A DNA stretch of 64,000 nt from contig JAKFVH010000247.1 of the NCBI GenBank assembly GCA_021732285.1, positions 1 through 64,000 on the forward strand, read 5' to 3'. Both the position numbers and the translations under genes were made by a program. Position 1 is the first letter of the stretch. Every line of letters starts with the position of its first letter. This document shows, piece after piece, positions 1-64,000 of this stretch. Below the pieces are notes generated by a model that worked only from the letters and a program-made list of their open reading frames with translations, ran no database searches and was not told where the DNA came from. Source of the DNA: Reyranella sp. (GTDB lineage Bacteria > Pseudomonadota > Alphaproteobacteria > Reyranellales > Reyranellaceae).

Positions 1-1
1 C

Positions 2-118
2 GCAAAGCTCGGCGGATGGCATGAATACCAAGCCAAACCTCCGGGACCCGTGACCTTCCACAACGGATTAGCTACCTTCCGTACCTTCTTCGAGGGATGG
101 GCCTTCAAAAATGTGTAG
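2..118 (+). CDS. C-terminal end of a probable IS4-type transposase (5' part outside window)
   Basis: An open frame runs from the window edge to a TAG at 116-118 and encodes 38 residues, including a GGWHEYQAKPPGP stretch followed by GLATFRTFFEGW. That pattern (G-x-W, a proline/glycine turn, then a G-L-x-x-F helix and a G-W near the end) is like the C-terminal tail of IS4-family transposases as I remember them, where the last helix ends a few residues after the catalytic domain. The stretch is less GC-rich than the genes that follow, which fits a mobile element. It stops 10 bases before a repeat that lacks its left arm, so the insertion sequence end probably lies around 119-128. The family call rests on a short tail and is tentative; the catalytic DDE residues would be upstream of the window. 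Confidence 0.45.
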   Translation, partial: AKLGGWHEYQAKPPGPVTFHNGLATFRTFFEGWAFKNV

Positions 119-128
119 ATGGCCTAGA

Positions 129-248
129 GCGAAGCTGGGGAGGTGGCCCGCAGGGCCGGAGGGGTCATGGGCGTCAACGTTGATGCTCATGACCCCTCCG
201 CCCGCTACGCGGGCACCTCCCCATCGCGGACTCCGCGATGGGGAGGGA
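129..248. repeat. Modular palindromic repeat, family A, copy 1 (left arm missing)
   Basis: Right half of hairpin H1 (AGCGAAGCTGGGGAGG), then H2 (TGGCCCGCAGGGCCGG), a central stem (AGGGGTCATG / CATGACCCCT), H3 (CCGCCCGCTACGCGGGCA) and H4 (CCTCCCCATCGCG / CGCGATGGGGAGG). The other five copies in this window begin with CCTCCCC; here that arm is absent and the transposase tail sits in its place. It lies in the 3' flank of livF. Confidence 0.85.
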
Positions 249-271
249 AGTGCTGAGCAACCGCAGCATGC

Positions 272-991
272 CTACCGCGCCTTGGCGCTGCCGAGATAGG
301 CCCGCTGAATGACGTCGTCCTCGGCGACGTCGCCGGGAGCGCCGGCGAACGTCACCTTGCCCTGTTCCATGAGAAAGAACTTGTGGGCCACCTTCAGTGC
401 CATGTGGGCGTTCTGCTCGACCATGAAGATGGTGATGCCGTCGCGGTTCAGCTCCTCGACGATGGCGAAGATTTGCTCGACGATCAGCGGCGCCAGCCCC
501 ATCGACGGCTCGTCCATCATCAGGAGCCGTGGCCGGCTCATCAGCGCGCGCGCCACCGCCAGCATCTGCTGCTCGCCGCCCGACAGCGTCCCCGCTTGCT
601 GCGCCCGGCGTTCCTTGAGGACCGGGAAGCGCGCCAGCAGCGCCTCGATGTCGCTTGCGATCGCGGCGCGGTCGCGGCGCAGATAGGCGCCGGCGGCGAG
701 GTTCTCGGCCACCGACATGTGCGGGAACACCAGCCGGTTCTCCGGCACCAGCGCAATGCCGCGGCTGACCACGCGGTCGGCCGTCTCGCCGACCAGCTCG
801 GCGCCGTCGAAACGCACCGACCCGCGGCGTGGCCGCAGGATGCCGGCAATGGTGTACATCAGCGTCGTCTTGCCGGCGCCGTTGGGGCCGAGCAGGCAGG
901 TGATGCGGCCGGGATCGACCGAGAGCGACACGCCCTTCAGCGCCTCGATCTTGCCGTAGGCGGTGACGACGTCGTTCACCTCGAGCATCAT
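272..991 (-). CDS. livF: LivF, ATP-binding protein of branched-chain amino acid type ABC importer
   Basis: Cytoplasmic ATPase of a HAAT-family importer that powers uptake of branched-chain amino acids or related amides and acids. The 239-residue product has Walker A GPNGAGKT near residue 37, signature LSGGEQQ, Walker B LLMMDEPS and an H-loop region, with the short length typical of LivF. Start chosen at the ATG at 991, which overlaps the livG stop in an ATGA junction; an in-frame ATG three bases later is equally possible. A longer upstream frame is only the antisense of livG coding. It is the last gene of livKHMGF and is followed by repeat copy 1. The true substrate cannot be read from the ATPase. 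Confidence 0.93.
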   Translation of the reverse strand: MMLEVNDVVTAYGKIEALKGVSLSVDPGRITCLLGPNGAGKTTLMYTIAGILRPRRGSVRFDGAELVGETADRVVSRGIALVPENRLVFPHMSVAENLAAGAYLRRDRAAIASDIEALLARFPVLKERRAQQAGTLSGGEQQMLAVARALMSRPRLLMMDEPSMGLAPLIVEQIFAIVEELNRDGITIFMVEQNAHMALKVAHKFFLMEQGKVTFAGAPGDVAEDDVIQRAYLGSAKAR

Positions 992-1734
992 TGCGCCGTC
1001 CCCAGATAGGCCTCGCGCACCGCAGGGTCGGCCTGCACCTCGGCCGGCGTGCCTTCGGCGATCTTGCGGCCGAAGTTCAGCACGCACACCCGGTCGGTCA
1101 CGGCCATCACCAGCTCCATGTGATGCTCGATCAGCAGGATGGTGTAACCCTGCTGCTGCAGCGCGCGGATGCGCTCGTCGAGCTGGGCGATCTCTTCGGC
1201 GTTCATGCCGGCGGCGGGCTCGTCGAGCAGCAGCAGCCTGGGCTTGGCCGCCAGCGCGCGCGCAAGCTCGAGCCGGCGCTGCTCGCCGAAGGCGAGGCTG
1301 CCGGCGAGATCGTCGGCGCGATGCGCGAGCCCGGAGAATTCCAGCGCCTTGGTGATGCGCTCGCGCGCGTCGCTGCGGCCGCCGATCCAGCGCTTGAGGA
1401 AGCGCGTCTCGGCGCGATGCGACGGTGCGTTCTCGGCCATCCACAGGTTCTCCCAGACCGTGAGGTTGGCGAACAGGCGGATGTTCTGGAAGGTGCGCGC
1501 GAGCCCCAGCGACAGGCGGCGATGGGTCGGCACCGGCGCGATGTCCTTGCCTTCGAACAGGATCTCGCCGGCGGTGGGCTGATAGAGCCCGCAGACGAGA
1601 TTGACCGTCGTGCTCTTGCCCGAGCCGTTGGGCCCGATCAGGCCGAACACCTCGCCGGGCCGGATGGAAAAGTCGATGCCGTCGACGGCGCGCACGCCGC
1701 CGAAATGCTTGGAGAGGCCGCGCACCTCAAGCAC
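988..1734 (-). CDS. livG: LivG, ATP-binding protein of branched-chain amino acid type ABC importer
   Basis: Second ATPase of the liv importer, 248 residues. Visible motifs are Walker A GPNGSGKST (about residues 34-42), a signature of the LivG-type variant form AFGEQRRLELARAL, Walker B LLLLDEPAAGM and the switch histidine in LLIEHHM. LivG proteins carry the longer loop after Walker A seen here (residues about 85-125). It overlaps livM upstream by 8 bases and livF downstream by 4, so the three are translationally coupled. It works with LivF as the nucleotide-binding heterodimer beneath LivM and LivH. Confidence 0.93.
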   Translation of the reverse strand: MLEVRGLSKHFGGVRAVDGIDFSIRPGEVFGLIGPNGSGKSTTVNLVCGLYQPTAGEILFEGKDIAPVPTHRRLSLGLARTFQNIRLFANLTVWENLWMAENAPSHRAETRFLKRWIGGRSDARERITKALEFSGLAHRADDLAGSLAFGEQRRLELARALAAKPRLLLLDEPAAGMNAEEIAQLDERIRALQQQGYTILLIEHHMELVMAVTDRVCVLNFGRKIAEGTPAEVQADPAVREAYLGTAQ

Positions 1735-2647
1735 GACGCTGCTCCCCGCGCCATTGCTCGCGGCTGAACAGGCGCGCCAGCCGCCGCGCCGTCGCGGCGT
1801 CGATCAGGCCGTGCGGGCGCAGGTTCATGGCCAGCACGATCAGCGCGCCAAACAGGAGGTTGCGCCAGTCGCCCAGGAAGCGCAGGCCCTCGACCAGGAA
1901 GCCCTGCACGAAGATCGCCGCGACGATGGTGCCGAACACGCTGCGCAGGCCGCCCAGGATCGGATAGGCGATGGCGAAGGTCGCCAGCAGCACGTTGAAG
2001 TTCAGGTGCTCGATGTGGGTGGTGTAGTGGGCATAGATCGCGCCGCCCAGCCCGGCGATGAAGCCGCCGATGGTCATCGCCGTCACCTTCACCGCGGTGA
2101 GGTTGATGCCGACGCTCTGCGCCGCCACCTCGTCCTCGCCCACGGCGCGCAGTACGGCGCCGAAGCGGCTGCGGTCGTTCCACCACAGGGCGCCCGCGAC
2201 CAGCGCCACCACCGTCCACACGAACAGCATCACTTCCAGGCTGGTCCAGCCGTTCTCGGGGAACCAGCGGATCTGCCGGAAGCCCTCGCCGCCCAGCGGC
2301 CCGATCTTCACCTCACCCTTGGCGATCTGGTAGTCGAAGTTGAAGAAGAACAGCCGCACCGCCTCGCCGAAGGCGAGCGTGGCAATCACCAGCATCAGCC
2401 CGCGCACGCGCAGCGCCGGGAAGCCGACCAGGCAGGCCATGAGGGCGGCACCCAGGCCCGCCACCAGCATCGCCGGCACCAGGTGCCAGCCGGCGAGCAC
2501 CGTCAGCATGCCCGCGACATAGGCGCCGATGGCGAAGAAGCCGGCCTGGGCCAGCGACACCTGCCCGGTCTGCAACACGATGTAGGCCGACAGGCCGAGC
2601 AGGGTGTGGAAGCCGATGATCTGCGCGAGGCTGTAGTAGAAGTCCAC
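1727..2647 (-). CDS. livM: LivM, permease of branched-chain amino acid type ABC importer
   Basis: Inner-membrane permease of 306 residues with about eight to nine hydrophobic segments and the LivM landmark near the N terminus, where QTGQVSLAQAGFFAIGAY matches the conserved GQxSLxxAxFxxIGAY segment. A second recognisable block, AIAYPILGGLRSVFGTIVAA, sits near residues 230-250 and corresponds to the G-G-x-G/R-S-x-x-G motif where the permease meets the ATPase. It overlaps livG by 8 bases and follows livH by 11. Length and hydropathy are normal for the family. Confidence 0.92.
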   Translation of the reverse strand: MDFYYSLAQIIGFHTLLGLSAYIVLQTGQVSLAQAGFFAIGAYVAGMLTVLAGWHLVPAMLVAGLGAALMACLVGFPALRVRGLMLVIATLAFGEAVRLFFFNFDYQIAKGEVKIGPLGGEGFRQIRWFPENGWTSLEVMLFVWTVVALVAGALWWNDRSRFGAVLRAVGEDEVAAQSVGINLTAVKVTAMTIGGFIAGLGGAIYAHYTTHIEHLNFNVLLATFAIAYPILGGLRSVFGTIVAAIFVQGFLVEGLRFLGDWRNLLFGALIVLAMNLRPHGLIDAATARRLARLFSREQWRGEQRRA

Positions 2648-2658
2648 CGTTCGCCCCC

Positions 2659-3537
2659 TCAGTCGTGGCCGCGGCCGGAGAATAGCCCGCCCGGCCGCAC
2701 CACGAGGAAGACGAACAACAGCAGCATCACGTAGATGTCGCGCTCGGTGACGTTGCGCAGCGCCTGGAACAGGTTCTCGGCGGCGCCCACCATGAGCCCC
2801 GCGACGATGGCGCCGGGGATGCTGCCCAGGCCGCCGATCACGGTGACGATCAGCCCTTTCACGGTGATCGGTCCGGCGATCAGCGGCGACAGCATGCCGA
2901 CCGAGGCGCCGATCATGGCGCCGGCGACGCCGCCCAGCAGGCCCGCGATCACGAAGGTGAGCCCGTTCACCGCCTGCAGGCGCATGCCGCAGAGCTGCGC
3001 CGCCACCGGCTGCTGGGCCACGGCGCGTGTCGCCATGCCGAGCCGCGTGCGATAGAGCAGGGCGAGCAGCACCGCCATCGCGACGACGCAGACCAGGAAG
3101 ACGCCCACCAGGTCAGCGCGCAGCATGAAGTCGCCGATCTCGATCGGATCGCCGTCGTAGATCGCCGGATAGTTCTGCGGCATGCCGGCGGTGGAATGCA
3201 CGATGATCTCGTCGAGCAGCAGCAGCATGCCCACGGTCGACATCAGCGTGGCAAGCGGCGAGGCCAGCGGAATGAACCGGAAGCAGGTGAGATAGATCAG
3301 GTAGCCGATGACGCCGGACGCCGCGATCGACAGCGGAAACACGCTCCACGGCGGCAGCCCCATGAGCTGCGGTCCGACCAGCCCGCAATAGGCGCCGGCC
3401 AGCGAGCCCGCGGCATAGCTCATGTTGATCTTCTGCATCACGCCGAAGACCAGCGTGAAGCCGATGCCGATCAGCGAGTAGGTCGTGCCGAACAGCAGAC
3501 CGTCGATGATCGCCTGCACATAGTCGACGAAGCCCAT
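2659..3537 (-). CDS. livH: LivH, permease of branched-chain amino acid type ABC importer
   Basis: Integral membrane permease of 292 residues that pairs with LivM. It starts with the typical LivH N terminus (QAIIDGLLFGTTYSLIGIGF, then LVFGVMQKINMSYAAG), and near the C terminus has TVIGGLGSIPGAIVAGLMVG, the conserved ATPase-contacting loop. The gene starts 78 bases after livK; a strong hairpin lies in that gap and may reduce read-through, as is common downstream of binding-protein genes that must be expressed at higher level than the membrane parts. Confidence 0.92.
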   Translation of the reverse strand: MGFVDYVQAIIDGLLFGTTYSLIGIGFTLVFGVMQKINMSYAAGSLAGAYCGLVGPQLMGLPPWSVFPLSIAASGVIGYLIYLTCFRFIPLASPLATLMSTVGMLLLLDEIIVHSTAGMPQNYPAIYDGDPIEIGDFMLRADLVGVFLVCVVAMAVLLALLYRTRLGMATRAVAQQPVAAQLCGMRLQAVNGLTFVIAGLLGGVAGAMIGASVGMLSPLIAGPITVKGLIVTVIGGLGSIPGAIVAGLMVGAAENLFQALRNVTERDIYVMLLLFVFLVVRPGGLFSGRGHD

Positions 3538-3565
3538 GAGCCTCCGGGGGCCAGGAGAGCAGGAT

Positions 3566-3600
3566 CTTGCGGACCGCGCGCGTCACGCGCGGTCCGCAAG
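3566..3600. terminator. Perfect 15-bp stem hairpin between livK and livH
   Basis: Arms CTTGCGGACCGCGCG and CGCGCGGTCCGCAAG enclose a 5-base loop. It lies in the gap between livK and livH, within their transcript, so it may act as a partial terminator or a 3' stabiliser for livK mRNA. The GGACCGCG core also occurs in the palindromes at 51245 and 62131, so it may be a dispersed repeat. There is no U-tract on the minus strand. Confidence 0.7.
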
Positions 3601-3615
3601 AAGTCTATCCGATGC

Positions 3616-4821
3616 TCAGTTGGTCACCGGGTTGTGCAGCACGACCCACTTGCCGTCCTTGGCGTGGACGTAGAGGTAGGGCTTCACCGCCTCACGGTCG
3701 TCGGTGCGCTTGCTCGTGCCGAGCAGGCCGCCGGTTTCCTTCAGCGCGGCCAGGCCCTTGCGGATCTTCTCGCGGTCGGCCTGGACGGTGTCCGGCTTGG
3801 CGAGCACGCCCTGTTCCTCCATCAGCTTCTTCAGGATGAACATGTTCTCGTAGGTCGCCGCCGAGTGCAGGTCGAGCGACCCGTTGAACTTGGCGGCCTG
3901 GGCGGCGGCGGCTTCCGCCGCCTGGTTCACCGGCGCGAAGCTGGTCGGTATGACGATGCCCTCGGCTTCCCGGGCGCAGCCCTGCAGGGTCTCGAGGCTG
4001 GACGAGCTGGTGAGCCCGATCAGCATCTTCACCTTGACGCCCTGGCGGCGCATCTCCTTGAGCACGCCGCAGGTGGTGAAGGGATGGGCCGCGATGGCGA
4101 GGATATCGGGCGCCGCCGCTTTGATCTCGCGGACCTGCTGGGCGAAGTTGGTGTCTTCCAGCAGCCACTTGGCCTCGCCCTTGACCTCGAGCCCGGCCTT
4201 GGGTGCGGCTTCCTTCATCACGGCGTACCAGGTCGCCCGGCTGTGGGCGAAGTTCTCCTCGACGCCGGCGAAGATGGTCTTGAGATCCGGCTTGGTCTGC
4301 TTCACCCAGCTGAACAGCGAGGTGTACATCTCGGCTTCGCTGGGCACGTTGCGGAACGCCCATTCCGAGATCTTGGCCAGGCCGCCCTTGATCGCGACGT
4401 CGGTGAAGATCGGGAACTGCAGGCCGGAGTCGCTGGCATCGCCCGCCTTCTTCTGCAGCACGCCGAACAGCGGCTCGGCGACGTTCGAGCAGGTCGGGCC
4501 GATGGCGACCAGGGTCGGTCCGGAGGCGATGCGGCGCACGACCGAGATGCCTTCCTCGGCGGTGCAGCGATCGTCGAGGAACTCGACCTCGATCTTGCCC
4601 GTGGCGCCGTCGCCAAGCTTGACGCCGCCCTGGCTGTTGATCAGTTCGGCGGCCGCCCGCATCGCGGCCTCGCTGTTGACGCCGAACGAGCGCACGACGC
4701 CGGACTTGGCGCCGAACCCCTTGATGACTACGCTACGCTCCTGGGCGCCGGCCGGGCCCGTGACGGCGAGGCCGGCCAAAGCAACGAACGCGGATCCAAG
4801 CAGCAATGCAGTCTTGCGCAT
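3616..4821 (-). CDS. livK: LivK-type periplasmic substrate-binding protein
   Basis: Periplasmic receptor of the liv importer, 401 residues. The start at 4821 gives a clean Sec signal peptide (MRKTALLLGSAFVALAGLAV, cleavage after AGA near residue 27). The body has the type I periplasmic-binding fold pattern: an early SEAAMRAAAELINSQGG helix, AIGPTCSNVAEPLFGVLQ, and AFRNVPSEAEMYTS in the position where Leu/Ile/Val-binding proteins have the FRTxPSD-like block. The canonical ligand-binding SS/T positions are not clearly retained, so the ligand may be an amide, aromatic acid or other compound instead of leucine. It is first in the operon and the promoter should lie in 4822-4931. Confidence 0.88.
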   Translation of the reverse strand: MRKTALLLGSAFVALAGLAVTGPAGAQERSVVIKGFGAKSGVVRSFGVNSEAAMRAAAELINSQGGVKLGDGATGKIEVEFLDDRCTAEEGISVVRRIASGPTLVAIGPTCSNVAEPLFGVLQKKAGDASDSGLQFPIFTDVAIKGGLAKISEWAFRNVPSEAEMYTSLFSWVKQTKPDLKTIFAGVEENFAHSRATWYAVMKEAAPKAGLEVKGEAKWLLEDTNFAQQVREIKAAAPDILAIAAHPFTTCGVLKEMRRQGVKVKMLIGLTSSSSLETLQGCAREAEGIVIPTSFAPVNQAAEAAAAQAAKFNGSLDLHSAATYENMFILKKLMEEQGVLAKPDTVQADREKIRKGLAALKETGGLLGTSKRTDDREAVKPYLYVHAKDGKWVVLHNPVTN

Positions 4822-4931
4822 GACGTGTTCCTCCCTCGAGATGGGACGCCAAACCCGATGATCTTTTTCTTGGTTCGTTGGGCGGAATCGGGCCCTGTCT
4901 GCCGGCATCTGTCAATGAAAAGTCGCGGTGG

Positions 4932-5318
4932 ATGAGCACGGCGGATGACGTCAGGGCCGTGCTGGAGCGCAAGGCCGCCGCGCTCAAGCAGCGATCCGCA
5001 GCAAAGCTCCTGGAACTGCTCGAGGCGGAGTTCGTCTATGTGACGGCCTCCGGCCGCCGGCTCCGTCGTGATGCCTACGTCGAGAACGGCACCGGCCCGC
5101 ATGGGCTGCGCTTCCAAAGCCAGGAGATCGAGGGACTCGAAGTCGCGGATTTCGGCGACATCGCCATCGCGACGATGACCCTTCACGATCGGTTCGAGGT
5201 CCAAGGCCATGCCGTAGCCGAGACCTATCGGTCGTTTTGCGTGTTTCGCCGGCACGGCTCCGCCTGGCTGTGGGCCGGCGGGCAGACCTGCGCGGCAGGC
5301 CGGCCGCCCAACTCGTAG
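4932..5318 (+). CDS. NTF2-like (SnoaL/DUF4440-type) small protein
   Basis: A 128-residue protein with the cone-shaped NTF2-like pattern: an N-terminal helix pair (VRAVLERKAAALKQRSAAKLLELL), FVYVTASGRRLRRDAYVENG, then alternating strands ending in RSFCVFRRHGSAWLW and GGQTC. DUF4440 proteins show the same order (helix, F-x-x-V, strand with T-x-x-x-R). No catalytic residue set is evident; such proteins include small isomerases and ligand binders. The start at ATG 4932 fits the family length; the Shine-Dalgarno sequence is weak. It is transcribed away from livK, and its stop directly abuts the stop of the serine hydrolase gene on the other strand. Confidence 0.75.
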   Translation: MSTADDVRAVLERKAAALKQRSAAKLLELLEAEFVYVTASGRRLRRDAYVENGTGPHGLRFQSQEIEGLEVADFGDIAIATMTLHDRFEVQGHAVAETYRSFCVFRRHGSAWLWAGGQTCAAGRPPNS

Positions 5319-6476
5319 TCAGGCGAGAGCTGCCCTCACGGCACGGGTGAAGGCCACCACCTCGTTGCGCCGGTGGTGGTCGCCGGGCGGCGCATAGGCG
5401 GGCTCCGGAAAGGCGCCCAGGGTCACCACGACGAGGTCTTCCTTGTGGAAGATATCGATGCGCTGGCCGGAATGGCCCAGCGCCGACATCACGCCGTCGC
5501 CCAGCCACCAGCTGTAGCCGTAGTGGGTGATGTCGATGACCGGCGGCGCCGGCACCTTGAAGGCAGGCGTCGACGCCGCCTCGACCCAGCCCTCGGGCAG
5601 CACGCGCTTGCCGTCGATCACGCCGTCGTCCAGCACGAACAGGCCGAAGCGGCCGAGGTCGCGCAGCGCCATGCCGGCGCGGCTGCCGCCGATCTCCTGC
5701 CCATCCTCGCTCTCGAGCGTATAGAAGCCATCGTACTCCATGCCGGCCGGTTGCCAGATCTTTTGCGACATGTAGTCGGCCAGCGGCATGCCGACGGCCT
5801 TGGTGAGGGCGGCGCCCAGGAGATACGTGTCGCCCGAGTTGTAGAGGACCGTCGTGCCGGGCGGATGGGCCCGCTCCAGCGAGGCCATCAGCTTCAGCAC
5901 GCCGCCCGGCACGCGATCGGCCAGCGACTTGCTGTAGCGGTTCACGTGCGAGGTGCGGTCGGTGTAGTCCTCGACCCAGCGCGTGCCCGACGACATGGTG
6001 AGCACATGGCGCAGGCTCACGCCCTCGTAGGCCGAGCCCGCGAGGACGGGCAGGTATTTCGTCAGAGGCTCGTCGATCGACTTGATGGCGCCGTCATGGA
6101 CGGCGGCGCCCACCAGCATCGCCGTCATCGACTTCACCGTCGACATGGTCGACCAGCGGTCATGCTCCCCGAGGCCAAGCCCATAGCGCTCCAGCACGAC
6201 GTGGCCGCGATGGATCACGAGCGTGCCGACGATGGCGTTGCGGTCCATGAAGGCGCCGACGTCGTACTCCCGATCGTTCGCCACGTAGCGTGGATCGATC
6301 TCCGGCCCGTACGGCAGCGGACGAGGCGCCGGCCCGCGCCGGATCACGCGATGGGCAAACAGCTTGTCGACGATGCGGTAGGCGTAGGGCTGGACCCAGG
6401 GCGGCAGGAAGAGGAATTCCTCGCCGAGCGGCAGATGCAGGCGCGGCGCACAGAGGAGAGGGGCGGGAGCATTCAT
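5319..6476 (-). CDS. Serine hydrolase, beta-lactamase/class C fold
   Basis: A 385-residue hydrolase of the beta-lactamase/esterase B group. The nucleophile motif S-x-x-K is in MSTVKSMTAML (about residues 112-122), the second motif is the variant YNSGDTYLLG where the family normally has Y-x-N, and the third motif is GHSGQ in place of K-T-G, as in many esterases and 6-aminohexanoate-dimer hydrolases. There is no signal peptide, so the enzyme should be cytoplasmic. This suggests ester, amide or oligomer hydrolysis and not penicillin resistance. It starts 17 bases after the antitoxin gene stop, so it may be co-transcribed with the toxin-antitoxin pair. Confidence 0.85.
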   Translation of the reverse strand: MNAPAPLLCAPRLHLPLGEEFLFLPPWVQPYAYRIVDKLFAHRVIRRGPAPRPLPYGPEIDPRYVANDREYDVGAFMDRNAIVGTLVIHRGHVVLERYGLGLGEHDRWSTMSTVKSMTAMLVGAAVHDGAIKSIDEPLTKYLPVLAGSAYEGVSLRHVLTMSSGTRWVEDYTDRTSHVNRYSKSLADRVPGGVLKLMASLERAHPPGTTVLYNSGDTYLLGAALTKAVGMPLADYMSQKIWQPAGMEYDGFYTLESEDGQEIGGSRAGMALRDLGRFGLFVLDDGVIDGKRVLPEGWVEAASTPAFKVPAPPVIDITHYGYSWWLGDGVMSALGHSGQRIDIFHKEDLVVVTLGAFPEPAYAPPGDHHRRNEVVAFTRAVRAALA

Positions 6477-6493
6477 GGGGAGCTATATTTCCG

Positions 6494-6826
6494 TCAAACG
6501 AGCTCGAGCTGAACCTTGCGCCCGACGAGGGCCGCTGCTCGCTGCAGGGTTTCGATCGTCACATTGCCGTCTTCGGGATCGAGCACGCGGTCAATCTGGG
6601 TGCGGCTGGTGTGCATCATCGTAGCGAGCTGTCGCTTGCTGAGCTTGCGCTCCTTCATCGCTTCGGCGAGCTGCCAGGCGATCACTTCCTTGATCGCGCG
6701 GGCCTGGAATTCTTCGAATACGCCTTCCTCCTTGAGAAAGTCGTCGATCGACGAGCCTTTGTGCTTGTTGGGATGCTTTCCAGGAGGTTTGCCGGGATGC
6801 TTTGCGTTCTTGCGTCGTTCAACCAT
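6494..6826 (-). CDS. XRE-type antitoxin of a HigB/Gp49-like toxin
   Basis: A 110-residue protein: a basic, proline-rich head (KNAKHPGKPPGKHPNKHKG), then an Xre-type helix-turn-helix (AWQLAEAMKERKLSKRQLATMMHTSRTQIDRVLDP region) and the ending VTIETLQRAAALVGRKVQLEL. This C-terminal pattern is well known for antitoxins paired with RelE/Gp49-type toxins. The toxin-first gene order and the 8-base overlap with the upstream toxin frame are typical of higBA-like modules, where the antitoxin represses its own operon. The start at 6826 was chosen for the family length; the longer upstream frame belongs to antisense and toxin coding. Confidence 0.82.
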   Translation of the reverse strand: MVERRKNAKHPGKPPGKHPNKHKGSSIDDFLKEEGVFEEFQARAIKEVIAWQLAEAMKERKLSKRQLATMMHTSRTQIDRVLDPEDGNVTIETLQRAAALVGRKVQLELV

Positions 6827-7088
6827 TCTCAACCTCTTGCTTGCGCTTTCGTGCGATCGCCAATTCCTCATCAGGAGTTTTTTGCATCTTCTTGATGAAG
6901 CCATGGAGCGCGTAGAGCGCGCCGCCATGAAAGCAGATGAAAACCCGAGATATTGTCCTGCTGGGCAGTTCCGTTCGCACTTCCCACAATCCACGACCCA
7001 AAGACCGGCAAAGCGGCATGCCGACCGGCCAGCGATACTGCACCCTTTGCAAATCCGCGCCGACCTCCAACCGATCAAGCCGGTTCAT
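6819..7088 (-). CDS. RelE/HigB-like (phage Gp49-like) toxin, start codon uncertain
   Basis: From the first ATG the 89-residue product contains RWPVGMPLCRSLGRGLWEVR, SRVFICFHGG and LHGFIKKMQKTPDEELAIAR, the diagnostic blocks of Gp49-like mRNA-cleaving toxins. Family members normally have about 25-40 more residues at the N terminus, and here the same frame continues upstream to about 7190 with matching sequence (IPLVFYCTAAGNEPVRDWL) but no ATG, GTG or TTG. Either translation starts at a rare codon (ATA or CTG are present) or the toxin has lost its start and is damaged. The remaining frame is intact and overlaps the antitoxin by 8 bases. Confidence 0.72.
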   Translation of the reverse strand: MNRLDRLEVGADLQRVQYRWPVGMPLCRSLGRGLWEVRTELPSRTISRVFICFHGGALYALHGFIKKMQKTPDEELAIARKRKQEVENG

Positions 7089-7294
7089 CGCCTTCAGCCA
7101 GTCTCGAACCGGCTCGTTGCCGGCGGCCGTGCAGTAAAAGACGAGAGGTATTTCGGCGTAGTCGAGTGGTCGGCCGGCACCAACGACTATGTACTATAAA
7201 AAGTGCCGGTAGGCAAAGCATCCCGCCCGACAGGCGGACGGCTGAGCCAATTCTTTGAAGACATTGGTCTTTGACGTGGCACGACCATTGCTTC

Positions 7295-7312
7295 AACTTG
7301 TTATGACAAGTT
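7295..7312. promoter_or_regulatory. Perfect palindrome, likely operator of the GntR regulator
   Basis: AACTTGT-TATG-ACAAGTT is an 18-base perfect inverted repeat that ends 11 bases before the gntR start codon. GntR/HutC proteins bind short palindromes of this size and usually regulate themselves. A TTGACG at 7271-7276 may be part of the promoter. Assignment of the site to this regulator is inference from position. Confidence 0.6.
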
Positions 7313-7323
7313 AGGACAAGGCA

Positions 7324-8079
7324 ATGGCCATCGAAAATGGACCCGTGCCAATGCACTCGCAGCTTCGACAGCTGCTGCGCAGCGAGATTTTAGGCGGCGT
7401 GTTCGCGCCGCTCGACAAGCTGCCGTCGGAAGCGGAGCTCAGCGCCCGGCACCAAGTCAGTCGCATCACGGTCCGGCATGCGCTGGGCGACCTGCAGAGC
7501 GAGGGGCTGATCTTTCGTGTCCAGGGCAAGGGCGCCTACGTCAGCAAGCCCAAGGCCCGCCAGGACATCACGACCCTGAAAGGCTTCGACGAAGCCATGG
7601 CGCCGCTCGGCCACACGACGCGCAACGAGCTTTTATCGTTCGAGCAGGTGCCGGCACCCTTCGACGTCGCCGACAAGCTCGGCATCGAACACGACATCAC
7701 CGTCTGCAAGATCCGGCGCCTGCGCTTCCTCGACAACCTGCCGGTCTCGGTCGACGAGAGCTATCTGCCGATCGACGTGGGCAGCGGCCTGGCAGCCAAG
7801 GACCTGGCCACGCGTGACATCTTCCTCATCATCGAGAACGACTTCTCCATCGATCTCGGTCGCGCGCAGCTCGCCATCGAAGCCGTCGCAGCCACCCGCG
7901 AGACGGCAGCCCTCCTCGGCGTCGATGAGGGAGCGCCGGTGCTCCGCATCGAGCGCCTGACCTTCAGCGCCGACGGCCGGCCGATCGACTTCGAGTACCT
8001 GGTCTATCGCTCCGACAGGTTCCGCTACGAGCTGTCTATCCAGCGCCGCCATCCCGGGAAGGAGACGCCCCATGCTTAG
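7324..8079 (+). CDS. GntR-family (HutC subfamily) transcription regulator
   Basis: A 251-residue regulator with an N-terminal winged helix (LPSEAELSARHQVSRITVRH at about residues 37-56, then the wing GKGAYVSKP) and a C-terminal UTRA effector-binding domain recognisable by ITVCKIRRLRF, ESYLPIDVG and the closing RIERLTFSADGRPIDFEYLV. UTRA domains bind small molecules such as urocanate, amino sugars or fatty acids. It heads an operon with an ABC importer, an amidohydrolase and a nucleoside hydrolase, so the effector is probably the imported compound or its product. The downstream permease gene overlaps its end by 8 bases. Confidence 0.9.
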   Translation: MAIENGPVPMHSQLRQLLRSEILGGVFAPLDKLPSEAELSARHQVSRITVRHALGDLQSEGLIFRVQGKGAYVSKPKARQDITTLKGFDEAMAPLGHTTRNELLSFEQVPAPFDVADKLGIEHDITVCKIRRLRFLDNLPVSVDESYLPIDVGSGLAAKDLATRDIFLIIENDFSIDLGRAQLAIEAVAATRETAALLGVDEGAPVLRIERLTFSADGRPIDFEYLVYRSDRFRYELSIQRRHPGKETPHA

Positions 8080-8824
8080 TCGTCGCATCGCGGCCACTGC
8101 GGTCTCCTTTGCCGCATTCATCGGCCTCTGGTGGGCGATCTCGGCGCTGGAGATCGTCAACCCGGTGTTCTTCCCGGCGCCGCCGCTCGTCTTTTCCGCC
8201 GCGCTGGAGATGCTGGAAGGCGGGGTGTTGTTCAGCGACCTGCAGGTGTCGCTCGGCCGGGCGGCCGTCGGCTTCGTGGCCGGCGTCGTTTTGGGACTCC
8301 TGACGGGCCTTCTCACCTCCCGGATTGCTTTCTTCAACCTGATGCTCAATCCGCTGCTGTCGCTCTGCCGGCCGATCCCCGCCATCGCGCTGGTGCCGGT
8401 CGCCATCGTCTGGTTCGGCATCGGCGAGACGTCGAAATACTTCGTCATCGGCTATTCGGTCTTCCTCACCGTCTGGCTGAACACGCACCACGGCATGTCG
8501 ATGGTGGCCGAGACCTACGTGCGCGCCTCGCGTTCGCTGGGCGCCAGCCGCTCGCGCGAGTTCGTCGAAGTCATCATTCCCGCCGCCTCGCCCTACATCA
8601 TGGCGGGCGTCCGCAGCGCCGCGGCCGTGGCCTTCCTCTGCCTGGTCGCCGCCGAACTGACCGGCGCCTCCGGCGGCATCGGCTACCGCCTGCAGGAGTC
8701 GCGCCAGTACATCCGGGTCGACCGCATGTTCGTCAGCCTGATCGAACTGGGGCTGCTCGGCGCGCTCCTGGACGCGATCTTCGTCGCCATCGGCCGGCGC
8801 GTCATCCATTGGGAGCAGATGTGA
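8072..8824 (+). CDS. ABC transporter permease, SsuC/TauC/ThiX type
   Basis: A 250-residue inner-membrane permease with about six hydrophobic segments. The EAA loop that docks on the ATPase is visible at about residues 150-175 (ASRSLGASRSREF, then IIPAASPYIMAGVR). The family moves sulfonates, taurine, nitrate or pyrimidine precursors. It is coupled to the gntR stop upstream and to the ATPase gene by a TGATG junction downstream. Neighbouring nucleoside-type enzymes point to a base- or nucleoside-like substrate; that is inference. Confidence 0.9.
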   Translation: MLSRRIAATAVSFAAFIGLWWAISALEIVNPVFFPAPPLVFSAALEMLEGGVLFSDLQVSLGRAAVGFVAGVVLGLLTGLLTSRIAFFNLMLNPLLSLCRPIPAIALVPVAIVWFGIGETSKYFVIGYSVFLTVWLNTHHGMSMVAETYVRASRSLGASRSREFVEVIIPAASPYIMAGVRSAAAVAFLCLVAAELTGASGGIGYRLQESRQYIRVDRMFVSLIELGLLGALLDAIFVAIGRRVIHWEQM

Positions 8825-9609
8825 TGGACGTGGCCACCGTCGTCGACATCGGCCGCGTCGAGGTCGCGCGCGCGACGGTCGAGTTCAAGGGCGTCCAGGG
8901 CAAGACCGTCACCGCGCTCGCGCCCACCGAGCTCGAGCTCACTCCGGGTTCCTTCACCGCGCTGGTCGGCCCCTCGGGCTGCGGCAAGTCCACCCTGCTC
9001 AACCTGATCGCGGGCTTCCTCGAGCCGACCGAAGGCGCCGTCAGGCTCGACGGCAAGGAGATCACCGGCCCCGTCCCCGACGTCGGCATCGTGTTCCAGC
9101 AGTACGCGTTGTTCCCGTGGTTCTCGGCGCTGGGCAACGTCGAGTTCGCCCTGAAGCGCCTGAGCCTCGGCAAACCGGAACGGCAGGCGCGGGCACTGGC
9201 CGCCCTCGCGGAGGTCGGTTTGGCCGGACGTGAGCGGCAGTATCCCGGCCAGCTGTCGGGCGGCATGAAGCAGCGCGTTGCCCTGGCTAGAATCTTCGCG
9301 GCGGCGCCCAAGGTGCTGCTGATGGACGAGCCCTTCGGCGCGCTCGATGCCATCACGCGCGCGAGCATGCACCGCCTGCTGCTCGACATCTGGACCCGCC
9401 ATAGGACGACGGTGCTGTTCGTCACCCACGACATCGACGAGGCGCTGCTTCTCGCCGACCGGGTGCATGTCATGTCGCGAGGGCCGGGCCGCATCGTCGA
9501 GACGCTCGACGTCACCGATCCCCGGCCGCGTACCGTCGAGACCCGCTCGCCGCAGGTCAGCGCCGCCCGCGCGCAGATTCTGGAACTTCTGCTTTCGTCC
9601 GACCACTAA
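8824..9609 (+). CDS. ABC transporter ATP-binding protein, SsuB/TauB type
   Basis: A 261-residue ATPase with Walker A GPSGCGKST (about residues 50-58), Q-loop FQQYALFPWFS, signature LSGGMKQR, Walker B VLLMDEPFGALD and switch histidine FVTHDIDEA. The PWFSALGNVEFAL segment after the Q-loop is typical of taurine/nitrate/sulfonate importers. The start ATG overlaps the permease stop. It energises the permease at 8072 and receives substrate from the binding protein encoded next. Confidence 0.93.
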   Translation: MDVATVVDIGRVEVARATVEFKGVQGKTVTALAPTELELTPGSFTALVGPSGCGKSTLLNLIAGFLEPTEGAVRLDGKEITGPVPDVGIVFQQYALFPWFSALGNVEFALKRLSLGKPERQARALAALAEVGLAGRERQYPGQLSGGMKQRVALARIFAAAPKVLLMDEPFGALDAITRASMHRLLLDIWTRHRTTVLFVTHDIDEALLLADRVHVMSRGPGRIVETLDVTDPRPRTVETRSPQVSAARAQILELLLSSDH

Positions 9610-9624
9610 CGAAAAGGACTGATC

Positions 9625-10611
9625 ATGACGACCGACACTATTTCTCTTCTGTCCAGGCGCAATGCCCTCACCCTGCTGGGCTTGTCTTCGGCCGCCAGCT
9701 TCCTGCCGCGCCACGTCCTTGCCGCCGGCAGCGCCGTCCTTGCCTGGACGCCCGGCATGGGCACGCCGCAGATTTCCGTCGCCTTGAAGGACAAGCTCTG
9801 GGCGGCGGAGAATCTCGACATCAAGCCGGTGTCGTTCCCGACCGGACGCGAGGCGCTGGAAGCGCTATTGGGCGGCGGCGCCCAGTTCGCCTCGCTCGCC
9901 GAGTTCCCGGTCGTGACGGCGGCGCTGCGCGGCCAGAAGTTCGTCGTCCTGGCGGGCCTCTCGACGTATGTCGGCAATCGCATCGTCATCAACGCGGCGC
10001 GCGGCGCCAAGGACATTCAGTCGCTGGCCGGCCGCAAGGTCGGCGTGACGCTCGGCACCAACATGCAGTTCCTGGCGGACGCCGTGCTGAAGGGCATCAA
10101 GGTCGACTACGTCAATGTGGCACCAGGCGATCTGGTGCCGGCGCTGGCGCGCGGCGAGATCGATGCGGCCTTCATGTTCGATTCGTTCTATCCGCAGGCC
10201 AGGGCCGTGCTCGGCAAGAACTACGTCGAGGTGATGACGCCGCAGTACCAGGGCCAGATGGTGATCGTCGCGAGCCGCGACTACGCGCAGGCGAACCCGG
10301 CGGCGGTCAAGGCGTTCCTTGCGGGGCTCCTCAAGGCCGACACGAAGGTGGCGGCCGACAAGGCCGCGGCGATCGCGGCGGTGTCCGCCGCCACCGGCGG
10401 CGCGCTGTCGGCCGAGGCCATCGACGGCCAGTGGTCGAACTATCGCTTCCAGGTCGGCCTCAACAAGCAGCTCCTGCCGCTCTTGATGGATCAGGCAGCG
10501 TGGATCAACGCGACGGGCCTGATCAAGACGCCGGCCACCGAGGAGATGCTGCGCTCCTACATTGCCAAGGATGCGCTGGCGAGCCTGGCGCCGGATCGGG
10601 TGGCGCTGTGA
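9625..10611 (+). CDS. ABC substrate-binding protein, NMT1/SsuA-like, with Tat-like signal
   Basis: A 328-residue periplasmic receptor of the NMT1/THI5-like group. The N terminus carries SRRNALTLLGLSSAASFLP, a twin-arginine motif before a hydrophobic stretch, ending in LAAGS, so export through Tat is likely. The body shows the family pattern: VSFPTGREALEALLGGGAQFA, LAGRKVGVTLGTNMQFLAD and AFMFDSFYPQA. Relatives bind sulfonates, nitrate or formyl-aminopyrimidine. The stop overlaps the amidohydrolase start (GTGA). Confidence 0.88.
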   Translation: MTTDTISLLSRRNALTLLGLSSAASFLPRHVLAAGSAVLAWTPGMGTPQISVALKDKLWAAENLDIKPVSFPTGREALEALLGGGAQFASLAEFPVVTAALRGQKFVVLAGLSTYVGNRIVINAARGAKDIQSLAGRKVGVTLGTNMQFLADAVLKGIKVDYVNVAPGDLVPALARGEIDAAFMFDSFYPQARAVLGKNYVEVMTPQYQGQMVIVASRDYAQANPAAVKAFLAGLLKADTKVAADKAAAIAAVSAATGGALSAEAIDGQWSNYRFQVGLNKQLLPLLMDQAAWINATGLIKTPATEEMLRSYIAKDALASLAPDRVAL

Positions 10612-12011
10612 TCCGGCTGCCCGACCTCGGCAAGCTGGGCACATCCTACGCCCTGCACGTTGACGTGGTGATGACCCCGTCCGGTCCGCTGCGCGAGGCC
10701 GTCGTGCGCGTCGAGAACGGGCGCTTTGCCGAGGTCGCTGCCGCCGGCGCCTATGCCAACCCGGCCGTTCCCGCGCTGCGCGTCCGCGGCGGCGCGCTGG
10801 TGCCGGGCATGCTCGACATACACCACCACATCATCGAACCCTTCGCCAAGGCGCTGACCGGCGGCGAGCCGGCCCAGCTTTGGAAGCGTTTCTGGATGCC
10901 GCTCGAAGCGGCAGCCACGGTGCAGTCGGTCTATGCCGGCTCGAAGTGGACGTTCCTGGAAGCCCTGCGCGGCGGCATCACGACCATCGTCGACCACGGC
11001 ATCCGCGCGCGCGAGCTGACGGATGCCATCCATCGTGCGGCCAACGACACCGGCATCAGGCTGGTGTCCTCGACCGGCGCCTACGACCTCAAGAACTACG
11101 CCACCGCGGTGCGCACCCCAGATGCGTCGGCCAGCGTCGACGCCGGCATCAAGGCGGCGCTCGACCATGTCGATGACTGCAAGGCCTTCGACCGCATCTA
11201 TCCGTCGCTCGCCTGCGGCACGGTGCAGTCGAACTCCAAGGAGATGATCAAGGCCCTGGCCCGGTTCTGCCACGACGAGGACATCCTGTTCCAGATCCAC
11301 GCCAACGAGCACACGCTCGAGGTCCATGCCTGCATCGAGAACACCGGACGTCGCCCGATCGAGCTGCTGCACGACATCGGTGCGCTCGGTCGCCATACGT
11401 TGATCGCCCATGCGACGCTGGCGGCAAGCCACGAGATCCAGATGCTGAAGGAGACGGATACGGCGGTTGCCTACTGCCCGGTCGCCAGCATGTGGAAGGG
11501 CAACGCCGTGGCGCCGGTGCTCGACTTCTTCGCCAACGGCATCCGCGTCGGCCTCGGCTCGGATGCGACCCGCAACGACGGCTTCCGCATGCTCGATGCG
11601 GCGGAAGCGGCCCAGCGCATCGCCTACGGCATGCCGCGCGACGACTTCTCCTGCGGCGCCGGCTGGCGCTGGTTCGATGCCGCGACGCTGGGCGGCGCCA
11701 GCGTGGCGCTGCTCGATCGCGAGGTCGGGGCGGTCAAGCCGGGGTTGAAGGCGGACTTCCTGCTGCTCGACTGCACCGGGCCGGAGGTGCTGCCGTCGTG
11801 GGACTTCGCCTGGGAGCTGGTGCGCTTCTACGATCGCGCCGACATCGCCGCCACCTTCGTCGACGGCGAGCTGCTGATGCAGGGCGGCCGCGCCACGCGC
11901 TTCGACTCGGAAGCGTTCGTCGAAGAGGAGCTGGCGCCCGGCATCCAGGCGATCAAGGACGCCAACCTGTGGCGCCTGCACGGCGAGAGCGAGCTTCACC
12001 GCAAACGGTGA
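10608..12011 (+). CDS. Metal-dependent amidohydrolase / deaminase (TRZ/ATZ-like)
   Basis: A 467-residue cytosolic TIM-barrel hydrolase. The metal site is visible as DIHHHIIEP (residues about 73-81), a histidine in IHANEH, a histidine in LIAHATLAASHE and the aspartate in GLGSDATRND; a C-terminal composite domain ends the protein (KPGLKADFLLLD). This set fits the chlorohydrolase / S-adenosylhomocysteine deaminase branch, acting on aromatic heterocycles such as guanine, cytosine or triazines. The GTG start at 10608 overlaps the previous stop. Placement between an importer and a nucleoside hydrolase supports deamination of a nucleobase-like substrate, though the exact one cannot be read. Confidence 0.85.
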   Translation: MIRLPDLGKLGTSYALHVDVVMTPSGPLREAVVRVENGRFAEVAAAGAYANPAVPALRVRGGALVPGMLDIHHHIIEPFAKALTGGEPAQLWKRFWMPLEAAATVQSVYAGSKWTFLEALRGGITTIVDHGIRARELTDAIHRAANDTGIRLVSSTGAYDLKNYATAVRTPDASASVDAGIKAALDHVDDCKAFDRIYPSLACGTVQSNSKEMIKALARFCHDEDILFQIHANEHTLEVHACIENTGRRPIELLHDIGALGRHTLIAHATLAASHEIQMLKETDTAVAYCPVASMWKGNAVAPVLDFFANGIRVGLGSDATRNDGFRMLDAAEAAQRIAYGMPRDDFSCGAGWRWFDAATLGGASVALLDREVGAVKPGLKADFLLLDCTGPEVLPSWDFAWELVRFYDRADIAATFVDGELLMQGGRATRFDSEAFVEEELAPGIQAIKDANLWRLHGESELHRKR

Positions 12012-12025
12012 GACCAGGAGCCACG

Positions 12026-12976
12026 ATGGCCGACCCCTGCCGCATGATCCTCGACGTCGATACGGGGATCGACGACGCGCTTGCCATCCACCATGCCGTG
12101 CGTCGTCCCGATATCCGGCTCGAAGCCCTCACGACGGTCTACGGCAACACCGATGTCGCGATCGCCACGGACAATACGCTGAAGGTGCTCGAACTTTTGG
12201 GACGTCCCGACATTCCCGTGGCCAAGGGCGTCGGGCGATCGCTTCTAAAGCCGTTCAAGCGGGAAGTCGATCGCATCCATGGCTCCAACGGTCTCGGTGA
12301 CGTCGAGCTGCCGGCGCCGGCGGGCCGTCCGGTCGACGAGCACGCGATGGACCTCATCATCCGCCTGGTCAAGCAGGCGCCCGGCGAGATCACGATCTGC
12401 GGTGTCGGCCCTTTGACCAACCTGGCGCTCGCCCTCACCAAGGCGCCGGAAATCGCCACCCTGGCCAGGAAGATCGTGATCATCGGTTCGACGCTGTTCT
12501 GCCCGGGCATCCTCGGCGCGAAAAGCCCGATGGTCGACGCCAACATCAACAACGATCCCGAGGCGGCGCGCATCGTGCTGAACGCCGGGGCCGACCTCGT
12601 GCTGGTCGGCATGGACGTCACCCGCCAGGCGCTGCTCACCGACGACGACAGGCGCGAGATCGCGAGCAAGGGCGATGCCGCGGCGAAGACCCTGATGAAG
12701 ATCACGGAATTCTACGCCGCCGCCTACAAGCAGCGGCAACCTCATTTCGGTGGCTGTCCTTTGAGCGACCCGCTGGCGGTGGCGGTCTGCGCCGACCCCA
12801 GCCTCGTCACGACCGAGCGCATGTTTGCCGACGTCGAACTGCACGGCGAGCTGTCGCGCGGCCAGGTGATTCCCGATCGCCGGCACATCTCCCAGCACCT
12901 GTTCAACGCCGATGTGGCCATCGACGTGGACGCCAAGCGCTTCGTGTCGTCCTTCGTCAGGCTGATGGTGGGCTGA
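12026..12976 (+). CDS. Inosine/uridine-preferring nucleoside hydrolase family
   Basis: Hydrolyses the N-glycosidic bond of ribonucleosides to ribose and free base. The 316-residue product has the calcium-binding signature DVDTGIDDALAI (about residues 9-20), the CGVGPLTNLALAL block, MVDANINNDPEAA and a late SDPLAVAVCADP, all standard in this family. The canonical N-terminal motif is complete, so activity is expected. It begins 14 bases after the amidohydrolase with an AGGAG site. Its 3' end overlaps the convergent racemase-family gene by 20 bases. Confidence 0.92.
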   Translation: MADPCRMILDVDTGIDDALAIHHAVRRPDIRLEALTTVYGNTDVAIATDNTLKVLELLGRPDIPVAKGVGRSLLKPFKREVDRIHGSNGLGDVELPAPAGRPVDEHAMDLIIRLVKQAPGEITICGVGPLTNLALALTKAPEIATLARKIVIIGSTLFCPGILGAKSPMVDANINNDPEAARIVLNAGADLVLVGMDVTRQALLTDDDRREIASKGDAAAKTLMKITEFYAAAYKQRQPHFGGCPLSDPLAVAVCADPSLVTTERMFADVELHGELSRGQVIPDRRHISQHLFNADVAIDVDAKRFVSSFVRLMVG

Positions 12977-13631
12977 CCGCTGAAGCGAGCCTGTTCTTCA
13001 AGGCGGCGACTGCAGAAGCCGGACTGGTCAGCACGGGAATGCTTGTCTGGCCGCGCAGTCGCTGAGCCGCCGGCGCCATCGAGAACTGGGCGAGCATGAT
13101 CGCATCGCAGCCGGCGAGCTTGGCCGCCGCCTCGGCGACCAGAGCGTCGTGTTCCTCGCGCCGTCCGGCCTGCAGAGCCGCCATGGCTCGCGGGACGAGC
13201 ACGCTCTTTAGTTTCGCCGATGCACCAGCCCGGTCCGCTTGTTCCGCGAACTCCTCGGTCATGCTGGCAATCGAAGGCTCGAAGGTCGCCAGCATGCCGA
13301 TCGTGCCGCCGATGGAGATGGCCTCGGCAAACATCGCCTCGTTCGGCTTCAGGACCGGCATGCCGACGGACCGCGCCACGCGCTCGATGGCGGGGCCGAA
13401 GGCCGAGCAGGTGAACAGGATTGCCTCGGCGCCGAACGACACCGCGTAGCGGCCCAGCGCATCGAAGCGTCTGAAAATACCATCGGTCAGCTCCGGGGTG
13501 AGGGCGCGGTCGCGGCTCAACGAATCGTCGAGCAGGTTGACGAGGTCGGGTTCAGGCCATGCCTCGGCGAAGGCCGCCTTGATGGGATCGACGGCGGCGG
13601 GCGTGGCGTGGACGAGAGCGATGCGCGTCAT
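12957..13631 (-). CDS. Asp/Glu racemase superfamily protein
   Basis: A 224-residue protein with the two-half fold of Asp/Glu/hydantoin racemases and arylmalonate decarboxylases. The first catalytic cysteine is in ILFTCSAFGPA (about residue 74). The position of the second cysteine reads MLAQFSMAP, with no Cys, so a one-cysteine mechanism (decarboxylase- or isomerase-like) is more likely than racemisation. It is convergent with the nucleoside hydrolase and divergent from the idonate-type operon, from which it is separated by 172 bases. Its product could act on ureido acids from base breakdown; that is context-based inference. Confidence 0.78.
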   Translation of the reverse strand: MTRIALVHATPAAVDPIKAAFAEAWPEPDLVNLLDDSLSRDRALTPELTDGIFRRFDALGRYAVSFGAEAILFTCSAFGPAIERVARSVGMPVLKPNEAMFAEAISIGGTIGMLATFEPSIASMTEEFAEQADRAGASAKLKSVLVPRAMAALQAGRREEHDALVAEAAAKLAGCDAIMLAQFSMAPAAQRLRGQTSIPVLTSPASAVAALKNRLASAVSPPSA

Positions 13632-13712
13632 GCCTTTTAGGCAGCCCCCTTTCTGACCGCCTGCGCCACGATATCACCAAATGCAGCTGTCCTAAGGGGC
13701 CAGTCCGTCGGT

Positions 13713-13737
13713 CCGCCATAAGGATTCACTATGGCGG
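13713..13737. promoter_or_regulatory. Inverted repeat upstream of the idonate-type operon
   Basis: CCGCCATA and TATGGCGG enclose 9 bases in the gap between the divergent racemase-family gene and the SDR gene. It lies 66 bases upstream of the SDR start, a plausible place for an operator. No regulator gene is adjacent, so the binding protein is unknown. Confidence 0.45.
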
Positions 13738-13803
13738 TAGAACGAGATCGGTGAAGCGGTTATCGAGACATCGAACTAAGCTCCGTGCCGGATAGGGGGT
13801 CAT

Positions 13804-14568
13804 GTGGCATTCGAACTTTTTGATCTGACGGCCAAGCGCGCGATCGTTACAGGCTCCTCCCAGGGCATCGGATTTGCGATTGCACAGGGTCTGGCGGACC
13901 ACGGCGCCGAGGTTGTCCTGAACGGCCGCGACCGCGACAAACTCGCCGCGGCAGCGGCGAAAATCGCGGCCCGCGGCCACAAGGTCTCGACCTCCCGGTT
14001 CGACGTCACCTCAGCCGCCGCCGTCGCCGAAGGCGTCGCTGCCGTCGAAAAGACCGGCGCCATCGATATCCTGGTCAACAACGCCGGCATGCAGTTCCGC
14101 TCGCCGCTGGAAGACTTTCCGATCGAGCGCTGGGAGCAGCTGCTCGCTACGAACGTTTCCAGCGTCTTCTACGTGGCGCAAGCCGTCGCCCGGCACATGA
14201 TCAAGCGCGGCAGGGGCAAGATCATCAACATCGCTTCCGTGCAGAGCGAGCTGGCGCGCCCGAACATAGCGCCCTACACGGCGACCAAGGGCGCGGTTCG
14301 CAACCTGACCCGCGGCATGGCCACCGACTGGGCCAAGCACGGCCTGCAGATCAACGCCATCGCGCCGGGCTACTTCAAGACGCCGTTGAACCAGGCGCTG
14401 GTCGACGATCCGGAATTCTCCGCCTGGCTCGAGAAGCGCACCCCGGCCGGACGCTGGGGCAACGTCGACGAACTGATCGGTGCCGCGGTGTTCCTCGCCG
14501 GCAACGCCTCGTCCTTCGTCAACGGACACACGCTCTACGTCGATGGCGGCATCACGACCAGCCTGTAA
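13804..14568 (+). CDS. idnO: SDR dehydrogenase, gluconate 5-dehydrogenase (IdnO) type
   Basis: Short-chain dehydrogenase of 254 residues that probably reduces 5-ketogluconate to gluconate with NAD(P)H. Seen: nucleotide-binding GSSQGIGFAIAQG near residue 16, NNAG near residue 93, catalytic Ser in IASVQSE and Y-x-x-x-K in PYTATKGAV, and the closing LYVDGGI. The GTG at 13804 with a GGGGG site is preferred; the overlapping ATG at 13802 is out of frame. It is the first gene of a three-gene plus-strand operon with a hydroxyacid dehydrogenase and an IdnD-like enzyme, the pairing that supports IdnO over a generic SDR. Confidence 0.8.
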   Translation: MAFELFDLTAKRAIVTGSSQGIGFAIAQGLADHGAEVVLNGRDRDKLAAAAAKIAARGHKVSTSRFDVTSAAAVAEGVAAVEKTGAIDILVNNAGMQFRSPLEDFPIERWEQLLATNVSSVFYVAQAVARHMIKRGRGKIINIASVQSELARPNIAPYTATKGAVRNLTRGMATDWAKHGLQINAIAPGYFKTPLNQALVDDPEFSAWLEKRTPAGRWGNVDELIGAAVFLAGNASSFVNGHTLYVDGGITTSL

Positions 14569-14577
14569 GGATTCAAA

Positions 14578-15519
14578 GTGGCAAAACCGAAACTGCTGAT
14601 GATGGGCGCCTATGCCGCCTGGGACATGGACGATCTCGAGGCCAACTACGACGTGCTGAAATACTGGGAGGCGCCGGATCGCGACGCCTTCGTCCGGTCC
14701 CATGGCGCCGATGTCCGGGCGATCGCGACGCGCGGCGATCTCGGCGCGTCGGCCGATGTCATGAGCAAGCTGCCCAAGCTGGAAATCGTCTCCTGCTACG
14801 GCGTCGGCGTCGACGCGATCGACCTCGGCTACGCCAAGAGCAAGGGCATCCGGGTGACCAACACGCCCGATGTCCTGACGGCGGACGTCGCCGACATGGG
14901 CATCGCGCTCCTGCTGGCCGTCGCCCGCCAGATCCCGCGCGGCGATGCCTATGTGCGCGACGGCAGCTGGGCCAAGGCCAACATGGATCTCGTGACCCGC
15001 GTCAGCGGCAAGAAAGCGGGCATCGTCGGCATGGGACGCGTCGGATCGACCGTCGCCAAACGCCTCGCCGGCTTCGACTGCGACGTGGCGTACTTCGACG
15101 TCAACAAGCGGGCCGATTTGCCGTACGCCTTCGTCGCCGACCTCGTTGAATTGGCGCGCCGCTCGGAGTTCCTGATCGTGACCCTGGCCGGCGGCGGCAG
15201 CACCAAGGGCATGATCAACGCCCGCGTGCTCGATGCCCTCGGGCCGGACGGCATCCTTGTAAACATCTCGCGCGGCTCGACCGTCGACGAAACCGCGCTG
15301 CTCGACGCCCTGGCCAGCAAGCGGATCAAGGGCGCCGGCCTCGACGTCTTCTGGAACGAGCCGAACATCGACGCCCGGTTCAAGGCGCTCGACAACGTCG
15401 TCCTGCAGCCGCATCACGCCTCGGGCACGGTGGAAACGCGCAAGGCCATGGGCAAGCTCGTGCGCGACAATCTCAAGGCGCACTTTTCCGGGTCTGCCTT
15501 GCTCACACCGGTCGTCTGA
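14578..15519 (+). CDS. D-isomer-specific 2-hydroxyacid dehydrogenase (GhrB/2-ketogluconate reductase-like)
   Basis: A 313-residue NAD(P)-dependent reductase of 2-keto acids. The Rossmann motif is GIVGMGRVGSTVAKRL (about residues 143-158); the catalytic triad is visible as Arg in NISRGSTVDETAL, Glu in FWNEPN and His in LQPHHASGT. The protein fits the glyoxylate/hydroxypyruvate/2-ketogluconate reductase branch. GTG start with a 9-base gap from idnO. In an operon with IdnO and IdnD-like enzymes it likely interconverts 2-keto- and gluconate-type sugar acids. Confidence 0.87.
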   Translation: MAKPKLLMMGAYAAWDMDDLEANYDVLKYWEAPDRDAFVRSHGADVRAIATRGDLGASADVMSKLPKLEIVSCYGVGVDAIDLGYAKSKGIRVTNTPDVLTADVADMGIALLLAVARQIPRGDAYVRDGSWAKANMDLVTRVSGKKAGIVGMGRVGSTVAKRLAGFDCDVAYFDVNKRADLPYAFVADLVELARRSEFLIVTLAGGGSTKGMINARVLDALGPDGILVNISRGSTVDETALLDALASKRIKGAGLDVFWNEPNIDARFKALDNVVLQPHHASGTVETRKAMGKLVRDNLKAHFSGSALLTPVV

Positions 15520-15529
15520 GGAGAGACCC

Positions 15530-16558
15530 ATGAAGACTGTCGTCATCCATGCCGCCCGCGATCTGCGCGTCGAGGAGCACGAGCCGGAGAAGCCCGGGCC
15601 GCGCCAGGTCGAGGTCGCCATCGAAGCCGGCGGCATCTGCGGCTCGGACCTGCACTACTTCAATGACGGCGGCTTCGGCACCGTGCGGGTGCGCGAGCCT
15701 ATGATCCTGGGCCACGAAGTCGCCGGCACCATCCGGGCGGTGGGCGAGGGGAGCGGTCTTTCAGTCGGCGAGCGGGTGGCGATCTCTCCCAGCCGGCCCT
15801 GCAACGCCTGCGTCTATTGCCTGAAGGGCCAGCAGAACCACTGTCTCGACATGCGCTTCTACGGCAGCGCCATGCCGATGCCGCACATCCAGGGCGCCTT
15901 CCGCCAGACCCTCGTTGCCGAAGGCTGGCAGTGCCACAAGGTCGCCGACGGCGTGTCGATCAACGAGGCGGCCTTCGCCGAGCCCTTCGCCGTCACCTTG
16001 CACGCCGTGGCCCGCGCCGGCTCGCTTCTCGGCAAGCGCGTGCTGGTGACGGGCTGCGGCCCGATCGGCGCCTTGTGCGTGGTCTCCGCCCGCGCCCACG
16101 GCGCGCGCGAGATCGTCGCCACCGACATGGTGGACGAGGCGCTGGCGAAGGCCCGCGAAGTCGGCGCCGACCGCACGATCAACGTTTTAGACGAGCCCGA
16201 CGCGCTCAGCGCGTACTCCGCCAACAAGGGCTATTTCGACGTCCACTTCGAGGCGTCGGGCAATCAGCGCGCCCTGCGCTCGGGCATAGAAGTGCTGAAG
16301 CCGCGCGGCGTGCTGGTGCAAGTCGGCATCGGCGGCGACGTGTCGATCCCGCAGACCATGGTGGTCGCCAAGGAGATCGACATCCGCGGCACCTTCCGCT
16401 TCCACGAGGAATTCGGCCTGGCCGTCGACCTCATAAACAAGCGCGCCGTCGACGTGAAACCGCTGCTGACAGCAGTCTATGGGCTGGGCGACGCCTTCAA
16501 AGCCTTCGAGATCGCCGGCGACCGCAAGCGCTCGATGAAGGTGCAGCTGAGCTTCTGA
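15530..16558 (+). CDS. idnD: L-idonate 5-dehydrogenase-like zinc alcohol dehydrogenase
   Basis: A 342-residue medium-chain dehydrogenase that likely oxidises L-idonate to 5-ketogluconate. The catalytic zinc ligands appear in GGICGSDLHYF and GHEVAG, and the structural zinc cysteines in PCNACVYCLKGQQNHC. The following RFYGSAMPMPHIQGAF is the stretch that marks IdnD-like members of the family. The cofactor fold is at VLVTGCGPIGALCV. It starts 10 bases after the hydroxyacid dehydrogenase gene with a GGAGAG site. Together with IdnO the set makes an idonate-5-ketogluconate-gluconate route. Confidence 0.85.
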   Translation: MKTVVIHAARDLRVEEHEPEKPGPRQVEVAIEAGGICGSDLHYFNDGGFGTVRVREPMILGHEVAGTIRAVGEGSGLSVGERVAISPSRPCNACVYCLKGQQNHCLDMRFYGSAMPMPHIQGAFRQTLVAEGWQCHKVADGVSINEAAFAEPFAVTLHAVARAGSLLGKRVLVTGCGPIGALCVVSARAHGAREIVATDMVDEALAKAREVGADRTINVLDEPDALSAYSANKGYFDVHFEASGNQRALRSGIEVLKPRGVLVQVGIGGDVSIPQTMVVAKEIDIRGTFRFHEEFGLAVDLINKRAVDVKPLLTAVYGLGDAFKAFEIAGDRKRSMKVQLSF

Positions 16559-16692
16559 CGCGCGGCGCGCTGTGACATTTTTCTGTCCGGCTCTCGAATA
16601 GGTTCCCGCCACAACATTGGCACTGGCCTCGGCAACGGCGCCTTGCTCGTCTCGGTCGCGGGTGGGGTTGTTCAACGTCGCGAGGGGCGATC

Positions 16693-17811
16693 ATGCCTGC
16701 GTCGAACGATGGCGTGCGTCCGGCCAGGCCGCTGGCCACGGCCTGTGCTTGCTTGTTGCTTTGTGCGCCGGTCCTGGCCTTCGATGGCAATCTTCTCGGT
16801 ACCGAACCGCAGCTGCTGGGCGGAGGGACGGAGATCGCCCTGGCGCCTGATGATCCGCTCGTCAAGCGCGAGATCGCGCTCGCCGGCTACGTCGAGGAGT
16901 CGTTCGAAGCCTCGCTGGTGAGAGCCGGTGCGCCCACGGACTTGAGCCTCAAGCTGGCGGACGCCCTGTCGTCGGCACATCTCGACAGCGGCGACAGGTT
17001 TTACGTCCGCTATGAGCAGGCTGTCTTGGTGGATGGTCGCGAGATCGGCGTCGGTCGCATCGTGTCGGCCGAAGTCATGGCCGCCGCCAAGGGACGGATC
17101 GCCGTCTACGGCTTCCGCCCGACCCGCGGCGCCGAGCAGCTGTGGTTCGCCAGCGGCGAAGCATTGGCCGCGCCCATCATGCGCCTGCCGCTGGAAACGA
17201 TCAGCGTGACGTCGGGCTTCGGCGTTCGCGCCGATCCCTTCGAGCAGCCGCAGCACGGCCTGGGCGCGCCGAGCAAGCTCGGCACCGTCGGCGCCACCAT
17301 CAACACGGCGACGGCGCGCGGCATTGCGCTCGGCCTGGCGCCCGGTCCCGGCCGCAGCGCCAACAAGGGCGGTGCCGCGTTCGTGATGCACAACGGCGTC
17401 GATCTGCTCGCGCCGACCGGCACGCCGGTGCTTGCGGCGGCGAGCGGAATGGTTGTCGGCGCCGCACCCAACGCCGGATACGGCAACTGGATCCGCCTCG
17501 ACCACACTGAGAACGTTTCGACAGTCTACGGCCATCTTTCTGCATTCGCGCCGGGCATCGGCGCCGGCGCAAAGGTCCAGCGCGGCCAGGTGATCGGCTT
17601 CGTCGGCAACACTGGCCGCTCGACCGGCGCGCATCTGCATTTCGAGGTCATCAACCACGGCCAGGCGATCGACCCCATGACCTTTTCCCGCACCAGGCGG
17701 GCGAGGCTGGCCGGCGCCGACCTCGAAAGCTTCCGCAAGCTCGTCCGGCAGGTCGAGGCGGCGCGGCAAGACGGCATTAGTTTGATCTCAAATAGTTTGA
17801 CTCCCGACTAA
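16693..17811 (+). CDS. Exported M23 family metallopeptidase (murein endopeptidase)
   Basis: A 372-residue protein with a signal peptide (PLATACACLLLCAPVLA near residues 13-29) and a C-terminal LytM/M23 peptidase domain. The zinc motif H-x-x-x-D is HNGVDLLAPTG (about residue 233), followed by GYGNWIRLDH, VYGHLS and the H-x-H motif AHLHFEV. The middle part (SVTSGFGVRADPF) is the usual lead-in of cell-wall endopeptidases of this group, with an insertion of about 40 residues (residues 187-230) before the first zinc ligand. It should cleave peptidoglycan crosslinks in the periplasm. Confidence 0.9.
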   Translation: MPASNDGVRPARPLATACACLLLCAPVLAFDGNLLGTEPQLLGGGTEIALAPDDPLVKREIALAGYVEESFEASLVRAGAPTDLSLKLADALSSAHLDSGDRFYVRYEQAVLVDGREIGVGRIVSAEVMAAAKGRIAVYGFRPTRGAEQLWFASGEALAAPIMRLPLETISVTSGFGVRADPFEQPQHGLGAPSKLGTVGATINTATARGIALGLAPGPGRSANKGGAAFVMHNGVDLLAPTGTPVLAAASGMVVGAAPNAGYGNWIRLDHTENVSTVYGHLSAFAPGIGAGAKVQRGQVIGFVGNTGRSTGAHLHFEVINHGQAIDPMTFSRTRRARLAGADLESFRKLVRQVEAARQDGISLISNSLTPD

Positions 17812-17834
17812 TTGGCGGACATCGTCGGGCCACG

Positions 17835-18332
17835 ATGGCCCGCCGTTCCGCCGCAAAACTCAAGACCGTGCCGCAGCAAGAGCCGGCGCTCGCCAGGAAC
17901 ATCGACTTCGGCTGGCTGGGCGGCACCGTCGGGCTGCATCTGCGGCTGGCACAGGAGGCGGCGTTCCAGGCCTATGCCCGCCGGACGACCGGCATCGATG
18001 CCAGCCCGTGGCGCTTTGCCGTCCTCTACCTGATCGATGCCAATCCCGGCCTGACGCAGGGCGACCTGGCGGCTGCCATCCGCCGCAACACGTCGAGCCT
18101 CACCCCTGTCCTCGATGACCTGTGCCGCCTGGGCTACGTCGTCCGCGAGCGGCTTTTAAGCGATCGCAGGGCCTATAGGCTCACGCTGACGCCGGCCGGG
18201 CAGGCCGTAATGGCCGAGCTGATGGCGAGCGCGGTCACGCACGAACGCGAGCTCGACCGCCTGGTCGGCCGCACCAATCGGTCCGAGCTCATCCGCACCC
18301 TGAAGCGTGTCATCGCCGGGCTGGAACAATGA
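17835..18332 (+). CDS. MarR-family transcription regulator
   Basis: A 165-residue winged-helix regulator. The DNA-binding part covers NPGLTQGDLAAAIRRNTSSL and LGYVVRERLLSDRRAYRLTL, where the D-R-R-A wing is the strongest MarR signature. MarR proteins bind palindromes as dimers and often sense aromatic compounds. Its stop overlaps the start of the LLM oxidoreductase gene (ATGA), so it probably controls that gene and the TctC-type receptor that follows. Confidence 0.9.
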   Translation: MARRSAAKLKTVPQQEPALARNIDFGWLGGTVGLHLRLAQEAAFQAYARRTTGIDASPWRFAVLYLIDANPGLTQGDLAAAIRRNTSSLTPVLDDLCRLGYVVRERLLSDRRAYRLTLTPAGQAVMAELMASAVTHERELDRLVGRTNRSELIRTLKRVIAGLEQ

Positions 18333-19351
18333 TCAAGCCCTGGCTGTTCGAGTTCTTCCCCGAGCTGGGCGACGAGGCCCACGATCCCGCGCCGCGCGAC
18401 GTCGGCGACTACGTCGCGCGCTACCTCGACCTGTGGACGCGCGACGAGGCGCTGGGCTTCGAGGGCATCTTCTTCAGCGAGCATCATTTCGGCGGCTCGT
18501 TCTCCGCCTCGCCCAATCTCTTGATCGCCGCCGTTGCCCAGCGGACACGCCGGCTCCGACTCGGCGTGATGGGCGTGGTGCTGCCCTATTATCATCCCGC
18601 GCGCGTCGTCGAGGAGATCGGGCTGCTCGACCATCTCACCGGCGGACGGCTGGAAGTCGGCACTGCTGTCGGCGTGCCGCAGGAGCTGGCGCGACTTGGC
18701 CTGACGATGGAGGAGGCGCGCGAGCGCAGCGACGAGATCATCGACGTGATCGATGCCGCCCTCGCCCAGCGGGTCGTCTGCCACAAGGGAAAGCACTTCT
18801 CGTTCGCGAACCTGCGGCCGTTGCCGAGAACGCTGCAGCGGCCGCCGCCGCGCTGGACCGCCGTGGTGAGCGCCGAATCGGCGCGCCGGGCAGCGCGGCG
18901 CGGCCTGAAGATTTCGACGGGCTTCAATGCCACCAAGACGATCAAGACGATCTTCGACGCCTACCGGGCGGAAGCCGACGCCGCCGGCCTCGCGGCTGGC
19001 CCGGATTGTCTCGCCTTGCGCCGCCGCATCAGCGTGGCGCCGACCGCAGACGAGGCACGGGCCTACGCCGCCGCCGTGTCCCAGCGGCTGAAGAGCTTCG
19101 TGGCGCAGGACATCCGGGTGCAGCAGAATGTCCCTGATGCGCCGCCGCCGGCTGGCGGCTTCACGGTGAGCGACGAGGAGTTCATCACCGGCACGCCGGC
19201 CGAGGTCGCCGAGCAGATCGTCGAGCAATGCCGCGCCGTCGGCGCCGGGCATTTCCTGGCGGTCCTGCATTGGGGCGCGCCGATCGACGAGGTTGTAGCG
19301 GCGCACGAGTTGTTTGGAGGCAAGACGGTCCCGATCCTGCGTACAGCGTAA
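18329..19351 (+). CDS. LLM-class flavin-dependent oxidoreductase
   Basis: A 340-residue luciferase-like monooxygenase with a (beta/alpha)8 barrel. Seen: EGIFFSEHHFGG near residues 48-59, RLGVMGVVLPYYHPARVVEEIGLLDHLTGGRLEVG (the universal LLM strand-helix-strand, near residues 82-116) and a C-terminal ITGTPAEVAEQIVEQ. The EHHF motif fits FMN-linked alkanal monooxygenase-type members. It is coupled to a MarR regulator, suggesting inducible oxidation of an aromatic or aliphatic substrate. Confidence 0.88.
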   Translation: MIKPWLFEFFPELGDEAHDPAPRDVGDYVARYLDLWTRDEALGFEGIFFSEHHFGGSFSASPNLLIAAVAQRTRRLRLGVMGVVLPYYHPARVVEEIGLLDHLTGGRLEVGTAVGVPQELARLGLTMEEARERSDEIIDVIDAALAQRVVCHKGKHFSFANLRPLPRTLQRPPPRWTAVVSAESARRAARRGLKISTGFNATKTIKTIFDAYRAEADAAGLAAGPDCLALRRRISVAPTADEARAYAAAVSQRLKSFVAQDIRVQQNVPDAPPPAGGFTVSDEEFITGTPAEVAEQIVEQCRAVGAGHFLAVLHWGAPIDEVVAAHELFGGKTVPILRTA

Positions 19352-19377
19352 CGAATAACATCGACAGGGAGACGCCC

Positions 19378-20346
19378 ATGTGGATTGCACGTTGCCTGGC
19401 AGCGCTATTGGCTGTGGTTGTGGCTACAACCTCGGTATCTGCCCAGGAGTTTCCCAACAAGCCCATCCGTGTGATCGTGCCGACCGCGCCCGGCGGCATG
19501 GCCGACATTTTAGCCCGCTACTTCGCCCAGAAGTTCGGCGAGAAGACCAACCAGCCGGTCATCGTCGAGAACAAGACCGGCGCGGGCGGCGTCATCGCGG
19601 CCGACTACGTCGCCAAGGCAGCCTCCGACGGCTACACGCTCTATATCGGCTTCCACGCGACCAACGCGATCCTGCCGACGCTCGATCCCAAGCTGCCCTA
19701 CAACCCGGCCAAGGATTTCGCGCCGATCCTGCATATCGCCAACCTGCCAAACGTGCTGGTGGTCAATTCCAAGGTCGAGGCGAAGTCGGTCAAGGAGTTG
19801 GTCGAACTCGCCCGCGCGAAGCCCGGCGCCTTGAGCTACGCCTCGCAGGGCATCGGCTCGAGCGGCCACATCGCCGGCGAGCAGTTCCGTCTCCTGACCA
19901 AGACCGACATCGTGCACGTGCCCTACAAGGGCGCGGCGCCGGCGCTGCAGGACCTCATCGCCGGCCGCGTGGCGATGATGTTCGACATCGTGCCGTTCGC
20001 GCTCCAGCACATCCGCGACGGCAGCGTGCGCGGCCTGGCCGTTGCCGCGCCCGAGCGCGTTCCGGTGCTGCCCGACATCCCGACCATGGCCGAGGCCGGC
20101 TATCCGGGCGTGCAGGGCGGCGCATGGTTCGCGCTGTTCGCGCCGGCCGGCACGCCGCCCGCCATCATCGACCTTTTGAACAAGGCGGGCCGCGAGGCGT
20201 TCAACGCGCCGGACGTGCGCGAGAAGCTCGAGCCGCGCGGCGTCGTCCTCGTGCTGGGCTCGCCGGCCGAGCTCGGCGCCTGGGTTGCGGCCGATACCGA
20301 GCGCTGGGCGAAGGTGATCCGCGAAGCGGGGATCAAGCTCGAATAG
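19378..20346 (+). CDS. Bug/TctC-family periplasmic receptor
   Basis: A 322-residue tripartite tricarboxylate transporter-type receptor. Start ATG 19378 gives a signal peptide (ARCLAALLAVVVATTSVSA) followed by the family opening FPNKPIRVIVPTAPGG. Further landmarks: NKTGAGGVIAADYVAKA, IVHVPYKGAAPALQDLIAGR, and VLPDIPTMAEAGYPGVQG. No TctA/TctB membrane genes are near, as is usual for the many solo Bug proteins of soil proteobacteria. It may serve as receptor or sensor for the substrate of the LLM enzyme upstream. Confidence 0.92.
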   Translation: MWIARCLAALLAVVVATTSVSAQEFPNKPIRVIVPTAPGGMADILARYFAQKFGEKTNQPVIVENKTGAGGVIAADYVAKAASDGYTLYIGFHATNAILPTLDPKLPYNPAKDFAPILHIANLPNVLVVNSKVEAKSVKELVELARAKPGALSYASQGIGSSGHIAGEQFRLLTKTDIVHVPYKGAAPALQDLIAGRVAMMFDIVPFALQHIRDGSVRGLAVAAPERVPVLPDIPTMAEAGYPGVQGGAWFALFAPAGTPPAIIDLLNKAGREAFNAPDVREKLEPRGVVLVLGSPAELGAWVAADTERWAKVIREAGIKLE

Positions 20347-20349
20347 GTG

Positions 20350-20871
20350 TCAGTGGGCGAGTGTGCGGTGCGGGTCCCGGCCGTGCGTCATGTCGAGATG
20401 GATCGATTTCGGCGCCTTGTAGAAGCGCACGACGATGTAGCGGGCGGCGAGGTATGCGGCGAGAAACGTCGCCCCGGCCGCAAGCACGCCGAAGCCGCTC
20501 GACTGGCGTCCCATCAGGCTGGAGGTGACGAACCGCAGCAGCGCCAGCAGCAATAGAAGTGCCGCCGCGGTGCAGCCGTCCCAGGCCGGCGGCACGCGGA
20601 TCAGCAGGCGGCCGTGGTCCTGGTTCACCTTCTTGAGCGCGCCCGCGGTCCCGCCCGCTAAAAGGCCGATGACGATGACGGCGGCCCATAGCTCGAAGCG
20701 TTTGCCCGGTGACACGGCCACCAGCACCACCGCCGCCAGCACGGCAAATGTCGCCGGAGTTGCCCACTCGAGCCGGGTGGCGGCCTTGCCGCCGAATTCG
20801 AAGCGTATCGTCCACAGGGCGAGGGCGGCCAGCAGCACGGCCACCAGGTGGGAGATGAAGGGGACGCTCAT
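20350..20871 (-). CDS. Small multispanning membrane protein, unknown function
   Basis: A 173-residue protein with about five hydrophobic stretches (residues about 5-22, 38-54, 62-77, 100-114, 127-147), ending in a polar tail (KAPKSIHLDMTHGRDPHRTLAH). I do not recognise the family. It is convergent with the TctC-type gene, stop to stop with 3 bases between, and its start faces the cytidine deaminase gene across a 244-base gap that must contain both promoters. Confidence 0.6.
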   Translation of the reverse strand: MSVPFISHLVAVLLAALALWTIRFEFGGKAATRLEWATPATFAVLAAVVLVAVSPGKRFELWAAVIVIGLLAGGTAGALKKVNQDHGRLLIRVPPAWDGCTAAALLLLLALLRFVTSSLMGRQSSGFGVLAAGATFLAAYLAARYIVVRFYKAPKSIHLDMTHGRDPHRTLAH

Positions 20872-21041
20872 GTAGCGGTCAGCCGCTTTCGTCGGCGCCC
20901 GTCAACGGCGCCACGATGCCATGCCCCTTCATGTTGCCTCGTCCCCTGTTCATTGCTCAGGTGTTAGCATACGCGCTGCAATCGCCCGCGCCTAGCCGTA
21001 CCGTTCAGCCGGACCCCTTCGTCACGGCATGGTCATAGGCA

Positions 21042-21070
21042 TTGACCGACGCGATTGTCATTGGACAATC
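21042..21070 (+). promoter_or_regulatory. Promoter with overlapping palindromic operator upstream of cytidine deaminase
   Basis: TTGACC at 21042-21047 is a fair -35; 17 bases later ACAATC can serve as -10. The perfect palindrome GATTGTC-ATTG-GACAATC (21053-21070) covers the spacer and -10, so a bound regulator would block RNA polymerase. It lies 45 bases before the start codon. The regulator is not known. Confidence 0.5.
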
Positions 21071-21115
21071 ATAGGGAGATAGTATGATGTGAACTACAAC
21101 CACAGGAGGCCGAGC

Positions 21116-22027
21116 ATGCCGATTTCAGCCCACAAGCTCGAGCAGGCGCTGTCGCGGGTGCCGAAGATCGCGGCGGCGGTGAAGCGGATCATGCTCGATC
21201 CGTCCTATCGCGGCGTGATCAGCGCGGCTGAGGCGGCCGAGCTCGAGCAGCAATCCGGCATGAACCCCTGGCAGCTCGCCTATTCCCTGGTGCCGGCGGC
21301 GCAGCTCTATGCCGTGACGCCGATCTCGAACTACAACGTCGGCGCCGTGGCCGTCGGGCTGACGGGCGCTCTCTACTACGGCGCGAACCTGGAAGTGGCC
21401 GGCCAGGCCTTGAGCTTCACCCTCCATGCCGAGCAGTCGGCGACCTCCAACGCCTGGATCAACGGCGAGCAGGGGCTGAACTACCTCGCCATATCTGCGG
21501 CGCCGTGCGGCTATTGCCGCCAGTTCCTCTATGAACTCGTCGACGCGGCCACGCTGCAGATCGTCCTGCCCGATGCCAGCGGAAATCCGCAGCCGGAGCT
21601 GCTGACCGATTACCTGCCCGATGCCTTCGGCCCGGCGGACCTCGGCATCCAGGGCGGCCTCATGCAGCCGCAGATCAACGGCGTGACGGTTGCCGGCACG
21701 CTCGATCCCACGGCGATGGCCGCCCTCGACGCGGCGAACGCCGCCTACTGTCCTTACACCAAGAGCTTTGCCGGCGTGGCCCTGCTCACGGCCAACGGCA
21801 CGATCTGCGTCGGCCAGTACGCCGAGAACGCCGCCTACAATCCGGCGATGTCGCCGCTGGAGGCCGCTCTGTCGCAAGTCGCGTTCACCGGCCAGACCTG
21901 GGCGTCGATCACCGAGGCGGCGCTGGTGCAGGCGCCGGGGCTTGCCGATCAGACGGGCGCCACGCTGACGCTGCTGGGCAGCGTCACCAACGTGCCGCTC
22001 TCCGTCTACCCGGGCACGGTCGGCTGA
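21116..22027 (+). CDS. cdd: Cytidine deaminase (two-domain, E. coli type)
   Basis: Converts cytidine and deoxycytidine to the uridine forms in pyrimidine salvage. The 303-residue length equals the dimeric E. coli type with two tandem deaminase folds. Zinc and proton-shuttle residues are in LHAEQSATSNAW (about residues 102-113) and APCGYCRQFLYEL (about residues 131-143); PISNYNVGAVAVG is the substrate-pocket strand. The second half (residues 190-300) lacks zinc ligands, as in the family. Start ATG 21116 follows AGGAGG; an upstream GTG at 21089 is less likely. Confidence 0.92.
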   Translation: MPISAHKLEQALSRVPKIAAAVKRIMLDPSYRGVISAAEAAELEQQSGMNPWQLAYSLVPAAQLYAVTPISNYNVGAVAVGLTGALYYGANLEVAGQALSFTLHAEQSATSNAWINGEQGLNYLAISAAPCGYCRQFLYELVDAATLQIVLPDASGNPQPELLTDYLPDAFGPADLGIQGGLMQPQINGVTVAGTLDPTAMAALDAANAAYCPYTKSFAGVALLTANGTICVGQYAENAAYNPAMSPLEAALSQVAFTGQTWASITEAALVQAPGLADQTGATLTLLGSVTNVPLSVYPGTVG

Positions 22028-22033
22028 GCTTTC

Positions 22034-22960
22034 TCATCGGGCTCCCCAGATTTTTTGGGCGGCCTTGGCGAGGCCGCGCCGCGATGCCTGCTCGGCATCG
22101 ACCGTCGTCACGTCGAGACCCTGCGCGCCGAGCGCCGACTCATAAAGCCGGCCGAGCGCGCCGGCTGCGATCAGCCGCACCGATCGCAGCGACCCGTGTC
22201 GGCCCATCGCATCGGCGAGCTCGCTTCCGATCAGGAGACCCGACAGCCGCGCCGCGCCGTCGGCGCGTTGCTCGAAGCCTAAAAGCTGGGCGGCGCGTAG
22301 CCGGAACAGCGACGCGGTGAGGGCCGTCGGCGCCGCCAGTGCCGTCGACACGCCGTCGCGAAAGGGCTGGCTGTCGGCCGGAGAAGCCGCCGCTTCGACG
22401 GCGTGCAGCAGGATGCTGTGCTGCGCGATCACCGAGAACAGCTCGCCGGTCATGTAGGTCGAGAATTCGACGATGCGGCCGTCTTCGATCCTGATCCATT
22501 TGCTGTGCGTGCCGGGGATGCAGACCAGGCCGCTGAAGTCCGGTTCGGTCACGCCCAGAAGCTGCGTTTCCTCCCCGCGCATGACGTCGGGCGCGTCGGC
22601 GCGCCCCTGGGCGATGCCGGGCAGGATGCGGATGTCGCCCCCAATGTCGCTCGGCGCGTCGACCCGGATGGCGCCCTCGTGCAGGGCATCGAGTCGCGTC
22701 GGCGTCTTGAGATAAGGCGCTTCGACCCAGCCCTGCCGCGCCCCCGCCATGCCGCAGATCAGGACAGGCGCTGCCTCGGGCGCACCGAGCCGGGCGAGGT
22801 GATCGCGCAGCACCGGGGCGAAGCTGGCACCGCCGGCGCAATGCAGCATGCCTTCGCCGCCGCGGCTTTCCGCCAGCGCCTCGCCGTCGGCTGACATCAG
22901 CCAGCCGCGAAAGCTGCTGGTGCCCCAGTCGACGACGACGAAACGTTCAGCAGGGTTCAC
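22034..22960 (-). CDS. dgoK: 2-dehydro-3-deoxygalactonokinase
   Basis: Phosphorylates 2-keto-3-deoxy-galactonate at C6 in the DeLey-Doudoroff pathway. The 308-residue product begins with VVVDWGTSSFRGWLM, the phosphate-binding start of DgoK, and has GMAGARQGWVEAPY, MRGEETQLLG and the strong GLVCIPGTHSKWIRIEDG block at about residues 155-172. It starts at a GTG that overlaps the stop of the acyl carrier protein gene. The aldolase (dgoA) that usually accompanies it is not in the window. Confidence 0.92.
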   Translation of the reverse strand: MNPAERFVVVDWGTSSFRGWLMSADGEALAESRGGEGMLHCAGGASFAPVLRDHLARLGAPEAAPVLICGMAGARQGWVEAPYLKTPTRLDALHEGAIRVDAPSDIGGDIRILPGIAQGRADAPDVMRGEETQLLGVTEPDFSGLVCIPGTHSKWIRIEDGRIVEFSTYMTGELFSVIAQHSILLHAVEAAASPADSQPFRDGVSTALAAPTALTASLFRLRAAQLLGFEQRADGAARLSGLLIGSELADAMGRHGSLRSVRLIAAGALGRLYESALGAQGLDVTTVDAEQASRRGLAKAAQKIWGAR

Positions 22961-23223
22961 CGGGCAGTGAGGGTTGTCGTTGCGCCCTTGCCGACGCTCG
23001 CCGTCACGCAGGCGAGGATGTCGGCCACCGTGTGCAGGCGCGATGCCTGATCGTCGGAGATGTCGATCTTGAACTCGTCCTCGAGCGACATCACCACCTC
23101 GACGCGGTCGAGGCTGGTGGCGCCGAGATCCTCTTCCAGGGTGGCCGCCTCGGTGATGCGCTCGTTGGCGACGTGGAACTGCTGGGCGATGACCCGGCTC
23201 ACACGATCCCGCAGGTTGTCCAT
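22957..23223 (-). CDS. Acyl carrier protein
   Basis: An 88-residue carrier protein. The phosphopantetheine attachment serine is in EDLGATSLDRVEVVMSLEDEF (Ser near residue 37), where the common D-S-L reads T-S-L. It is preceded by a good GGGAGG site. The protein is about ten residues longer than standard AcpP, with an uncharged tail (GATTTLTAR), so it is probably a secondary carrier and not the main fatty-acid ACP. It is coupled to dgoK by a GTGA overlap, an unusual pairing that may reflect simple compaction. Confidence 0.85.
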   Translation of the reverse strand: MDNLRDRVSRVIAQQFHVANERITEAATLEEDLGATSLDRVEVVMSLEDEFKIDISDDQASRLHTVADILACVTASVGKGATTTLTAR

Positions 23224-23296
23224 GATCTGCCTCCCGTCCTTCTCGAGTAACAGGCTGCCGACCCGTTTGTTGCAGGAAATCGCCTTAATTACGGCC

Positions 23297-23542
23297 CTAG
23301 GCGTCGAAACGGCCGCCCTTGCCGGCGGCGAGGAACTGCCGCGCCCGCTCGTCGGTGGGCCATGCCTCGATGCGACCGATCCAGGCGCTGTAGCTGTCGT
23401 GCTCCTGGTCGGACGCCGCGCCGTCCTCGATCGCCTTGACCGTGTCGACGGCAAGGCCGAGCCCGGCGGCCATGGTCTCGCGCGAGGCGCCGAGCCGCCG
23501 GCGACGGTCGGAGAGGGCAATAACCTGTTCGGGTCTGTTCAT
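23297..23542 (-). CDS. Small protein with an Xre-like helix-turn-helix
   Basis: An 81-residue protein. Residues about 10-40 (RRRRLGASRETMAAGLGLAV, then DTVKAIEDG) fit a helix-turn-helix of the Cro/C1 type, followed by a conserved-looking tail with SAWIGRIEAWP. I do not recognise a named family. It lies on the minus strand 73 bases upstream of the acyl carrier protein gene, which has its own ribosome binding site. Confidence 0.55.
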   Translation of the reverse strand: MNRPEQVIALSDRRRRLGASRETMAAGLGLAVDTVKAIEDGAASDQEHDSYSAWIGRIEAWPTDERARQFLAAGKGGRFDA

Positions 23543-23778
23543 CGATCATCCTTGGGCGAAACGGCCCGGCCTTTCAAGCCGGGACGGCGGATGGTCACGG
23601 TGGGCTTGGCCTGCTATTGCTGAGGCAAGGCGGTCTCGTCCGCCTGTTGCCGCGCCGCCGGGGCCGGAAAGGAACCTTTTAGACATCGTTACGCCGTCGG
23701 CGGGTCATTTCGCCGGCGCCTCAACACGCGTGTGCGTCCTCGCCGCCCCCTCCACCAAGGGGCCACCAAGGAGAAGGT

Positions 23779-24000
23779 ATGTTCGAAAAGACCCAGACTG
23801 CGCCCGCCCTGCGGCCTCCCTCCAAGGAGGCCATCCTCAAGCAGGCCGATGGTTTCCGCGACCTCGCCCGCCGGGCGCGGCGCCTGATGGAAACGATGTC
23901 CGACGAGGGCGACCGCCGTCGCCTCACCCGCTACGGCGAGGAGCTCGATGAAAGCGCGGCCCGCCTGGAAAGGGCGGCGGTCGGCGCCAAGACCGGCTGA
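23779..24000 (+). CDS. Small charged helical protein, unknown function
   Basis: A 73-residue, mostly helical protein rich in Arg, Glu and Ala (KQADGFRDLARRARRLMET, RRRLTRYGEELDESAARLE). An AAGGAG sequence just before the ATG supports translation. The pattern of two amphipathic helices is common among small stress- or stationary-phase proteins of Alphaproteobacteria, but I cannot name it. It is convergent with the cyclase-FHA gene. The 236-base gap upstream contains no other gene that I can see. Confidence 0.55.
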   Translation: MFEKTQTAPALRPPSKEAILKQADGFRDLARRARRLMETMSDEGDRRRLTRYGEELDESAARLERAAVGAKTG

Positions 24001-24018
24001 AGCACCGGCTCAGCCGCC

Positions 24019-24915
24019 TCAGTCGTAACGGACGACCAGTTCGATATCGCCCAGCCTCAGCATCGATCCCGGCTCCAGAGGCAGTATCAGCCCGGGCGCG
24101 ATCGGCGTGCCGTTGATCGCCGTCCCGTTGGTCGATCCGACATCCTCGATCTGCAGCGTGTTGTTCGTGCCCATGCTCAAGCGCGCGTGGCGCCTGGACA
24201 CCGATTCGTTCGCCAGCACGAGATCGCATTGCGTCGAATCGCGGCCGATCAGCACGCCCTGGTCGCGCTTCACCAGGTCGTCCACTTCCACGCCGAAGCC
24301 GATCTTGTGCCCGCCGGGGTCGACGCCGTGGAAATGGAAGACCTTGCGCAAGCTGGCCGGCCGGATCTGCACGGTGATGGCGGTCATGCGCGCCCGCACC
24401 TTGTAGATGTGCAGCGGCCGGCTGACATGCTTGGCGCGATGCTCGCCGTCGTCGACATAGGCATAGTCGTCGTGCAGCTTGGCCACGTCGCGCACCGCGC
24501 GCGAGACGGCGATGCCGCCCGGTTCGGCCAGCACCTGGATGCGTTCGGCGAGGTTCACGCCGTCGCCGAAGATGTCGTGCACCGCTTCGTCGAAGATGAT
24601 CTCGCCGAGATGGATGCCGATACGGAACAGCAGCCGCTGGTTCTCGTCGAGCTCCTCGTTGAACCGCGCCATGCCCTCCTGGATGTCGATCGCCACCTGG
24701 ACGGCGGCGGCCGGCGAGCTGAACTCGGCCAGGATGGAATCGCCCGTGGTGTGGACCAGCATGCCGCCGGCGCCTTCGATGGCCGGCCGCCAGATCTTGT
24801 CGCGCGCCGCGCGGAGGTGCTCGAAGGTCAGGTCCTCCTCGCGCTGCACCAGGCGCACGAAACCCGCGAGGTCGGCATGCAGGATCGCAGACAGTCGCCG
24901 TTCGGAACGTGCCAT
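24019..24915 (-). CDS. Class III adenylate/guanylate cyclase fused to an FHA domain
   Basis: A 298-residue signalling protein. Residues 1-170 are a class III cyclase catalytic domain: metal aspartates in LHADLAGF (near residue 15) and GDSILAEF (near residue 58), and GDGVNLAERIQVLAEPGGIAVS further on. Residues about 205-295 form a forkhead-associated domain with LIGRDSTQCDLVL, SVSRRHARL and GSTNGTAINGT, all the phosphothreonine-binding residues. The FHA part should bind a phosphorylated partner and regulate nucleotide synthesis or localisation. No membrane segment. ATG 24915 was chosen; no good ribosome binding site is visible. Confidence 0.88.
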   Translation of the reverse strand: MARSERRLSAILHADLAGFVRLVQREEDLTFEHLRAARDKIWRPAIEGAGGMLVHTTGDSILAEFSSPAAAVQVAIDIQEGMARFNEELDENQRLLFRIGIHLGEIIFDEAVHDIFGDGVNLAERIQVLAEPGGIAVSRAVRDVAKLHDDYAYVDDGEHRAKHVSRPLHIYKVRARMTAITVQIRPASLRKVFHFHGVDPGGHKIGFGVEVDDLVKRDQGVLIGRDSTQCDLVLANESVSRRHARLSMGTNNTLQIEDVGSTNGTAINGTPIAPGLILPLEPGSMLRLGDIELVVRYD

Positions 24916-25273
24916 GACCACGGACAAGGACCCAGCCAGGAAGGGGACGAAAGCCTAGACGCGCCGGGGCATGTGCCGCCCGCAGCGTGATGGGGAATTT
25001 TCATGCCGCGGCAGCCTGCCTGTCAATTCGGGCCTGCACGGCACAATAAAATGGGCGCTCTCCGCACAGTCTGTGCCATCCGGCTGCTCCGGTGCCTGCT
25101 GCGCGCTATGATGGAGGCCCATTCCTCCCCAGCGAAGCTGGGGAGGTGTCGGCGTTCTTACGCCGACGGAGGGGTCATGAGCGTCATCGCTGGTGGTCAT
25201 GACCCCTCCGCCCGCTACGCGGGCACCTCCCCATCGTGGACGATGGGGAGGAAGATGGATATCGGGTTCGACC
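24916..25273. other. 358-base intergenic region
   Basis: Between the divergent cyclase-FHA and phosphoesterase genes. Positions 25123-25253 are repeat copy 2. In 24916-25122 I see no coding potential with a credible start; it should hold the promoter of the cyclase gene. The phosphoesterase start follows the repeat by only 20 bases, so its promoter lies before or within the repeat. Confidence 0.6.
25123..25253. repeat. Modular palindromic repeat, family A, copy 2
   Basis: Complete copy: H1 CCTCCCC-AGCGAAGCT-GGGGAGG, H2 TGTCGGCG...CGCCGACGG, central AGGGGTCATG / CATGACCCCT, H3 CCGCCCGCTACGCGGGCA, H4 CCTCCCCATCG / CGATGGGGAGG. This is the only copy directly upstream of a gene, ending 20 bases before the phosphoesterase start. 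Confidence 0.9.
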
Positions 25274-25741
25274 ATGAGAATTGGCATCATTTCGGATACC
25301 CATGGTCTTTTGCGTCCCGAAGCCGTCGAACGGCTCGCGGGCGTCGATCACATCATCCATGCCGGCGATATCGGCCGCCCGGACGTGATCTCGGAGCTGC
25401 GCAGGATCGCACCGGTCACGGCGGTAAGAGGCAACATCGACCGGGACGAGTGGGCGGCTGGATACCTTCAGACGGAGCTCGTGAAGCTGGGCGGCCGGTT
25501 CTTCTACGTGCTGCACAACCTCGCGCAGCTCGACCTCGATCCCGTCGCGGCCGGCATCGATGTCGTCGTCTCGGGCCATTCGCATCAGCCCAGGATCGAA
25601 ACCGTCGACGGCGTGGTCTACCTCAATCCGGGAAGCGCCGGCCCACGCCGGTTCAGCCTGCCCATCGCCCTCGCGACGCTCGATCTTTCGGGCAAAGAGA
25701 TTCGACCGTGCATCGTCAGTCTTGAATCGCGATCATTGTGA
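25274..25741 (+). CDS. YfcE/MJ0936-type metallophosphoesterase
   Basis: A 155-residue cytosolic phosphodiesterase. All metal-binding blocks of the calcineurin-like superfamily are present in order: GIISDTHG (residues 4-11), HAGDIG, VRGNIDR, SGHSHQP and NPGS. This short form cleaves phosphodiesters in vitro and its cellular substrate is generally unknown. The start at 25274 places the D-x-H motif at the normal distance from the N terminus. Its last 9 bases overlap the convergent response regulator gene. Confidence 0.9.
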   Translation: MRIGIISDTHGLLRPEAVERLAGVDHIIHAGDIGRPDVISELRRIAPVTAVRGNIDRDEWAAGYLQTELVKLGGRFFYVLHNLAQLDLDPVAAGIDVVVSGHSHQPRIETVDGVVYLNPGSAGPRRFSLPIALATLDLSGKEIRPCIVSLESRSL

Positions 25742-26494
25742 TGCGTCCCACGAATAGCCGAGCCCGGTGATGCTCCTGATGGCCTGAAAGTCGGGATCGA
25801 TCGCCTGGAACTTGCGGCGCAGCCGCTTGATCATGGTGCGCACGTTCAGCTTGAAGCCGCGCTCGCCGTCGCCGGCGACGAAGCCCGCATAGTGCACCTG
25901 GTCGTAGATCGCACGGTAGGTCACGGGCTGGCCGGCATTCGCCACCAGCAGGCCCACGATCCTTTGCTCGACGACGGTGAGCCCGACCTCGCGGCCGCGC
26001 CATTCGGCCCGCCCCTTGTGTGCCTGCAGGAGCAGGGGGCCGGAGATGACCGGCTCCGGTTCCGGCTCCGGCCGCGCGATGTCTGCCCGCACGAGCAGGC
26101 GCATGCGCGGCACCAGCACATCGATGCCGCGCGCCTTGTCGACGAAGTCGATGGCGCCGCCCTGCAGCGCGGCGAGCTCGCGATGCACCGGGGCGCGGCC
26201 GGTCAGGATGATGACGGGCCGGTTGCGGTCCTTCACGAGCAGCCGCCGCAGGACTTCCAGGCCCTGCAACCGGGGCAGCGTCCAGTCGAGCAGCACCAGC
26301 TCGGCCACAAGGCCCTGCGCCAGGGCGGCGAGGCAGGATTCGCCGTCGGCGAAGGCATGCACCTTGAAGCCGTGATCGCCGAGCTCCGCCGCCAGCGTTT
26401 CGCGATAGAGGTCGTCGTCATCGACCAGCGCGACCGGCGTCATCGCGCCGGCCGACAGGCCTGCCCGCGACCCCGGACCTAGAACCAGACTCAT
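25733..26494 (-). CDS. OmpR-type response regulator, orphan
   Basis: A 253-residue two-domain regulator. The receiver has acidic pocket VALVDDDD (near residue 21), phospho-acceptor Asp in LLDWTLP, Thr in IILTGRAP and Lys in DFVDKA. The C-terminal winged helix shows LTVVEQRIVGLLVANAGQPV and IRSITGLGYSW, the usual end of OmpR-like effector domains. The wing is atypical (VRTMIKRLRRKFQAID). No histidine kinase gene is nearby. ATG 26494 follows a G-rich stretch; a start at 26443 would remove 17 residues. Confidence 0.87.
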   Translation of the reverse strand: MSLVLGPGSRAGLSAGAMTPVALVDDDDLYRETLAAELGDHGFKVHAFADGESCLAALAQGLVAELVLLDWTLPRLQGLEVLRRLLVKDRNRPVIILTGRAPVHRELAALQGGAIDFVDKARGIDVLVPRMRLLVRADIARPEPEPEPVISGPLLLQAHKGRAEWRGREVGLTVVEQRIVGLLVANAGQPVTYRAIYDQVHYAGFVAGDGERGFKLNVRTMIKRLRRKFQAIDPDFQAIRSITGLGYSWDASQ

Positions 26495-26695
26495 GTGCCC
26501 CCGTCTTCGCCCCACTCCCCGAGGCGCTTCCGAAAATGGGCACAAGGCGTGCGAAAAATGAGGCTGTCGGGCCGCCGTTCGTCGAGGATTCCGGCGGATT
26601 GGGCGAGGGGGCCGCGTAACGCTTTGCCTCGTCCCTTCGTCTTCCAGGCAGGCGGCAGCGGCCTGTCGCTCGGCCTTCTTGGGTGGGCTCTTGAA

Positions 26696-26714
26696 TAACC
26701 CATCAGATGGGTTA
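26696..26714. promoter_or_regulatory. Perfect 19-base palindrome before the DUF4160/DUF2442 pair
   Basis: TAACCCATC-A-GATGGGTTA ends 7 bases before the proposed start codon of the DUF4160 gene. Position and symmetry fit an operator through which the module represses itself, as type II toxin-antitoxin operons do. An in-frame ATG (26707) lies inside the palindrome and is a less likely start. Confidence 0.65.
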
Positions 26715-26721
26715 TCTTCGT

Positions 26722-26985
26722 ATGCCGACCGTCCACCGTGCCGGAAACCTGCGTTTCGTCGTCTTCCTCGACGATCATGGCCCGCCGCACGTTCATGTTT
26801 TCGCGCCGGGCGGCGAGGCGAAGTTGTTGCTCGGAGAGGCCGACGGTCGGCCGGTGCTGGATTGGGCTCGGGGGATGGATCGCGGCAGCCTGCGATGGGC
26901 GATGACCGAGACCCTGGCGCATCGCGGCAAGCTGCTTCTCGCCTGGCATCGTCTGCACGGCGCCGACGGCGAGGAAGAGGAGTGA
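26722..26985 (+). CDS. DUF4160 protein, putative toxin-antitoxin module component
   Basis: An 87-residue protein that opens with MPTVHRAGNLRFVVFLDD and then has GPPHVHVFAPGGEAKLLL, the hallmark of DUF4160. These genes are found immediately upstream of DUF2442 genes across many bacteria, and the pair is widely suspected to be a toxin-antitoxin-like module. No Shine-Dalgarno sequence is visible before 26722, so the mRNA may be leaderless or the ATG at 26707 may be used. The DUF2442 gene follows after 4 bases. Biochemical function is not established. Confidence 0.8.
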   Translation: MPTVHRAGNLRFVVFLDDHGPPHVHVFAPGGEAKLLLGEADGRPVLDWARGMDRGSLRWAMTETLAHRGKLLLAWHRLHGADGEEEE

Positions 26986-26989
26986 GAAC

Positions 26990-27421
26990 ATGGCAAGCGG
27001 ATGGTCGAAGGCCGAGATGGACAAGGAGATCGACCGCGCCCTCGCGCGCGGCCGGCGGCTCACGCGTGATGAACCGCGGGCGGCGAGCGCGCGCTATGAC
27101 CGTCGCACGCGGCGCATGATCGTCGAGCTGACCAATGGCTGCAGCTTCGTCTTTCCGCCGCGCGCACTGCAGGGCATGGCGCAGGCCAAGGAGGCCGCGC
27201 TGGCTGATGTCGAGATCCTGGGCCAGGGCCATGCGCTGCATTGGCCGCAACTCGATGCCGACTTCACCGTGCCCGGATTGCTGATGGGCGTGTTCGGCAC
27301 GCGCGTCTGGATGGCGTCCGAGCTCGCGCGCCGCGCCGGACAATCGAAGTCGCCGGCCAAGGCGGCGGCCGCTCGCGCCAACGGCCGCAAGGGCGGACGT
27401 CCTCGACGCAAGGCGGCGTGA
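26990..27421 (+). CDS. DUF2442 protein, partner of DUF4160
   Basis: A 143-residue protein. The central part (residues about 25-95: RASARYDRRTRRMIVELTNG, FPPRALQGM, LHWPQLDADFTVPGLLMGVFG) is the DUF2442 fold, in which a small ligand- or protein-binding domain ends with W-x-x-L-D-x-D. A basic tail follows (KSPAKAAAARANGRKGGRP), resembling the AT-hook-like or nucleic-acid-binding tails of antitoxins; the A-R-A-N-G-R-K-G-G motif is known from helix-turn-helix tails. It is 4 bases downstream of DUF4160 and followed by a hairpin terminator. Confidence 0.82.
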   Translation: MASGWSKAEMDKEIDRALARGRRLTRDEPRAASARYDRRTRRMIVELTNGCSFVFPPRALQGMAQAKEAALADVEILGQGHALHWPQLDADFTVPGLLMGVFGTRVWMASELARRAGQSKSPAKAAAARANGRKGGRPRRKAA

Positions 27422-27431
27422 GCCGCGAGTA

Positions 27432-27451
27432 CTTTGGTCGCAGGACCAAAG
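27432..27451. terminator. Hairpin after the DUF2442 gene
   Basis: CTTTGGTC-GCAG-GACCAAAG begins 10 bases after the DUF2442 stop, a perfect 8-bp stem with a 4-base loop. No U-run follows, so it may be a weak or factor-assisted terminator. A second imperfect stem built on TCCCGGG / CCCGGGA lies at about 27556-27592 in the same 237-base gap; no gene was seen in that gap. Confidence 0.55.
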
Positions 27452-27658
27452 GATGATCGCGCGCGCCGCCCGTGCCATGCGCCGAAACTCATTGAAGGAC
27501 AAGGCGCTGCGAGCCGGCCCTCGTTTCGCGACCGCGGGCGCTCTCCATACTTCTGGATGATTGTCCCGGGCCGCGCTCCCGGGAGATCATTCACGCTGCC
27601 ATCCTTGCCGCATCGGCGCCCGGGCGTGCGGTCGCCGGTGCGAGAGTCGGAGGACGCC

Positions 27659-28609
27659 ATGCCAAAGGGCCTGCCCCTGCCGCCCGAACCCAAACGGCCG
27701 ATCAACTTCGCGCCGCACATGAAACCCGCGCCGGCACTGGCGGCTTGGCCGCCGGGGGGCTTCCGCGATGCCTATCCGGTCGGCATCAAGCCGGGCGCGA
27801 ACTGGCAGACGACGGCGGCGGGCTTCGGCATCGCGGACGTGTGGGATCTCATCTGGTTCAACTTCCAGACCGTCGACCCGCGCGAGGTCAACTTCTACCT
27901 CCACCGCTACGTCGGCTGCTGGCAGAGCAACGACGCCAAGAACTTCAGCTTCATGGGCGCCGAGCCCGGCGTGATCTTCATCCCGCCGTGGGGTTATAAG
28001 CGTCCCAACCCGGACCCGACGAAGCAGCGTTTCCTCGCCATGCTGAGCCATGGCGTCGCGCATTTTCCCTACATCACCTACAAGAACGTCCATCTCAGCC
28101 GGGCCAGTTTCGAGACCGTCGGCATGGCCGTGCGCAACGGCAAGATCGGCATCGGATACGATCCCGACCTGCTCGATCATGACAACGCCGCCGCCCTGTA
28201 TCTGGACTACGCCAACAAATTCATCTTCCGCGATCCCTTCACCAACACGCCCGACAACCGCGGGTCGGTCGTCCACGAGGCGACCCATGCCGCGCTCGAC
28301 ATGTACAAGGGCAATGGCCTGCAGATCCTGGACAACGAATTCCTCGCCTTCCTGGCGGAGGCGATATCGGACGAGACGCTTGGCTACACGTACTCGGGCA
28401 CCGACGTCTTTGGCCTGGCGGCGGAGCTGGCGGTCCTGGTGGTCGCTGCAGCGAAAACCAAGGCGCTGGTGGAGATCGAGTGGTTCGACAAGGCCGTCGA
28501 AACCGATGGCAAGGTCCAGAACCCGGTGCTGCGCCTGCGCGAGGCCATCAGGCACGATCCCGCGTACGTCACCGGGTGGTGGCGGCGTTATCGCGACGAT
28601 GGCGTCTGA
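27659..28609 (+). CDS. Unknown protein with HExxH zinc-protease-like motif
   Basis: A 316-residue protein of no family that I recognise. It contains SVVHEATHAALDMYKG (H-E-x-x-H at about residue 203), the zinc site of many metallopeptidases, followed about 18 residues later by NEFLAFLAEAI, where Glu could be a third ligand as in gluzincins. The N-terminal half is rich in aromatic residues and glycine (NFYLHRYVGCWQSNDAKNF), unlike a typical peptidase prodomain. No signal peptide is seen. A GGAGGA site precedes the ATG. The motif could also be fortuitous or belong to a toxin-like or immunity-evading peptidase; I only infer a metal site. Confidence 0.6.
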   Translation: MPKGLPLPPEPKRPINFAPHMKPAPALAAWPPGGFRDAYPVGIKPGANWQTTAAGFGIADVWDLIWFNFQTVDPREVNFYLHRYVGCWQSNDAKNFSFMGAEPGVIFIPPWGYKRPNPDPTKQRFLAMLSHGVAHFPYITYKNVHLSRASFETVGMAVRNGKIGIGYDPDLLDHDNAAALYLDYANKFIFRDPFTNTPDNRGSVVHEATHAALDMYKGNGLQILDNEFLAFLAEAISDETLGYTYSGTDVFGLAAELAVLVVAAAKTKALVEIEWFDKAVETDGKVQNPVLRLREAIRHDPAYVTGWWRRYRDDGV

Positions 28610-28615
28610 GCGGCG

Positions 28616-28919
28616 CTAGGTCTCGGGCTGCGCGGCGAGCCACTTGCGGGCCTCGTCGATCGACAGGAAAGCCTTGGCCGGCCGGCCGTCCTTGCCGAGG
28701 TTCAGGCGCATAGGCGGCCATGCGCGCGCCGAGCGCCATGACGTCGGCGTCCGTATAGGTGCCGTACGCGGTGCGGCCGTCGATCAGCTTGCGATAGGGC
28801 AGCGCGCCCTGGCCGACCACGGCATCGGTGAAATCCTCGATGTCCTTCAGGACGAGGTGGCCGTCGAACTTCGCTTCGACATGGCGGGCCTTGTGGTCGA
28901 TCGTGAACTGGATGGGCAT
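28616..28919 (-). pseudogene. Broken STAS/SpoIIAA-like protein gene
   Basis: The first 70 codons (TIDHKARHVEAKFDG, LPYRKLIDGRTAYGTYTDAD, MALGARMAAYA) read as an N-terminal part of the small STAS-like proteins common in Alphaproteobacteria. The typical C-terminal end (LNLGKDGRPAKAFLSIDEAR, KWLAAQPET) is present in another frame directly after it, ending at a TAG at 28616-28618. About 25 residues expected between the two parts are missing, so an internal deletion with a net frameshift has joined them out of frame. The frame that reads through continues as arginine-rich nonsense. A sequencing error could explain the frame change but not the missing segment. Confidence 0.65.
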
Positions 28920-29044
28920 CGCGCTCCGAACGTGACCGGCCAGGCGCCTCGAGGCAAGCGGTTCGAGGCCTCGAACAGGGTGGCGAAGAACGGCGCTTGA
29001 AGGGCAATATCCCAGCCATCCTCTTGTTCGGCAGGTAAAGACAG

Positions 29045-30667
29045 ATGCCTCAGTCCAGCAGCCCTTCAGCGCCTAAAAGCTCGGCGCTCACCCGGCGCAC
29101 CATGATGGCGCTCGCCGGCGCGGCCCCGGCGCTCATCGTCAGCCGCCCGGCGCGGTCGGCCGACAAGGTGCTGAAAGTCGTCCTCGCCGTCGACATGCGC
29201 GGCATCGACCCGGTGTTCAACACCGCGGCCTACGCCGCCTATCACGGCTATCTCGTCTACGATCAGCTCTTCGCGCTCGATTCGCGCGGCAAGCCGCAGC
29301 CGCAGATGGTCGATGCCTGGGAGGTCTCGCCCGACCGCAAGGCCTGGAAGTTCCGCCTGCGCAGCGGGCTGAAGTTCCATGACGGCAGCCCGGTGCGGGC
29401 CAACGACGCCACGGCCTCGATCCTGCGCTGGAAGGACCGCGATGTCGTCGGCAAGGCCCTGTTCTCGGCCGGCGCCAAAGTGGAGGCGGTGGACGATCTC
29501 ACCTTCACGCTCGAACTGAGCGATTCGTTCGGCCTGGTGCTGGACGCGCTCGCCAAGCCGCTCTCCAACGCGCTGTTCGTCATGCCCGAGGCGGTCGCCA
29601 GGACGCCGGCGACGGCGCAGATTTCCAGCGCCGTCGGCTCCGGGCCCTTCATCTTCGTGAAGGAGGAATGGCGGCCCGGCTCCAAGGCAGTCTACGTCCG
29701 CAATCCCGACTACGCGGCCAGGCCGGAGAAGCCCGACGGCCTCGCCGGCGGCAAGGTGGCCAAGGTCGACCGGGTCGAATGGCTCTCGATGCCCGATCAG
29801 AACACCGCCATCTCGGCGCTGGGCGCGGGCGAGATCGACTACCTACAGAACCCGGCCATGGACACCTATCCGGTGCTGAAGGCGAACCCGAAGGTGCGCT
29901 TCGTCACGGTCGACCCGACCGGCAGCATGATCTGGATCCGGCCCAATCACCTGCAGCCGCCCTTCGACAATCCCAAGGCGCGGCTCGCGCTGCTGCACAC
30001 GATCGACCAGACGGCGATCCTGCAGGCGATCGGGGCGCCGGCCGAGAACACGAGGCCGTTCTGCGGCTCGTTCTTCATGTGCGGCACGCCGATGGAGACG
30101 AGGGCGGGCACGGCGGGCCTCGAGAAGCCGGACCTCGAGAAGGCGAAGGCGCTGCTGAAGGAGTCGGGCTACGACGGCCGGACCGTCCTCTTCATGCAGC
30201 CGAGCGATCTTGCCGCCAACTTCAACGCCACGGTCGTGGTCGCCGAGGGCATGCGCAAGGCGGGCTTCAAGGTCGAGATCCAGCCGCTCGACTGGGGAAC
30301 GCTGTCGCAGCGCCGCAACAACAAGGGCCCGATGGACAAGGGCGGCTGGAACCTGTTCATCACCGTCGCCACGGCGCTCGATGCCAGCACACCGCTCACC
30401 AATCCCTACCTCGCCACCCCGTGCCCCAACGACGTCGCGGGCTTCCCCTGCGACGAGGAGCTCCAGCGCCTGCGCCGCAGCTGGTGGGAGAGCACCGACG
30501 AAGCCGAACGCGCGCGGCTCGCCGACCAGATCCAGGTCCGGGCATATCAGGTCGTGCCGTACATCAACGGCGGTCAGTGGAAGCAGTTCACGGCGGTGCG
30601 GACGACTGTCTCGGGGCTGGGGGAGACGACGGTGCCGGTGTTTTGGGAGGTGGTGAAGGAGGGGTGA
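29045..30667 (+). CDS. ABC substrate-binding protein, peptide/nickel (SBP_bac_5) type, Tat signal
   Basis: A 540-residue extracytoplasmic receptor. The N terminus has LTRRTMMALAGAAPALIVS, a twin-arginine signal, ending before DKVLKVVLAVD. The body has ALDSRGKPQPQMVDAWEVS, KFRLRSGLKFHDGSPVRAND and SVGS-like SAVGSGPFIFVKEEW, the standard order of family 5 peptide-binding proteins. No permease or ATPase genes are adjacent, so it must work with a transporter elsewhere or alone. It is the last native-composition gene before the low-GC island; 170 non-coding bases follow. Confidence 0.9.
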   Translation: MPQSSSPSAPKSSALTRRTMMALAGAAPALIVSRPARSADKVLKVVLAVDMRGIDPVFNTAAYAAYHGYLVYDQLFALDSRGKPQPQMVDAWEVSPDRKAWKFRLRSGLKFHDGSPVRANDATASILRWKDRDVVGKALFSAGAKVEAVDDLTFTLELSDSFGLVLDALAKPLSNALFVMPEAVARTPATAQISSAVGSGPFIFVKEEWRPGSKAVYVRNPDYAARPEKPDGLAGGKVAKVDRVEWLSMPDQNTAISALGAGEIDYLQNPAMDTYPVLKANPKVRFVTVDPTGSMIWIRPNHLQPPFDNPKARLALLHTIDQTAILQAIGAPAENTRPFCGSFFMCGTPMETRAGTAGLEKPDLEKAKALLKESGYDGRTVLFMQPSDLAANFNATVVVAEGMRKAGFKVEIQPLDWGTLSQRRNNKGPMDKGGWNLFITVATALDASTPLTNPYLATPCPNDVAGFPCDEELQRLRRSWWESTDEAERARLADQIQVRAYQVVPYINGGQWKQFTAVRTTVSGLGETTVPVFWEVVKEG

Positions 30668-30837
30668 GCAACATCGAGCAGGCGCTGGAGCTGGCGCGCG
30701 ACATTTCCTAATTGCAATCATGCTATCCCTGCTGATAGCGCGCTTCGTGTCTGCCCGAATGCTCACAATCATGCTGGCGTCCGACTACTGCGTCGTTTTG
30801 ATCTCGGGCATACGAGCGCGAGGTGGAAGAGCGCGAG

Positions 30838-31635
30838 CTAAAAGAGTGAGTGAAAAGCGCGAAGGAGGCCGAATAGCAGCACGACCGCCGCTACTGCGCT
30901 GTACATCCAATGCTCCTTCATCACTTCGACTATTGCCGCCGGATGCAGGCCGTATCGCTCACGCCAAGAGGTATCGGTCATCAGTGTGTTGCTTGAGGCC
31001 AGCTGTGCAATATGAGATAGCACGTCCACTTTCCGCAGAGTCGACTGGTGCAATTTTACGTACTCACCGTTTTCAAAAGCGGCCGCTTCAAGTTCTCCCG
31101 ATAAGAAGTCTCGGGCAGTAATGTTGTTCTTCTCGACCAACTTTTCGAGGCGCGGATGCCCTATGTATGTATCTCCATAGATCTCGAAAAGTTCGCGGGC
31201 GAGATCGAATTTCTTTGAGTCGTCCACGCTATGAGGCGTGCCACCCAAAATGGTGTAGCGGTGCGCAAGCGCTTGAAACCCGTACTTTATGTTGCGCATG
31301 TTCCAGTGCAGCCACACAAAGTTGGAATGTGTATGCACAAAATCAAAAAAGCCTTTCAGCATACGACGCTCAAGATCGTCGTAGTGAGAGGTAATCTCCG
31401 CTGGAGCGATATGTTGTTGTTCGGCGACCTTGTGAATCGAGAATGATTCTGTCTGGGCAGAACCAAGATTCCGTATCGCTATCGACGTTACACGCGGAGT
31501 TCGCCCATCGTCGCGATCGTAGAAGCTTTCACATGAATAATGCACAACAAGCACATGTTGGCGGTCGCGCCACAACGCGGCCAGCTTATTATTGGCCGCC
31601 TTGCGGCTCTTCAGTCTCTCAAGGGCTTGGCCCAT
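30838..31635 (-). CDS. Tail-anchored protein of unknown function in the low-GC island
   Basis: A 265-residue protein that I cannot place in a family. The soluble part starts with a basic helix and a strand HVLVVHYSCESFYDRDDG, followed by RVTSIAIRNLGSAQTESFSIH, a central WLHWNMRNIKYGFQALAHRY and late GHPRLEKLVEKNNITARDFL. Acidic and aromatic residues in the first strand could suit an RNase H-like fold; this is a guess. The C terminus (residues about 244-262, MYSAVAAVVLLFGLLRAF) is a single hydrophobic segment with a few polar residues after it, so the protein is probably anchored in the inner membrane by its tail. It is divergent from the helicase gene, with 250 bases between, and has the same low GC. 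Confidence 0.62.
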   Translation of the reverse strand: MGQALERLKSRKAANNKLAALWRDRQHVLVVHYSCESFYDRDDGRTPRVTSIAIRNLGSAQTESFSIHKVAEQQHIAPAEITSHYDDLERRMLKGFFDFVHTHSNFVWLHWNMRNIKYGFQALAHRYTILGGTPHSVDDSKKFDLARELFEIYGDTYIGHPRLEKLVEKNNITARDFLSGELEAAAFENGEYVKLHQSTLRKVDVLSHIAQLASSNTLMTDTSWRERYGLHPAAIVEVMKEHWMYSAVAAVVLLFGLLRAFHSLF

Positions 31636-31885
31636 CTCAGCTTTCTAGCGGCATCTGCTGTAATACTTTAGGTGGTCTCTCAACTCGCTCCCGTCTGATA
31701 GCGAAAGTATCGGAAGACAATCGCCGCGTCACGAGCTGTCGCTGAGACGAACATTCGTAGCCAAGCAGTGAGGGTGTAGACCAAGACGAAGTTTCTACCT
31801 ACTGTCTGAATCCCATCGCTGGAAAGGGTTTGTGCGTGGGTAAACCCCAGGAGAAAGGTTGAAGGATCATAGGAACAGGGGTGCA
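31636..31885. promoter_or_regulatory. 250-base AT-rich divergent promoter region of the island
   Basis: Lies between the divergent tail-anchored protein gene and the helicase gene, so promoters for both should be here. No clear palindromic operator stands out. AGGAG at 31848-31852 sits before a TTG (31859) and AGGGG at 31876-31880 before an ATG (31886); both are in the helicase frame. Confidence 0.5.
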
Positions 31886-34800
31886 ATGAGCTTTGGCAAT
31901 CTGAACAACATCCTATCGTTCGTTGAAGAGGCAATCCTCAAAGACCAAAAGGTAATCCGAAGACTGTCGGACTACTCAGCGTCGATTGCCTACCACGAGG
32001 CTGAGGTTCGTGAACTCGTTAACGTCCGATTCAATGAGATCGTTGATGGTGCGCCTGCATGGTTGCAGGTCTCGCGGGTGACGAAAACCAAACCACCCAC
32101 GTTTCCCATATCTACTGGGACGCAGATTGATGCAGGTGAGATCGCTGTTTCCTCCGACTGGGTAGCGGTACAGGACGACCCCACCGCCACGCCCACACTA
32201 AGGACATCAATCCGACGGGCATTATCTTCCGGTCAAATTCAGAAACTGATTAGTGATGGCAAGCTCAAGCGCGAGAATGTCTACAAGGACGCCGCGGACT
32301 CCAATCGAACCATTGCGGTTCTGCTTCGGGAGGACTTCGAACAGGTCGAGAATCTTTTCAACGCGTGGCTTGATGGAGCATGGCTTCCTTGGTCGGAGCG
32401 AGAGAAGCCGATTAGGCGCGCAGCGAGCTTTTACGAGGAACTCTTCCGAATACACACTGCTATCACGGGACGTGACCTGCCGGTTGAGATCGTCCTGGGT
32501 GTTGGCGTCGTTCGTGGGGTGCTTGCGAATCATGCGGTTGACCATCCGCTCGTCGAGTATGGCGTCTATCTTCAAGTTGTTTCGACAACCGGTGACATAC
32601 TGGTACGGCCAAAGCCACGGTCACCAGAGCTGTTCGAATTTGAGACTGATACCCTTTCAGGTGACGGTTCTGCTCTGAGGCGAGAGGCGCAGACCCATTG
32701 GGCCGGGCTACCGGATCATGTCGAGGCTTCTCCTTTTGACAGGCACCACTTTGAAACGGTCCTTCGTTCGGCAGCAGTCTTCTTGAAGGCGGGTGGTAGC
32801 TATGTAGATGCCGGACCGACTCGCCAAATCAAAGCGGGAGACGGCGGGCTCGTCGTAAACGACACCTGGGTATTGTTTACACGACCGGTATCGGCAAAGC
32901 CGATGATCAACGACATTCGAAATCTTAAGGACGCTCTGCGCGATGCCACGAATGTCGATCCCTTGCTCGTTCTCCTAGACGATCCGAAAGCGGCTGAAGG
33001 CCTTACCTCTGTTATGCCGGACCGCGTTACGGAAATGCTCAGGCAGGCGTTCGGGGATGCAGCTAGTCGCAGTCAAACTACCGGGGCCCGAAGTCATGCT
33101 GACGGCCACCAAGTTCAGGTTTCCGAAATCGTGGCTCCCTACTTCCCTCGGGTTAGCAACGCTGAACAGGAACGGATCATCAAGATCTTGGAGCAACCCG
33201 AGTCAAAGGGCTTAGTGGTTCAAGGGCCGCCAGGGACGGGTAAGAGTCATTCCATTGCGAACATCATCTGCCATGGCCTGTCGCGAGGTTGGCGCATCTT
33301 GGTTACCGCGCATAGTGATGGCCCCTTGCAAGTTCTCCGCAACATGTTGCCGGAAGGTGTGCGCGATCTAGCAGTGAACCTTTCGACTGGCGAGCAGTCG
33401 GAGGTGCTGCAACTAGAAACCTCGGTCAAGGCGATTTCGGCCATACCGGCACGTGTTGGTGATCGCTCGGTCTGCATCGCGCTGATCGAAGAACTGGAAC
33501 AACGCATACTCACGAACAGGCGGCGCGTTGGTGAGATTCAGAAGGAAACGCTTGAGTGGGCCAGGACGAACCTTGAACGCAAGGCAACCTACGCAGGGAA
33601 CCTGTCTGCAAGTGAATTGGCGGCGAAGATCATCCAGAGCCGTGAGGCTCATCAGTGGCTCCCAGATACGATCGCCTTTGAGCATGCGACACCCCCGCTC
33701 AAAGAGGAGGAGGTTGCACGTCTCCGCAATCTTAGAGCACAGGTCGGTGCACTACTTGTTGCCAGGAACTGGTCGTTACCAGAACTTACTGCTGTCGTGT
33801 CGTCCGGTGAGTTGGCCAAGATTCATGCTGCTCTTCGACAGTACGAGGAGCTGGGCAGCGAAGTAGCCGACAGCGGCGTCCCGCATTTGGCAGGGGTAGA
33901 GAACGGTCGCCTGCTAGCCGAGGAATTGCTTCAGTCGTTGGAACGGCTTGAAGAGCATTTGGCGGGCATCGCGGGTATTGAGTGGATAGACAAGTACGTT
34001 GCCGATCTGCAGAAGCCAGCCCATGAAGACAAGCTGCTTTCGCAGTCTGTCAAAGAACTTACCCGACTGTTCGAAGCGGTGATCAAGGAAGAGGCCAAGT
34101 TCGTCCTGAATCAGGTCCGGACACCGCCGTTGGACGGACCAGACGTCACGAAACATTTGGCAGCAGCAGCACTGAGCGGACGCCCATATAAAGATCTGCT
34201 GTTCTTCCGACCCTCCGAAGATGTCATAGCCGCGCTTAGCCTCGTTCAAGTGCGGGGTAACATACCCGAAAGCAAGGACGATTGGGCATTGGTGCGAGAA
34301 TGCTTTGCGTGGCGACGTGAAATCGTGCGTCTAGTCCATCGGTGGAATGCAGTCGCCGCCTCATTCGAACTGGGCCATGCCCCCACAGAAGACGCCTCGG
34401 CGCTCAAGTGGATGAAGAGAAGCCACACGGCGGCCGGTAGGGCAGACGCGCTGGTATTCAAAGTTTGGCCAGATGTGACTCAGCGAGCCCAAGCTATCGA
34501 TCGCAAGGGATTGGGTGTGGCAAATATCAACTTGGGTCAAATAGCGACGGCCCAGCCTGCGGCGTGGTTGGAAGACATCACGGAGGCGCTAAGGTCCCGA
34601 GTCGCTCAAGTAGATGTAGCATGGGCTCGCGAAAAGCTCGCCGAGGTGCGCAGCAGAGTTCGCTTTTACAGTTCGCCGACGATCGCGAGAATGAACGAGC
34701 TCTTGGGAGTGCTGGGCCAAGAAGGCTGTAACATCGAAGTCTTATCTGCGGAATGGGACGCTCTGCGCGAAAAACTGATCGCTGAAGCCGCCACAAGATC

Positions 34801-36994
34801 GCAGGTCGAGCAGATAGATGATCTTGCGGATAAGATTGAGAATGCAGGTGCGCCGAAGTGGGCCGCTCAGATTCGTAACGTACCGAATGAGCTGGGGGCG
34901 GGCGGATCGTTTGACAATTCCGACCCGGTTGTTCCTGCCAATTGGCAGGACTCGTGGCACTGGAGCGTATGGAACGCTCATCTGCAGAAGAGCAGTTCCT
35001 TCCAGAAGCTGAAATCCGTGATGGAGGAGCGGGCAAGACTTGAGGCAGAGATTCGCACCGTCATGAATGACGTGGTTCGACTGAGGACCGAACTGCAACT
35101 ATCGCGCATGCCACAGAACGTGCTGAATTTGCTTCAGCAGTTCCAAACTGCGATTAGCCGGATTGGCGCGGGTACGGGCGTCCGAGCGAACCGCTATCGG
35201 CGACAAGCTCAGTCATTGTCACAACAATGCGCGTCCGCAGTACCCTGCTGGATCATGCCGATTCAGAAGGTGTCTGAGACGCAGCCGTCACAGCTCGGCA
35301 TTTTCGACCTAGTCATCTTGGATGAAGCATCTCAGTGCGGCCCGGAAGCCATCATTGCGATGATGCGGGCCAAGAAGGCGCTAATCGTGGGCGACGACAA
35401 GCAGGTCATGCCCACTACATTCCTTTCCGAGGAGTACTACAGAACACTTAAGGCGAAGTATCTCGATGGAACCAGCTACGAGGCCGTCTTGGCTCCGGGC
35501 ACCTCCTTCTACGATCTCGCCAGGGCAATGTTTGCCGGTCAGAACGTGATGCTGCGCGAACACTTTCGGTGTGTTGAACCGATCATCCGCTTCTCGATGC
35601 AATTCTATGGTGACGGGCAACAGAATAGTTCACTCGTCCCTCTCAAAGTTCCGAAGGCATCGGAGCGCCTCGATCCACCGCTTGTCGACGTATACGTACC
35701 GCACGGGTATGCCTTGCGGCAAACCAACCAAGCTGAAGCAGAGGTTATCGTAAAGGAGATCGAACGCATTACCTCAGATGCGACCTATGACAAGAAGACC
35801 ATCGGCGTCATCTCTCTTAGTGGTAGCGAGCAGCCGCAATTGATCGAGCGCCTCTTGCAGGAGCGTGTAGGAACCAGCGCCTTTGCTAAGCATGAGATCG
35901 TGGTTTCGGATAGCGCCGGTCTACAGGGCAAGGAGCGATCGATAGTCTTTCTAAGCATGGTCGATGCGCTCAACCGAAGGTCGGCTGCCCGAACGCAGGC
36001 TCTATATGAGCAGCGTTACAACGTAGCTTTGAGCAGGGCCAAAGACCGCATGTACCTCGTTCGATCGTTGAAGCTCGAGGAGCTGCCAAACCACAATGAT
36101 TTGAGGCGCCGAGCCATTCTGCACTTTGCTGATCCGATGCCACAGGGCGTGCGGCCTGCCGCTGATAAAGAAAGCATTACGGAGCAAGGACAAAGCGGCT
36201 TTGAGAAGCAAGTGCTGAAGCGGTTGCTCGATCTTGACTACCATGTCACCCCACAGGTGCCTGCTGCCGGGTTCTTCATCGACATTGTCGTTGAGGGGAT
36301 GGGAGACCGGCGCTTGGCGGTGGAGTTGGATGGTGATCCGTGGCACCCGCCGTCGCAGTACGCTGCAGACTTGGCGCGTCAGCAGGCGCTTGAGCGCATT
36401 GGGTTCAGATTTTGGCGCTGCTGGTGGTCCGACTGGATTATGGACCCAGATGCGTGCTTTTCCGACCTCATCAAGGAACTGACGGCTCTTGGTGTAGAGC
36501 CGAGACGCGGCGAGGCGCTTAAGCCGCACTTCTTTGTATCGCACCTGGTGGCAGATCGAGACGGCTCGCTGCTGACGATGGAGGAGTATGAGGAAAAGAT
36601 GCGCGAGCCAACCTCGAGAGTGGAGGACGATGCCGAAACGGTCGAGACAGAGGTCGCAGGCACCCAGCTAACGATTCTTTCGCCACCGAGAGCCGGAAGT
36701 GGGCAGCAAGGAGTAGGACGCTATGCTCGTATCGCCAACAAGAAAGTCGGCCTTGTTGAGGAAGGTGACTTGCTGATTGTTGAAAGCAGCGGTGCGCCGT
36801 CATTGAACTTGGATGGCAAGCGGACTTTCGAAGTCCGCCCCGGCGAGGCCGAAGACCTTGAGCGGGGCTTTATTGGTATCGAGAGCCCTTTGTGCAAGCA
36901 ACTCGCAGACTTGGCAGTTGATGATGCGGTCAGTTTTTCACACAAGGGCTTTGAAGTGACTATCATCATAGTGGGAGTACACAAGAGACAGTAA
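31886..36994 (+). CDS. Large SF1 helicase - Vsr-like nuclease - Gre-like domain fusion protein
   Basis: A 1702-residue multidomain protein. Helicase core (AAA_11/AAA_12, Upf1-like SF1): Walker A GPPGTGKSHS at residues 447-456, a long inserted helical region (about 520-1090), Walker B LVILDEAS at about 1142-1149, GDDKQV at 1169-1174, REHFRC and, in motif VI, YNVALSRAKDR at 1378-1388. A Vsr/MTES_1575-like PD-(D/E)xK nuclease follows: FFIDIVV with Asp 1466 and VELDGDPWH with Glu 1480 and Asp 1482, then RFWRCWWSD. The last 80 residues resemble the C-terminal domain of transcript-cleavage factors GreA/GreB (GFIGIESPLCKQLADLAVDD, FEVTIIIVGV). Residues 1-440 are unassigned. The combination suggests recognition and cutting of foreign nucleic acid, perhaps linked to RNA polymerase. 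A TTG at 31859 with a strong AGGAG site would add 9 residues. Confidence 0.85.
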   Translation: MSFGNLNNILSFVEEAILKDQKVIRRLSDYSASIAYHEAEVRELVNVRFNEIVDGAPAWLQVSRVTKTKPPTFPISTGTQIDAGEIAVSSDWVAVQDDPTATPTLRTSIRRALSSGQIQKLISDGKLKRENVYKDAADSNRTIAVLLREDFEQVENLFNAWLDGAWLPWSEREKPIRRAASFYEELFRIHTAITGRDLPVEIVLGVGVVRGVLANHAVDHPLVEYGVYLQVVSTTGDILVRPKPRSPELFEFETDTLSGDGSALRREAQTHWAGLPDHVEASPFDRHHFETVLRSAAVFLKAGGSYVDAGPTRQIKAGDGGLVVNDTWVLFTRPVSAKPMINDIRNLKDALRDATNVDPLLVLLDDPKAAEGLTSVMPDRVTEMLRQAFGDAASRSQTTGARSHADGHQVQVSEIVAPYFPRVSNAEQERIIKILEQPESKGLVVQGPPGTGKSHSIANIICHGLSRGWRILVTAHSDGPLQVLRNMLPEGVRDLAVNLSTGEQSEVLQLETSVKAISAIPARVGDRSVCIALIEELEQRILTNRRRVGEIQKETLEWARTNLERKATYAGNLSASELAAKIIQSREAHQWLPDTIAFEHATPPLKEEEVARLRNLRAQVGALLVARNWSLPELTAVVSSGELAKIHAALRQYEELGSEVADSGVPHLAGVENGRLLAEELLQSLERLEEHLAGIAGIEWIDKYVADLQKPAHEDKLLSQSVKELTRLFEAVIKEEAKFVLNQVRTPPLDGPDVTKHLAAAALSGRPYKDLLFFRPSEDVIAALSLVQVRGNIPESKDDWALVRECFAWRREIVRLVHRWNAVAASFELGHAPTEDASALKWMKRSHTAAGRADALVFKVWPDVTQRAQAIDRKGLGVANINLGQIATAQPAAWLEDITEALRSRVAQVDVAWAREKLAEVRSRVRFYSSPTIARMNELLGVLGQEGCNIEVLSAEWDALREKLIAEAATRSQVEQIDDLADKIENAGAPKWAAQIRNVPNELGAGGSFDNSDPVVPANWQDSWHWSVWNAHLQKSSSFQKLKSVMEERARLEAEIRTVMNDVVRLRTELQLSRMPQNVLNLLQQFQTAISRIGAGTGVRANRYRRQAQSLSQQCASAVPCWIMPIQKVSETQPSQLGIFDLVILDEASQCGPEAIIAMMRAKKALIVGDDKQVMPTTFLSEEYYRTLKAKYLDGTSYEAVLAPGTSFYDLARAMFAGQNVMLREHFRCVEPIIRFSMQFYGDGQQNSSLVPLKVPKASERLDPPLVDVYVPHGYALRQTNQAEAEVIVKEIERITSDATYDKKTIGVISLSGSEQPQLIERLLQERVGTSAFAKHEIVVSDSAGLQGKERSIVFLSMVDALNRRSAARTQALYEQRYNVALSRAKDRMYLVRSLKLEELPNHNDLRRRAILHFADPMPQGVRPAADKESITEQGQSGFEKQVLKRLLDLDYHVTPQVPAAGFFIDIVVEGMGDRRLAVELDGDPWHPPSQYAADLARQQALERIGFRFWRCWWSDWIMDPDACFSDLIKELTALGVEPRRGEALKPHFFVSHLVADRDGSLLTMEEYEEKMREPTSRVEDDAETVETEVAGTQLTILSPPRAGSGQQGVGRYARIANKKVGLVEEGDLLIVESSGAPSLNLDGKRTFEVRPGEAEDLERGFIGIESPLCKQLADLAVDDAVSFSHKGFEVTIIIVGVHKRQ

Positions 36995-37038
36995 GACCCT
37001 GTGGCGGCGCACGGCGGCGCGACAAGATGGAGAACGCA

Positions 37039-38868
37039 ATGGACATTCTACCTTGGGTCCTGTTTGCAGGTGTCGCAGTCGCTCTAGTGCTTCTTGTTGC
37101 GTTTTTTCTTGTCTCCAAGAAACCCAACGCCGCTTCAGACAGCGTCGGGCAGGACGTACGTGATCTAAGAACAGTACTTGACCGCCTTGAGCGGAGCATC
37201 AGTGACAATGACGCACGAAGCTTCAACAGTGCGGAAGAGAGAGCGAAGGCGCTGCGAGAGGAAGTCTCTCTCCAGCTCTCACGCAGTACCGAAACACTGA
37301 CGAAAAGCTTGGGGGCTGTCGGCGACGCTCAGGGGGCACAATTAGAGGCATTCTCTGGCGCTTTGGTAAACCTGTCTAATACACTCATAGGGAAGGTGGA
37401 CTCCGCTCAGGAGGCCAGCGCACTACAAGCCAAAGGCCTTAGAGAGGAAGTTCAGACGACCCTAAAGACAGTCGGCGACGATCTGCGACAGAACGCGGAA
37501 GCGGCATCCGGGACTCAAAAGGAGAGATTGGAGCAAGTCTCTGCAAAGCTCACCGAACTGGGCGATGGCATCGCCAAGGGCTTCTCTGAGTTTCGCTCAG
37601 GTACGGAGACCAAACTTGGAGAGATGAGCAAGAACGCCACCGATGCCGCTGCCCTTTTGCGCGAGGAAGTGGCAAATAGCTTAAAGAAGGTGGGTGACGA
37701 TCTTCGTGAGAACGCCAAGTTAATGGCAGAAGAACAACGAAATAATCTCAACGCGATGGTTGAAAGAATTGGAGAAATCGGAAAGTCGTCCCATGAGAGC
37801 CAAGAAAGACTTCGGGAGAGTGTCGCGGAAGGCCTTGCGAATCTTCGACAGGAGAATGAAACAAAGCTTGAAGCCATTCGAGTGACTGTCGACGAGAAGC
37901 TTCAAGGTACTTTAGAGAAAAGGCTGGGCGAATCCTTCAAGCTCGTATCAGAGCAGCTCATGTCCGTGCATCAAGGCCTCGGCGACATGCAGAAGTTAGC
38001 TACAGGAGTGGGCGACCTGAAACGGGTTCTTACCAATGTGAAGAGCCGGGGAACGTGGGGTGAAACGCAACTTGCGGGGTTGCTGGAAGACATGCTTGCA
38101 CCCGGGCAATACGAGAAAAACGTCAAGACAAAGGAGGATAGTGGCGAAACAGTAGAATTCTGCGTGAAGATCCCAGTGGTTGACGAAACGCAAGACCACA
38201 TCCTGCTGCCCGTCGACGCGAAGTTTCCAATTGAAGACTACGAGCGCCTGCTGGAGGCTGGGGAGATTGGGGATAGTGCTGCAGTGGAGCAAGCGAGGCA
38301 GCGCCTAGAAACGCGGTTTCGCAATTCCGCACAGGATATTGCAAGGAAGTACATCTCGCCACCGCGTACCACTGAGTACGCAATCCTTTATGTGCCATCG
38401 GAAGGTCTCTACGCCGAAATGGCGAGGAGGCCCGGGCTTTCAGCAAGCCTAACACGCGACTTCAATGTCGTAGTTGCCGGTCCAATAAACCTGATGGCAA
38501 TCCTGAACGCCATACAAGCTGTTACAAAGTCGGTGACCATCCAACAAAAGGCGGGCGAGATCGCCACTCTCCTCGTGCGCGTACAGAGTGAATTCGTGAA
38601 GTATGGCGACGCAGTGGATGCAGCCCGGCGGAAAGCGCAAGGCGTCGTGACAGCTATTGATAAGTTGGGCACCAGGCAGCGAGCGATCGGTCGGGTCCTT
38701 AGGAACGTTAAGGCGGTAGAAGGAGCCGTGCTCAACGCTCAGTTACCTGTTCTCGAACTAGAAGCGGAGGGAAATGACGAGGTGGAAAGCGCCACTGAAG
38801 TCAGCGATGAAGAGGAGGAGCAGGCTGCTGCGCGCGACGACGCGGAGGCCGCGCCTGAGTCACTTTGA
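37039..38868 (+). CDS. rmuC: RmuC-family DNA recombination/nuclease-like protein
   Basis: A 609-residue protein. Residues about 4-24 (PWVLFAGVAVALVLLVAFFL) form a membrane anchor; residues about 40-320 are repetitive coiled coil (for example EERAKALREEVSLQLSRS and related AREEV-type repeats); the C-terminal half is the RmuC domain, starting at RGTWGETQLAGLLEDMLAPG (about 336-355), with VEFCVKIPVV and LPVDAKFPIEDYERLL, whose D-x-K is the predicted PD-(D/E)xK-like catalytic motif (Asp 393, Lys 395). RmuC limits inversions and certain recombination events. It lies 44 bases after the helicase fusion gene in the same low-GC DNA, so it is probably a dedicated partner and not the housekeeping copy. 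ATG 37039 has GGAG six bases upstream; ATG 37027 is less likely. Confidence 0.9.
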   Translation: MDILPWVLFAGVAVALVLLVAFFLVSKKPNAASDSVGQDVRDLRTVLDRLERSISDNDARSFNSAEERAKALREEVSLQLSRSTETLTKSLGAVGDAQGAQLEAFSGALVNLSNTLIGKVDSAQEASALQAKGLREEVQTTLKTVGDDLRQNAEAASGTQKERLEQVSAKLTELGDGIAKGFSEFRSGTETKLGEMSKNATDAAALLREEVANSLKKVGDDLRENAKLMAEEQRNNLNAMVERIGEIGKSSHESQERLRESVAEGLANLRQENETKLEAIRVTVDEKLQGTLEKRLGESFKLVSEQLMSVHQGLGDMQKLATGVGDLKRVLTNVKSRGTWGETQLAGLLEDMLAPGQYEKNVKTKEDSGETVEFCVKIPVVDETQDHILLPVDAKFPIEDYERLLEAGEIGDSAAVEQARQRLETRFRNSAQDIARKYISPPRTTEYAILYVPSEGLYAEMARRPGLSASLTRDFNVVVAGPINLMAILNAIQAVTKSVTIQQKAGEIATLLVRVQSEFVKYGDAVDAARRKAQGVVTAIDKLGTRQRAIGRVLRNVKAVEGAVLNAQLPVLELEAEGNDEVESATEVSDEEEEQAAARDDAEAAPESL

Positions 38869-38919
38869 CTCAGGCATTAACCTCATTTACTAAGCTGCTG
38901 ATTCTGTTACAATTTTTGT

Positions 38920-39513
38920 ATGGATCAGACATACAACCTAAACGGTGGTTTCAAACCGACGCTGAAGCGGTTTGCTGATCTCGCCGGGCCTGATTTCTTC
39001 CCCACGCCTAGGTGGGCCACGTTTGCTCTGATCGACAACGAGAAATTTTCCGGCGACATTTGGGAAAGCGCTTGCGGTGACGGCGCAATGTCTCGGGTAC
39101 TCGAGCAAACAGGCCGATCGGTATTTAGTTCCGACCTTCACAATCGGGGCTACGGGGAAAGCGGTCGTGATTTTCTCACGTGGTCGCGCAAGGCCGACAA
39201 CATCATCACCAATCCGCCCTACAATAGCGCCGAGGGGTTTGCGGCAGCGGGCGTAAAGAACGCCTCGCGCAAATTTGCCTTGCTGCTGCGCCTAGCGTTT
39301 CTAGAGGGCGCAAACCGCGCCAATACGATATTCGCCAAGTCGCCGCCCGCCCGCGTCTGGGTGTTCAGTGAGCGCATTACGTTTTATCCGAGCGGCGTGG
39401 AGCCAAAGGGGACAGGAACCACTGCGTATGCATGGTTCATTTGGGACAAGGATGCTCCAACGCGAACGGAATTGCGCTGGTTCAAGCCCGGCTACAAAAA
39501 GCGCTACGGATAG
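38920..39513 (+). CDS. Orphan phage-type DNA methyltransferase (NPPY)
   Basis: A 197-residue SAM-dependent methyltransferase. The cofactor motif is ESACGDGAMSRVLEQTG (about residues 49-65) and the catalytic motif is NPPY at 98-101 (IITNPPYNS), the signature of N6-adenine or N4-cytosine methylation of DNA. Size and order (motif I before IV, no recognisable target-recognition domain) match small methylases of phages and integrated elements. No restriction partner is annotated next to it, so it may protect the host from the neighbouring nuclease, or be a mobile-element orphan. It starts 51 bases after rmuC and ends in a 10-base convergent overlap with the next gene. Confidence 0.82.
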   Translation: MDQTYNLNGGFKPTLKRFADLAGPDFFPTPRWATFALIDNEKFSGDIWESACGDGAMSRVLEQTGRSVFSSDLHNRGYGESGRDFLTWSRKADNIITNPPYNSAEGFAAAGVKNASRKFALLLRLAFLEGANRANTIFAKSPPARVWVFSERITFYPSGVEPKGTGTTAYAWFIWDKDAPTRTELRWFKPGYKKRYG

Positions 39514-39836
39514 AGCCCTTTCTCTTTGAGAAGAGCCAATCCCTTTTCAGTGACCTTGATGCCGTCGTCAGTCCGCTCTGCCAGTCCTCGCTTAAAGATA
39601 CTGGTTGAGGAAGGGCTATGAGAAATCACGTTGCCCATGATCTGTTGCCAGTGTTCTTCCCGTGCCCTGGTGGCAGACCGTTTGAGATCGTCCGCCGTTA
39701 GCTCTCGCCATTGAGGAAGCTGGTCCTTGATCTGCGTGGTGCTCGCTTGATGTCCTGGCATCGACGCCGCAATCGCTAGTGCAAGTAGCCGAGCCTCAGG
39801 CTCTCGTAGCCTTCCTTTGGCAACAATTTTTTCCAT
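39504..39836 (-). CDS. Small winged-helix-like protein (Mrr N-terminal-like)
   Basis: A 110-residue protein. The pattern QQIMGNVISHS, FKRGLAERTDDGIKVTEKGL resembles the winged-helix domain found at the N terminus of Mrr and some HNH nucleases (V/I-x-N-x-x-S-H, then G-L...G-x-x-x-T-x-x-G). Here it is free-standing with no nuclease attached. Start chosen at ATG 39836 because GGAGAGG lies 7 bases upstream; an ATG 24 bases earlier lacks such a site. Its end overlaps the convergent methyltransferase gene. It could be a DNA-binding regulator of the island. The 294 bases to the next gene hold no ORF that I can support. Confidence 0.6.
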   Translation of the reverse strand: MEKIVAKGRLREPEARLLALAIAASMPGHQASTTQIKDQLPQWRELTADDLKRSATRAREEHWQQIMGNVISHSPSSTSIFKRGLAERTDDGIKVTEKGLALLKEKGLYP

Positions 39837-40130
39837 GTGTGTTCCTCTCCGGTAATACAACCATAGGAGAAGAGCACTGGAAATGCGAGTCGCCTTAGTG
39901 TCCGAGGCCGAATAGTGAGAGCCGACTACTTTCTAAATTCGCTAAGTTGTTGCCGGCGGCACCTGGGCAACGCAAAGCGGCGTGAGATGACGGCAATGCC
40001 GGCACTCCGCCGGCATCGCGTAGACGGACACACTACTGATTGTGTCGGCGTCGACCTCTATGCGGTGCGAAAGAATTATCTGGCGCAACACGGTACTTGA
40101 TTCGCGAGAGCACTATAGTTATATTCAGTT

Positions 40131-40604
40131 ATGCCCACGGCCGGTCAGCCAACGCTCTACAAGCCCGACTACTGCGCGCAGGCCCACAACTATTGCCTGT
40201 TGGGCGCGACCAACGAGGATCTGGCCGGCTTCTTCGACGTTACTCGGCGCACCATCGACAACTGGATCGCTGCCCATCCCGAGTTCGCCGATGCGGTGCG
40301 GTCCGGCCGCACCATCGCCGACATGCGTGTGGCGCGCTGTCTCTACGAGCGCGCTGTCGGCTGGCAGCAGACGGTCGAGCGCACGGTGCTGCATCAGGGG
40401 AAGGAGATGGTCCTGAAGGGCGTCGTGAATCATCCGCCTGACACCCGCGCCTGCATCTTCTGGCTACGCAACCGTCGGCGTGAAAGCTGGGGCGATCGTG
40501 TCCCGGCGTCGGGCGATCACTCGGAGGATCTGATCGCCGAGCTCGACGCCGCCGGCGAACGCGCACGACGGGAGCGTGCCCGGCCGTCGAACGACGCCGT
40601 GTGA
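40131..40604 (+). CDS. Phage terminase small subunit-like HTH protein
   Basis: A 157-residue protein. Residues about 10-60 (YKPDYCAQAHNYCLLGATNE, DLAGFFDVTRRTIDNWIAAH) give the helix-turn-helix found in terminase small subunits, which bind the packaging site of phage DNA; then IADMRVARCLYERAVGW, a conserved block in this group, and a basic C-terminal part. No large terminase, portal or capsid gene is near, so it is a remnant, a cargo gene, or a regulator derived from one. Codon use is already GC-rich, like the chromosome. Contains a 12-base repeat also found at the left edge of the island. Confidence 0.7.
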   Translation: MPTAGQPTLYKPDYCAQAHNYCLLGATNEDLAGFFDVTRRTIDNWIAAHPEFADAVRSGRTIADMRVARCLYERAVGWQQTVERTVLHQGKEMVLKGVVNHPPDTRACIFWLRNRRRESWGDRVPASGDHSEDLIAELDAAGERARRERARPSNDAV

Positions 40605-40715
40605 TTTTGCTGAGCGGTGCCAGACCATGCGGAATCGGGACAGGGAGGGGGTAGCCGAAACTGCTAGAACTGCGGAAACTCCCGGCCCGACACCAAACAC
40701 CCGGGGGAGACGCGC

Positions 40716-41813
40716 ATGAAGATCGCGAGCTATGAGGCCAGCATCCTGCTCGTCCCCGAGGACGATCCGCTCGCCAACATGCCCGAGGAAGCCGGCCGCA
40801 AGCGCCCGATCGTGACGGTGCGGCTGCGCACCGATTCCGGCATCGAAGGCATCGGCGTCACGCTCTATGGCGGCCGCCTGACGCGCAGCCTGCATGCCGC
40901 CGTCGAGGATCTCGCCGCCGCGACCGTCGGCGAGGACCCGCAGCGCGTCGAGGCGATCGTCGCCAAGCTGCGCACCGGCGATCCCGGCGGCGGTCCGGGC
41001 GGCATCTTCACCCTGGCGCTGTCGGCCATCGACACCGCGCTGTGGGACATCAAGGGCAAGGCCCTCTACCAGCCCCTCTGGAAGCTTTTAGGCGGCCATC
41101 GCGATCGCGTGCCGACCTATGCCTCGGGCTCGCTGCGCCGCGGCCTCTCCGACGACCAGGCCCAGCGCGCCGCGCAGATCCTGATCCAGAAGGGCTTCCG
41201 CGAGATGAAGACCCAGATGGCGCTGCCCGGCAATCCGACGCCGGCCGAGGAGGTGCGCCGCGTGCGCGTGGTGCGCGAGGCGATCGGCCCCGACATCAAG
41301 CTGATGTGCGACATCAACCAGCGCTGGCGGCCCGAGCAGGCGATCCAGATCGGCAGCCGCGTCGAGGAAGAAGGCATCGGCCTGTTCTGGCTGGAGGACG
41401 TCACCACCTTCGACGACTATCCCGGTCTCGCCCGCGTCACCGCTGCGCTGAAAACCCCGATCGCCGGCGGCGAATATGTCTGGGGCATCGTGCCGTTTCG
41501 CCACATGATCGAAGCCCGCTCGGTCGACATCGTCATGGTCGACCTGGCGCGGGTCGGTGGCGTCACACAATGGATGAAGGTGGCCGGCATGGCCGAGGCC
41601 TTCAACCTGCCGATCGTCAGCCACGTCATGCCGGAAATCCTGCTGCACATGGTGGCGGCCTGCCCCAACGGGCTCACCGTGGAATACATGCCCTGGATGC
41701 TGGCCCTCTACGAGGAGACGCCCGAGATCAAGGACGGGCAACTCGTGCTGCCGCAGAAGCCGGGGCTGGGGCTGAAGTTCGATGAGAAGGCGATCAAGTC
41801 GTTCCGGGCATGA
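40716..41813 (+). CDS. Enolase-superfamily (mandelate racemase/MLE type) enzyme
   Basis: A 365-residue enzyme of the mandelate racemase/muconate lactonizing group. Metal ligands are visible in LMCDINQRW (Asp), FWLEDVTTF (Glu) and IAGGEYVWG (Glu), and the acid-base dyad in MVDLARVGG (Asp) and IVSHVMPEI (His). Where many members have a K-x-K base pair the sequence reads REMKTQMA (K-x-Q), so the reaction may be dehydration of a sugar acid or a cis lactonisation that needs only one lysine. A GGGGGAG site precedes the ATG. It is monocistronic by position; its 3' end is 6 bases from the HigA-fragment gene on the other strand. Confidence 0.85.
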   Translation: MKIASYEASILLVPEDDPLANMPEEAGRKRPIVTVRLRTDSGIEGIGVTLYGGRLTRSLHAAVEDLAAATVGEDPQRVEAIVAKLRTGDPGGGPGGIFTLALSAIDTALWDIKGKALYQPLWKLLGGHRDRVPTYASGSLRRGLSDDQAQRAAQILIQKGFREMKTQMALPGNPTPAEEVRRVRVVREAIGPDIKLMCDINQRWRPEQAIQIGSRVEEEGIGLFWLEDVTTFDDYPGLARVTAALKTPIAGGEYVWGIVPFRHMIEARSVDIVMVDLARVGGVTQWMKVAGMAEAFNLPIVSHVMPEILLHMVAACPNGLTVEYMPWMLALYEETPEIKDGQLVLPQKPGLGLKFDEKAIKSFRA

Positions 41814-41819
41814 AGCGAC

Positions 41820-42032
41820 TCACCGTGTCACGCCGCCCCGTTTCACGCCGCTCTGGCGCGCTGCTGCCTGATCAACGACGGGGTAGTGCCTGGCTTCCCA
41901 AGCCTCGACCAGGGTCACCAGAAGGTCGAGGCGGTCACCTTGCGCGGTGCCTCGCTTCGCCGTCATCAGGCCCTCGATCTCCTTGAGGGCCCGGCGATAG
42001 TCGCGTGCGGACTTGATGGGAGAAATTTCCAT
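41820..42032 (-). pseudogene. Truncated HigA-type antitoxin (N-terminal part only)
   Basis: The 70-residue product begins ISPIKSARDYRRALKEIEGL and continues with DRLDLLVTLVEAWEARHYPV, the N-terminal domain of HigA-type antitoxins. Family members continue with a helix-turn-helix domain of about 50-60 residues; here the sequence diverges after HYPV and stops. The DNA-binding part is therefore missing. It follows the HigB toxin tail at 42043 in the usual toxin-then-antitoxin order. It may be a non-functional fragment, though a protein-binding N-terminal domain alone could still neutralise a toxin. Confidence 0.7.
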
Positions 42033-42042
42033 GGGGCGACCC

Positions 42043-42120
42043 CTACACGGTTTGAGCATCGATCGCGTCGTACTGGCGGTGGGTTCCGATAAAGCGAATG
42101 TAGAGGCCCACATTGCCGAA
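42043..42120 (-). pseudogene. HigB toxin C-terminal remnant
   Basis: In this frame the last residues before the stop are FGNVGLYIRFIGTH, then RQYDAIDAQTV. This is the conserved C-terminal end of HigB-type mRNA interferases (Y-I-R-F-V-G-T-H-x-x-Y-D-x-I-D-A). Only about 25 residues remain of a roughly 100-residue protein, and no start codon or core residues lie upstream in the frame, where the AbrB-type antitoxin gene begins on the other strand. Confidence 0.7.
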
Positions 42121-42135
42121 GCAAGGAGGTGAGTC

Positions 42136-42375
42136 ATGCGGACTGTCGTCAGGAGACGGGGCAACGGCGCCTCGATCCGCATACCTTCGAGGGTGCTCAA
42201 GGCCGCCGGGATCGAGATCGGCGACGCGGTGGACGTCCGGGAGGAGCGAGGCCGGATCGTCGTGGACCTCCCTCCGGCTTGCGGCGACATCGCCCATCTC
42301 GTGGCGAAGATCACGCCGGACAATCTCCACGACCCCGTCGATTTCGGGCCTTCGATCGGCCGGGAGCAGCTTTGA
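42136..42375 (+). CDS. AbrB/MazE-family antitoxin, no toxin partner
   Basis: A 79-residue protein with the swapped-hairpin AbrB/MazE DNA-binding domain: RTVVRRRGNGASIRIPSRVL, AAGIEIGDAVDVREERGRIV, followed by a C-terminal extension that in MazE wraps the toxin (HLVAKITPDNLHDPVDFG). The ribosome binding site AAGGAGGTGA is perfect. A MazF/PemK toxin would be expected directly downstream, but the frame that overlaps its stop (TGATG at 42373-42377) does not resemble MazF. The gene therefore looks like an orphan antitoxin inserted beside, and possibly responsible for breaking, the HigBA pair. Confidence 0.8.
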   Translation: MRTVVRRRGNGASIRIPSRVLKAAGIEIGDAVDVREERGRIVVDLPPACGDIAHLVAKITPDNLHDPVDFGPSIGREQL

Positions 42376-42547
42376 TGGCCGGCTTCGGGCCGCTTCGCCT
42401 CCGTCGCCGCGTGATGCGAAAGCGAGCGTGTCAAATGCGCGGAAAACAGGCTGAATCGCGCCCGAATCGGCACGTCCGGCTTGCACTGCGGCTTGCAGTC
42501 CGCTTGGATGTGCCACCCACTGAAACACGCCCGGGAGACGCCGCCGC

Positions 42548-43438
42548 ATGAGTGAAGTCCAATATCAGTCTGCAAAAACCGTCAAAGAGGCGGTCAAGAT
42601 GATGCAGGCAGCCAAGGGCAAGGGGTACATCCTGGCCGGCGGCACCGACCTCCTGGTCCAGATGAAGTCCGGCGCCCGCACCCCCGGGGTGATCGTCGAC
42701 GTGAAGAAGATCCCCGAGATGGTGAGCGTCGCCGAAAAGAACGGCGCCTTCACCATCGGCGCCGCGACGCCGGCCGCCGTGCTCGGCGAGAACAAGAAGT
42801 TGCGCAAGGCCTGGCCGGGCGTGATCGAGGCCTGCAACCTGATCGGCTCGACCCAGGTCCAGGGCCGCGCCTCCGCCGGCGGCAACCTGTGCAACGCCTC
42901 GCCGGCCGCCGACAGCGTGCCGGCCCTGGTCGCCGCCGGTTGCATCGTCAACGTGGCGGGCCCCAAGGGCAAACGCGCCGTGCCGGTCGAGAAGTTCTGC
43001 ACCGGCCCCGGCAAGACCTCGCTGAAGCCGGGCGAGATCGTCGTCAGCCTCACCCTGCCCAAGCGGCCGAAGGGGTCGTCGGACGCCTACCTGCGCCTGA
43101 TCCCGCGCACCGAGATGGACATCGCCGTCGTCGGCGTCGGCGTCTCGCTCACCATGAAGGGCGACACCGTCACCGATGCGCGCGTCGGCCTCGGCGCCGT
43201 GGCGCCCACCGTGCTGCTGGTCGAGAAGGCCGCCAAGGCGCTGATCGGCTCCAAGCTCGACGACGCGGCGCTCGACGCCGCCGCCGATGCCTGCTCCGCC
43301 GCCTGCCGTCCGATCGACGACAAGCGCGGCACCATCAAGTACCGCACCAAGATTGCCGGCGTGCTGCTCAAGCGCTCGGCCATGATCGCGCGCGATCGCA
43401 TTCACGGCATCGAGCACCGCGGCCACCGACCGGTTTAA
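42548..43438 (+). CDS. coxM: CoxM-like FAD subunit of a molybdenum hydroxylase
   Basis: The 296-residue flavoprotein subunit that moves electrons from the iron-sulfur subunit to the acceptor. FAD-binding landmarks: ILAGGTDLLVQMKSG (about residues 29-43) and TQVQGRASAGGNLCNASPAA (about residues 102-121), with the C-terminal CO dehydrogenase flavoprotein domain after residue 180. The length fits. A GGGAGA sequence precedes the ATG. First gene of a coxMSL-ordered operon; subunit names are by homology only and do not imply CO oxidation, as the large subunit lacks the CODH motif. Confidence 0.9.
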   Translation: MSEVQYQSAKTVKEAVKMMQAAKGKGYILAGGTDLLVQMKSGARTPGVIVDVKKIPEMVSVAEKNGAFTIGAATPAAVLGENKKLRKAWPGVIEACNLIGSTQVQGRASAGGNLCNASPAADSVPALVAAGCIVNVAGPKGKRAVPVEKFCTGPGKTSLKPGEIVVSLTLPKRPKGSSDAYLRLIPRTEMDIAVVGVGVSLTMKGDTVTDARVGLGAVAPTVLLVEKAAKALIGSKLDDAALDAAADACSAACRPIDDKRGTIKYRTKIAGVLLKRSAMIARDRIHGIEHRGHRPV

Positions 43439-43454
43439 GAGGAATTTGCTGAAC

Positions 43455-43937
43455 ATGGCCAAGATCCACGTCAACACCACCATCAACGGCGCGCCGACCG
43501 AGTTTTTATGCGACGCCAACCAGACCCTGCTCGATGTCCTGCGCGACAATCTCGGGCTCACCGGCAGCAAGGAAGGCTGCGGCTCGGGTGACTGCGGCGC
43601 CTGCAGCGTCATGGTCAACGGCCGGCTGGTCTGCTCCTGCCTGGTGCTCGCACCGGAAGCGCAGGGCATGAAGATCGAGACCATCGAGGGCATGGCCGAG
43701 GGCGACAAGCTGCATCCGCTGCAGAAGAAGTTCGTCGAGATGGCCGCCCTCCAGTGCGGCATCTGCACGCCGGGCTTCCTGATCGCCTCCAAGGCGCTGC
43801 TCGAGAAGTATCCCAACCCGACCGAGGACGAGGTCCGCTACTGGCTGGCGGGCAACCTCTGCCGGTGCACGGGTTACGACAAGATCGTCACTGCGGTCCT
43901 CGACGTGGCCGCCGAAATGAGGGAGTCCGCCCGATGA
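43455..43937 (+). CDS. coxS: CoxS-like [2Fe-2S] subunit of a molybdenum hydroxylase
   Basis: A 160-residue iron-sulfur subunit with two clusters. The N-terminal ferredoxin-like cluster ligands are in GCGSGDCGACSVMVNG and VCSCL; the second in LQCGICTPGFL and LCRCTGYDKI. All eight cysteines are present. It hands electrons from the molybdenum centre to FAD. ATG 43455 is preferred because the protein then opens as usual (AKIHVNTTINGA); an in-frame TTG at 43446 is too close to the GAGGA site. It overlaps coxL by 4 bases. Confidence 0.93.
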   Translation: MAKIHVNTTINGAPTEFLCDANQTLLDVLRDNLGLTGSKEGCGSGDCGACSVMVNGRLVCSCLVLAPEAQGMKIETIEGMAEGDKLHPLQKKFVEMAALQCGICTPGFLIASKALLEKYPNPTEDEVRYWLAGNLCRCTGYDKIVTAVLDVAAEMRESAR

Positions 43938-46234
43938 GCGAGCATCGCCCGAACACCGAAGGCAAGTACAAGTGGATCGGCACGCGTCCCGATCGTCCCG
44001 ACGGCGCCGACAAGGTGACCGGCCGCGCCCGCTTCGGCGCCGACTTCAGCCTGCCCGGCCAGCTGATCGGCAAGGTGCTGCGAAGCCCGCACGCCCATGC
44101 CGAGATCAAGTCGATCGACACCTCGAAGGCCCTGGCGCTCAGCGGCGTCAAGGGGGTGATCACCGCCGCGGACTTCCCCGACCAGCCCAACCTCATCGTG
44201 CCGACCGGCGAGATGCAGGTGAACATGCGCGACATCACGCGCAACATCATGGCGCGCGAGAAGGCGCTCTATGAGGGCCATCCCGTCGCCGCCGTCGCCG
44301 CGGTGTCGGAGGCGATCGCCAAACAAGCGCTGGCCCTGATCAAGGTCGACTACAAGGTGCTGCCGCACGTCATCGACGTCGCCGAGGCGATGAAGCCCGG
44401 CGCGCCGCTGCTGCACGACCATCTCCTGACCGAAGGCGCCAATCCGCCGGCCAGCAAGCCGTCGAACATCGCGAAGCGCATCGAGTTCAAGAAGGGCGAC
44501 GCCAAGGCGGGCTTCGCCCAGGCCGAGGTCGTGATCGAGAAAGACTACACCACGCAGGCTGTGCACCAGGGCTATATCGAGCCGCACGCCACCTTGGCGA
44601 GCGCGGCCGAGGACGGCCAGATCCAGGTCTGGTCGACGACGCAAGGGCACTTCCAGGTGCGTGGCTTCTGCGCCCGGTTGCTCGGCCTGGAAACCTCTCA
44701 GATCCGCGTGACGCCGACCGAAATCGGCGGCGGCTTCGGCGGCAAGACCGTGGTCTATCTCGAGCCCCTGGCCATGCGGCTCAGCCAGAAGGCGGGCAAG
44801 CCGGTGAAGATGACGATGGCGCGCGAGGACGTGTTCCGCGCCTCCGGCCCCGCGCCGGGCGGCAACGTCAAGGTCAAGATCGGCGCCATGAAGGACGGCC
44901 GCATCGTCGCCGCCGAGTGCATCGTCGAGATGCAGGCGGGCGCCTTCCCGGGCTCGCCGGTCGGGCCGGCCTGCATGTGCAGCTTCGCCTGCTACGACAT
45001 CGACAATGTCTACATCGAGGGCTTCGATGTCGTCAGCAACCGGCCCAAGGTCGCGGCCTATCGCGCGCCCGGTGCCCCGATCTCGGCGTGGGCCGTCGAG
45101 TCCACGCTCGACATCCTGGCGCTGCAGCTCGACATGGATCCGATCGACCTGCGGCTGATGAACGCCGCCAAGGCCGGCACCAAGACGGCCTATGGCGTCA
45201 CCTTCAACACCATCGGCATGGTCGAGACGCTGGAGGCCGTGAAGCACTCGGCGCACTACCGCACCCCGGTCAAGCACGGCTATGCCCGCGGCGTTGCCGC
45301 CGGCTTCTGGTTCAACATCGGCGCCGATTCCAGCGCCGCCAGCCACGTCGGCGAGGACGGCTCGGTGACGGTGATCTCGGGCAATCCCGACATCGGCGGC
45401 AGCCGCGCCTCGCTCGCCCTGATGGCGGCCGAGGAGCTCGGCGTCGACTACAACAGGGTGCGGCCGGTGATCGCCGATACCGCCTCGATCGGCTTCAACT
45501 TCGTGACCGGCGGCAGCCGCGTCACCTTCGCCACGGGTCTCGCGGTGGTGAACTCGGTGCGCGACATGATCCGCGAGCTGAAAGTGCGCGCCGCCAAGAT
45601 CTGGAAGATCGATCCGGAGGCGGTGATCTGGGAGGGCGGCATGGCCAAGCCTGCCGGCAACCAGGTCGGCACCTTCGAGCCGCTCTCCTTGGCCGATCTC
45701 GCGGCCCAGGCGGGGCGCACGGGTGGGCCGATCAACGGCCATGCCCAGCTCAACGTCACCGGCGCGGGCCCGGGCTTCGGCGTGCACTGCGTCGATCTGA
45801 AAGTCGACGAGGATACCGGCTGCGTCACCGTCGGCCGCTACACCGCGGCGCAGGATGTCGGCACGGCGATCCATCCCTCCTACGTCGAGGGCCAGCTCCA
45901 GGGCGGCGCCGTGCAGGGCGTCGGCTGGGCGCTGAACGAGGAGTACATCTACAACGCCAAGGGCCGCCTCGATAATCCGGGCTTCCTCGACTACCGCATG
46001 CCGGTCGCTTCGGACCTGCCGAAGATCGAGACCATCCTGGTCGAGGTGCCCAACCCGCAACATCCCTACGGCGTGCGTGGCGTCGGCGAAGTGCCGATCA
46101 TCCCGCCGCTCGCCGCCGTCGGCAACGCCGTCGCCCGCGCGACCGGTGTCCGCATGGTCGACCTCCCGATGTCCCCGCCGCGCCTGTCGGCGGCGCTCGA
46201 CGCGGCGCGGCCGCGACGGATGGCGGCGGAATGA
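43934..46234 (+). CDS. coxL: CoxL-like molybdopterin-binding large subunit (not CODH form I or II)
   Basis: The 766-residue catalytic subunit of a xanthine oxidase-family hydroxylase. Molybdopterin contacts: TEIGGGFGGKTVVYLEP (about residues 260-276) and the catalytic glutamate in GVRGVGEVPIIPPL near the C terminus. Form I CO dehydrogenases have AYRCSFR and form II AYRGAGR at the active-site loop; here the loop is AYRAPGAPISAWAVES (about residue 376), so CO oxidation is unlikely and a heterocycle, aldehyde or aromatic substrate is more probable. The ATG at 43934 overlaps the coxS stop. No maturation genes such as coxDEFG are seen. Confidence 0.92.
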   Translation: MSEHRPNTEGKYKWIGTRPDRPDGADKVTGRARFGADFSLPGQLIGKVLRSPHAHAEIKSIDTSKALALSGVKGVITAADFPDQPNLIVPTGEMQVNMRDITRNIMAREKALYEGHPVAAVAAVSEAIAKQALALIKVDYKVLPHVIDVAEAMKPGAPLLHDHLLTEGANPPASKPSNIAKRIEFKKGDAKAGFAQAEVVIEKDYTTQAVHQGYIEPHATLASAAEDGQIQVWSTTQGHFQVRGFCARLLGLETSQIRVTPTEIGGGFGGKTVVYLEPLAMRLSQKAGKPVKMTMAREDVFRASGPAPGGNVKVKIGAMKDGRIVAAECIVEMQAGAFPGSPVGPACMCSFACYDIDNVYIEGFDVVSNRPKVAAYRAPGAPISAWAVESTLDILALQLDMDPIDLRLMNAAKAGTKTAYGVTFNTIGMVETLEAVKHSAHYRTPVKHGYARGVAAGFWFNIGADSSAASHVGEDGSVTVISGNPDIGGSRASLALMAAEELGVDYNRVRPVIADTASIGFNFVTGGSRVTFATGLAVVNSVRDMIRELKVRAAKIWKIDPEAVIWEGGMAKPAGNQVGTFEPLSLADLAAQAGRTGGPINGHAQLNVTGAGPGFGVHCVDLKVDEDTGCVTVGRYTAAQDVGTAIHPSYVEGQLQGGAVQGVGWALNEEYIYNAKGRLDNPGFLDYRMPVASDLPKIETILVEVPNPQHPYGVRGVGEVPIIPPLAAVGNAVARATGVRMVDLPMSPPRLSAALDAARPRRMAAE

Positions 46235-46238
46235 AGCG

Positions 46239-46370
46239 TTCCTCCCCATCGCGCTCCGCGCGATGGGGAGGTGCCCGCGCAGCGGGCGGAGGGGTCATGA
46301 GCATCAGCACGGATGCCCATGACCCCTCCGGCCTTTCAGGCCACCTCCCCACGCTATGCGTGGGGAGGAA
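46239..46370. repeat. Modular palindromic repeat, family A, copy 3
   Basis: H1 CCTCCCCATCGCGC / GCGCGATGGGGAGG, H2 TGCCCGCGCAGCGGGCGG, central AGGGGTCATG / CATGACCCCT, H3 CCGGCCTTTCAGGCCA, H4 CCTCCCCACGC-TAT-GCGTGGGGAGG. It lies between coxL (ending 46234) and the TPR gene (46395), in a co-directional gap. Confidence 0.9.
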
Positions 46371-46394
46371 AGAGCATGACGAGCGGGAATTGAG

Positions 46395-48056
46395 ATGACC
46401 TACTACGATCTCGGCAAGTTCGGCCGTCGCATCACCACCACCTCGCCCGAAGCGCAGACCTGGTTCGACCGCGGCCTGACCTGGGTCTACGCCTTCAACC
46501 ACGAAGAATCGGTGAAGTGCTTCCAGAAGGCGCTGGAGCACGATCCCGACTGCGCCATGGCGCACTGGGGCGTGGCCTACGCCTCGGGGCCCAACTACAA
46601 CGTGCCCTGGGAGCTGATGGACCCCAACGGCAAGGCCAAGGCGCTGGCGGCTTCCTTCGATGCGACGAAGAAGGCGGTGGCCTGCGCGCCCAAGGCGACG
46701 CCGGTCGAGCAGGCGCTGATCGGCGCCCTGCCGGTGCGCTTCCCGCAGCGCGATCCGCCGCCGAAAGACTCCGACGACATGATGGTGTGGGACAAGGCCT
46801 ACACCCGCACCATGCGCGACATCTTCAGCAAGCACCGCGGCGATCTCGACGTCCGCTGCCTGTTCGTCGACGCCATCATGAACGAGACGCCCTGGCAGAT
46901 GTGGAACCTCGAGACCGGCCAGCCCACCGAGGGCGCCGAGACCCTGGAGGCGATGGCGGTGCTCGACGAGGCCTTCGAGACCGACGCCGGGTCGTGGAAC
47001 CATCCCGGCCTGCTGCATCTCTACGTGCACCTGATCGAGATGTCGCCGTTCCCGCAGAAGGCGCTGCGCGCCGGCGATCGGCTGCGCGAGCTGGTGCCCG
47101 ATTCGGGCCACCTGGTGCACATGCCGACCCACATCGACGTGCTGTGCGGCAACTACAACGACGTCATGCGGTGGAACCAGAAGGCCGTGGCCGCCGACCG
47201 CAAGTTCGTCGAGCTGAACGGCGTGATGAACTTCTACACGCTCTACCGCGTCCACAACCATCACTTCGTGATCTACGGCGCGATGTTCCTCGGGCAGTAC
47301 ACGCCGGCCCTCTCAGCGGCGCAGGAGCTCATAGACACCATGCCCGAGGCGCTGCTGAGAATCCCGTCGCCGCCGATGGCCGACTTCCTCGAACCCTTCC
47401 TGTCGATGAAGCAGCACGTGCTGATCCGCTTCGGCAAGTGGCGCGAGATCATCGCCCAGGAGCTGCCGAACGACGCCGATCTCTACTGCTCGACCACGGC
47501 CATGATGCTCTACGCCAAGGGTGTGGCCCATTCGGTGCTGGGCGAGATCGCCGAGGCCGAGAAGGCGCGCGCCGCCTTCCGCGCCGCCAGGGCCCGCGTG
47601 CCCGACAGCCGGCTGGTGCACAACAACACCGTCGTCGACCTTTTGGCCGTCGCCGAGGAGATGCTGAGCGGCGAGCTGGAGTATCGCCGCGGCAACTTCG
47701 ATACGGCCTTCGCCCATCTGCGGCGCGCCGTGAAACTCTCCGATGCGCTGCCCTACGACGAGCCGTGGGGCTGGATGCAGCCGCCGCGCCACGCGCTGGG
47801 CGCGCTCCTGCTGGAGCAGGGGCATCTTGCCGAGGCCGAGGCGGTCTATCGCTCGGACCTGGGCTACGACGGCAAGCTCGCCCGCGCCTACCAGCATCCC
47901 GACAACGTGTGGAGCCTGCACGGCCTGCACGAATGCCTGACGCGGCGCGGCGACGCCGTCGAGGCGTCACTGATCAAGGCGCGGCTCGAGCTGGCCCAGG
48001 CCCGCACCGAGGTCCCGATCCGCGCCTCGTGCTTGTGTCGGCGAGAGGCGGCGTGA
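46395..48056 (+). CDS. Tetratricopeptide-repeat protein
   Basis: A 553-residue protein of the large TPR-like bacterial group. Repeats are visible as helix pairs: QTWFDRGLTWVYAFNHEESV, KCFQKALEHDPDCAMAHWGV at residues about 24-63, then a Trp-rich block and more repeats near residues 400-520 (YRRGNFDTAFAHLRRAVKLS, LLEQGHLAEAEAVYRSDLGY). WNHPGLLHLYVHLIEMSPFP is a recurrent conserved feature of this family. No signal peptide or membrane segment. Such proteins act as scaffolds or chaperones; downstream of a coxMSL operon it might assist assembly of that enzyme, but a repeat lies between them. Confidence 0.8.
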   Translation: MTYYDLGKFGRRITTTSPEAQTWFDRGLTWVYAFNHEESVKCFQKALEHDPDCAMAHWGVAYASGPNYNVPWELMDPNGKAKALAASFDATKKAVACAPKATPVEQALIGALPVRFPQRDPPPKDSDDMMVWDKAYTRTMRDIFSKHRGDLDVRCLFVDAIMNETPWQMWNLETGQPTEGAETLEAMAVLDEAFETDAGSWNHPGLLHLYVHLIEMSPFPQKALRAGDRLRELVPDSGHLVHMPTHIDVLCGNYNDVMRWNQKAVAADRKFVELNGVMNFYTLYRVHNHHFVIYGAMFLGQYTPALSAAQELIDTMPEALLRIPSPPMADFLEPFLSMKQHVLIRFGKWREIIAQELPNDADLYCSTTAMMLYAKGVAHSVLGEIAEAEKARAAFRAARARVPDSRLVHNNTVVDLLAVAEEMLSGELEYRRGNFDTAFAHLRRAVKLSDALPYDEPWGWMQPPRHALGALLLEQGHLAEAEAVYRSDLGYDGKLARAYQHPDNVWSLHGLHECLTRRGDAVEASLIKARLELAQARTEVPIRASCLCRREAA

Positions 48057-48064
48057 GATTGGCG

Positions 48065-48203
48065 TTCCTCCCCTTCGCGGAGACCGCGAAGGGGAGGTGC
48101 CCGCGTAGCGGGCGGAGGGGTCATGAGCCACAGATTCGTTGTCGCCTATGACCCCTCCGTCACCGTAAGACGGCGACACCTCCCCAGCGAAGCTGGGGAG
48201 GAA
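48065..48203. repeat. Modular palindromic repeat, family A, copy 4
   Basis: H1 CCTCCCCTTCGCGG / CCGCGAAGGGGAGG, H2 TGCCCGCGTAGCGGGCGG, central AGGGGTCATG / TATGACCCCT with a one-base change, H3 CCGTCACCGTAAGACGGCGACA, H4 CCTCCCC-AGCGAAGCT-GGGGAGG. It starts 8 bases after the TPR gene stop and ends 32 bases before the LLM gene start. Confidence 0.9.
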
Positions 48204-48235
48204 GCTGGACAACAAAGTGAACGGGAGGACGCCTC

Positions 48236-49327
48236 ATGGATGTCGGCATGATGATGGTCTTCGCCAGCTACGGCTGGGACAACTGCTCCGACGATCGCGT
48301 GTGGAACGAGGAGATCCGCCTGGCGCGGCTCGCCGCCGATCTCGGCTTCGACTGCCTGTGGTCGGCCGAGCATCACTTCAACGACTACTCGTTCGTGCCG
48401 GATAACCTGGCGCTGATGACGCATCTCACGGCGCTCTGCCCCAACATCGACGTCGGCACGGCGGCGGTGATCCTGCCCTGGCACGATCCGCTGCGCGTCG
48501 CCGAGAACGCCGCGGTGCTCGACATGCTGAGCAAGGGCCGGCTCAGGCTCGGCCTGGGCCGCGGCCTGGCGCGGCGCGAGTTCGAAGCCTTCCGCTTGAG
48601 CATGGACGAATCGCGCGCCCGCTTCGACGAGGCGGCGCCGATGATCGTCAACGCGCTCAAGACCGGCTTCATGGAAGGCGACGGCAAATATTATAAGCAG
48701 CCGCGCATAGAAATCAGGCCGCGGCCGCAGCACTCGTTCGACGGCCGCATCTACGCCGTGGCCTCGAGTGAGGACTCGGTGGACTCAGCCGCCAAGCTCG
48801 GCGCGCACATCGTGATGTTCACCGACCGGCCGTGGGAGATGCGCCTGCCGCAGATCGAGCACGGCCGCGACCTGCACCGCAAGTATCACGGCACTCCACC
48901 GCCGACGCTCATGGTCACCGAGTTCTGCGTCTGCGGCACCAATGCCGACATCGAGGACGAGGCGCGCCGGTACCAGGGCAAGTTCGTCGAGAGCAATTTC
49001 TACCACTACGAGTTTTTAGGCGAGCACTTCAAGACGGTGAAGGGCTACGACGCCTACCAGCAGAAGGCCGAGATCGCCCGCAAGGGCGGCCTCGAAGGCG
49101 CGGTGACCGGCTTCATGCAGGCGGCTTCCTGGGGCTCGCCGGACAAGATCCTGCGCGGGCTGGAAGCACGGCGGAAGGTTGTCGGCGACTTCGAGATGAA
49201 CGTCGCCTTTCGCTTCGGCGGCACGCCCTACGAAGTGTCGGAGCGCGGCCTCAGGCTCTTCGCCAAGGAAGTGCTGCCGGTCGTGAAATCCTGGAAGCCG
49301 GCGAAGGCCGAGAAAGCAGCGGCGTGA
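48236..49327 (+). CDS. LLM-class flavin-dependent oxidoreductase
   Basis: A 363-residue luciferase-like monooxygenase. SAEHHFNDYSFVPDN, IDVGTAAVILPWHDPLRVAE and NAAVLDMLSKGRLRLGLGRG form the expected strand-loop pairs of the barrel, and the C-terminal helices follow the family. The EHHF motif places it with FMN-dependent monooxygenases of bacterial luciferase type, needing a separate flavin reductase. GGGAGG precedes the ATG. Downstream, an SMP-30 lactonase-like gene lies on the same strand after repeat family B. Confidence 0.88.
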   Translation: MDVGMMMVFASYGWDNCSDDRVWNEEIRLARLAADLGFDCLWSAEHHFNDYSFVPDNLALMTHLTALCPNIDVGTAAVILPWHDPLRVAENAAVLDMLSKGRLRLGLGRGLARREFEAFRLSMDESRARFDEAAPMIVNALKTGFMEGDGKYYKQPRIEIRPRPQHSFDGRIYAVASSEDSVDSAAKLGAHIVMFTDRPWEMRLPQIEHGRDLHRKYHGTPPPTLMVTEFCVCGTNADIEDEARRYQGKFVESNFYHYEFLGEHFKTVKGYDAYQQKAEIARKGGLEGAVTGFMQAASWGSPDKILRGLEARRKVVGDFEMNVAFRFGGTPYEVSERGLRLFAKEVLPVVKSWKPAKAEKAAA

Positions 49328-49354
49328 CGTTCCCAGGAAAGCTCGCCTTCATGT

Positions 49355-49443
49355 TCCTCTCCCCCGCTAGGGGGAGAGGCTAGGTGAGGGGGAGTCGACG
49401 TGCGTAACCCCCTCACCCAACCTCTCCCCCTAGCGGGGGAGAG
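49355..49443. repeat. Palindromic repeat, family B
   Basis: CCTCTCCCCCGCTAGGGGG-AGAGG, then CTAGGTGAGGGGG, a 15-base centre, CCCCCTCACCCAA and CCTCTCCCCCTAGCGGGGG-AGAGG. The whole element is a nested inverted repeat of about 89 bases between the LLM gene and the SMP-30 gene. Similar CTCTCCCC repeats are widespread in Alphaproteobacteria. Confidence 0.85.
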
Positions 49444-49472
49444 GAGTTTGATTCCTCGGTGGGAGTGCTGAC

Positions 49473-50381
49473 ATGACTGACGTAAAAATCCTGGCGAGCG
49501 GCTTCGGCTTTCCCGAAGGTCCCGTCGTCATGCCCGACGGAGCGGTGATCCTGACGGAGATCCGCAACGGCCGCTGCTCGCGCGTGACGGCCGACGGCAA
49601 GTCATCGGTGTTCTCGGAGTGCGGCGGCGGGCCCAACGGGCTCGCGATCGGGCCTGACGGCGCGCTCTATCTCTGCAACAACGGCGGCGCCCGTTATGTC
49701 GAAGGCACGTCGATGAGCCAGGGCGCCCACGCCGGCTACAAGGGCGGCTCGATCCAGCGGCTCGATGCAAAGACGGGCGCGTTCAAGACGCTCTACGCCG
49801 AATGCGACGGCCACAAGCTCTCCGCCCCCAACGACCTGGTGTTCGACAAGCAGGGCGGCTTCTACTTCACCGATCTCGGCAAGCGCCATGCCCGCCATCG
49901 CGACCATGGCGGCCTCTACTACGCCCTGCCCGACGGCTCGAAGATCACCTGCATCGCCTATCCCATCGTCAGCCCCAATGGCTGCGCGCTGTCGCCCGAC
50001 GGCAAGATACTTTACGTCGCCGACACCGAGGGCGCCTGGCTGTGGGCCTTCGACATCGAGGGGCCGGGCGTGCTGAAGAAGCCTGCGCCGTTTGCCCATC
50101 ACAGCGGCCGCGTGCTGGGCGGCGTCACCGGCCCGGCGCGCTTCGACAGCATGGCGGTGCTGGAGAACGGCAATATCTGCGTGGCGACGCTCACCACCGG
50201 CAAGATCACCGAGTTCTCGCCGGCCGGCGCCGTCGTGCGCGAGGTCAAGATGCCGGACGTCTATCCCACCAATATCTGCTTCGGTGGCAATGACCGGAAG
50301 ACTGCCTACATAACGTTGTCGGACAAAGGTCAGCTCGGGGTCATGCAATGGCCCACGCCGGGCCTGAAGCTGAATTTCTAG
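49473..50381 (+). CDS. SMP-30/gluconolactonase/LRE family protein
   Basis: A 302-residue six-bladed beta-propeller that probably hydrolyses a lactone with a divalent metal. Seen: GFGFPEGPVVMPDGAV (the metal-binding Glu), ECGGGPNGLAIGPDGALYLC, LSAPNDLVFDKQGGFYFTD (Asn and Asp ligands) and IVSPNGCALSPDGKILYVAD. Blade order is intact. It opens a run of three closely spaced genes (10 bases between each) with an NTF2-like protein and a Ddn-type enzyme. It may act on lactones formed by the neighbouring LLM oxygenases. Confidence 0.9.
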   Translation: MTDVKILASGFGFPEGPVVMPDGAVILTEIRNGRCSRVTADGKSSVFSECGGGPNGLAIGPDGALYLCNNGGARYVEGTSMSQGAHAGYKGGSIQRLDAKTGAFKTLYAECDGHKLSAPNDLVFDKQGGFYFTDLGKRHARHRDHGGLYYALPDGSKITCIAYPIVSPNGCALSPDGKILYVADTEGAWLWAFDIEGPGVLKKPAPFAHHSGRVLGGVTGPARFDSMAVLENGNICVATLTTGKITEFSPAGAVVREVKMPDVYPTNICFGGNDRKTAYITLSDKGQLGVMQWPTPGLKLNF

Positions 50382-50391
50382 GGAGGTTGCC

Positions 50392-50766
50392 ATGGCCGGC
50401 AACGCTGAGACCGTCATCGATCTCGACAGGAAGCGCATGCAGGCGATGGCCAGGAAGGACGTCGCCACCTTGCAGTCGGTGCTGGCCGACGACCTGATCT
50501 ACACCCATTCGTCGGCCCGGCTCGACACCAAGAAGAGCTTGATCGACAACATGGTTTCAGGTTCCACGGTCTACACCAGCGTCGAGCCGTCCGACGTCAA
50601 GGCGCAGGATCTCGGCGACACGGTGGTGCTGACGGGAACCTGCCAGATCAAGGTGACATTGAACGGCGCGTCCAACGCATTCGGTGTGCGCTTCACCGAT
50701 GTTTACGCCAGGCGCGACGGGCGCTGGCAAATGGTAACCTGGCAGTCGACGAAACTGCCCGCGTAA
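50392..50766 (+). CDS. NTF2-like (SnoaL/DUF4440) protein
   Basis: A 124-residue protein with AVIDLDRKR-like opening (TVIDLDRKRMQAMARKDVAT, LQSVLADDLIYTHSSARLDT) and VVLTGTCQIKVTLNG, FTDVYARRDGRWQMVTWQST, the DUF4440 pattern in which a small helix is followed by a curved sheet that holds a ligand. No catalytic residues are predictable. It lies 10 bases after the SMP-30 gene and 10 before the Ddn-type gene, so the three should be one operon. Confidence 0.82.
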   Translation: MAGNAETVIDLDRKRMQAMARKDVATLQSVLADDLIYTHSSARLDTKKSLIDNMVSGSTVYTSVEPSDVKAQDLGDTVVLTGTCQIKVTLNGASNAFGVRFTDVYARRDGRWQMVTWQSTKLPA

Positions 50767-50776
50767 GGAGACTTTC

Positions 50777-51241
50777 ATGACCGAAGCCAAGCTCGCCCCC
50801 AACATGCCGAAGTGGATGGTGGACCACACCAACCTCTACCTGTCGACCGGCGGCAAGGAAGGGCACATGTACACCATCAAGCAGCCCGACCGCCCATCGC
50901 TCACCGTGCCGTCGCTGCTGCTGACGACCACGGGCCGCAAGTCGGGCGAGAAGTTCCTGTTCCCGCTGTTCTACGGCAAGTCCGGCAACAGCTACTTCAT
51001 CGTCGCCTCCAAGGGCGGCGCCCCGGACCACCCCGGCTGGTACAAGAACATCCTCGTCCACCCCGAGGTCGAGATCCAGGTCGCCACCACCAAGGTCAAG
51101 GCCCGCGCGCGCACGGCGAGCGGCGAGGAGCGGGCGAAGCTGTGGAAGCAGGCCGCCGAGTTCTGGCCGCCCTACAACGACTATCAGGCGAAGGCGCCGC
51201 ACCGGGAGATCCCGGTCGTGGTGCTCGATCCGATCAGCTGA
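50777..51241 (+). CDS. Ddn-family (DUF385) deazaflavin-dependent nitroreductase-like protein
   Basis: A 154-residue split-barrel protein. It has LLLTTTGRKSGEKFLFPLFYG (about residues 49-69), the signature that binds F420 or FMN in Ddn/DUF385 proteins, then GGAPDHPGWYKNILVHPEVEIQV and the W-x-x-x-x-x-x-WPPYNDYQ region close to the C terminus. Family members use reduced F420 to reduce quinones and nitro compounds. Together with many LLM enzymes nearby it raises the question of whether the organism makes F420. Confidence 0.88.
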   Translation: MTEAKLAPNMPKWMVDHTNLYLSTGGKEGHMYTIKQPDRPSLTVPSLLLTTTGRKSGEKFLFPLFYGKSGNSYFIVASKGGAPDHPGWYKNILVHPEVEIQVATTKVKARARTASGEERAKLWKQAAEFWPPYNDYQAKAPHREIPVVVLDPIS

Positions 51242-51244
51242 TCG

Positions 51245-51286
51245 TCTCTCCGGACCGCGGGCCTCCAGGCCCGCGGTCCGGAGAGA
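51245..51286. terminator. 42-base near-perfect palindrome after the Ddn-type gene
   Basis: TCTCTCCGGACCGCGGGCCT-CC-AGGCCCGCGGTCCGGAGAGA has 20-base arms and a 2-base loop, starting 4 bases after the stop. An AT-rich stretch (ACTATAGTTATTG) follows. It can terminate transcription from the left. Its core relates to the stem at 3566 and to the element at 62131. The remaining gap to 51451 holds a further inverted repeat GGATCAGA (51323) / TCTGATCC (51353) and no gene. Confidence 0.75.
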
Positions 51287-51451
51287 AACTATAGTTATTG
51301 ATAAAATACTGAAGTTGTGATAGGATCAGATCGTCTGTCGCTCTTTGCATCGTCTGATCCGATCCAAGCCTGCCGAACCCCAAAACCGGCAGCGAAACTT
51401 GCGTAACTGTCTTAATTCCTACCGGTAGTGGCTGTTGGCTTCTTCCAGCTA

Positions 51452-52516
51452 CTACGCCGCCAGCTTCGCTCGAACCACGGGCAACACGTCGTTCGCCAGC
51501 GCTTCCAGGCTGTCGACGGCATGGCGCAAGGTCATGCCGGGCTGGCGGCCCTGAAAGATGAAGTGTTTCAGCGAGAAGCGCGGCAGCCATTCGATCATCT
51601 TGGCCGCGATCTCGGCCGGCGTGCCCAAAAACCAGCGGTCCTGCATGAAGGCTTCCGAGAGATAGAGCGGATTGTCGCCGGTGAGCGGCTTGCGCTCGCC
51701 GGTCGCGGCATCGATGTATGTCTGGCCGGTGCGTTCCGGCGCGTACTGCACGCGATAGACGTGATCGATGTAGGGCTTGTGCCGCTTGATCGCGTCGGCC
51801 GCCGAATCGCCTAAAAGCACTTCGCGCATCAGCGCATGCGGCAGTGGCCCCGCGCTCTGCCGCTCGGCCTCGTCGTCGTACGACTTGATCTGCCGCGACA
51901 GGTGCTGCAGCTCGATCAGCGGCGCCACGATCAGGCCGGCGCGGTAGCGCACGGCGCGGGCGCGCGCTTGTGGCGCCGCGGCGCCGACCCACAGCGGCAG
52001 AGGGCCGGGCTTGATCGGCGGCGGCCGCAGCAGCCCGCCCTTCACGTTGTAGACGCGGCCTTCGTAGTCGAAGCGCTCGCCACGCCAGGCGAGGCCCAGG
52101 ATGTCGAGTGATTCTTCGAAGGCTCTGGTGCGTGTCTTGTAATTCCAGCCGAAGCTCTCGAACTCGGCCGGGCGATAACCTTGCCCAAGCCCGATCTCGA
52201 TGCGGCCGCTGGAAATGTTGTCGACCACCGACAGGTCCTCGGCCAGCCGCAGCGGATGGCCGTACAACGGCGCCAGCGCCACGCCCTGGCCGATGCGGCA
52301 GTTGGGAGCGGCGACGGCGAGGGCGGCGCAGGCGACGACGGGTGAGGGGCAGTAACCGTCGGCCTCGCCGTGATGCTCGCTGGCCCAGATCGAGTCGAAG
52401 CCCAGCCGATTGGCTTCGCTCGCGAGCTCCAGGCTCTCGCGATAGGAGGTGTCCCAGGCCTCGCTGAGGCTGGGGTTGGTCTGGAAGCTGAGCGACAGGC
52501 CGAACTTGACCGTCAC
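51452..52516 (-). CDS. LLM-class flavin-dependent oxidoreductase
   Basis: A 354-residue luciferase-like protein. WASEHHGEADGYCPSPVVAC and CRIGQGVALAPLYGHPLRLA, DLSVVDNISSGRIEIGLGQG match the barrel core. A C-terminal segment YLSEAFMQDRWFLGTPAEIA is the usual closing domain. The start is read as the GTG at 52516, just two bases after the stop of the upstream LLM gene, because no earlier start is compatible with the family N terminus (VKFGLSLSFQ). Longer frames in the track run through the upstream gene in another frame and are not supported. Confidence 0.85.
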   Translation of the reverse strand: MTVKFGLSLSFQTNPSLSEAWDTSYRESLELASEANRLGFDSIWASEHHGEADGYCPSPVVACAALAVAAPNCRIGQGVALAPLYGHPLRLAEDLSVVDNISSGRIEIGLGQGYRPAEFESFGWNYKTRTRAFEESLDILGLAWRGERFDYEGRVYNVKGGLLRPPPIKPGPLPLWVGAAAPQARARAVRYRAGLIVAPLIELQHLSRQIKSYDDEAERQSAGPLPHALMREVLLGDSAADAIKRHKPYIDHVYRVQYAPERTGQTYIDAATGERKPLTGDNPLYLSEAFMQDRWFLGTPAEIAAKMIEWLPRFSLKHFIFQGRQPGMTLRHAVDSLEALANDVLPVVRAKLAA

Positions 52517-52518
52517 GA

Positions 52519-53373
52519 TCAGCTGCCCAGTTGCCGCTTGAGCTCGCTCCAGCGATCGATGATCGGCATCAGCTTGTCTTCCTTCTCGGCCGGCAGGGTG
52601 AAGGTGACGCGATCGACGCCGATCTCCTGGCAGAACTTCAGCTGATCGATCACCTCGGGCACGCGGAAGATGGTTATAGGCAGGCTGGCGGGATCGCGGC
52701 CGGCCTCCTTGGCCATGACGCGGAACTTGTCGATGACCACGCCGACACCGTCCTTGGCGAGCCGGTCGGCGCGCGGGATCCAGCCGTTGCCGTAGCGGAT
52801 GGCGCGGCGCGCCGCATAGGGGAAGGCGCCGCCGACGATGATCGGCGGATACGGCTTCTGGAAGGGCTTTGGCCACTGCTTCATCTTGTCGAAGTTCACG
52901 AACTCGCCGTGGTACTCGGGCTCCTCCTCGGTCCAGATCGCCTGCATTGCCTCCATGCGCTCGCGCGCGAGCTTGTGGCGGCTCTCGAAGGCGGTGCCGT
53001 GGTTCTCGATCTCGTCCTGGTTCCAGCCGTTGCCGACGCCGAACAGGAAGCGGCCCTGGGAGAGCTGGTCGATCGTCGACACGAGCTTGGCGGTGACGAT
53101 GGGATCGCGCTGCGTCAGGAGGGCGATGCCGGTGCCGACCTTCAGTTTCGTGGTCACGGTGGCCGCGGTGTTCAGCACCAGGAACGGGTCCATGATGTCG
53201 TAGTAGGGGCGGATCAATGGACCGCCAGCCGGATAGGGCGTTTTGCGTGACGAGGGGATGTGCGTGTGTTCGGGCACCCAGAGCGATTCGAAGCCGCGCT
53301 CCTCCAGGAGCCGCGCCAGCGGCGCGGGCTGCATGGAGTCCGCGGTGAAGAACATCACGGCACCAAGTTTCAT
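52519..53373 (-). CDS. LLM-class F420-dependent oxidoreductase
   Basis: A 284-residue enzyme of the TIGR03619-like F420-dependent group: MKLGAVMFFTADSMQPAPLA at the N terminus, WVPEHTHIPSSRKTPYPAGG (long loop characteristic of this group), TKLKVGTGIALLTQRDPIVTA, LSQGRFLFGVGNGWNQDEI, and YPPIIVGGAFPYAARRAIRY. The ATG at 53373 follows GAGGGG. It is the first gene of a two-gene minus-strand unit with the LLM gene at 51452, and divergent from the small protein gene at 53433. Confidence 0.9.
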   Translation of the reverse strand: MKLGAVMFFTADSMQPAPLARLLEERGFESLWVPEHTHIPSSRKTPYPAGGPLIRPYYDIMDPFLVLNTAATVTTKLKVGTGIALLTQRDPIVTAKLVSTIDQLSQGRFLFGVGNGWNQDEIENHGTAFESRHKLARERMEAMQAIWTEEEPEYHGEFVNFDKMKQWPKPFQKPYPPIIVGGAFPYAARRAIRYGNGWIPRADRLAKDGVGVVIDKFRVMAKEAGRDPASLPITIFRVPEVIDQLKFCQEIGVDRVTFTLPAEKEDKLMPIIDRWSELKRQLGS

Positions 53374-53432
53374 GGTCGTTTCCCCTCGCTGGCGTTTGAA
53401 GGCTATCCTAGCTGCGCACTCGGGAGGAAAAC

Positions 53433-53783
53433 ATGCCAATCGCCGCGAAGTACCTCTTCATCGTCAGCATGGATGTGGCGAAGGAGAAAGAGGCGCTGTT
53501 CAACGAGGTCTACGACAAGGAGCACGTGCCCTTGCTCTCCAAGGTGCCGGGCGTGCGCGGCGTGACGCGCATGAAGACCGAGCCCGCCGCCTTCAACATC
53601 GCGGGCCAACGCAAGGTGCTCGATGGCGCGGGCGCGCCGACCTACATGGCGATCTACGAGCTCGACAGCCCCGACGTGCTCTTGAGCAAGGAATGGGCGG
53701 AAGCGGGCGAGAAGGGCCGCTGGCCGTCCGAGGTGCGGCCCTTCACCACCAATCGCCATCACATCGTGCGCAAGGTGATCTGA
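53433..53783 (+). CDS. Small ferredoxin-fold-like protein (EthD/DUF4286-like), function unknown
   Basis: A 116-residue protein with YLFIVSMDVAKEKEALFNEV and YDKEHVPLLSKVPGVRGVTR, the pattern of a dimeric alpha/beta barrel such as EthD or DUF4286 proteins (Y-x-x-x-H-x-P-x-L). AIYELDSPDVL follows the fold. Members include small monooxygenase-associated proteins and decarboxylases, but no catalytic residue can be assigned. An SDR gene overlaps its stop by 3 bases (TGATG), so the two are coupled. Confidence 0.7.
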   Translation: MPIAAKYLFIVSMDVAKEKEALFNEVYDKEHVPLLSKVPGVRGVTRMKTEPAAFNIAGQRKVLDGAGAPTYMAIYELDSPDVLLSKEWAEAGEKGRWPSEVRPFTTNRHHIVRKVI

Positions 53784-54559
53784 TGCGCTTCAAGAACAAG
53801 GTGGCGCTGATCACCGCCGGCGCCAACGGCATCGGCCGCGCCACCGCCAAGATCATGGTGGGCGAAGGCGCCACGGTGATCGTCGCCGACAACAACCAGG
53901 GCCATCTCGACGAGGCCGTGCCGTCGCTCAAGCAGGCGGCCGGCAAGTCGGGCGGCAAGGTGCAGGGCGAGCAGGTCGATGCCCTGGACCCGCAGCAGGT
54001 CGAGAAGCTGATCGCCGGGGCCGCGAAGGATCACGGCGGCATCGACATCCTGGTCAATGCGGTGGGCGGCAGCACGGTGATCGCCAACCCGCAGGCCACG
54101 ACCGAGCAATTGAGCTTCGCCGACTGGCAGAAGCTCATAGCCTTCAACCTCGACGCCACCTTCCTCTGCACCCACACGATCATTCCGGTGATGAAGAAGA
54201 AGCGCAGCGGCAAGATCGTCAACCTGGCCTCGATCGCGGGCCGGGGCTTGAGCTTCAACAGCTCCAGCGCCTATGCCGCGGCCAAGGGCGGCATCATCGC
54301 CTTCACCCGCAAGCTCGCCTTCGAGCTCGGGCCCGACGGCATCAACGTCAATGCCATCGCCCCCTCGATCACGCTGACCGAGCGCATCCGGCCGCATTGG
54401 GACAAGCGCTCGCAGGCCTCGCAGGCCGAGGAGATCGAGCGCACGCCCTTGCGCCGTGTCGCCGAGGCGGCCGACCAGGCCAACGTGATCTGCTTCCTGG
54501 CTTCGTCCGACGCCGATTTCGTGACGGGCCTCACCATCGACGTCACGGGCGGCCTGTAA
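53783..54559 (+). CDS. SDR-family NAD(P)-dependent dehydrogenase
   Basis: A 258-residue short-chain dehydrogenase. Cofactor motif TAGANGIGRATAKI (about residues 11-24), NAVGG in place of the usual NNAG, catalytic Ser in LASIAGR and Y-x-x-x-K in SSAYAAAKGG, and the C-terminal VTGLTIDVTGGL. Substrate unknown. It is coupled to the EthD-like gene and followed by repeat copy 5. The next genes (an NAD-dependent dehydrogenase, hydrolase and amidohydrolase) lie on the same strand, suggesting a catabolic pathway. Confidence 0.88.
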   Translation: MRFKNKVALITAGANGIGRATAKIMVGEGATVIVADNNQGHLDEAVPSLKQAAGKSGGKVQGEQVDALDPQQVEKLIAGAAKDHGGIDILVNAVGGSTVIANPQATTEQLSFADWQKLIAFNLDATFLCTHTIIPVMKKKRSGKIVNLASIAGRGLSFNSSSAYAAAKGGIIAFTRKLAFELGPDGINVNAIAPSITLTERIRPHWDKRSQASQAEEIERTPLRRVAEAADQANVICFLASSDADFVTGLTIDVTGGL

Positions 54560-54565
54560 TCTTTG

Positions 54566-54693
54566 CCTCCCCTTCGCGGAGTCCGCGAAGGGGAGGTGGC
54601 CGCGAAGCGGCCGGAGGGGTCAGGAGCATCAGTACCGGTGCTCATGACCCCTCCGGCCCTGCGGGCCACCTCCCCAGCTTCGCTGGGGAGGAA
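54566..54693. repeat. Modular palindromic repeat, family A, copy 5
   Basis: H1 CCTCCCCTTCGCGGA / TCCGCGAAGGGGAGG, H2 TGGCCGCGAAGCGGCCGG, central AGGGGTCAGG / CATGACCCCT with one mismatch, H3 CCGGCCCTGCGGGCCA, H4 CCTCCCC-AGCTTCGCT-GGGGAGG. It starts 6 bases after the SDR gene stop. Confidence 0.9.
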
Positions 54694-54717
54694 GTGCAAG
54701 AAGCAAGGGAGAGAAGC

Positions 54718-55617
54718 ATGGCCGGCAAGGTCGGATTCATCGGGCTCGGTGCCATGGGCGGGCCGATGGCCCTCAATCTCGCGAAGGCCGGCCACAAGCT
54801 GGTGGTGCACGACATCGACCAGAGCAAGACCGCGGCGGTGCGCGCCCAGGGCGCCGAGCTCGCGGGCAACGCCGAGGCGGTGGCGGCAGCGGTCGAGCGC
54901 ACGATCCTGATCGTCGAGACCACCGATCAGGCCAAGGAGGTGATCGCGGGCGAGCGCGGCATCATCAAGGGCGCCAAGCCCGGCCACATCGTGGTCTGCA
55001 TGTCGACCATCGATCCTTTCGCCGCGCGCGAGCTTGCGGACCACCTCAAGGCCAAGGGCATCGCCATGGTCGACGCGCCGGTCAGCGGCGGCACGGGCCG
55101 CGCGCAGTCGGGCGAGCTGTCGGTGATCGTGGGTGGCGACAAGGAGGTCGTCGCCAAGTGCGAGGACCTGTTCAAGGCGATGGGCAACCGCACCTTCCAT
55201 GTCGGGCCGCTGGGCAACGGGCTCGCCATGAAGCTGGTCAACAACATGCTGGTGCAGGTCAACACCGTGGCGGTGGCCGAGGCGCTGGTGCTGGGCGTCA
55301 AGGCGGGCCTCGATCCGCAGCAGATCTACGATGTCGTGCGCGTCTCGACCGGCGCCAGTGCCGCCTGGGAGCTGCGCGTGCCGCGCATCCTAAAAGGCGA
55401 CTACGAGCCCGGCGGCACGGTCGACATCTCCTACAAGGACCAGGAACTCGAGACCGCCTTCGCCAAGCGGCTGGGCGTGCCCGTGCTGCTCGCGAACGTC
55501 ACGCAGCAGGTCTACCAGATGGCGCGCGCGCAAGGCCTCAACAAGCAGGACGGCTCGGCGGTCGTGAAGATCTTCGAGCAGATGGCCGGCGTGACGGTGA
55601 AGGGGGCAACCAAATGA
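54718..55617 (+). CDS. NAD-dependent beta-hydroxyacid dehydrogenase (3-hydroxyisobutyrate dehydrogenase family)
   Basis: A 299-residue enzyme. Rossmann motif GLGAMGGPMALNLAKAGH near residue 8, substrate motif DAPVSGGTGRAQSGELSVIV and catalytic lysine in GNGLAMKLVNNMLV (about residue 170). Members oxidise 3-hydroxyisobutyrate, tartronate semialdehyde or related acids. ATG 54718 is preceded by AGGGAGA. Its stop overlaps the next start (ATGA), coupling it to an alpha/beta hydrolase and placing it second in a hydrolase-dehydrogenase catabolic set. Confidence 0.9.
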   Translation: MAGKVGFIGLGAMGGPMALNLAKAGHKLVVHDIDQSKTAAVRAQGAELAGNAEAVAAAVERTILIVETTDQAKEVIAGERGIIKGAKPGHIVVCMSTIDPFAARELADHLKAKGIAMVDAPVSGGTGRAQSGELSVIVGGDKEVVAKCEDLFKAMGNRTFHVGPLGNGLAMKLVNNMLVQVNTVAVAEALVLGVKAGLDPQQIYDVVRVSTGASAAWELRVPRILKGDYEPGGTVDISYKDQELETAFAKRLGVPVLLANVTQQVYQMARAQGLNKQDGSAVVKIFEQMAGVTVKGATK

Positions 55618-56303
55618 CCACGTTCGTACTGATCCACGGCGCCTACCAGGGCGGCTGGATTTGGAAACCGACCGTCGAGCAGCTTCTAGCCAAGGGCCAT
55701 CGCGTGTTCGCGCCGACGCTCGACGGCTGCGCCGAACGCAAAGGCCAGGTGCGCGCCGGCATCACCACCGAGAGTCATGCCGAGGAGATCGCGAACTTCC
55801 TGTTCTACGAGGACCTGAAGGATGTCGTGCTGGCCGGCACCAGCACCGGCGGCATGGTGATGGCGCGCGCGGCCGAGCTCGCCCGCGAGCGCGTGGCGCG
55901 TGTGGTGTTCGCCGACGCGCTGGCGCTTTTAGACGGCGAGGCGCTGCCCGACATCGTCAAGCGCCCCACCGCGGTCAACACCGAGCTGACCAGCGGGCCG
56001 TCGCGGCAGGATTTCGAGAACCGCCTGTTCAAGGATCTCGAACCGGCAATGCGCGCCTGGGCGATCGAGCGCTGCACCATGCATCCCATCGCCACCATGA
56101 CCCAGCCGGTGAAACTCGACCGCTTCTGGGGCCAGTCATGGAACGCCTCGGTGATCTGGTGCAAGCAGAGCACCAATCCGCCGGTCGCCCATCAGCGCCG
56201 GTGCTGCGAGACGCTGAAGGGCCGCTGGCACGAGCTCGACACCGGCCACTATCCGATGCTGAGCGAACCTGCAGCCCTCGCGCGCCTGATCGCGGAAGGC
56301 TGA
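55614..56303 (+). CDS. Alpha/beta hydrolase
   Basis: A 229-residue esterase-like protein of the MES/salicylate-esterase-like group. LIHGAYQGGWIWKPTVEQLL at residues 6-25, nucleophile elbow AGTSTGGMVMA (Ser near residue 74) and histidine in DTGHYPML are visible. The central cap segment has ARDFENRLF-type residues (SRQDFENRLFKDLEPAMRAW) typical of the subfamily. It overlaps the preceding dehydrogenase gene and ends 5 bases before the amidohydrolase gene, so all three should be one operon. Confidence 0.87.
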   Translation: MTTFVLIHGAYQGGWIWKPTVEQLLAKGHRVFAPTLDGCAERKGQVRAGITTESHAEEIANFLFYEDLKDVVLAGTSTGGMVMARAAELARERVARVVFADALALLDGEALPDIVKRPTAVNTELTSGPSRQDFENRLFKDLEPAMRAWAIERCTMHPIATMTQPVKLDRFWGQSWNASVIWCKQSTNPPVAHQRRCCETLKGRWHELDTGHYPMLSEPAALARLIAEG

Positions 56304-56308
56304 CGGCC

Positions 56309-57406
56309 ATGGCGAAGGAGACCACTTCTAGCCTCGGCTCGATGTTCCAGAGCGGCGCGCGCAACCGCGATGAGCCGACGCGCTTTGGCCGCATCTTCAA
56401 GCCCGACGAGGCCTGGCACGCCAAGGCGCCGGCCGAGCCGATCCTCGAGCCCGAGCTCGCGATCGTCGACACCCACCATCACCTGTGGGACTTCGGGCGC
56501 TTTCGCTATCTTTTGGACGAGCTGCTGTCCGACCTGAACAGCGGGCACAACATCGTCGCCACCGTGTTCGAGGAATGCCGCTCGATGTACCGCGCGCACG
56601 GGCCGGAGGAGATGAAACCGGTGGGCGAGGTCGAGTTCGTGGCCGGCATCGCCGCCATGAGCGACAGTGGCACGTACGGGCCGGCGCGCATCTGCCGCGG
56701 CATCGTAGGCTACGCCGATCTCGCCCTGGGCGATCACGTCGCCGCCGTGCTCGAAGCCGAGATCGCGGCCGGCGGCGGGCGCTTCCGCGGCATCCGCTAT
56801 TCCGGCGGCTGGGACGCCGATCCCATCATCGGCAACAGCCACGGCGTGTCGGGACCCGGCGAGTATCTCCGCCCGGAAGTCCGCAGCGGCATGAAGCAGC
56901 TCGAGCGGCTCGGGCTGGTGCTCGATGCCTGGGTGTTCCATCCCCAGCTCGGCGAGGTCGTCGATCTCGCGCGCGCCTTTCCCAACGCCAGCATCGTCAT
57001 GTGTCACATGGGCGGGCCGTTGGGCTACGGCCCGTACGCCGGCAAGAAGGACGAGGTCTTCGCCAACTGGAAGGCATCGATGACCGAGCTCGCCAAGTGT
57101 CCCAACGTGTCGGTGAAGCTCGGCGGCGTGACGATGCGGCTCGCCGCCTACGACTACGGCAAGTTGCCGGCGCCGCCATCGTCCGAGGCGCTCGCCGGCT
57201 ACTGGGGGCCTTACGTGAAGACCTGCATCGACCTGTTCGGTCCCGACCGCTGCATGGTCGAGAGCAATTATCCGGTCGAGAAGATGGGCATCGGCATGCC
57301 GGCGCTGTGGAACATGTTCAAGCGCCTGACGGCCGGCGCGTCGGCCGCCGAGAAGAAGGCGATCTTCAGCGGCACGGCGAACCGGGTGTATCGGTTGGAC
57401 CTCTGA
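56309..57406 (+). CDS. Amidohydrolase family 2 (TIM-barrel) protein
   Basis: A 365-residue metal-dependent hydrolase or decarboxylase. The metal motif H-x-H is in VDTHHHLWDFGRFRYLL (about residues 52-68), with IVMCHMGGPLGYGPY further on and MVESNYPVEKMGIGMPA (Asp or Glu/Asn ligand near residue 320). Amidohydrolase-2 proteins include decarboxylases of aromatic acids and lactonases such as LigI, consistent with an aromatic catabolic setting. A long N-terminal extension (residues 1-45) precedes the barrel. Confidence 0.88.
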   Translation: MAKETTSSLGSMFQSGARNRDEPTRFGRIFKPDEAWHAKAPAEPILEPELAIVDTHHHLWDFGRFRYLLDELLSDLNSGHNIVATVFEECRSMYRAHGPEEMKPVGEVEFVAGIAAMSDSGTYGPARICRGIVGYADLALGDHVAAVLEAEIAAGGGRFRGIRYSGGWDADPIIGNSHGVSGPGEYLRPEVRSGMKQLERLGLVLDAWVFHPQLGEVVDLARAFPNASIVMCHMGGPLGYGPYAGKKDEVFANWKASMTELAKCPNVSVKLGGVTMRLAAYDYGKLPAPPSSEALAGYWGPYVKTCIDLFGPDRCMVESNYPVEKMGIGMPALWNMFKRLTAGASAAEKKAIFSGTANRVYRLDL

Positions 57407-57407
57407 C

Positions 57408-57543
57408 TTCCTCCCCTTCGCGGATACCGCGAAGGGGAGGTGTCGCCGTCATACGGCGACGGAGGGGTCATGAGCATCGGCACTGTCGCTCATGACCCCT
57501 CCGCCCGCTACGCGGGCACCTCCCCAGCTTCGCTGGGGAGGAA
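57408..57543. repeat. Modular palindromic repeat, family A, copy 6
   Basis: H1 CCTCCCCTTCGCGG / CCGCGAAGGGGAGG, H2 TGTCGCCGTCATACGGCGACGG, central AGGGGTCATG / CATGACCCCT, H3 CCGCCCGCTACGCGGGCA, H4 CCTCCCC-AGCTTCGCT-GGGGAGG. It occupies the whole gap between the convergent amidohydrolase and LLM genes, so it may terminate both. Confidence 0.9.
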
Positions 57544-57546
57544 GAG

Positions 57547-58416
57547 TTAGGCCGCCAGCTTCACGACGGTCTCGATCTCGGGCAGGCGCTGGTCGACCTT
57601 CTCGGGCCGCTGGCTGCCCAGGTTCACGATCAGGCGATGCACGCCCAGCGCCGCGTATTGCTTGACGTGATCCGGTGCCATGTTCATCGGCGGCGTGATG
57701 ATGATCTCGTACTTCGAATCGCGCTTGCGCCCTGCCTTGGCGAAGGCGGCGTCGAGCTTGTCGAGCATCTGCTTGGCGCGCGTCGGATCGAGGTTGAAGC
57801 CGTACCATCCGGCGCCGAACTTCACGGCGCGGGCGAAGGCTGCATCGGCATAGCCGCCGACGATGATCGGCACGTGCGGCTTCTGGATCGGCTTGGGATC
57901 CATGCGCATGGTCTCGAACTTCACCCACTTGCCGGAGAAGTCGACCACCGGCTCGGTCCACAGCCGGCGCATCACTTCGAGGAATTCATCGCAACGCTTG
58001 CCGCGATCCTCCCAGCGATAGCCACAAGCCTCGACCTCTTCCTTGTTCCAGCCGACGCCGATGCCGAAGTCGATGCGCCCGTCGCTGAGCCAGTCGAGCG
58101 TGCACATCTCCTTGGCCGTGTAGATCGGATTGCGCTGCGGGACGAGCGCCACGCCCGTACCGAGCCTGAGCTTGGAGGTCGCGGCGGCCAGAAAGCCCAA
58201 GGTCGCAGTCACGTCGAGCATGCCGCCGCCCTCGGGCACGGGAATGCGGCCGTCCTTGGAGCCGGGATAGCCGTAGGTGTTCTTGTCGAACAGCGCCACG
58301 TGCTCGCCCATCCAGATCGATTCCAGGCCAGCGTTCTCGGCGCGCCGGCCGAAGTCCTTGATCATCTTGGGCGTCGCCTGGGGCGACATGAACGTCGCGA
58401 AGACTCCGACTTTCAT
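57547..58416 (-). CDS. LLM-class F420-dependent oxidoreductase
   Basis: A 289-residue enzyme of the TIGR03619-like group, with VGVFATFMSPQATPKMIKDF, IWMGEHVALFDKNTYGYPGS, TSKLRLGTGVALVPQRNPIY, LSDGRIDFGIGVGWNKEEVE, and VPIIVGGYADAAFARAVKFG. The long loop after the first GEH block is a hallmark of F420-type members. It lies 12 bases after the LLM gene at 58429 on the minus strand with AAGGAG before its ATG, so the two are co-transcribed. Substrate is not predictable. Confidence 0.9.
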   Translation of the reverse strand: MKVGVFATFMSPQATPKMIKDFGRRAENAGLESIWMGEHVALFDKNTYGYPGSKDGRIPVPEGGGMLDVTATLGFLAAATSKLRLGTGVALVPQRNPIYTAKEMCTLDWLSDGRIDFGIGVGWNKEEVEACGYRWEDRGKRCDEFLEVMRRLWTEPVVDFSGKWVKFETMRMDPKPIQKPHVPIIVGGYADAAFARAVKFGAGWYGFNLDPTRAKQMLDKLDAAFAKAGRKRDSKYEIIITPPMNMAPDHVKQYAALGVHRLIVNLGSQRPEKVDQRLPEIETVVKLAA

Positions 58417-58428
58417 GATGCTGCTCCT

Positions 58429-59466
58429 TCAGTTGAGGCGCGCGGCCTGCGCCATGACCTCGATGGCCTCGGGCTGGCGCGACCGCACGCTGATCGTGTC
58501 GGCGCCGCAATCCTCCCAGGCGCGATAGCGCTCGCGGATGCGCGCCGCCGGCCCGACAAGGGATTTCATGTCGACCCATTCGTCGGGCACCGCGGCGATC
58601 GCCTCGTCCTTGCGATGCGCCAGGTAAAGTTCCTGGATGCGCTTGGCGGCGTCACCGAAACCGCGGCGCACCATGATGTCGTTGTGGAAGTTTTTATCTT
58701 TGTGGCCCATGCCACCGACGTAAAGCGCCACTTCCGGCTTCAGTTTGGCCAGCGCGGCTTTCACGTCGTTCTCGACCTCGACGTGAACCGAGGCGGTGAT
58801 GGCGAAGTCCTTCATGCTCTTGCCGTTGCCGGCGCGCCTAAAACCTTCCTCCAGCCACGGCCGGTATTCCTCCATGGCGCCCGGCATGAATCCCATGGGC
58901 AGCCAGCCGTCGGCGATCTCGGCAGTGAGCTTGACCGTCGATTCGTTGCCGGTGGCGAGATAGATCGGGATGTCGGGGTTCATGTGCAGGATCGACTTCA
59001 AAGGTTTGCCGATCCCCAGCGCGCCCGGCCCGGTGTAGGGCAGGGTGTACTCCTTGCCGTCGTGGGTGACTGGGCCCTCGCGCCTAAAAATCTTGCGCAT
59101 GATCGCGACGTAATCCTTCATCCGGTAGTAGGGCTTGCCCCACGGCTCCCCGTACCAGCCTTCGACGATCTGCGGGCCTGATACGCCGAGCCCGGCGATG
59201 AAGCGCCCGCCGCCCGCCATGGCATCGACTGTAGCGGCCGACATCGCGGCGTTGGCCGGCGTGCGCGCGGCGAGCTGCATGATGCCGGTGCCGAGTTTTA
59301 TGCGCTTGGTGAGGGCCGCGAGATAGGCGAGCGGCGTCACGGCATCCGAGCCGTAGGCCTCGGCCGTCCACACCGAATCGTAGCCTAGCTCCTCGGCGCG
59401 CTGGACCAGCTTGACCGGGATGTCGAGATGCGCGCGCGAATAGCCGATCGACAGGCCCAATTTCAT
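58429..59466 (-). CDS. LLM-class F420-dependent oxidoreductase
   Basis: A 345-residue enzyme. KLGLSIGYSRAHLDIPVKLV, VWTAEAYGSDAVTPLAYLAA and RIKLGTGIMQLAARTPANAA, then GRFIAGLGVSGPQIVEGWYG are the landmarks of the F420-dependent MSMEG_4879-like branch. The WTAEAYGSDA motif marks F420-dependent reductases and methylene-tetrahydromethanopterin-reductase-like members (Mer-like). It is the first gene of a two-gene minus-strand unit, divergent from another LLM gene at 59528, with 61 bases between. Confidence 0.9.
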   Translation of the reverse strand: MKLGLSIGYSRAHLDIPVKLVQRAEELGYDSVWTAEAYGSDAVTPLAYLAALTKRIKLGTGIMQLAARTPANAAMSAATVDAMAGGGRFIAGLGVSGPQIVEGWYGEPWGKPYYRMKDYVAIMRKIFRREGPVTHDGKEYTLPYTGPGALGIGKPLKSILHMNPDIPIYLATGNESTVKLTAEIADGWLPMGFMPGAMEEYRPWLEEGFRRAGNGKSMKDFAITASVHVEVENDVKAALAKLKPEVALYVGGMGHKDKNFHNDIMVRRGFGDAAKRIQELYLAHRKDEAIAAVPDEWVDMKSLVGPAARIRERYRAWEDCGADTISVRSRQPEAIEVMAQAARLN

Positions 59467-59527
59467 TGCCGTTTCCTCCGCTTCCCGCGCAAACTATACC
59501 AACAACGCTTCAGCCAGAGGAAACGCG

Positions 59528-60478
59528 ATGCCTAAAATGGGTTACCTGCTGCCGACGCGCGAGCGGGTCATGGAAGGACGCGACGAGACCGGCTCGCTGC
59601 TGGCGCTGGCCGAGAAAGCCGAAGGCCTGGGCTACGATTCGCTGTGGGTCGGCGATTCGCTGCTGGCGCGGCCGCGCCACGATCCGCTGACCTTGCTGGC
59701 CGCCGTCGCCGCACGCACCCGGAAGCCCGAGCTCGGCACCGCCGTGCTGCTGCCTGCTCTGCGAAATCCCGTCGTGCTGGCCCAGCAGGTGGCCACGCTC
59801 GATCGCATCGCCGAGGGTCGCGTGATCCTGGGCGTCGGCATCGCGGCTGACGTACCCAACATACGTGCCGAGTTCACGGCGGCGAGCGTGCCGTTCGACA
59901 AGCGCGTCGGCCGCCTGGTCGAGGGCATGGCGCTCTGCCGGGCGCTGTGGACCGGCAAGCCCGTCACCTGGCCGAAGCCGGGATCGCAAGGGCGCTGGAA
60001 GGTCGACGCGAGCGTGCTCGGCCCGACGCCGCATCGTCCCGGCGGGCCGCCGATCTGGGTCGCGGGCGCGGTCAAGGCGTCGCGCGAACGCGTCGGCAAG
60101 TTTTTCGACGGCTGGTTCCCCAACAGCCCGCTCGCCGAGGACTATGCGCCGGAATGGGCCGAGGTGGTCGCAGCGGCGAAGGCCGCCGGCCGCGATCCGT
60201 CCAAACTGACGGCGGCGATGTACTGCACGCTGTCGATTGACGACGACGTCCAGCGCGCCGACGACAAGCTCAACGCCTATCTGAAGGAATACTATGGCGT
60301 CGATCCCCTGGAGACGCGCAAGCGCCAGAAGAGTTTTGCTGGCCCCGCCGCCGAAGCGGCAGCCTGGCTGAAATCCTACGTCGATGCCGGCGCCACGCAT
60401 CTGGTGCTGCGCTTTGCCGGCGACCACGACCGGCACCTCGAGACGGCGGCGCGCATCCGCCGGGATCTCGGCTGGTGA
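59528..60478 (+). CDS. LLM-class flavin-dependent oxidoreductase
   Basis: A 316-residue luciferase-like protein. KMGYLLPTRERVMEGRDETG opens the protein, then SLWVGDSLLARPRHDPLTLL and KPELGTAVLLPALRNPVVLA, DRIAEGRVILGVGIAADVPN. The GDSLL motif is typical of the F420- or FMN-dependent group that binds bulky substrates. A 4-base gap separates it from the next LLM gene, with which it should be co-transcribed. Confidence 0.88.
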   Translation: MPKMGYLLPTRERVMEGRDETGSLLALAEKAEGLGYDSLWVGDSLLARPRHDPLTLLAAVAARTRKPELGTAVLLPALRNPVVLAQQVATLDRIAEGRVILGVGIAADVPNIRAEFTAASVPFDKRVGRLVEGMALCRALWTGKPVTWPKPGSQGRWKVDASVLGPTPHRPGGPPIWVAGAVKASRERVGKFFDGWFPNSPLAEDYAPEWAEVVAAAKAAGRDPSKLTAAMYCTLSIDDDVQRADDKLNAYLKEYYGVDPLETRKRQKSFAGPAAEAAAWLKSYVDAGATHLVLRFAGDHDRHLETAARIRRDLGW

Positions 60479-60482
60479 CGCC

Positions 60483-61364
60483 ATGAAGTTCGCCCTGCAC
60501 TTCGGCAACAACACCTTTCCTGACTTTGCCGGCGCCGCCCGGCTGGCGCGGTTGGCCGAAGCCGCGGGCTTCGATTCGGTGTTGGCGGTCGATCATGTCG
60601 TCTTTCCCGACAACTACAGCTCGACCTACCCCTACTCGGCGACCGGCCGCCTGCCGGTCGGCCGCGGCGGCGCCTTTCCCGATCCCCTGATCTGGATCGC
60701 CTACGCCGCCGCCGTGACGACGCGGCTGCGCTTCCTGACCGGCGTCGTCATCCTGCCGCAGCGCGACCCGCTGGTGCTGGCCAAGCAGGTCGCCACCCTC
60801 GACTACATGAGCGGCGGCCGGTTCGAGCTCGGCATCGGCGTCGGCTGGCTGAAGGAGGAGTTCCAGGCCCTGGGCGTGCCCTTCGAGCGGCGCGGCCGGC
60901 GGGCCGACGAGTACCTTGCCGCCATGAAGGCGCTGTGGGCCGCGGACGGTGCAACTTTCTCGGGCGAGTTCGTCAGTTTCAAGGAAGTGAGCTGCAACCC
61001 CAAGCCGGTCGGCCGTGTGCCGATCGTCGTCGGCGGCCATTCCGAGGCGGCGGCCAAGCGCGCGGGCCGGCTGGGCGATGGGTTTTTTCCATCGATTGGC
61101 TCCCAAGTAGATATTTTTCCTCTGTTCGACGTGGCGCGCCGCGCCGCGGCGGACGCTGGCCGCGATCCTGCAGCCATCGAGATGATTGCCGGCTGTCCCG
61201 ACCTGCTGCCGAGCTCGACCGCCGAGCCGAAGGCCGCCATCGAGGAGCGCAAGCGCCGCGGCGTCGACCGCATCGTCCTGCCGGTCGGCCCGTTCATGCC
61301 GAACCTCGAGGAGAGCCTGGCGCGCTTCGGCGAGACGATCATCCGCCCCTACGCGGAGCTATGA
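60483..61364 (+). CDS. LLM-class F420-dependent oxidoreductase
   Basis: A 293-residue TIGR03619-like enzyme: FALHFGNNTFPDFAGAARLA, AVDHVVFPDNYSSTYPYSAT (long loop), TTRLRFLTGVVILPQRDPLV, YMSGGRFELGIGVGWLKEEF and VPIIVGGHSEAAAKRAGRL. It starts 4 bases after the preceding LLM gene stop, so the two are one transcript. The neighbouring paralogues differ in loop length, which suggests different substrates. Confidence 0.9.
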   Translation: MKFALHFGNNTFPDFAGAARLARLAEAAGFDSVLAVDHVVFPDNYSSTYPYSATGRLPVGRGGAFPDPLIWIAYAAAVTTRLRFLTGVVILPQRDPLVLAKQVATLDYMSGGRFELGIGVGWLKEEFQALGVPFERRGRRADEYLAAMKALWAADGATFSGEFVSFKEVSCNPKPVGRVPIVVGGHSEAAAKRAGRLGDGFFPSIGSQVDIFPLFDVARRAAADAGRDPAAIEMIAGCPDLLPSSTAEPKAAIEERKRRGVDRIVLPVGPFMPNLEESLARFGETIIRPYAEL

Positions 61365-61476
61365 CGGACTTCACTCGATGTGCTCTCGCGAAAAGTTGAA
61401 CTCACTGAACGCGCATAGGTGCACTGCCGAAATATGACGTGAAGTTGTGGGTGCAACTGCACACGTTCTCCCGCAC

Positions 61477-62130
61477 ATGAGTAGTGCTGCGCCCGAAATA
61501 GTCCCGCTGTTCGCTACCCCGCTCGTTACCTTCGATGTACCTGAGGCGGCGACTCTCAACAGCGAGTTGCGCCACGTTATCGTCGGGCGTGAGAAGACCC
61601 ATCCCAGCACGCAGCACTCAAACCTCGGCGGCTGGCAGTCGAGCTGGGACATGGATCGCTGGGGCGGCGCGCCGGCGATCAAGCTGATGGCCATCGGCCG
61701 CAACATCGCCAACCGCGTGACGACGGATCGCAAGGGCAACGCGGGCAACGGCCCTCATCCCGGATACTTTGCCGTCACTTGGCACGGCAACATGTGGGCG
61801 AACGTCAACCGCAGCGGCCATGGCAACGAGTTCCATTCCCATCCCGGCGCCTTCTGGTCGGCCGTCTACTACGTCGACGATGGCGGCATCGATGCCGATC
61901 CGTCGCTGGGCGGCGAGCTCGAGTTCATGGACCCGCGCGGGCCCTTGCCGGCGATGAACGCGCCGCATCTCGGCTACGCCATGCCGGGCGGCCTGACGGG
62001 CGGCGCCACCGAGCGCATCCGGCCCAAGGCCGGCCGGCTGGTGATGTTCCCGTCGTGGATGATCCACCAGGTGCGGCCCTATCAGGGCACCGCCGAACGC
62101 ATCTCGATTGCGTTCAATCTCAGCCTGTAA
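61477..62130 (+). CDS. Putative 2-oxoglutarate/Fe(II) oxygenase (TIGR02466 type)
   Basis: A 217-residue protein with the double-stranded beta-helix signature of the TIGR02466 group: PLFATPLVTFDVPE near the start, NEFHSHPGAFWSAVYYVDDG, ELEFMDPRG, and LVMFPSWMIHQVRPYQG, ERISIAFNLSL. Iron ligands would be the histidines in FHSHPG and IHQV, with the arginine of ERISIAFN binding 2-oxoglutarate. The function is unknown; relatives are often called putative 2OG-Fe(II) oxygenase. ATG 61477 fits the family N terminus better than GTG 61447. Confidence 0.82.
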   Translation: MSSAAPEIVPLFATPLVTFDVPEAATLNSELRHVIVGREKTHPSTQHSNLGGWQSSWDMDRWGGAPAIKLMAIGRNIANRVTTDRKGNAGNGPHPGYFAVTWHGNMWANVNRSGHGNEFHSHPGAFWSAVYYVDDGGIDADPSLGGELEFMDPRGPLPAMNAPHLGYAMPGGLTGGATERIRPKAGRLVMFPSWMIHQVRPYQGTAERISIAFNLSL

Positions 62131-62263
62131 GGGAGCGCGGGCCTCCGGCCCGCTCATGCTCATGCTCTTCCGGACCGCGCGCATCCTGCGCGCTCATGAA
62201 TCATGAGCGAGCTGGAAGCTCGCGGTCCGGAAGACCATGAGCGGGCCGGAGGCCCGCGCTCCC
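62131..62263. repeat. Large nested palindrome, family C
   Basis: Outer arms of 28 bases (start GGGAGCGCGGGCCTCCGGCC, end GGCCGGAGGCCCGCGCTCCC) enclose inner arms CTTCCGGACCGCG / CGCGGTCCGGAAG and a short inner inverted repeat around ATGAATCAT. It fills the gap between the convergent 2OG oxygenase and LLM genes, from the first stop to 1 base before the second. Likely a bidirectional terminator or a mobile palindrome. Confidence 0.85.
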
Positions 62264-62264
62264 G

Positions 62265-63329
62265 TCATGCAAACGCCTTGCGGATGCGGGCCCAGTCGGC
62301 CAGCGCCGATTCGTGGCCGGGCACGAGCTGGATGGTGAACTGGCTGTAGCCCGCGCCGCGCAGCGCCTCGATGCGCTTCTTGATCTCGGCCTCGCTCGCC
62401 GTGAACGAGGTGTTGGCGATCAGGTCGGCGCTGACGAAGCGCTTCTCCTCCGCCTTCACGAACATCAGATGCCCGCGATGGTTCTCGAGGTAGGGCGCAT
62501 CCTTGGGCTCGAAGCCGCGCGCCAGGTCGATATAGGCCTTGATCTCCGGCGTCGACAGCATGGCCACGCCAGGCCTGAGGCCGGCCAGCGCCTCGTCGGC
62601 CGCGCGATGCAGCATCACGGCGGCGCGCGGTCCCGCCTGCGCCATGGCGCGCTCGGAGTTGGCGGGCTCGCCGTCCTTCAGCACGCAGCCCAGCGCGAAG
62701 GCGGTGGCCTGCAGGTCGCCGATCGCGTGGCCCGCCTTGGTCCAGGCCTCGCGCATGGCCTCGACTTCCTTGATGCCGTTCTCGACCTTGCCGACGAAGT
62801 CGATCCAGCCTGCCTTGAGTTTGGCCGTCAGCGCGCGGGTGCGCGGTCCAAAGGCCGAGAAATGCAGCGCAATCGGGTCCTTGGTGTTGAACAGTGGCAG
62901 CTCGGGATTGAGGAAGCGGATCTTCTTCTTCTGCCCCTCCATCTCGAACTCGACCGTCTCGCGCCGCAGCAGGCCATAGACCTGGTGGACGTAGGTCTCC
63001 ATGTCCTTGACCTTGATGGCGCCGAAGCCCATGGCGCGCCGCGCCGTGAAGCCCGTCCCGACGCCGAAGTCGATGCGGCCGGGCGCGAGCTGGTTCAGCG
63101 ACGCCAGCGCATTGGCCGTCACCGGCGCGATGCGGTTCGACGGCACCAGCACGCCGGTGCCGAGGCGAATGCGTTTCGTGTTGACCGCCGCGGCACCCAT
63201 GGCGACGAAGCAGTCGGCGCTCAGCATCTGGGTGTCGTAGAACCAGGCATGGGTGAAGCCGAGCTCCTCGGCTTCCTTGGTGACCTTCCAGGAATCTGCC
63301 GCCGTCGGCAGGGCGATGCCGAAGTCCAT
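62265..63329 (-). CDS. LLM-class flavin-dependent oxidoreductase
   Basis: A 354-residue enzyme. DFGIALPTAADSWKVTKEAE, WFYDTQMLSADCFVAMGAAA and KRIRLGTGVLVPSNRIAPVT, APGRIDFGVGTGFTARRAMG are the barrel core. The YDTQML segment in the place of GEH/EHH marks a distinct branch (TIGR03842-like). ATG 63329 follows AGGAG. It lies 14 bases after the next LLM gene, with which it is co-transcribed. A longer frame upstream is only the antisense of coding in another frame. Confidence 0.9.
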   Translation of the reverse strand: MDFGIALPTAADSWKVTKEAEELGFTHAWFYDTQMLSADCFVAMGAAAVNTKRIRLGTGVLVPSNRIAPVTANALASLNQLAPGRIDFGVGTGFTARRAMGFGAIKVKDMETYVHQVYGLLRRETVEFEMEGQKKKIRFLNPELPLFNTKDPIALHFSAFGPRTRALTAKLKAGWIDFVGKVENGIKEVEAMREAWTKAGHAIGDLQATAFALGCVLKDGEPANSERAMAQAGPRAAVMLHRAADEALAGLRPGVAMLSTPEIKAYIDLARGFEPKDAPYLENHRGHLMFVKAEEKRFVSADLIANTSFTASEAEIKKRIEALRGAGYSQFTIQLVPGHESALADWARIRKAFA

Positions 63330-63343
63330 CGTCGTGCTCCTGC

Positions 63344-64000
63344 TCAGGTGTCCGCCAGCGCCGCCAGCATGCGATCGCGCGCAGCGAAGTCGCCGTCGGC
63401 GTGCACCGGCTGCAGGCAGACATGCGTGGCGCCTGCCTCGAAGTGGGCGCGCAGGCCCTTCTTGATGATGTCGGCATCGCCCCACAGGCACATGGCGTCG
63501 ATGAAGCGGTCGCTGCCGCCGTTGGCCAGATCGGCTTCTGTGAAACCCTCGCGCAGCCAGTTGTTGCGGTAGTTGGGCAGCACCATGTAGCGCGCCAGCT
63601 CCTTGCGGCCGATCGTGCGGGCGCGGTTGGCATCGGTCTCGATCGTCACCTTCTGCTCGACCGCGAGCCACTTGTTCGGCCCCAGGGCCGCCGCTGCCTG
63701 CTTGGTGTGTCGCGGCGTTACGTTATACGGAACAGCGCCGCGCGATTTCTCCGCGCTGAGCGCCAGCATCTTCGGACCGAGTGCCGCGACCACGACAGGC
63801 AGCTCCTCGCCGGCCGCCACATCCTTGTTGATGCCGTCGAGATAAGCCCGCATGGCCGGGATGGGCTTGTCGTAGCGATGGCCGCGCACGCCCTCGACCA
63901 TGGGGATGTGGCTGACGCCCAGGCCCAGGATGAAACGCCCGCCGTACCAGTCGTTCAGCGAAATCAGGGCGCGCTTGGCCGTGTAGGAATCGCGCGCATA
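63344..64000 (-). CDS. LLM-class flavin-dependent oxidoreductase (N-terminal part outside window)
   Basis: At least 218 residues are visible, the frame being open to the window edge. DWYGGRFILGLGVSHIP, then ALGPKMLALSAEKSRGAVPY and AVEQKVTIETDANRART are the family middle part, and the protein ends LAALADT. The fold and order match TIGR03620-like F420-dependent oxidoreductases. Roughly 70-90 N-terminal residues, including the flavin-binding start, lie upstream beyond 64000. An internal ATG at 63901 is not the start, because the reading frame with family features continues past it. Confidence 0.88.
   Translation of the reverse strand, partial: YARDSYTAKRALISLNDWYGGRFILGLGVSHIPMVEGVRGHRYDKPIPAMRAYLDGINKDVAAGEELPVVVAALGPKMLALSAEKSRGAVPYNVTPRHTKQAAAALGPNKWLAVEQKVTIETDANRARTIGRKELARYMVLPNYRNNWLREGFTEADLANGGSDRFIDAMCLWGDADIIKKGLRAHFEAGATHVCLQPVHADGDFAARDRMLAALADT

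Follow-up and report, generated by a model that had tools for sequence, protein, structure and literature searches.

A likely defence helicase-nuclease carrying a GreA/GreB-type C-terminal domain in a low-G+C island of Reyranella sp.

How helicase-nuclease defences distinguish foreign DNA from their own is a central open question. Among the closest described systems, the MTES_1575 architecture combines HEPN, transglutaminase, SF-I helicase and Vsr REase domains with two wHTH domains (PMC3710099). A second comparison is offered by the CoCoNuT systems, the description of which makes no mention of GreA (PMC11090510), and a third by Shield, reported only in Pseudomonas, in which RmuC is a proven defence nuclease (PMC10270631). 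A connection with transcription is found in other proteins: Kaur et al. (2021) proposed GreA/B-C as an RNA-polymerase-docking module in unrelated TPR-PIN counter-invader proteins (PMC8195603), and HelD reaches into the secondary channel of RNA polymerase (PMC7749165). The globular domain of GreA itself contacts the beta-prime rim helices of the polymerase, and the E. coli GreA substitutions S121P and S124L result in the loss of RNA polymerase binding and of antipause activity, respectively (PMC7527559).

Here, a stretch of 64,000 nucleotides from Reyranella sp. (contig JAKFVH010000247.1, positions 1 to 64,000), hereafter designated as the window, was analysed around a single large open frame. 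Its product associates a helicase motor, a Vsr-like nuclease and a GreA/GreB-type C-terminal domain, with the following layout:

31886..36994, + strand: SF1 helicase - Vsr-like nuclease - GreA/B-C fusion protein, 1702 aa (open frame; Pfam, PADLOC and NCBIfam scans)
31886..33193, + strand: N-terminal region, residues 1-436, alpha+beta, conserved in the family (AlphaFold2, pLDDT 83)
33224..33247, + strand: Walker A GPPGTGKS, residues 447-454 (G447-K453 invariant in an 8-member alignment)
35321..35404, + strand: Walker B DEAS (1146-1149) and motif III GDDKQ (1169-1173), invariant except for residues 1148 and 1171 (8-member alignment)
36200..36481, + strand: Vsr-like PD-(D/E)xK nuclease, residues 1439-1532 (Pfam PF18741, MTES_1575, E=1.5e-26)
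36752..36991, + strand: GreA/GreB C-terminal domain, residues about 1623-1702 (Pfam, profile searches, AlphaFold2, Foldseek)

An alternative TTG start at 31859, preceded by a good ribosome site, is possible and would make the product 9 aa longer. The motifs and the MTES_1575 match fall where the original prediction had placed an SF1 core followed by a Vsr-like nuclease. Judged by its sequence, the motor is an SF1 helicase of the Upf1/AAA_11-12 type, with Pfam matches to AAA_11 (1.1e-16) and AAA_12 (2.8e-14), and its closest solved sequences are Sen1, Upf1 and SMUBP-2. In the nuclease, E1440, D1466, E1480 and D1482 do not vary across the alignment of eight family members; since this also applies to the ATPase motifs, both the helicase motor and the Vsr-like nuclease of the window protein look intact.

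The N-terminal region, in which the original prediction had recognised no match over about 440 residues, gave a confident AlphaFold2 model, built on a 44-row alignment from which five rows from plasmid records were left out. Three of its residues (P71, E201 and R333) are invariant across the family. Foldseek searches with this model returned no convincing match in the PDB (best E 0.09) and none below E=0.07 in BFVD; that this region has no convincing relative among solved or viral structures is thus in line with the earlier reading. Weak MarR-like rows were obtained with VIA-align for residues 70-178 (Z about 3.4). Because the model exceeds 400 residues, a size at which the aligner may overlook single domains, no new fold is claimed.

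The identity of the C-terminal domain was approached by both sequence and structure. With the whole protein as query, the Pfam match of the window tail to GreA_GreB is sub-threshold (residues 1654-1698, E=0.011), and it remains so when the tail is scanned alone (E 2.1e-4, 21.6 bits, the curated Pfam cut-off for this family being 26.9 bits). The tail of L007, a protein of the same genus that is 37% identical and has the same architecture, reaches 34.3 bits. This protein is one of nine same-architecture relatives over the cut-off, together with L020, L095, L098, L051, L117, L139, L140 and L142; L043 (26.1 bits) and L141 (25.2 bits) are narrowly under it. A Gre-tail profile trained without the window sequence scored the window tail at 23.9 bits, whereas 5000 shuffles reached 9.2 bits at most and the other tail types of the family 7 bits at most. 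When a profile of seven tails was searched against the PDB, it matched E. coli GreA (3e-8), Rnk (1e-6), Nitrosomonas GreA/GreB, Gfh1 and GreB, and all convincing matches were Gre, Gfh1 or Rnk proteins. A profile covering the nuclease and the tail also picks up a host's own canonical GreA gene.

Structure prediction of this C-terminal part, suggested at the outset as a check, gave a model that matches the Gre fold (AlphaFold2 pLDDT 81, alignment of seven tails). The top 14 Foldseek matches of this model are GreA, Gfh1, GreB and Rnk, all RNA polymerase binders, with FKBPs appearing at E about 0.4; VIA-align Z scores are middling, at about 7.5 for Gre proteins and about 6 for FKBPs (rows 13 onward). 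FKBP-like folds are often put to use in other contacts between proteins, and the domain could be an FKBP-type module for protein-protein contact or oligomerisation, with no link to RNA polymerase, on an otherwise ordinary helicase-nuclease of the PDC-S37/Hhe kind. The FKBP-like fold, the weak Pfam score of the window tail and the finding that 58 of the 70 family members compared lack the domain are all compatible with such a module, which we nevertheless consider unlikely given the Foldseek ranking and the exclusively Gre, Gfh1 or Rnk nature of the convincing profile matches. The fold alone does not choose between Gre and FKBP, but sequence and predicted fold taken together decide for Gre. The assignment of the window C-terminus as a genuine GreA/B-C domain, as first proposed, is therefore well supported by the nine relatives passing Pfam, the PDB profile matches and the Foldseek results.

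The Gre tails have retained some features of Gre factors and lost others. They are strongly diverged from host GreA, and the window tail is the most degenerate among them, the Gly at the end of the A-L-[IL]-G helix being gone. Their best conserved portion is the S-P-(L/I) segment, thought to touch RNA polymerase, with the P kept in 11 of the 12 tails. The GreA positions S121 and S124 fall within the longer I-S-x-x-S-P-(I/L) segment, which in the window protein reads I-G-I-E-S-P-L, its E-S-P-L portion aligning with S124-P125 of E. coli GreA. In GreB, the corresponding residues, D121 and P123, have been linked to binding of the polymerase. What the protein lacks is the coiled coil of Gre factors and the acidic tip that goes with it, as no N-terminal Gre domain was detected in the Pfam scan of the window protein, and a low-complexity linker lies between the nuclease and the Gre domain.

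The reading that we favour, and to which we give about an even chance, is that of a helicase-nuclease directed against invaders and docked to RNA polymerase, acting as a single protein or possibly as a two-gene system with the RmuC protein encoded next to it (see below). The Gre domain would bind where Gre factors do, on the beta-prime rim helices at the entrance to the secondary channel. Because the coiled coil is absent, no stimulation of transcript cleavage is expected, and the domain would serve as a tether. Docking would take place where incoming DNA carries an RNA polymerase that has stalled, backtracked or been taken over; the motor would then load onto the exposed single strand of a bubble or R-loop, and the Vsr-like nuclease would nick or degrade the incoming DNA under transcription. 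An attack of this kind would fall preferentially on templates that are heavily transcribed or stalled, early phage DNA being an example. The suggestion made in the original prediction, of a protein that may watch transcription or R-loops and cut invading DNA, is plausible. In a guard or bait scheme, there would be no tether: the Gre domain would act as a decoy that imitates the host's secondary-channel factor, and phage proteins targeting RNA polymerase or Gre would bind it and so trigger the helicase-nuclease. The position of the swappable end at the C-terminus, resembling the sensor ends of many defence proteins, and the divergence of the tails from host GreA would both suit a decoy. However, the putative polymerase-touching segment is precisely what is best kept, which a decoy leaves unexplained unless phage proteins bind the same surface, and we regard this scheme as distinctly improbable.

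Relatives of the window protein were gathered from genomes, plasmids and viral contigs. The single window protein used as query found no matches in the genome and viral collections, whereas an alignment query did find relatives; the reference phage collection returned no match to the Gre-tailed nuclease-plus-tail query. Among 76 genomes searched in the same order, only one other (G409) was found to have a relative, with 37% identity, which argues against a housekeeping gene at a fixed position and agrees with the original prediction. The full Gre-tailed form occurs in five of 299 genomes in the order of the Roseomonas-labelled genome G817, and across the family Gre tails were found in 12 of the 70 members compared, from three phyla. 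In a tree of the 70 helicase-nuclease cores, nine Gre-tailed rows fall in one well supported group that also holds three rows without a Gre tail, and three further Gre-tailed proteins (L098, L043 and L051) are placed outside it. The starred branches of this tree force at least five gains or losses of the Gre tail, with the reservation that the tree was built by a quick method and that long-branch placements, such as that of L043, are unsure.

The clearest case of exchange is provided by L098 and L099, which are 81% identical over residues 1-1486, beyond which similarity ends abruptly, L098 continuing into a Gre domain and L099 into a different, unrelated tail. With a 70% identical core, L033 stops without any tail, and the C-terminus of L011 is made of DUF3320/Mrr_N-like winged helices. 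Because the closely similar cores of L098 and L099 end in unrelated tails, the C-terminal slot is, on the evidence of these alignments, an exchangeable module on a constant helicase-nuclease. The Gre domain, optional and missing from most members, is therefore not essential to the core reaction. As relatives hold other modules in the same slot, the C-terminal module most likely sets the site of action of the shared helicase-nuclease. The recurrent fusion of this helicase-nuclease to a Gre part that grips RNA polymerase offers a concrete candidate for recognition of foreign DNA through transcription. A broader proposal, namely a class of immune helicase-nucleases tethered to host RNA polymerase and attacking transcribed DNA, with GreA/B-C as a recurrent, swappable address tag, is tentative, and we would place it somewhat below even.

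Other occupants of the slot were observed along the way. A recurrent, unassigned 'WVIGG' C-terminal domain (VIDKRxxGGxLWVIGGxEL ... NGSRxTxxKPxWY) fills it in L031, L032, L036, L038, L050, L054 and L096, mostly Bacillota members, and no Pfam match was found when the tails of L036 and L096 were scanned. Another family member (L144, 167-571, - strand) has a topoisomerase-type zinc ribbon in its tail (PF01396, 3.2e-11).

The surroundings of the relatives include several defence genes. Among the Gre-tailed members, L140 adjoins DrmA/DrmB and Hsp70, L141 a UvrD-type helicase with a PD-(D/E)xK partner resembling AddAB, L139 a serine recombinase and RmrA, and L098 a D12 methyltransferase, the contig of L098 also bearing what looks by eye like a phage tail-sheath gene. 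Elsewhere in the family, L013 adjoins brxC/brxL (BREX), L118 Wadjet-like genes and L011 R-M genes, and members are also found on plasmids, mobile elements and phage-like contigs. L020 and L139, which are 94% identical, come from different genomes with a recombinase common to both. This distribution is the pattern of mobile defence genes. A defence role of the Gre-tailed helicase-nuclease is likely from its neighbourhood and homology. A role in host repair instead of defence, with transcription-replication conflicts or R-loops as the structures to be removed, would account for the proximity of the motor to Sen1, Upf1 and SMUBP-2, since Upf1/Senataxin-type SF1 helicases act on R-loops and Gre factors work at stalled polymerase. 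We hold this to be very unlikely in view of the patchy presence of the gene, its association with plasmids, with elements that carry a serine recombinase, with phage-like contigs and with neighbouring defence genes, and the anti-phage nature of the nearest models (PDC-S37, Hhe and ProA). As a separate observation, the L140 locus (5518-14000) carries DrmA/DrmB, an Hsp70-like protein and an 863-aa protein beside the Gre-tailed member, an arrangement that is possibly an unusual DISARM.

In the window, the helicase-nuclease gene lies in an island of about 9 kb (about 30.8-39.9 kb) with a G+C content of 55%, against about 67% in the surrounding region. Its neighbours are:

30838..31635, - strand: divergent phage-like protein phrog_8766 (PHROG 1.2e-71), with a C-terminal membrane helix read from the sequence
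37027..38868, + strand: RmuC-family protein, 613 aa (Pfam RmuC 2e-63), 33 bp after the helicase stop
38920..39513, + strand: phage DNA methyltransferase, second half only (phrog_799 positions 211-386 of 458; PHROG 3.2e-58)
39504..39860, - strand: small ORF at the right edge of the low-GC island, with no family above cut-off (Pfam, NCBIfam, PHROG)
40131..40604: terminase small subunit gene, flanking the island

In the related genomes G428 and G399, about 40 and 51 kb separate the left flank from the right one, so that the island occupies a variable spot, and the helicase-nuclease gene is missing from nearly all congeners. A portion of the terminase gene is found again at another place in the same genome (74% identity) and in congeners; the site may therefore be a prophage remnant or a hotspot. 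The phrog_8766 protein has no PDB relative by sequence and resembles the exonuclease of DNA polymerase B only very weakly (E=0.096).

The RmuC protein is composed of an N-terminal membrane helix (read from the sequence), a long coiled coil and a PD-(D/E)xK RmuC domain. Since a second RmuC gene exists elsewhere in the genome, the island copy is probably not the housekeeping one. Together with the 33 bp separating the two genes, this raises the possibility of a two-gene unit in which the helicase-nuclease works with an adjacent membrane-anchored coiled-coil RmuC nuclease, a Shield-like arrangement that would be compatible with tethering to RNA polymerase. Besides the proven role of RmuC in Shield (PMC10270631), the L012 relative on a Variovorax plasmid is also followed by a coiled-coil/RmuC gene. 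Yet no RmuC gene was seen close to the other Gre-tailed members that were inspected, and hardly any member of the family has one in its vicinity, with one further distant hit (L084), and we view the two-gene unit as doubtful; RmuC as an obligate partner was rejected for the same absence near Gre-tailed loci. The Variovorax gene (L012, 13099-14543) lies 0.6 kb after the family member and is truncated, beside IS3.

In a comparison with known systems, the best PADLOC model for the window protein is PDC-S37 (1.3e-56), followed by Hhe. PDC-S37 is also the best PADLOC match of five relatives (190-230 bits with the window protein included), over the helicase and the Vsr-like nuclease; the match is partial, the best stretch of the window protein covering 881-1352 of 1550 model positions with no cut-off given, and PDC-S37 is a candidate single-gene defence model only, which names no Gre domain. 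The comparison with Hhe made in the original prediction stands for one half: both have an SF1 helicase followed by an MTES_1575 Vsr-like nuclease. However, DUF4011 (Pfam matches up to E=0.1) and the DUF3320 winged helices of Hhe are absent from the window protein, which scores 178.1 bits against a curated NCBIfam cut-off of 2000 for Hhe (NF042953), and identity with Hhe was rejected. ProA (NCBIfam NF058533) matches residues 436-1546, that is the helicase and the nuclease, with 199.3 bits where the cut-off is 1500; the open literature searched yielded no paper describing ProA. Type III-B CoCoNuT CnuH-Vsr also has a helicase fused directly to a Vsr-like nuclease (PMC11090510), but no McrB-type GTPase or coiled-coil partners of that kind were seen at the window locus, the neighbours of which are RmuC and phage-like genes. 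The island RmuC protein, from a genome outside Pseudomonas, resembles Shield ShdA, a membrane-anchored RmuC-domain protein in a defence island, at the level of layout, RmuC domain and island context.

A search of the open literature, with most subscription journals outside its reach and hence of little weight as evidence of novelty, found no description of a helicase-Vsr-GreA/B-C fusion. The Gre-tailed form thus appears undescribed in the open literature searched, while Gre domains in conflict systems had already been proposed. In the TPR - GreA/B-C - PIN conflict systems, GreA/B-C was likewise proposed as an RNA-polymerase-association module (PMC8195603); in contrast to these, the window protein has its Gre domain after a helicase-Vsr core and shows no TPR, PIN or N-terminal variable effector, bearing in mind that TPR and PIN evolve rapidly and could be missed by Pfam. 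With GreA, GreB, Gfh1 and Rnk, it shares the C-terminal domain by profile and fold, but GreA and GreB have an N-terminal coiled coil with an acidic tip, and the window protein is predicted to be no transcript-cleavage factor. HelD is also an SF1-type NTPase acting on RNA polymerase via a Gre-like element, but it does so with a coiled-coil arm, lacks a nuclease and serves to recycle the host polymerase (PMC7749165). The helicase-Vsr core of the window protein is, by comparison, of a known, PDC-S37/Hhe-like kind.
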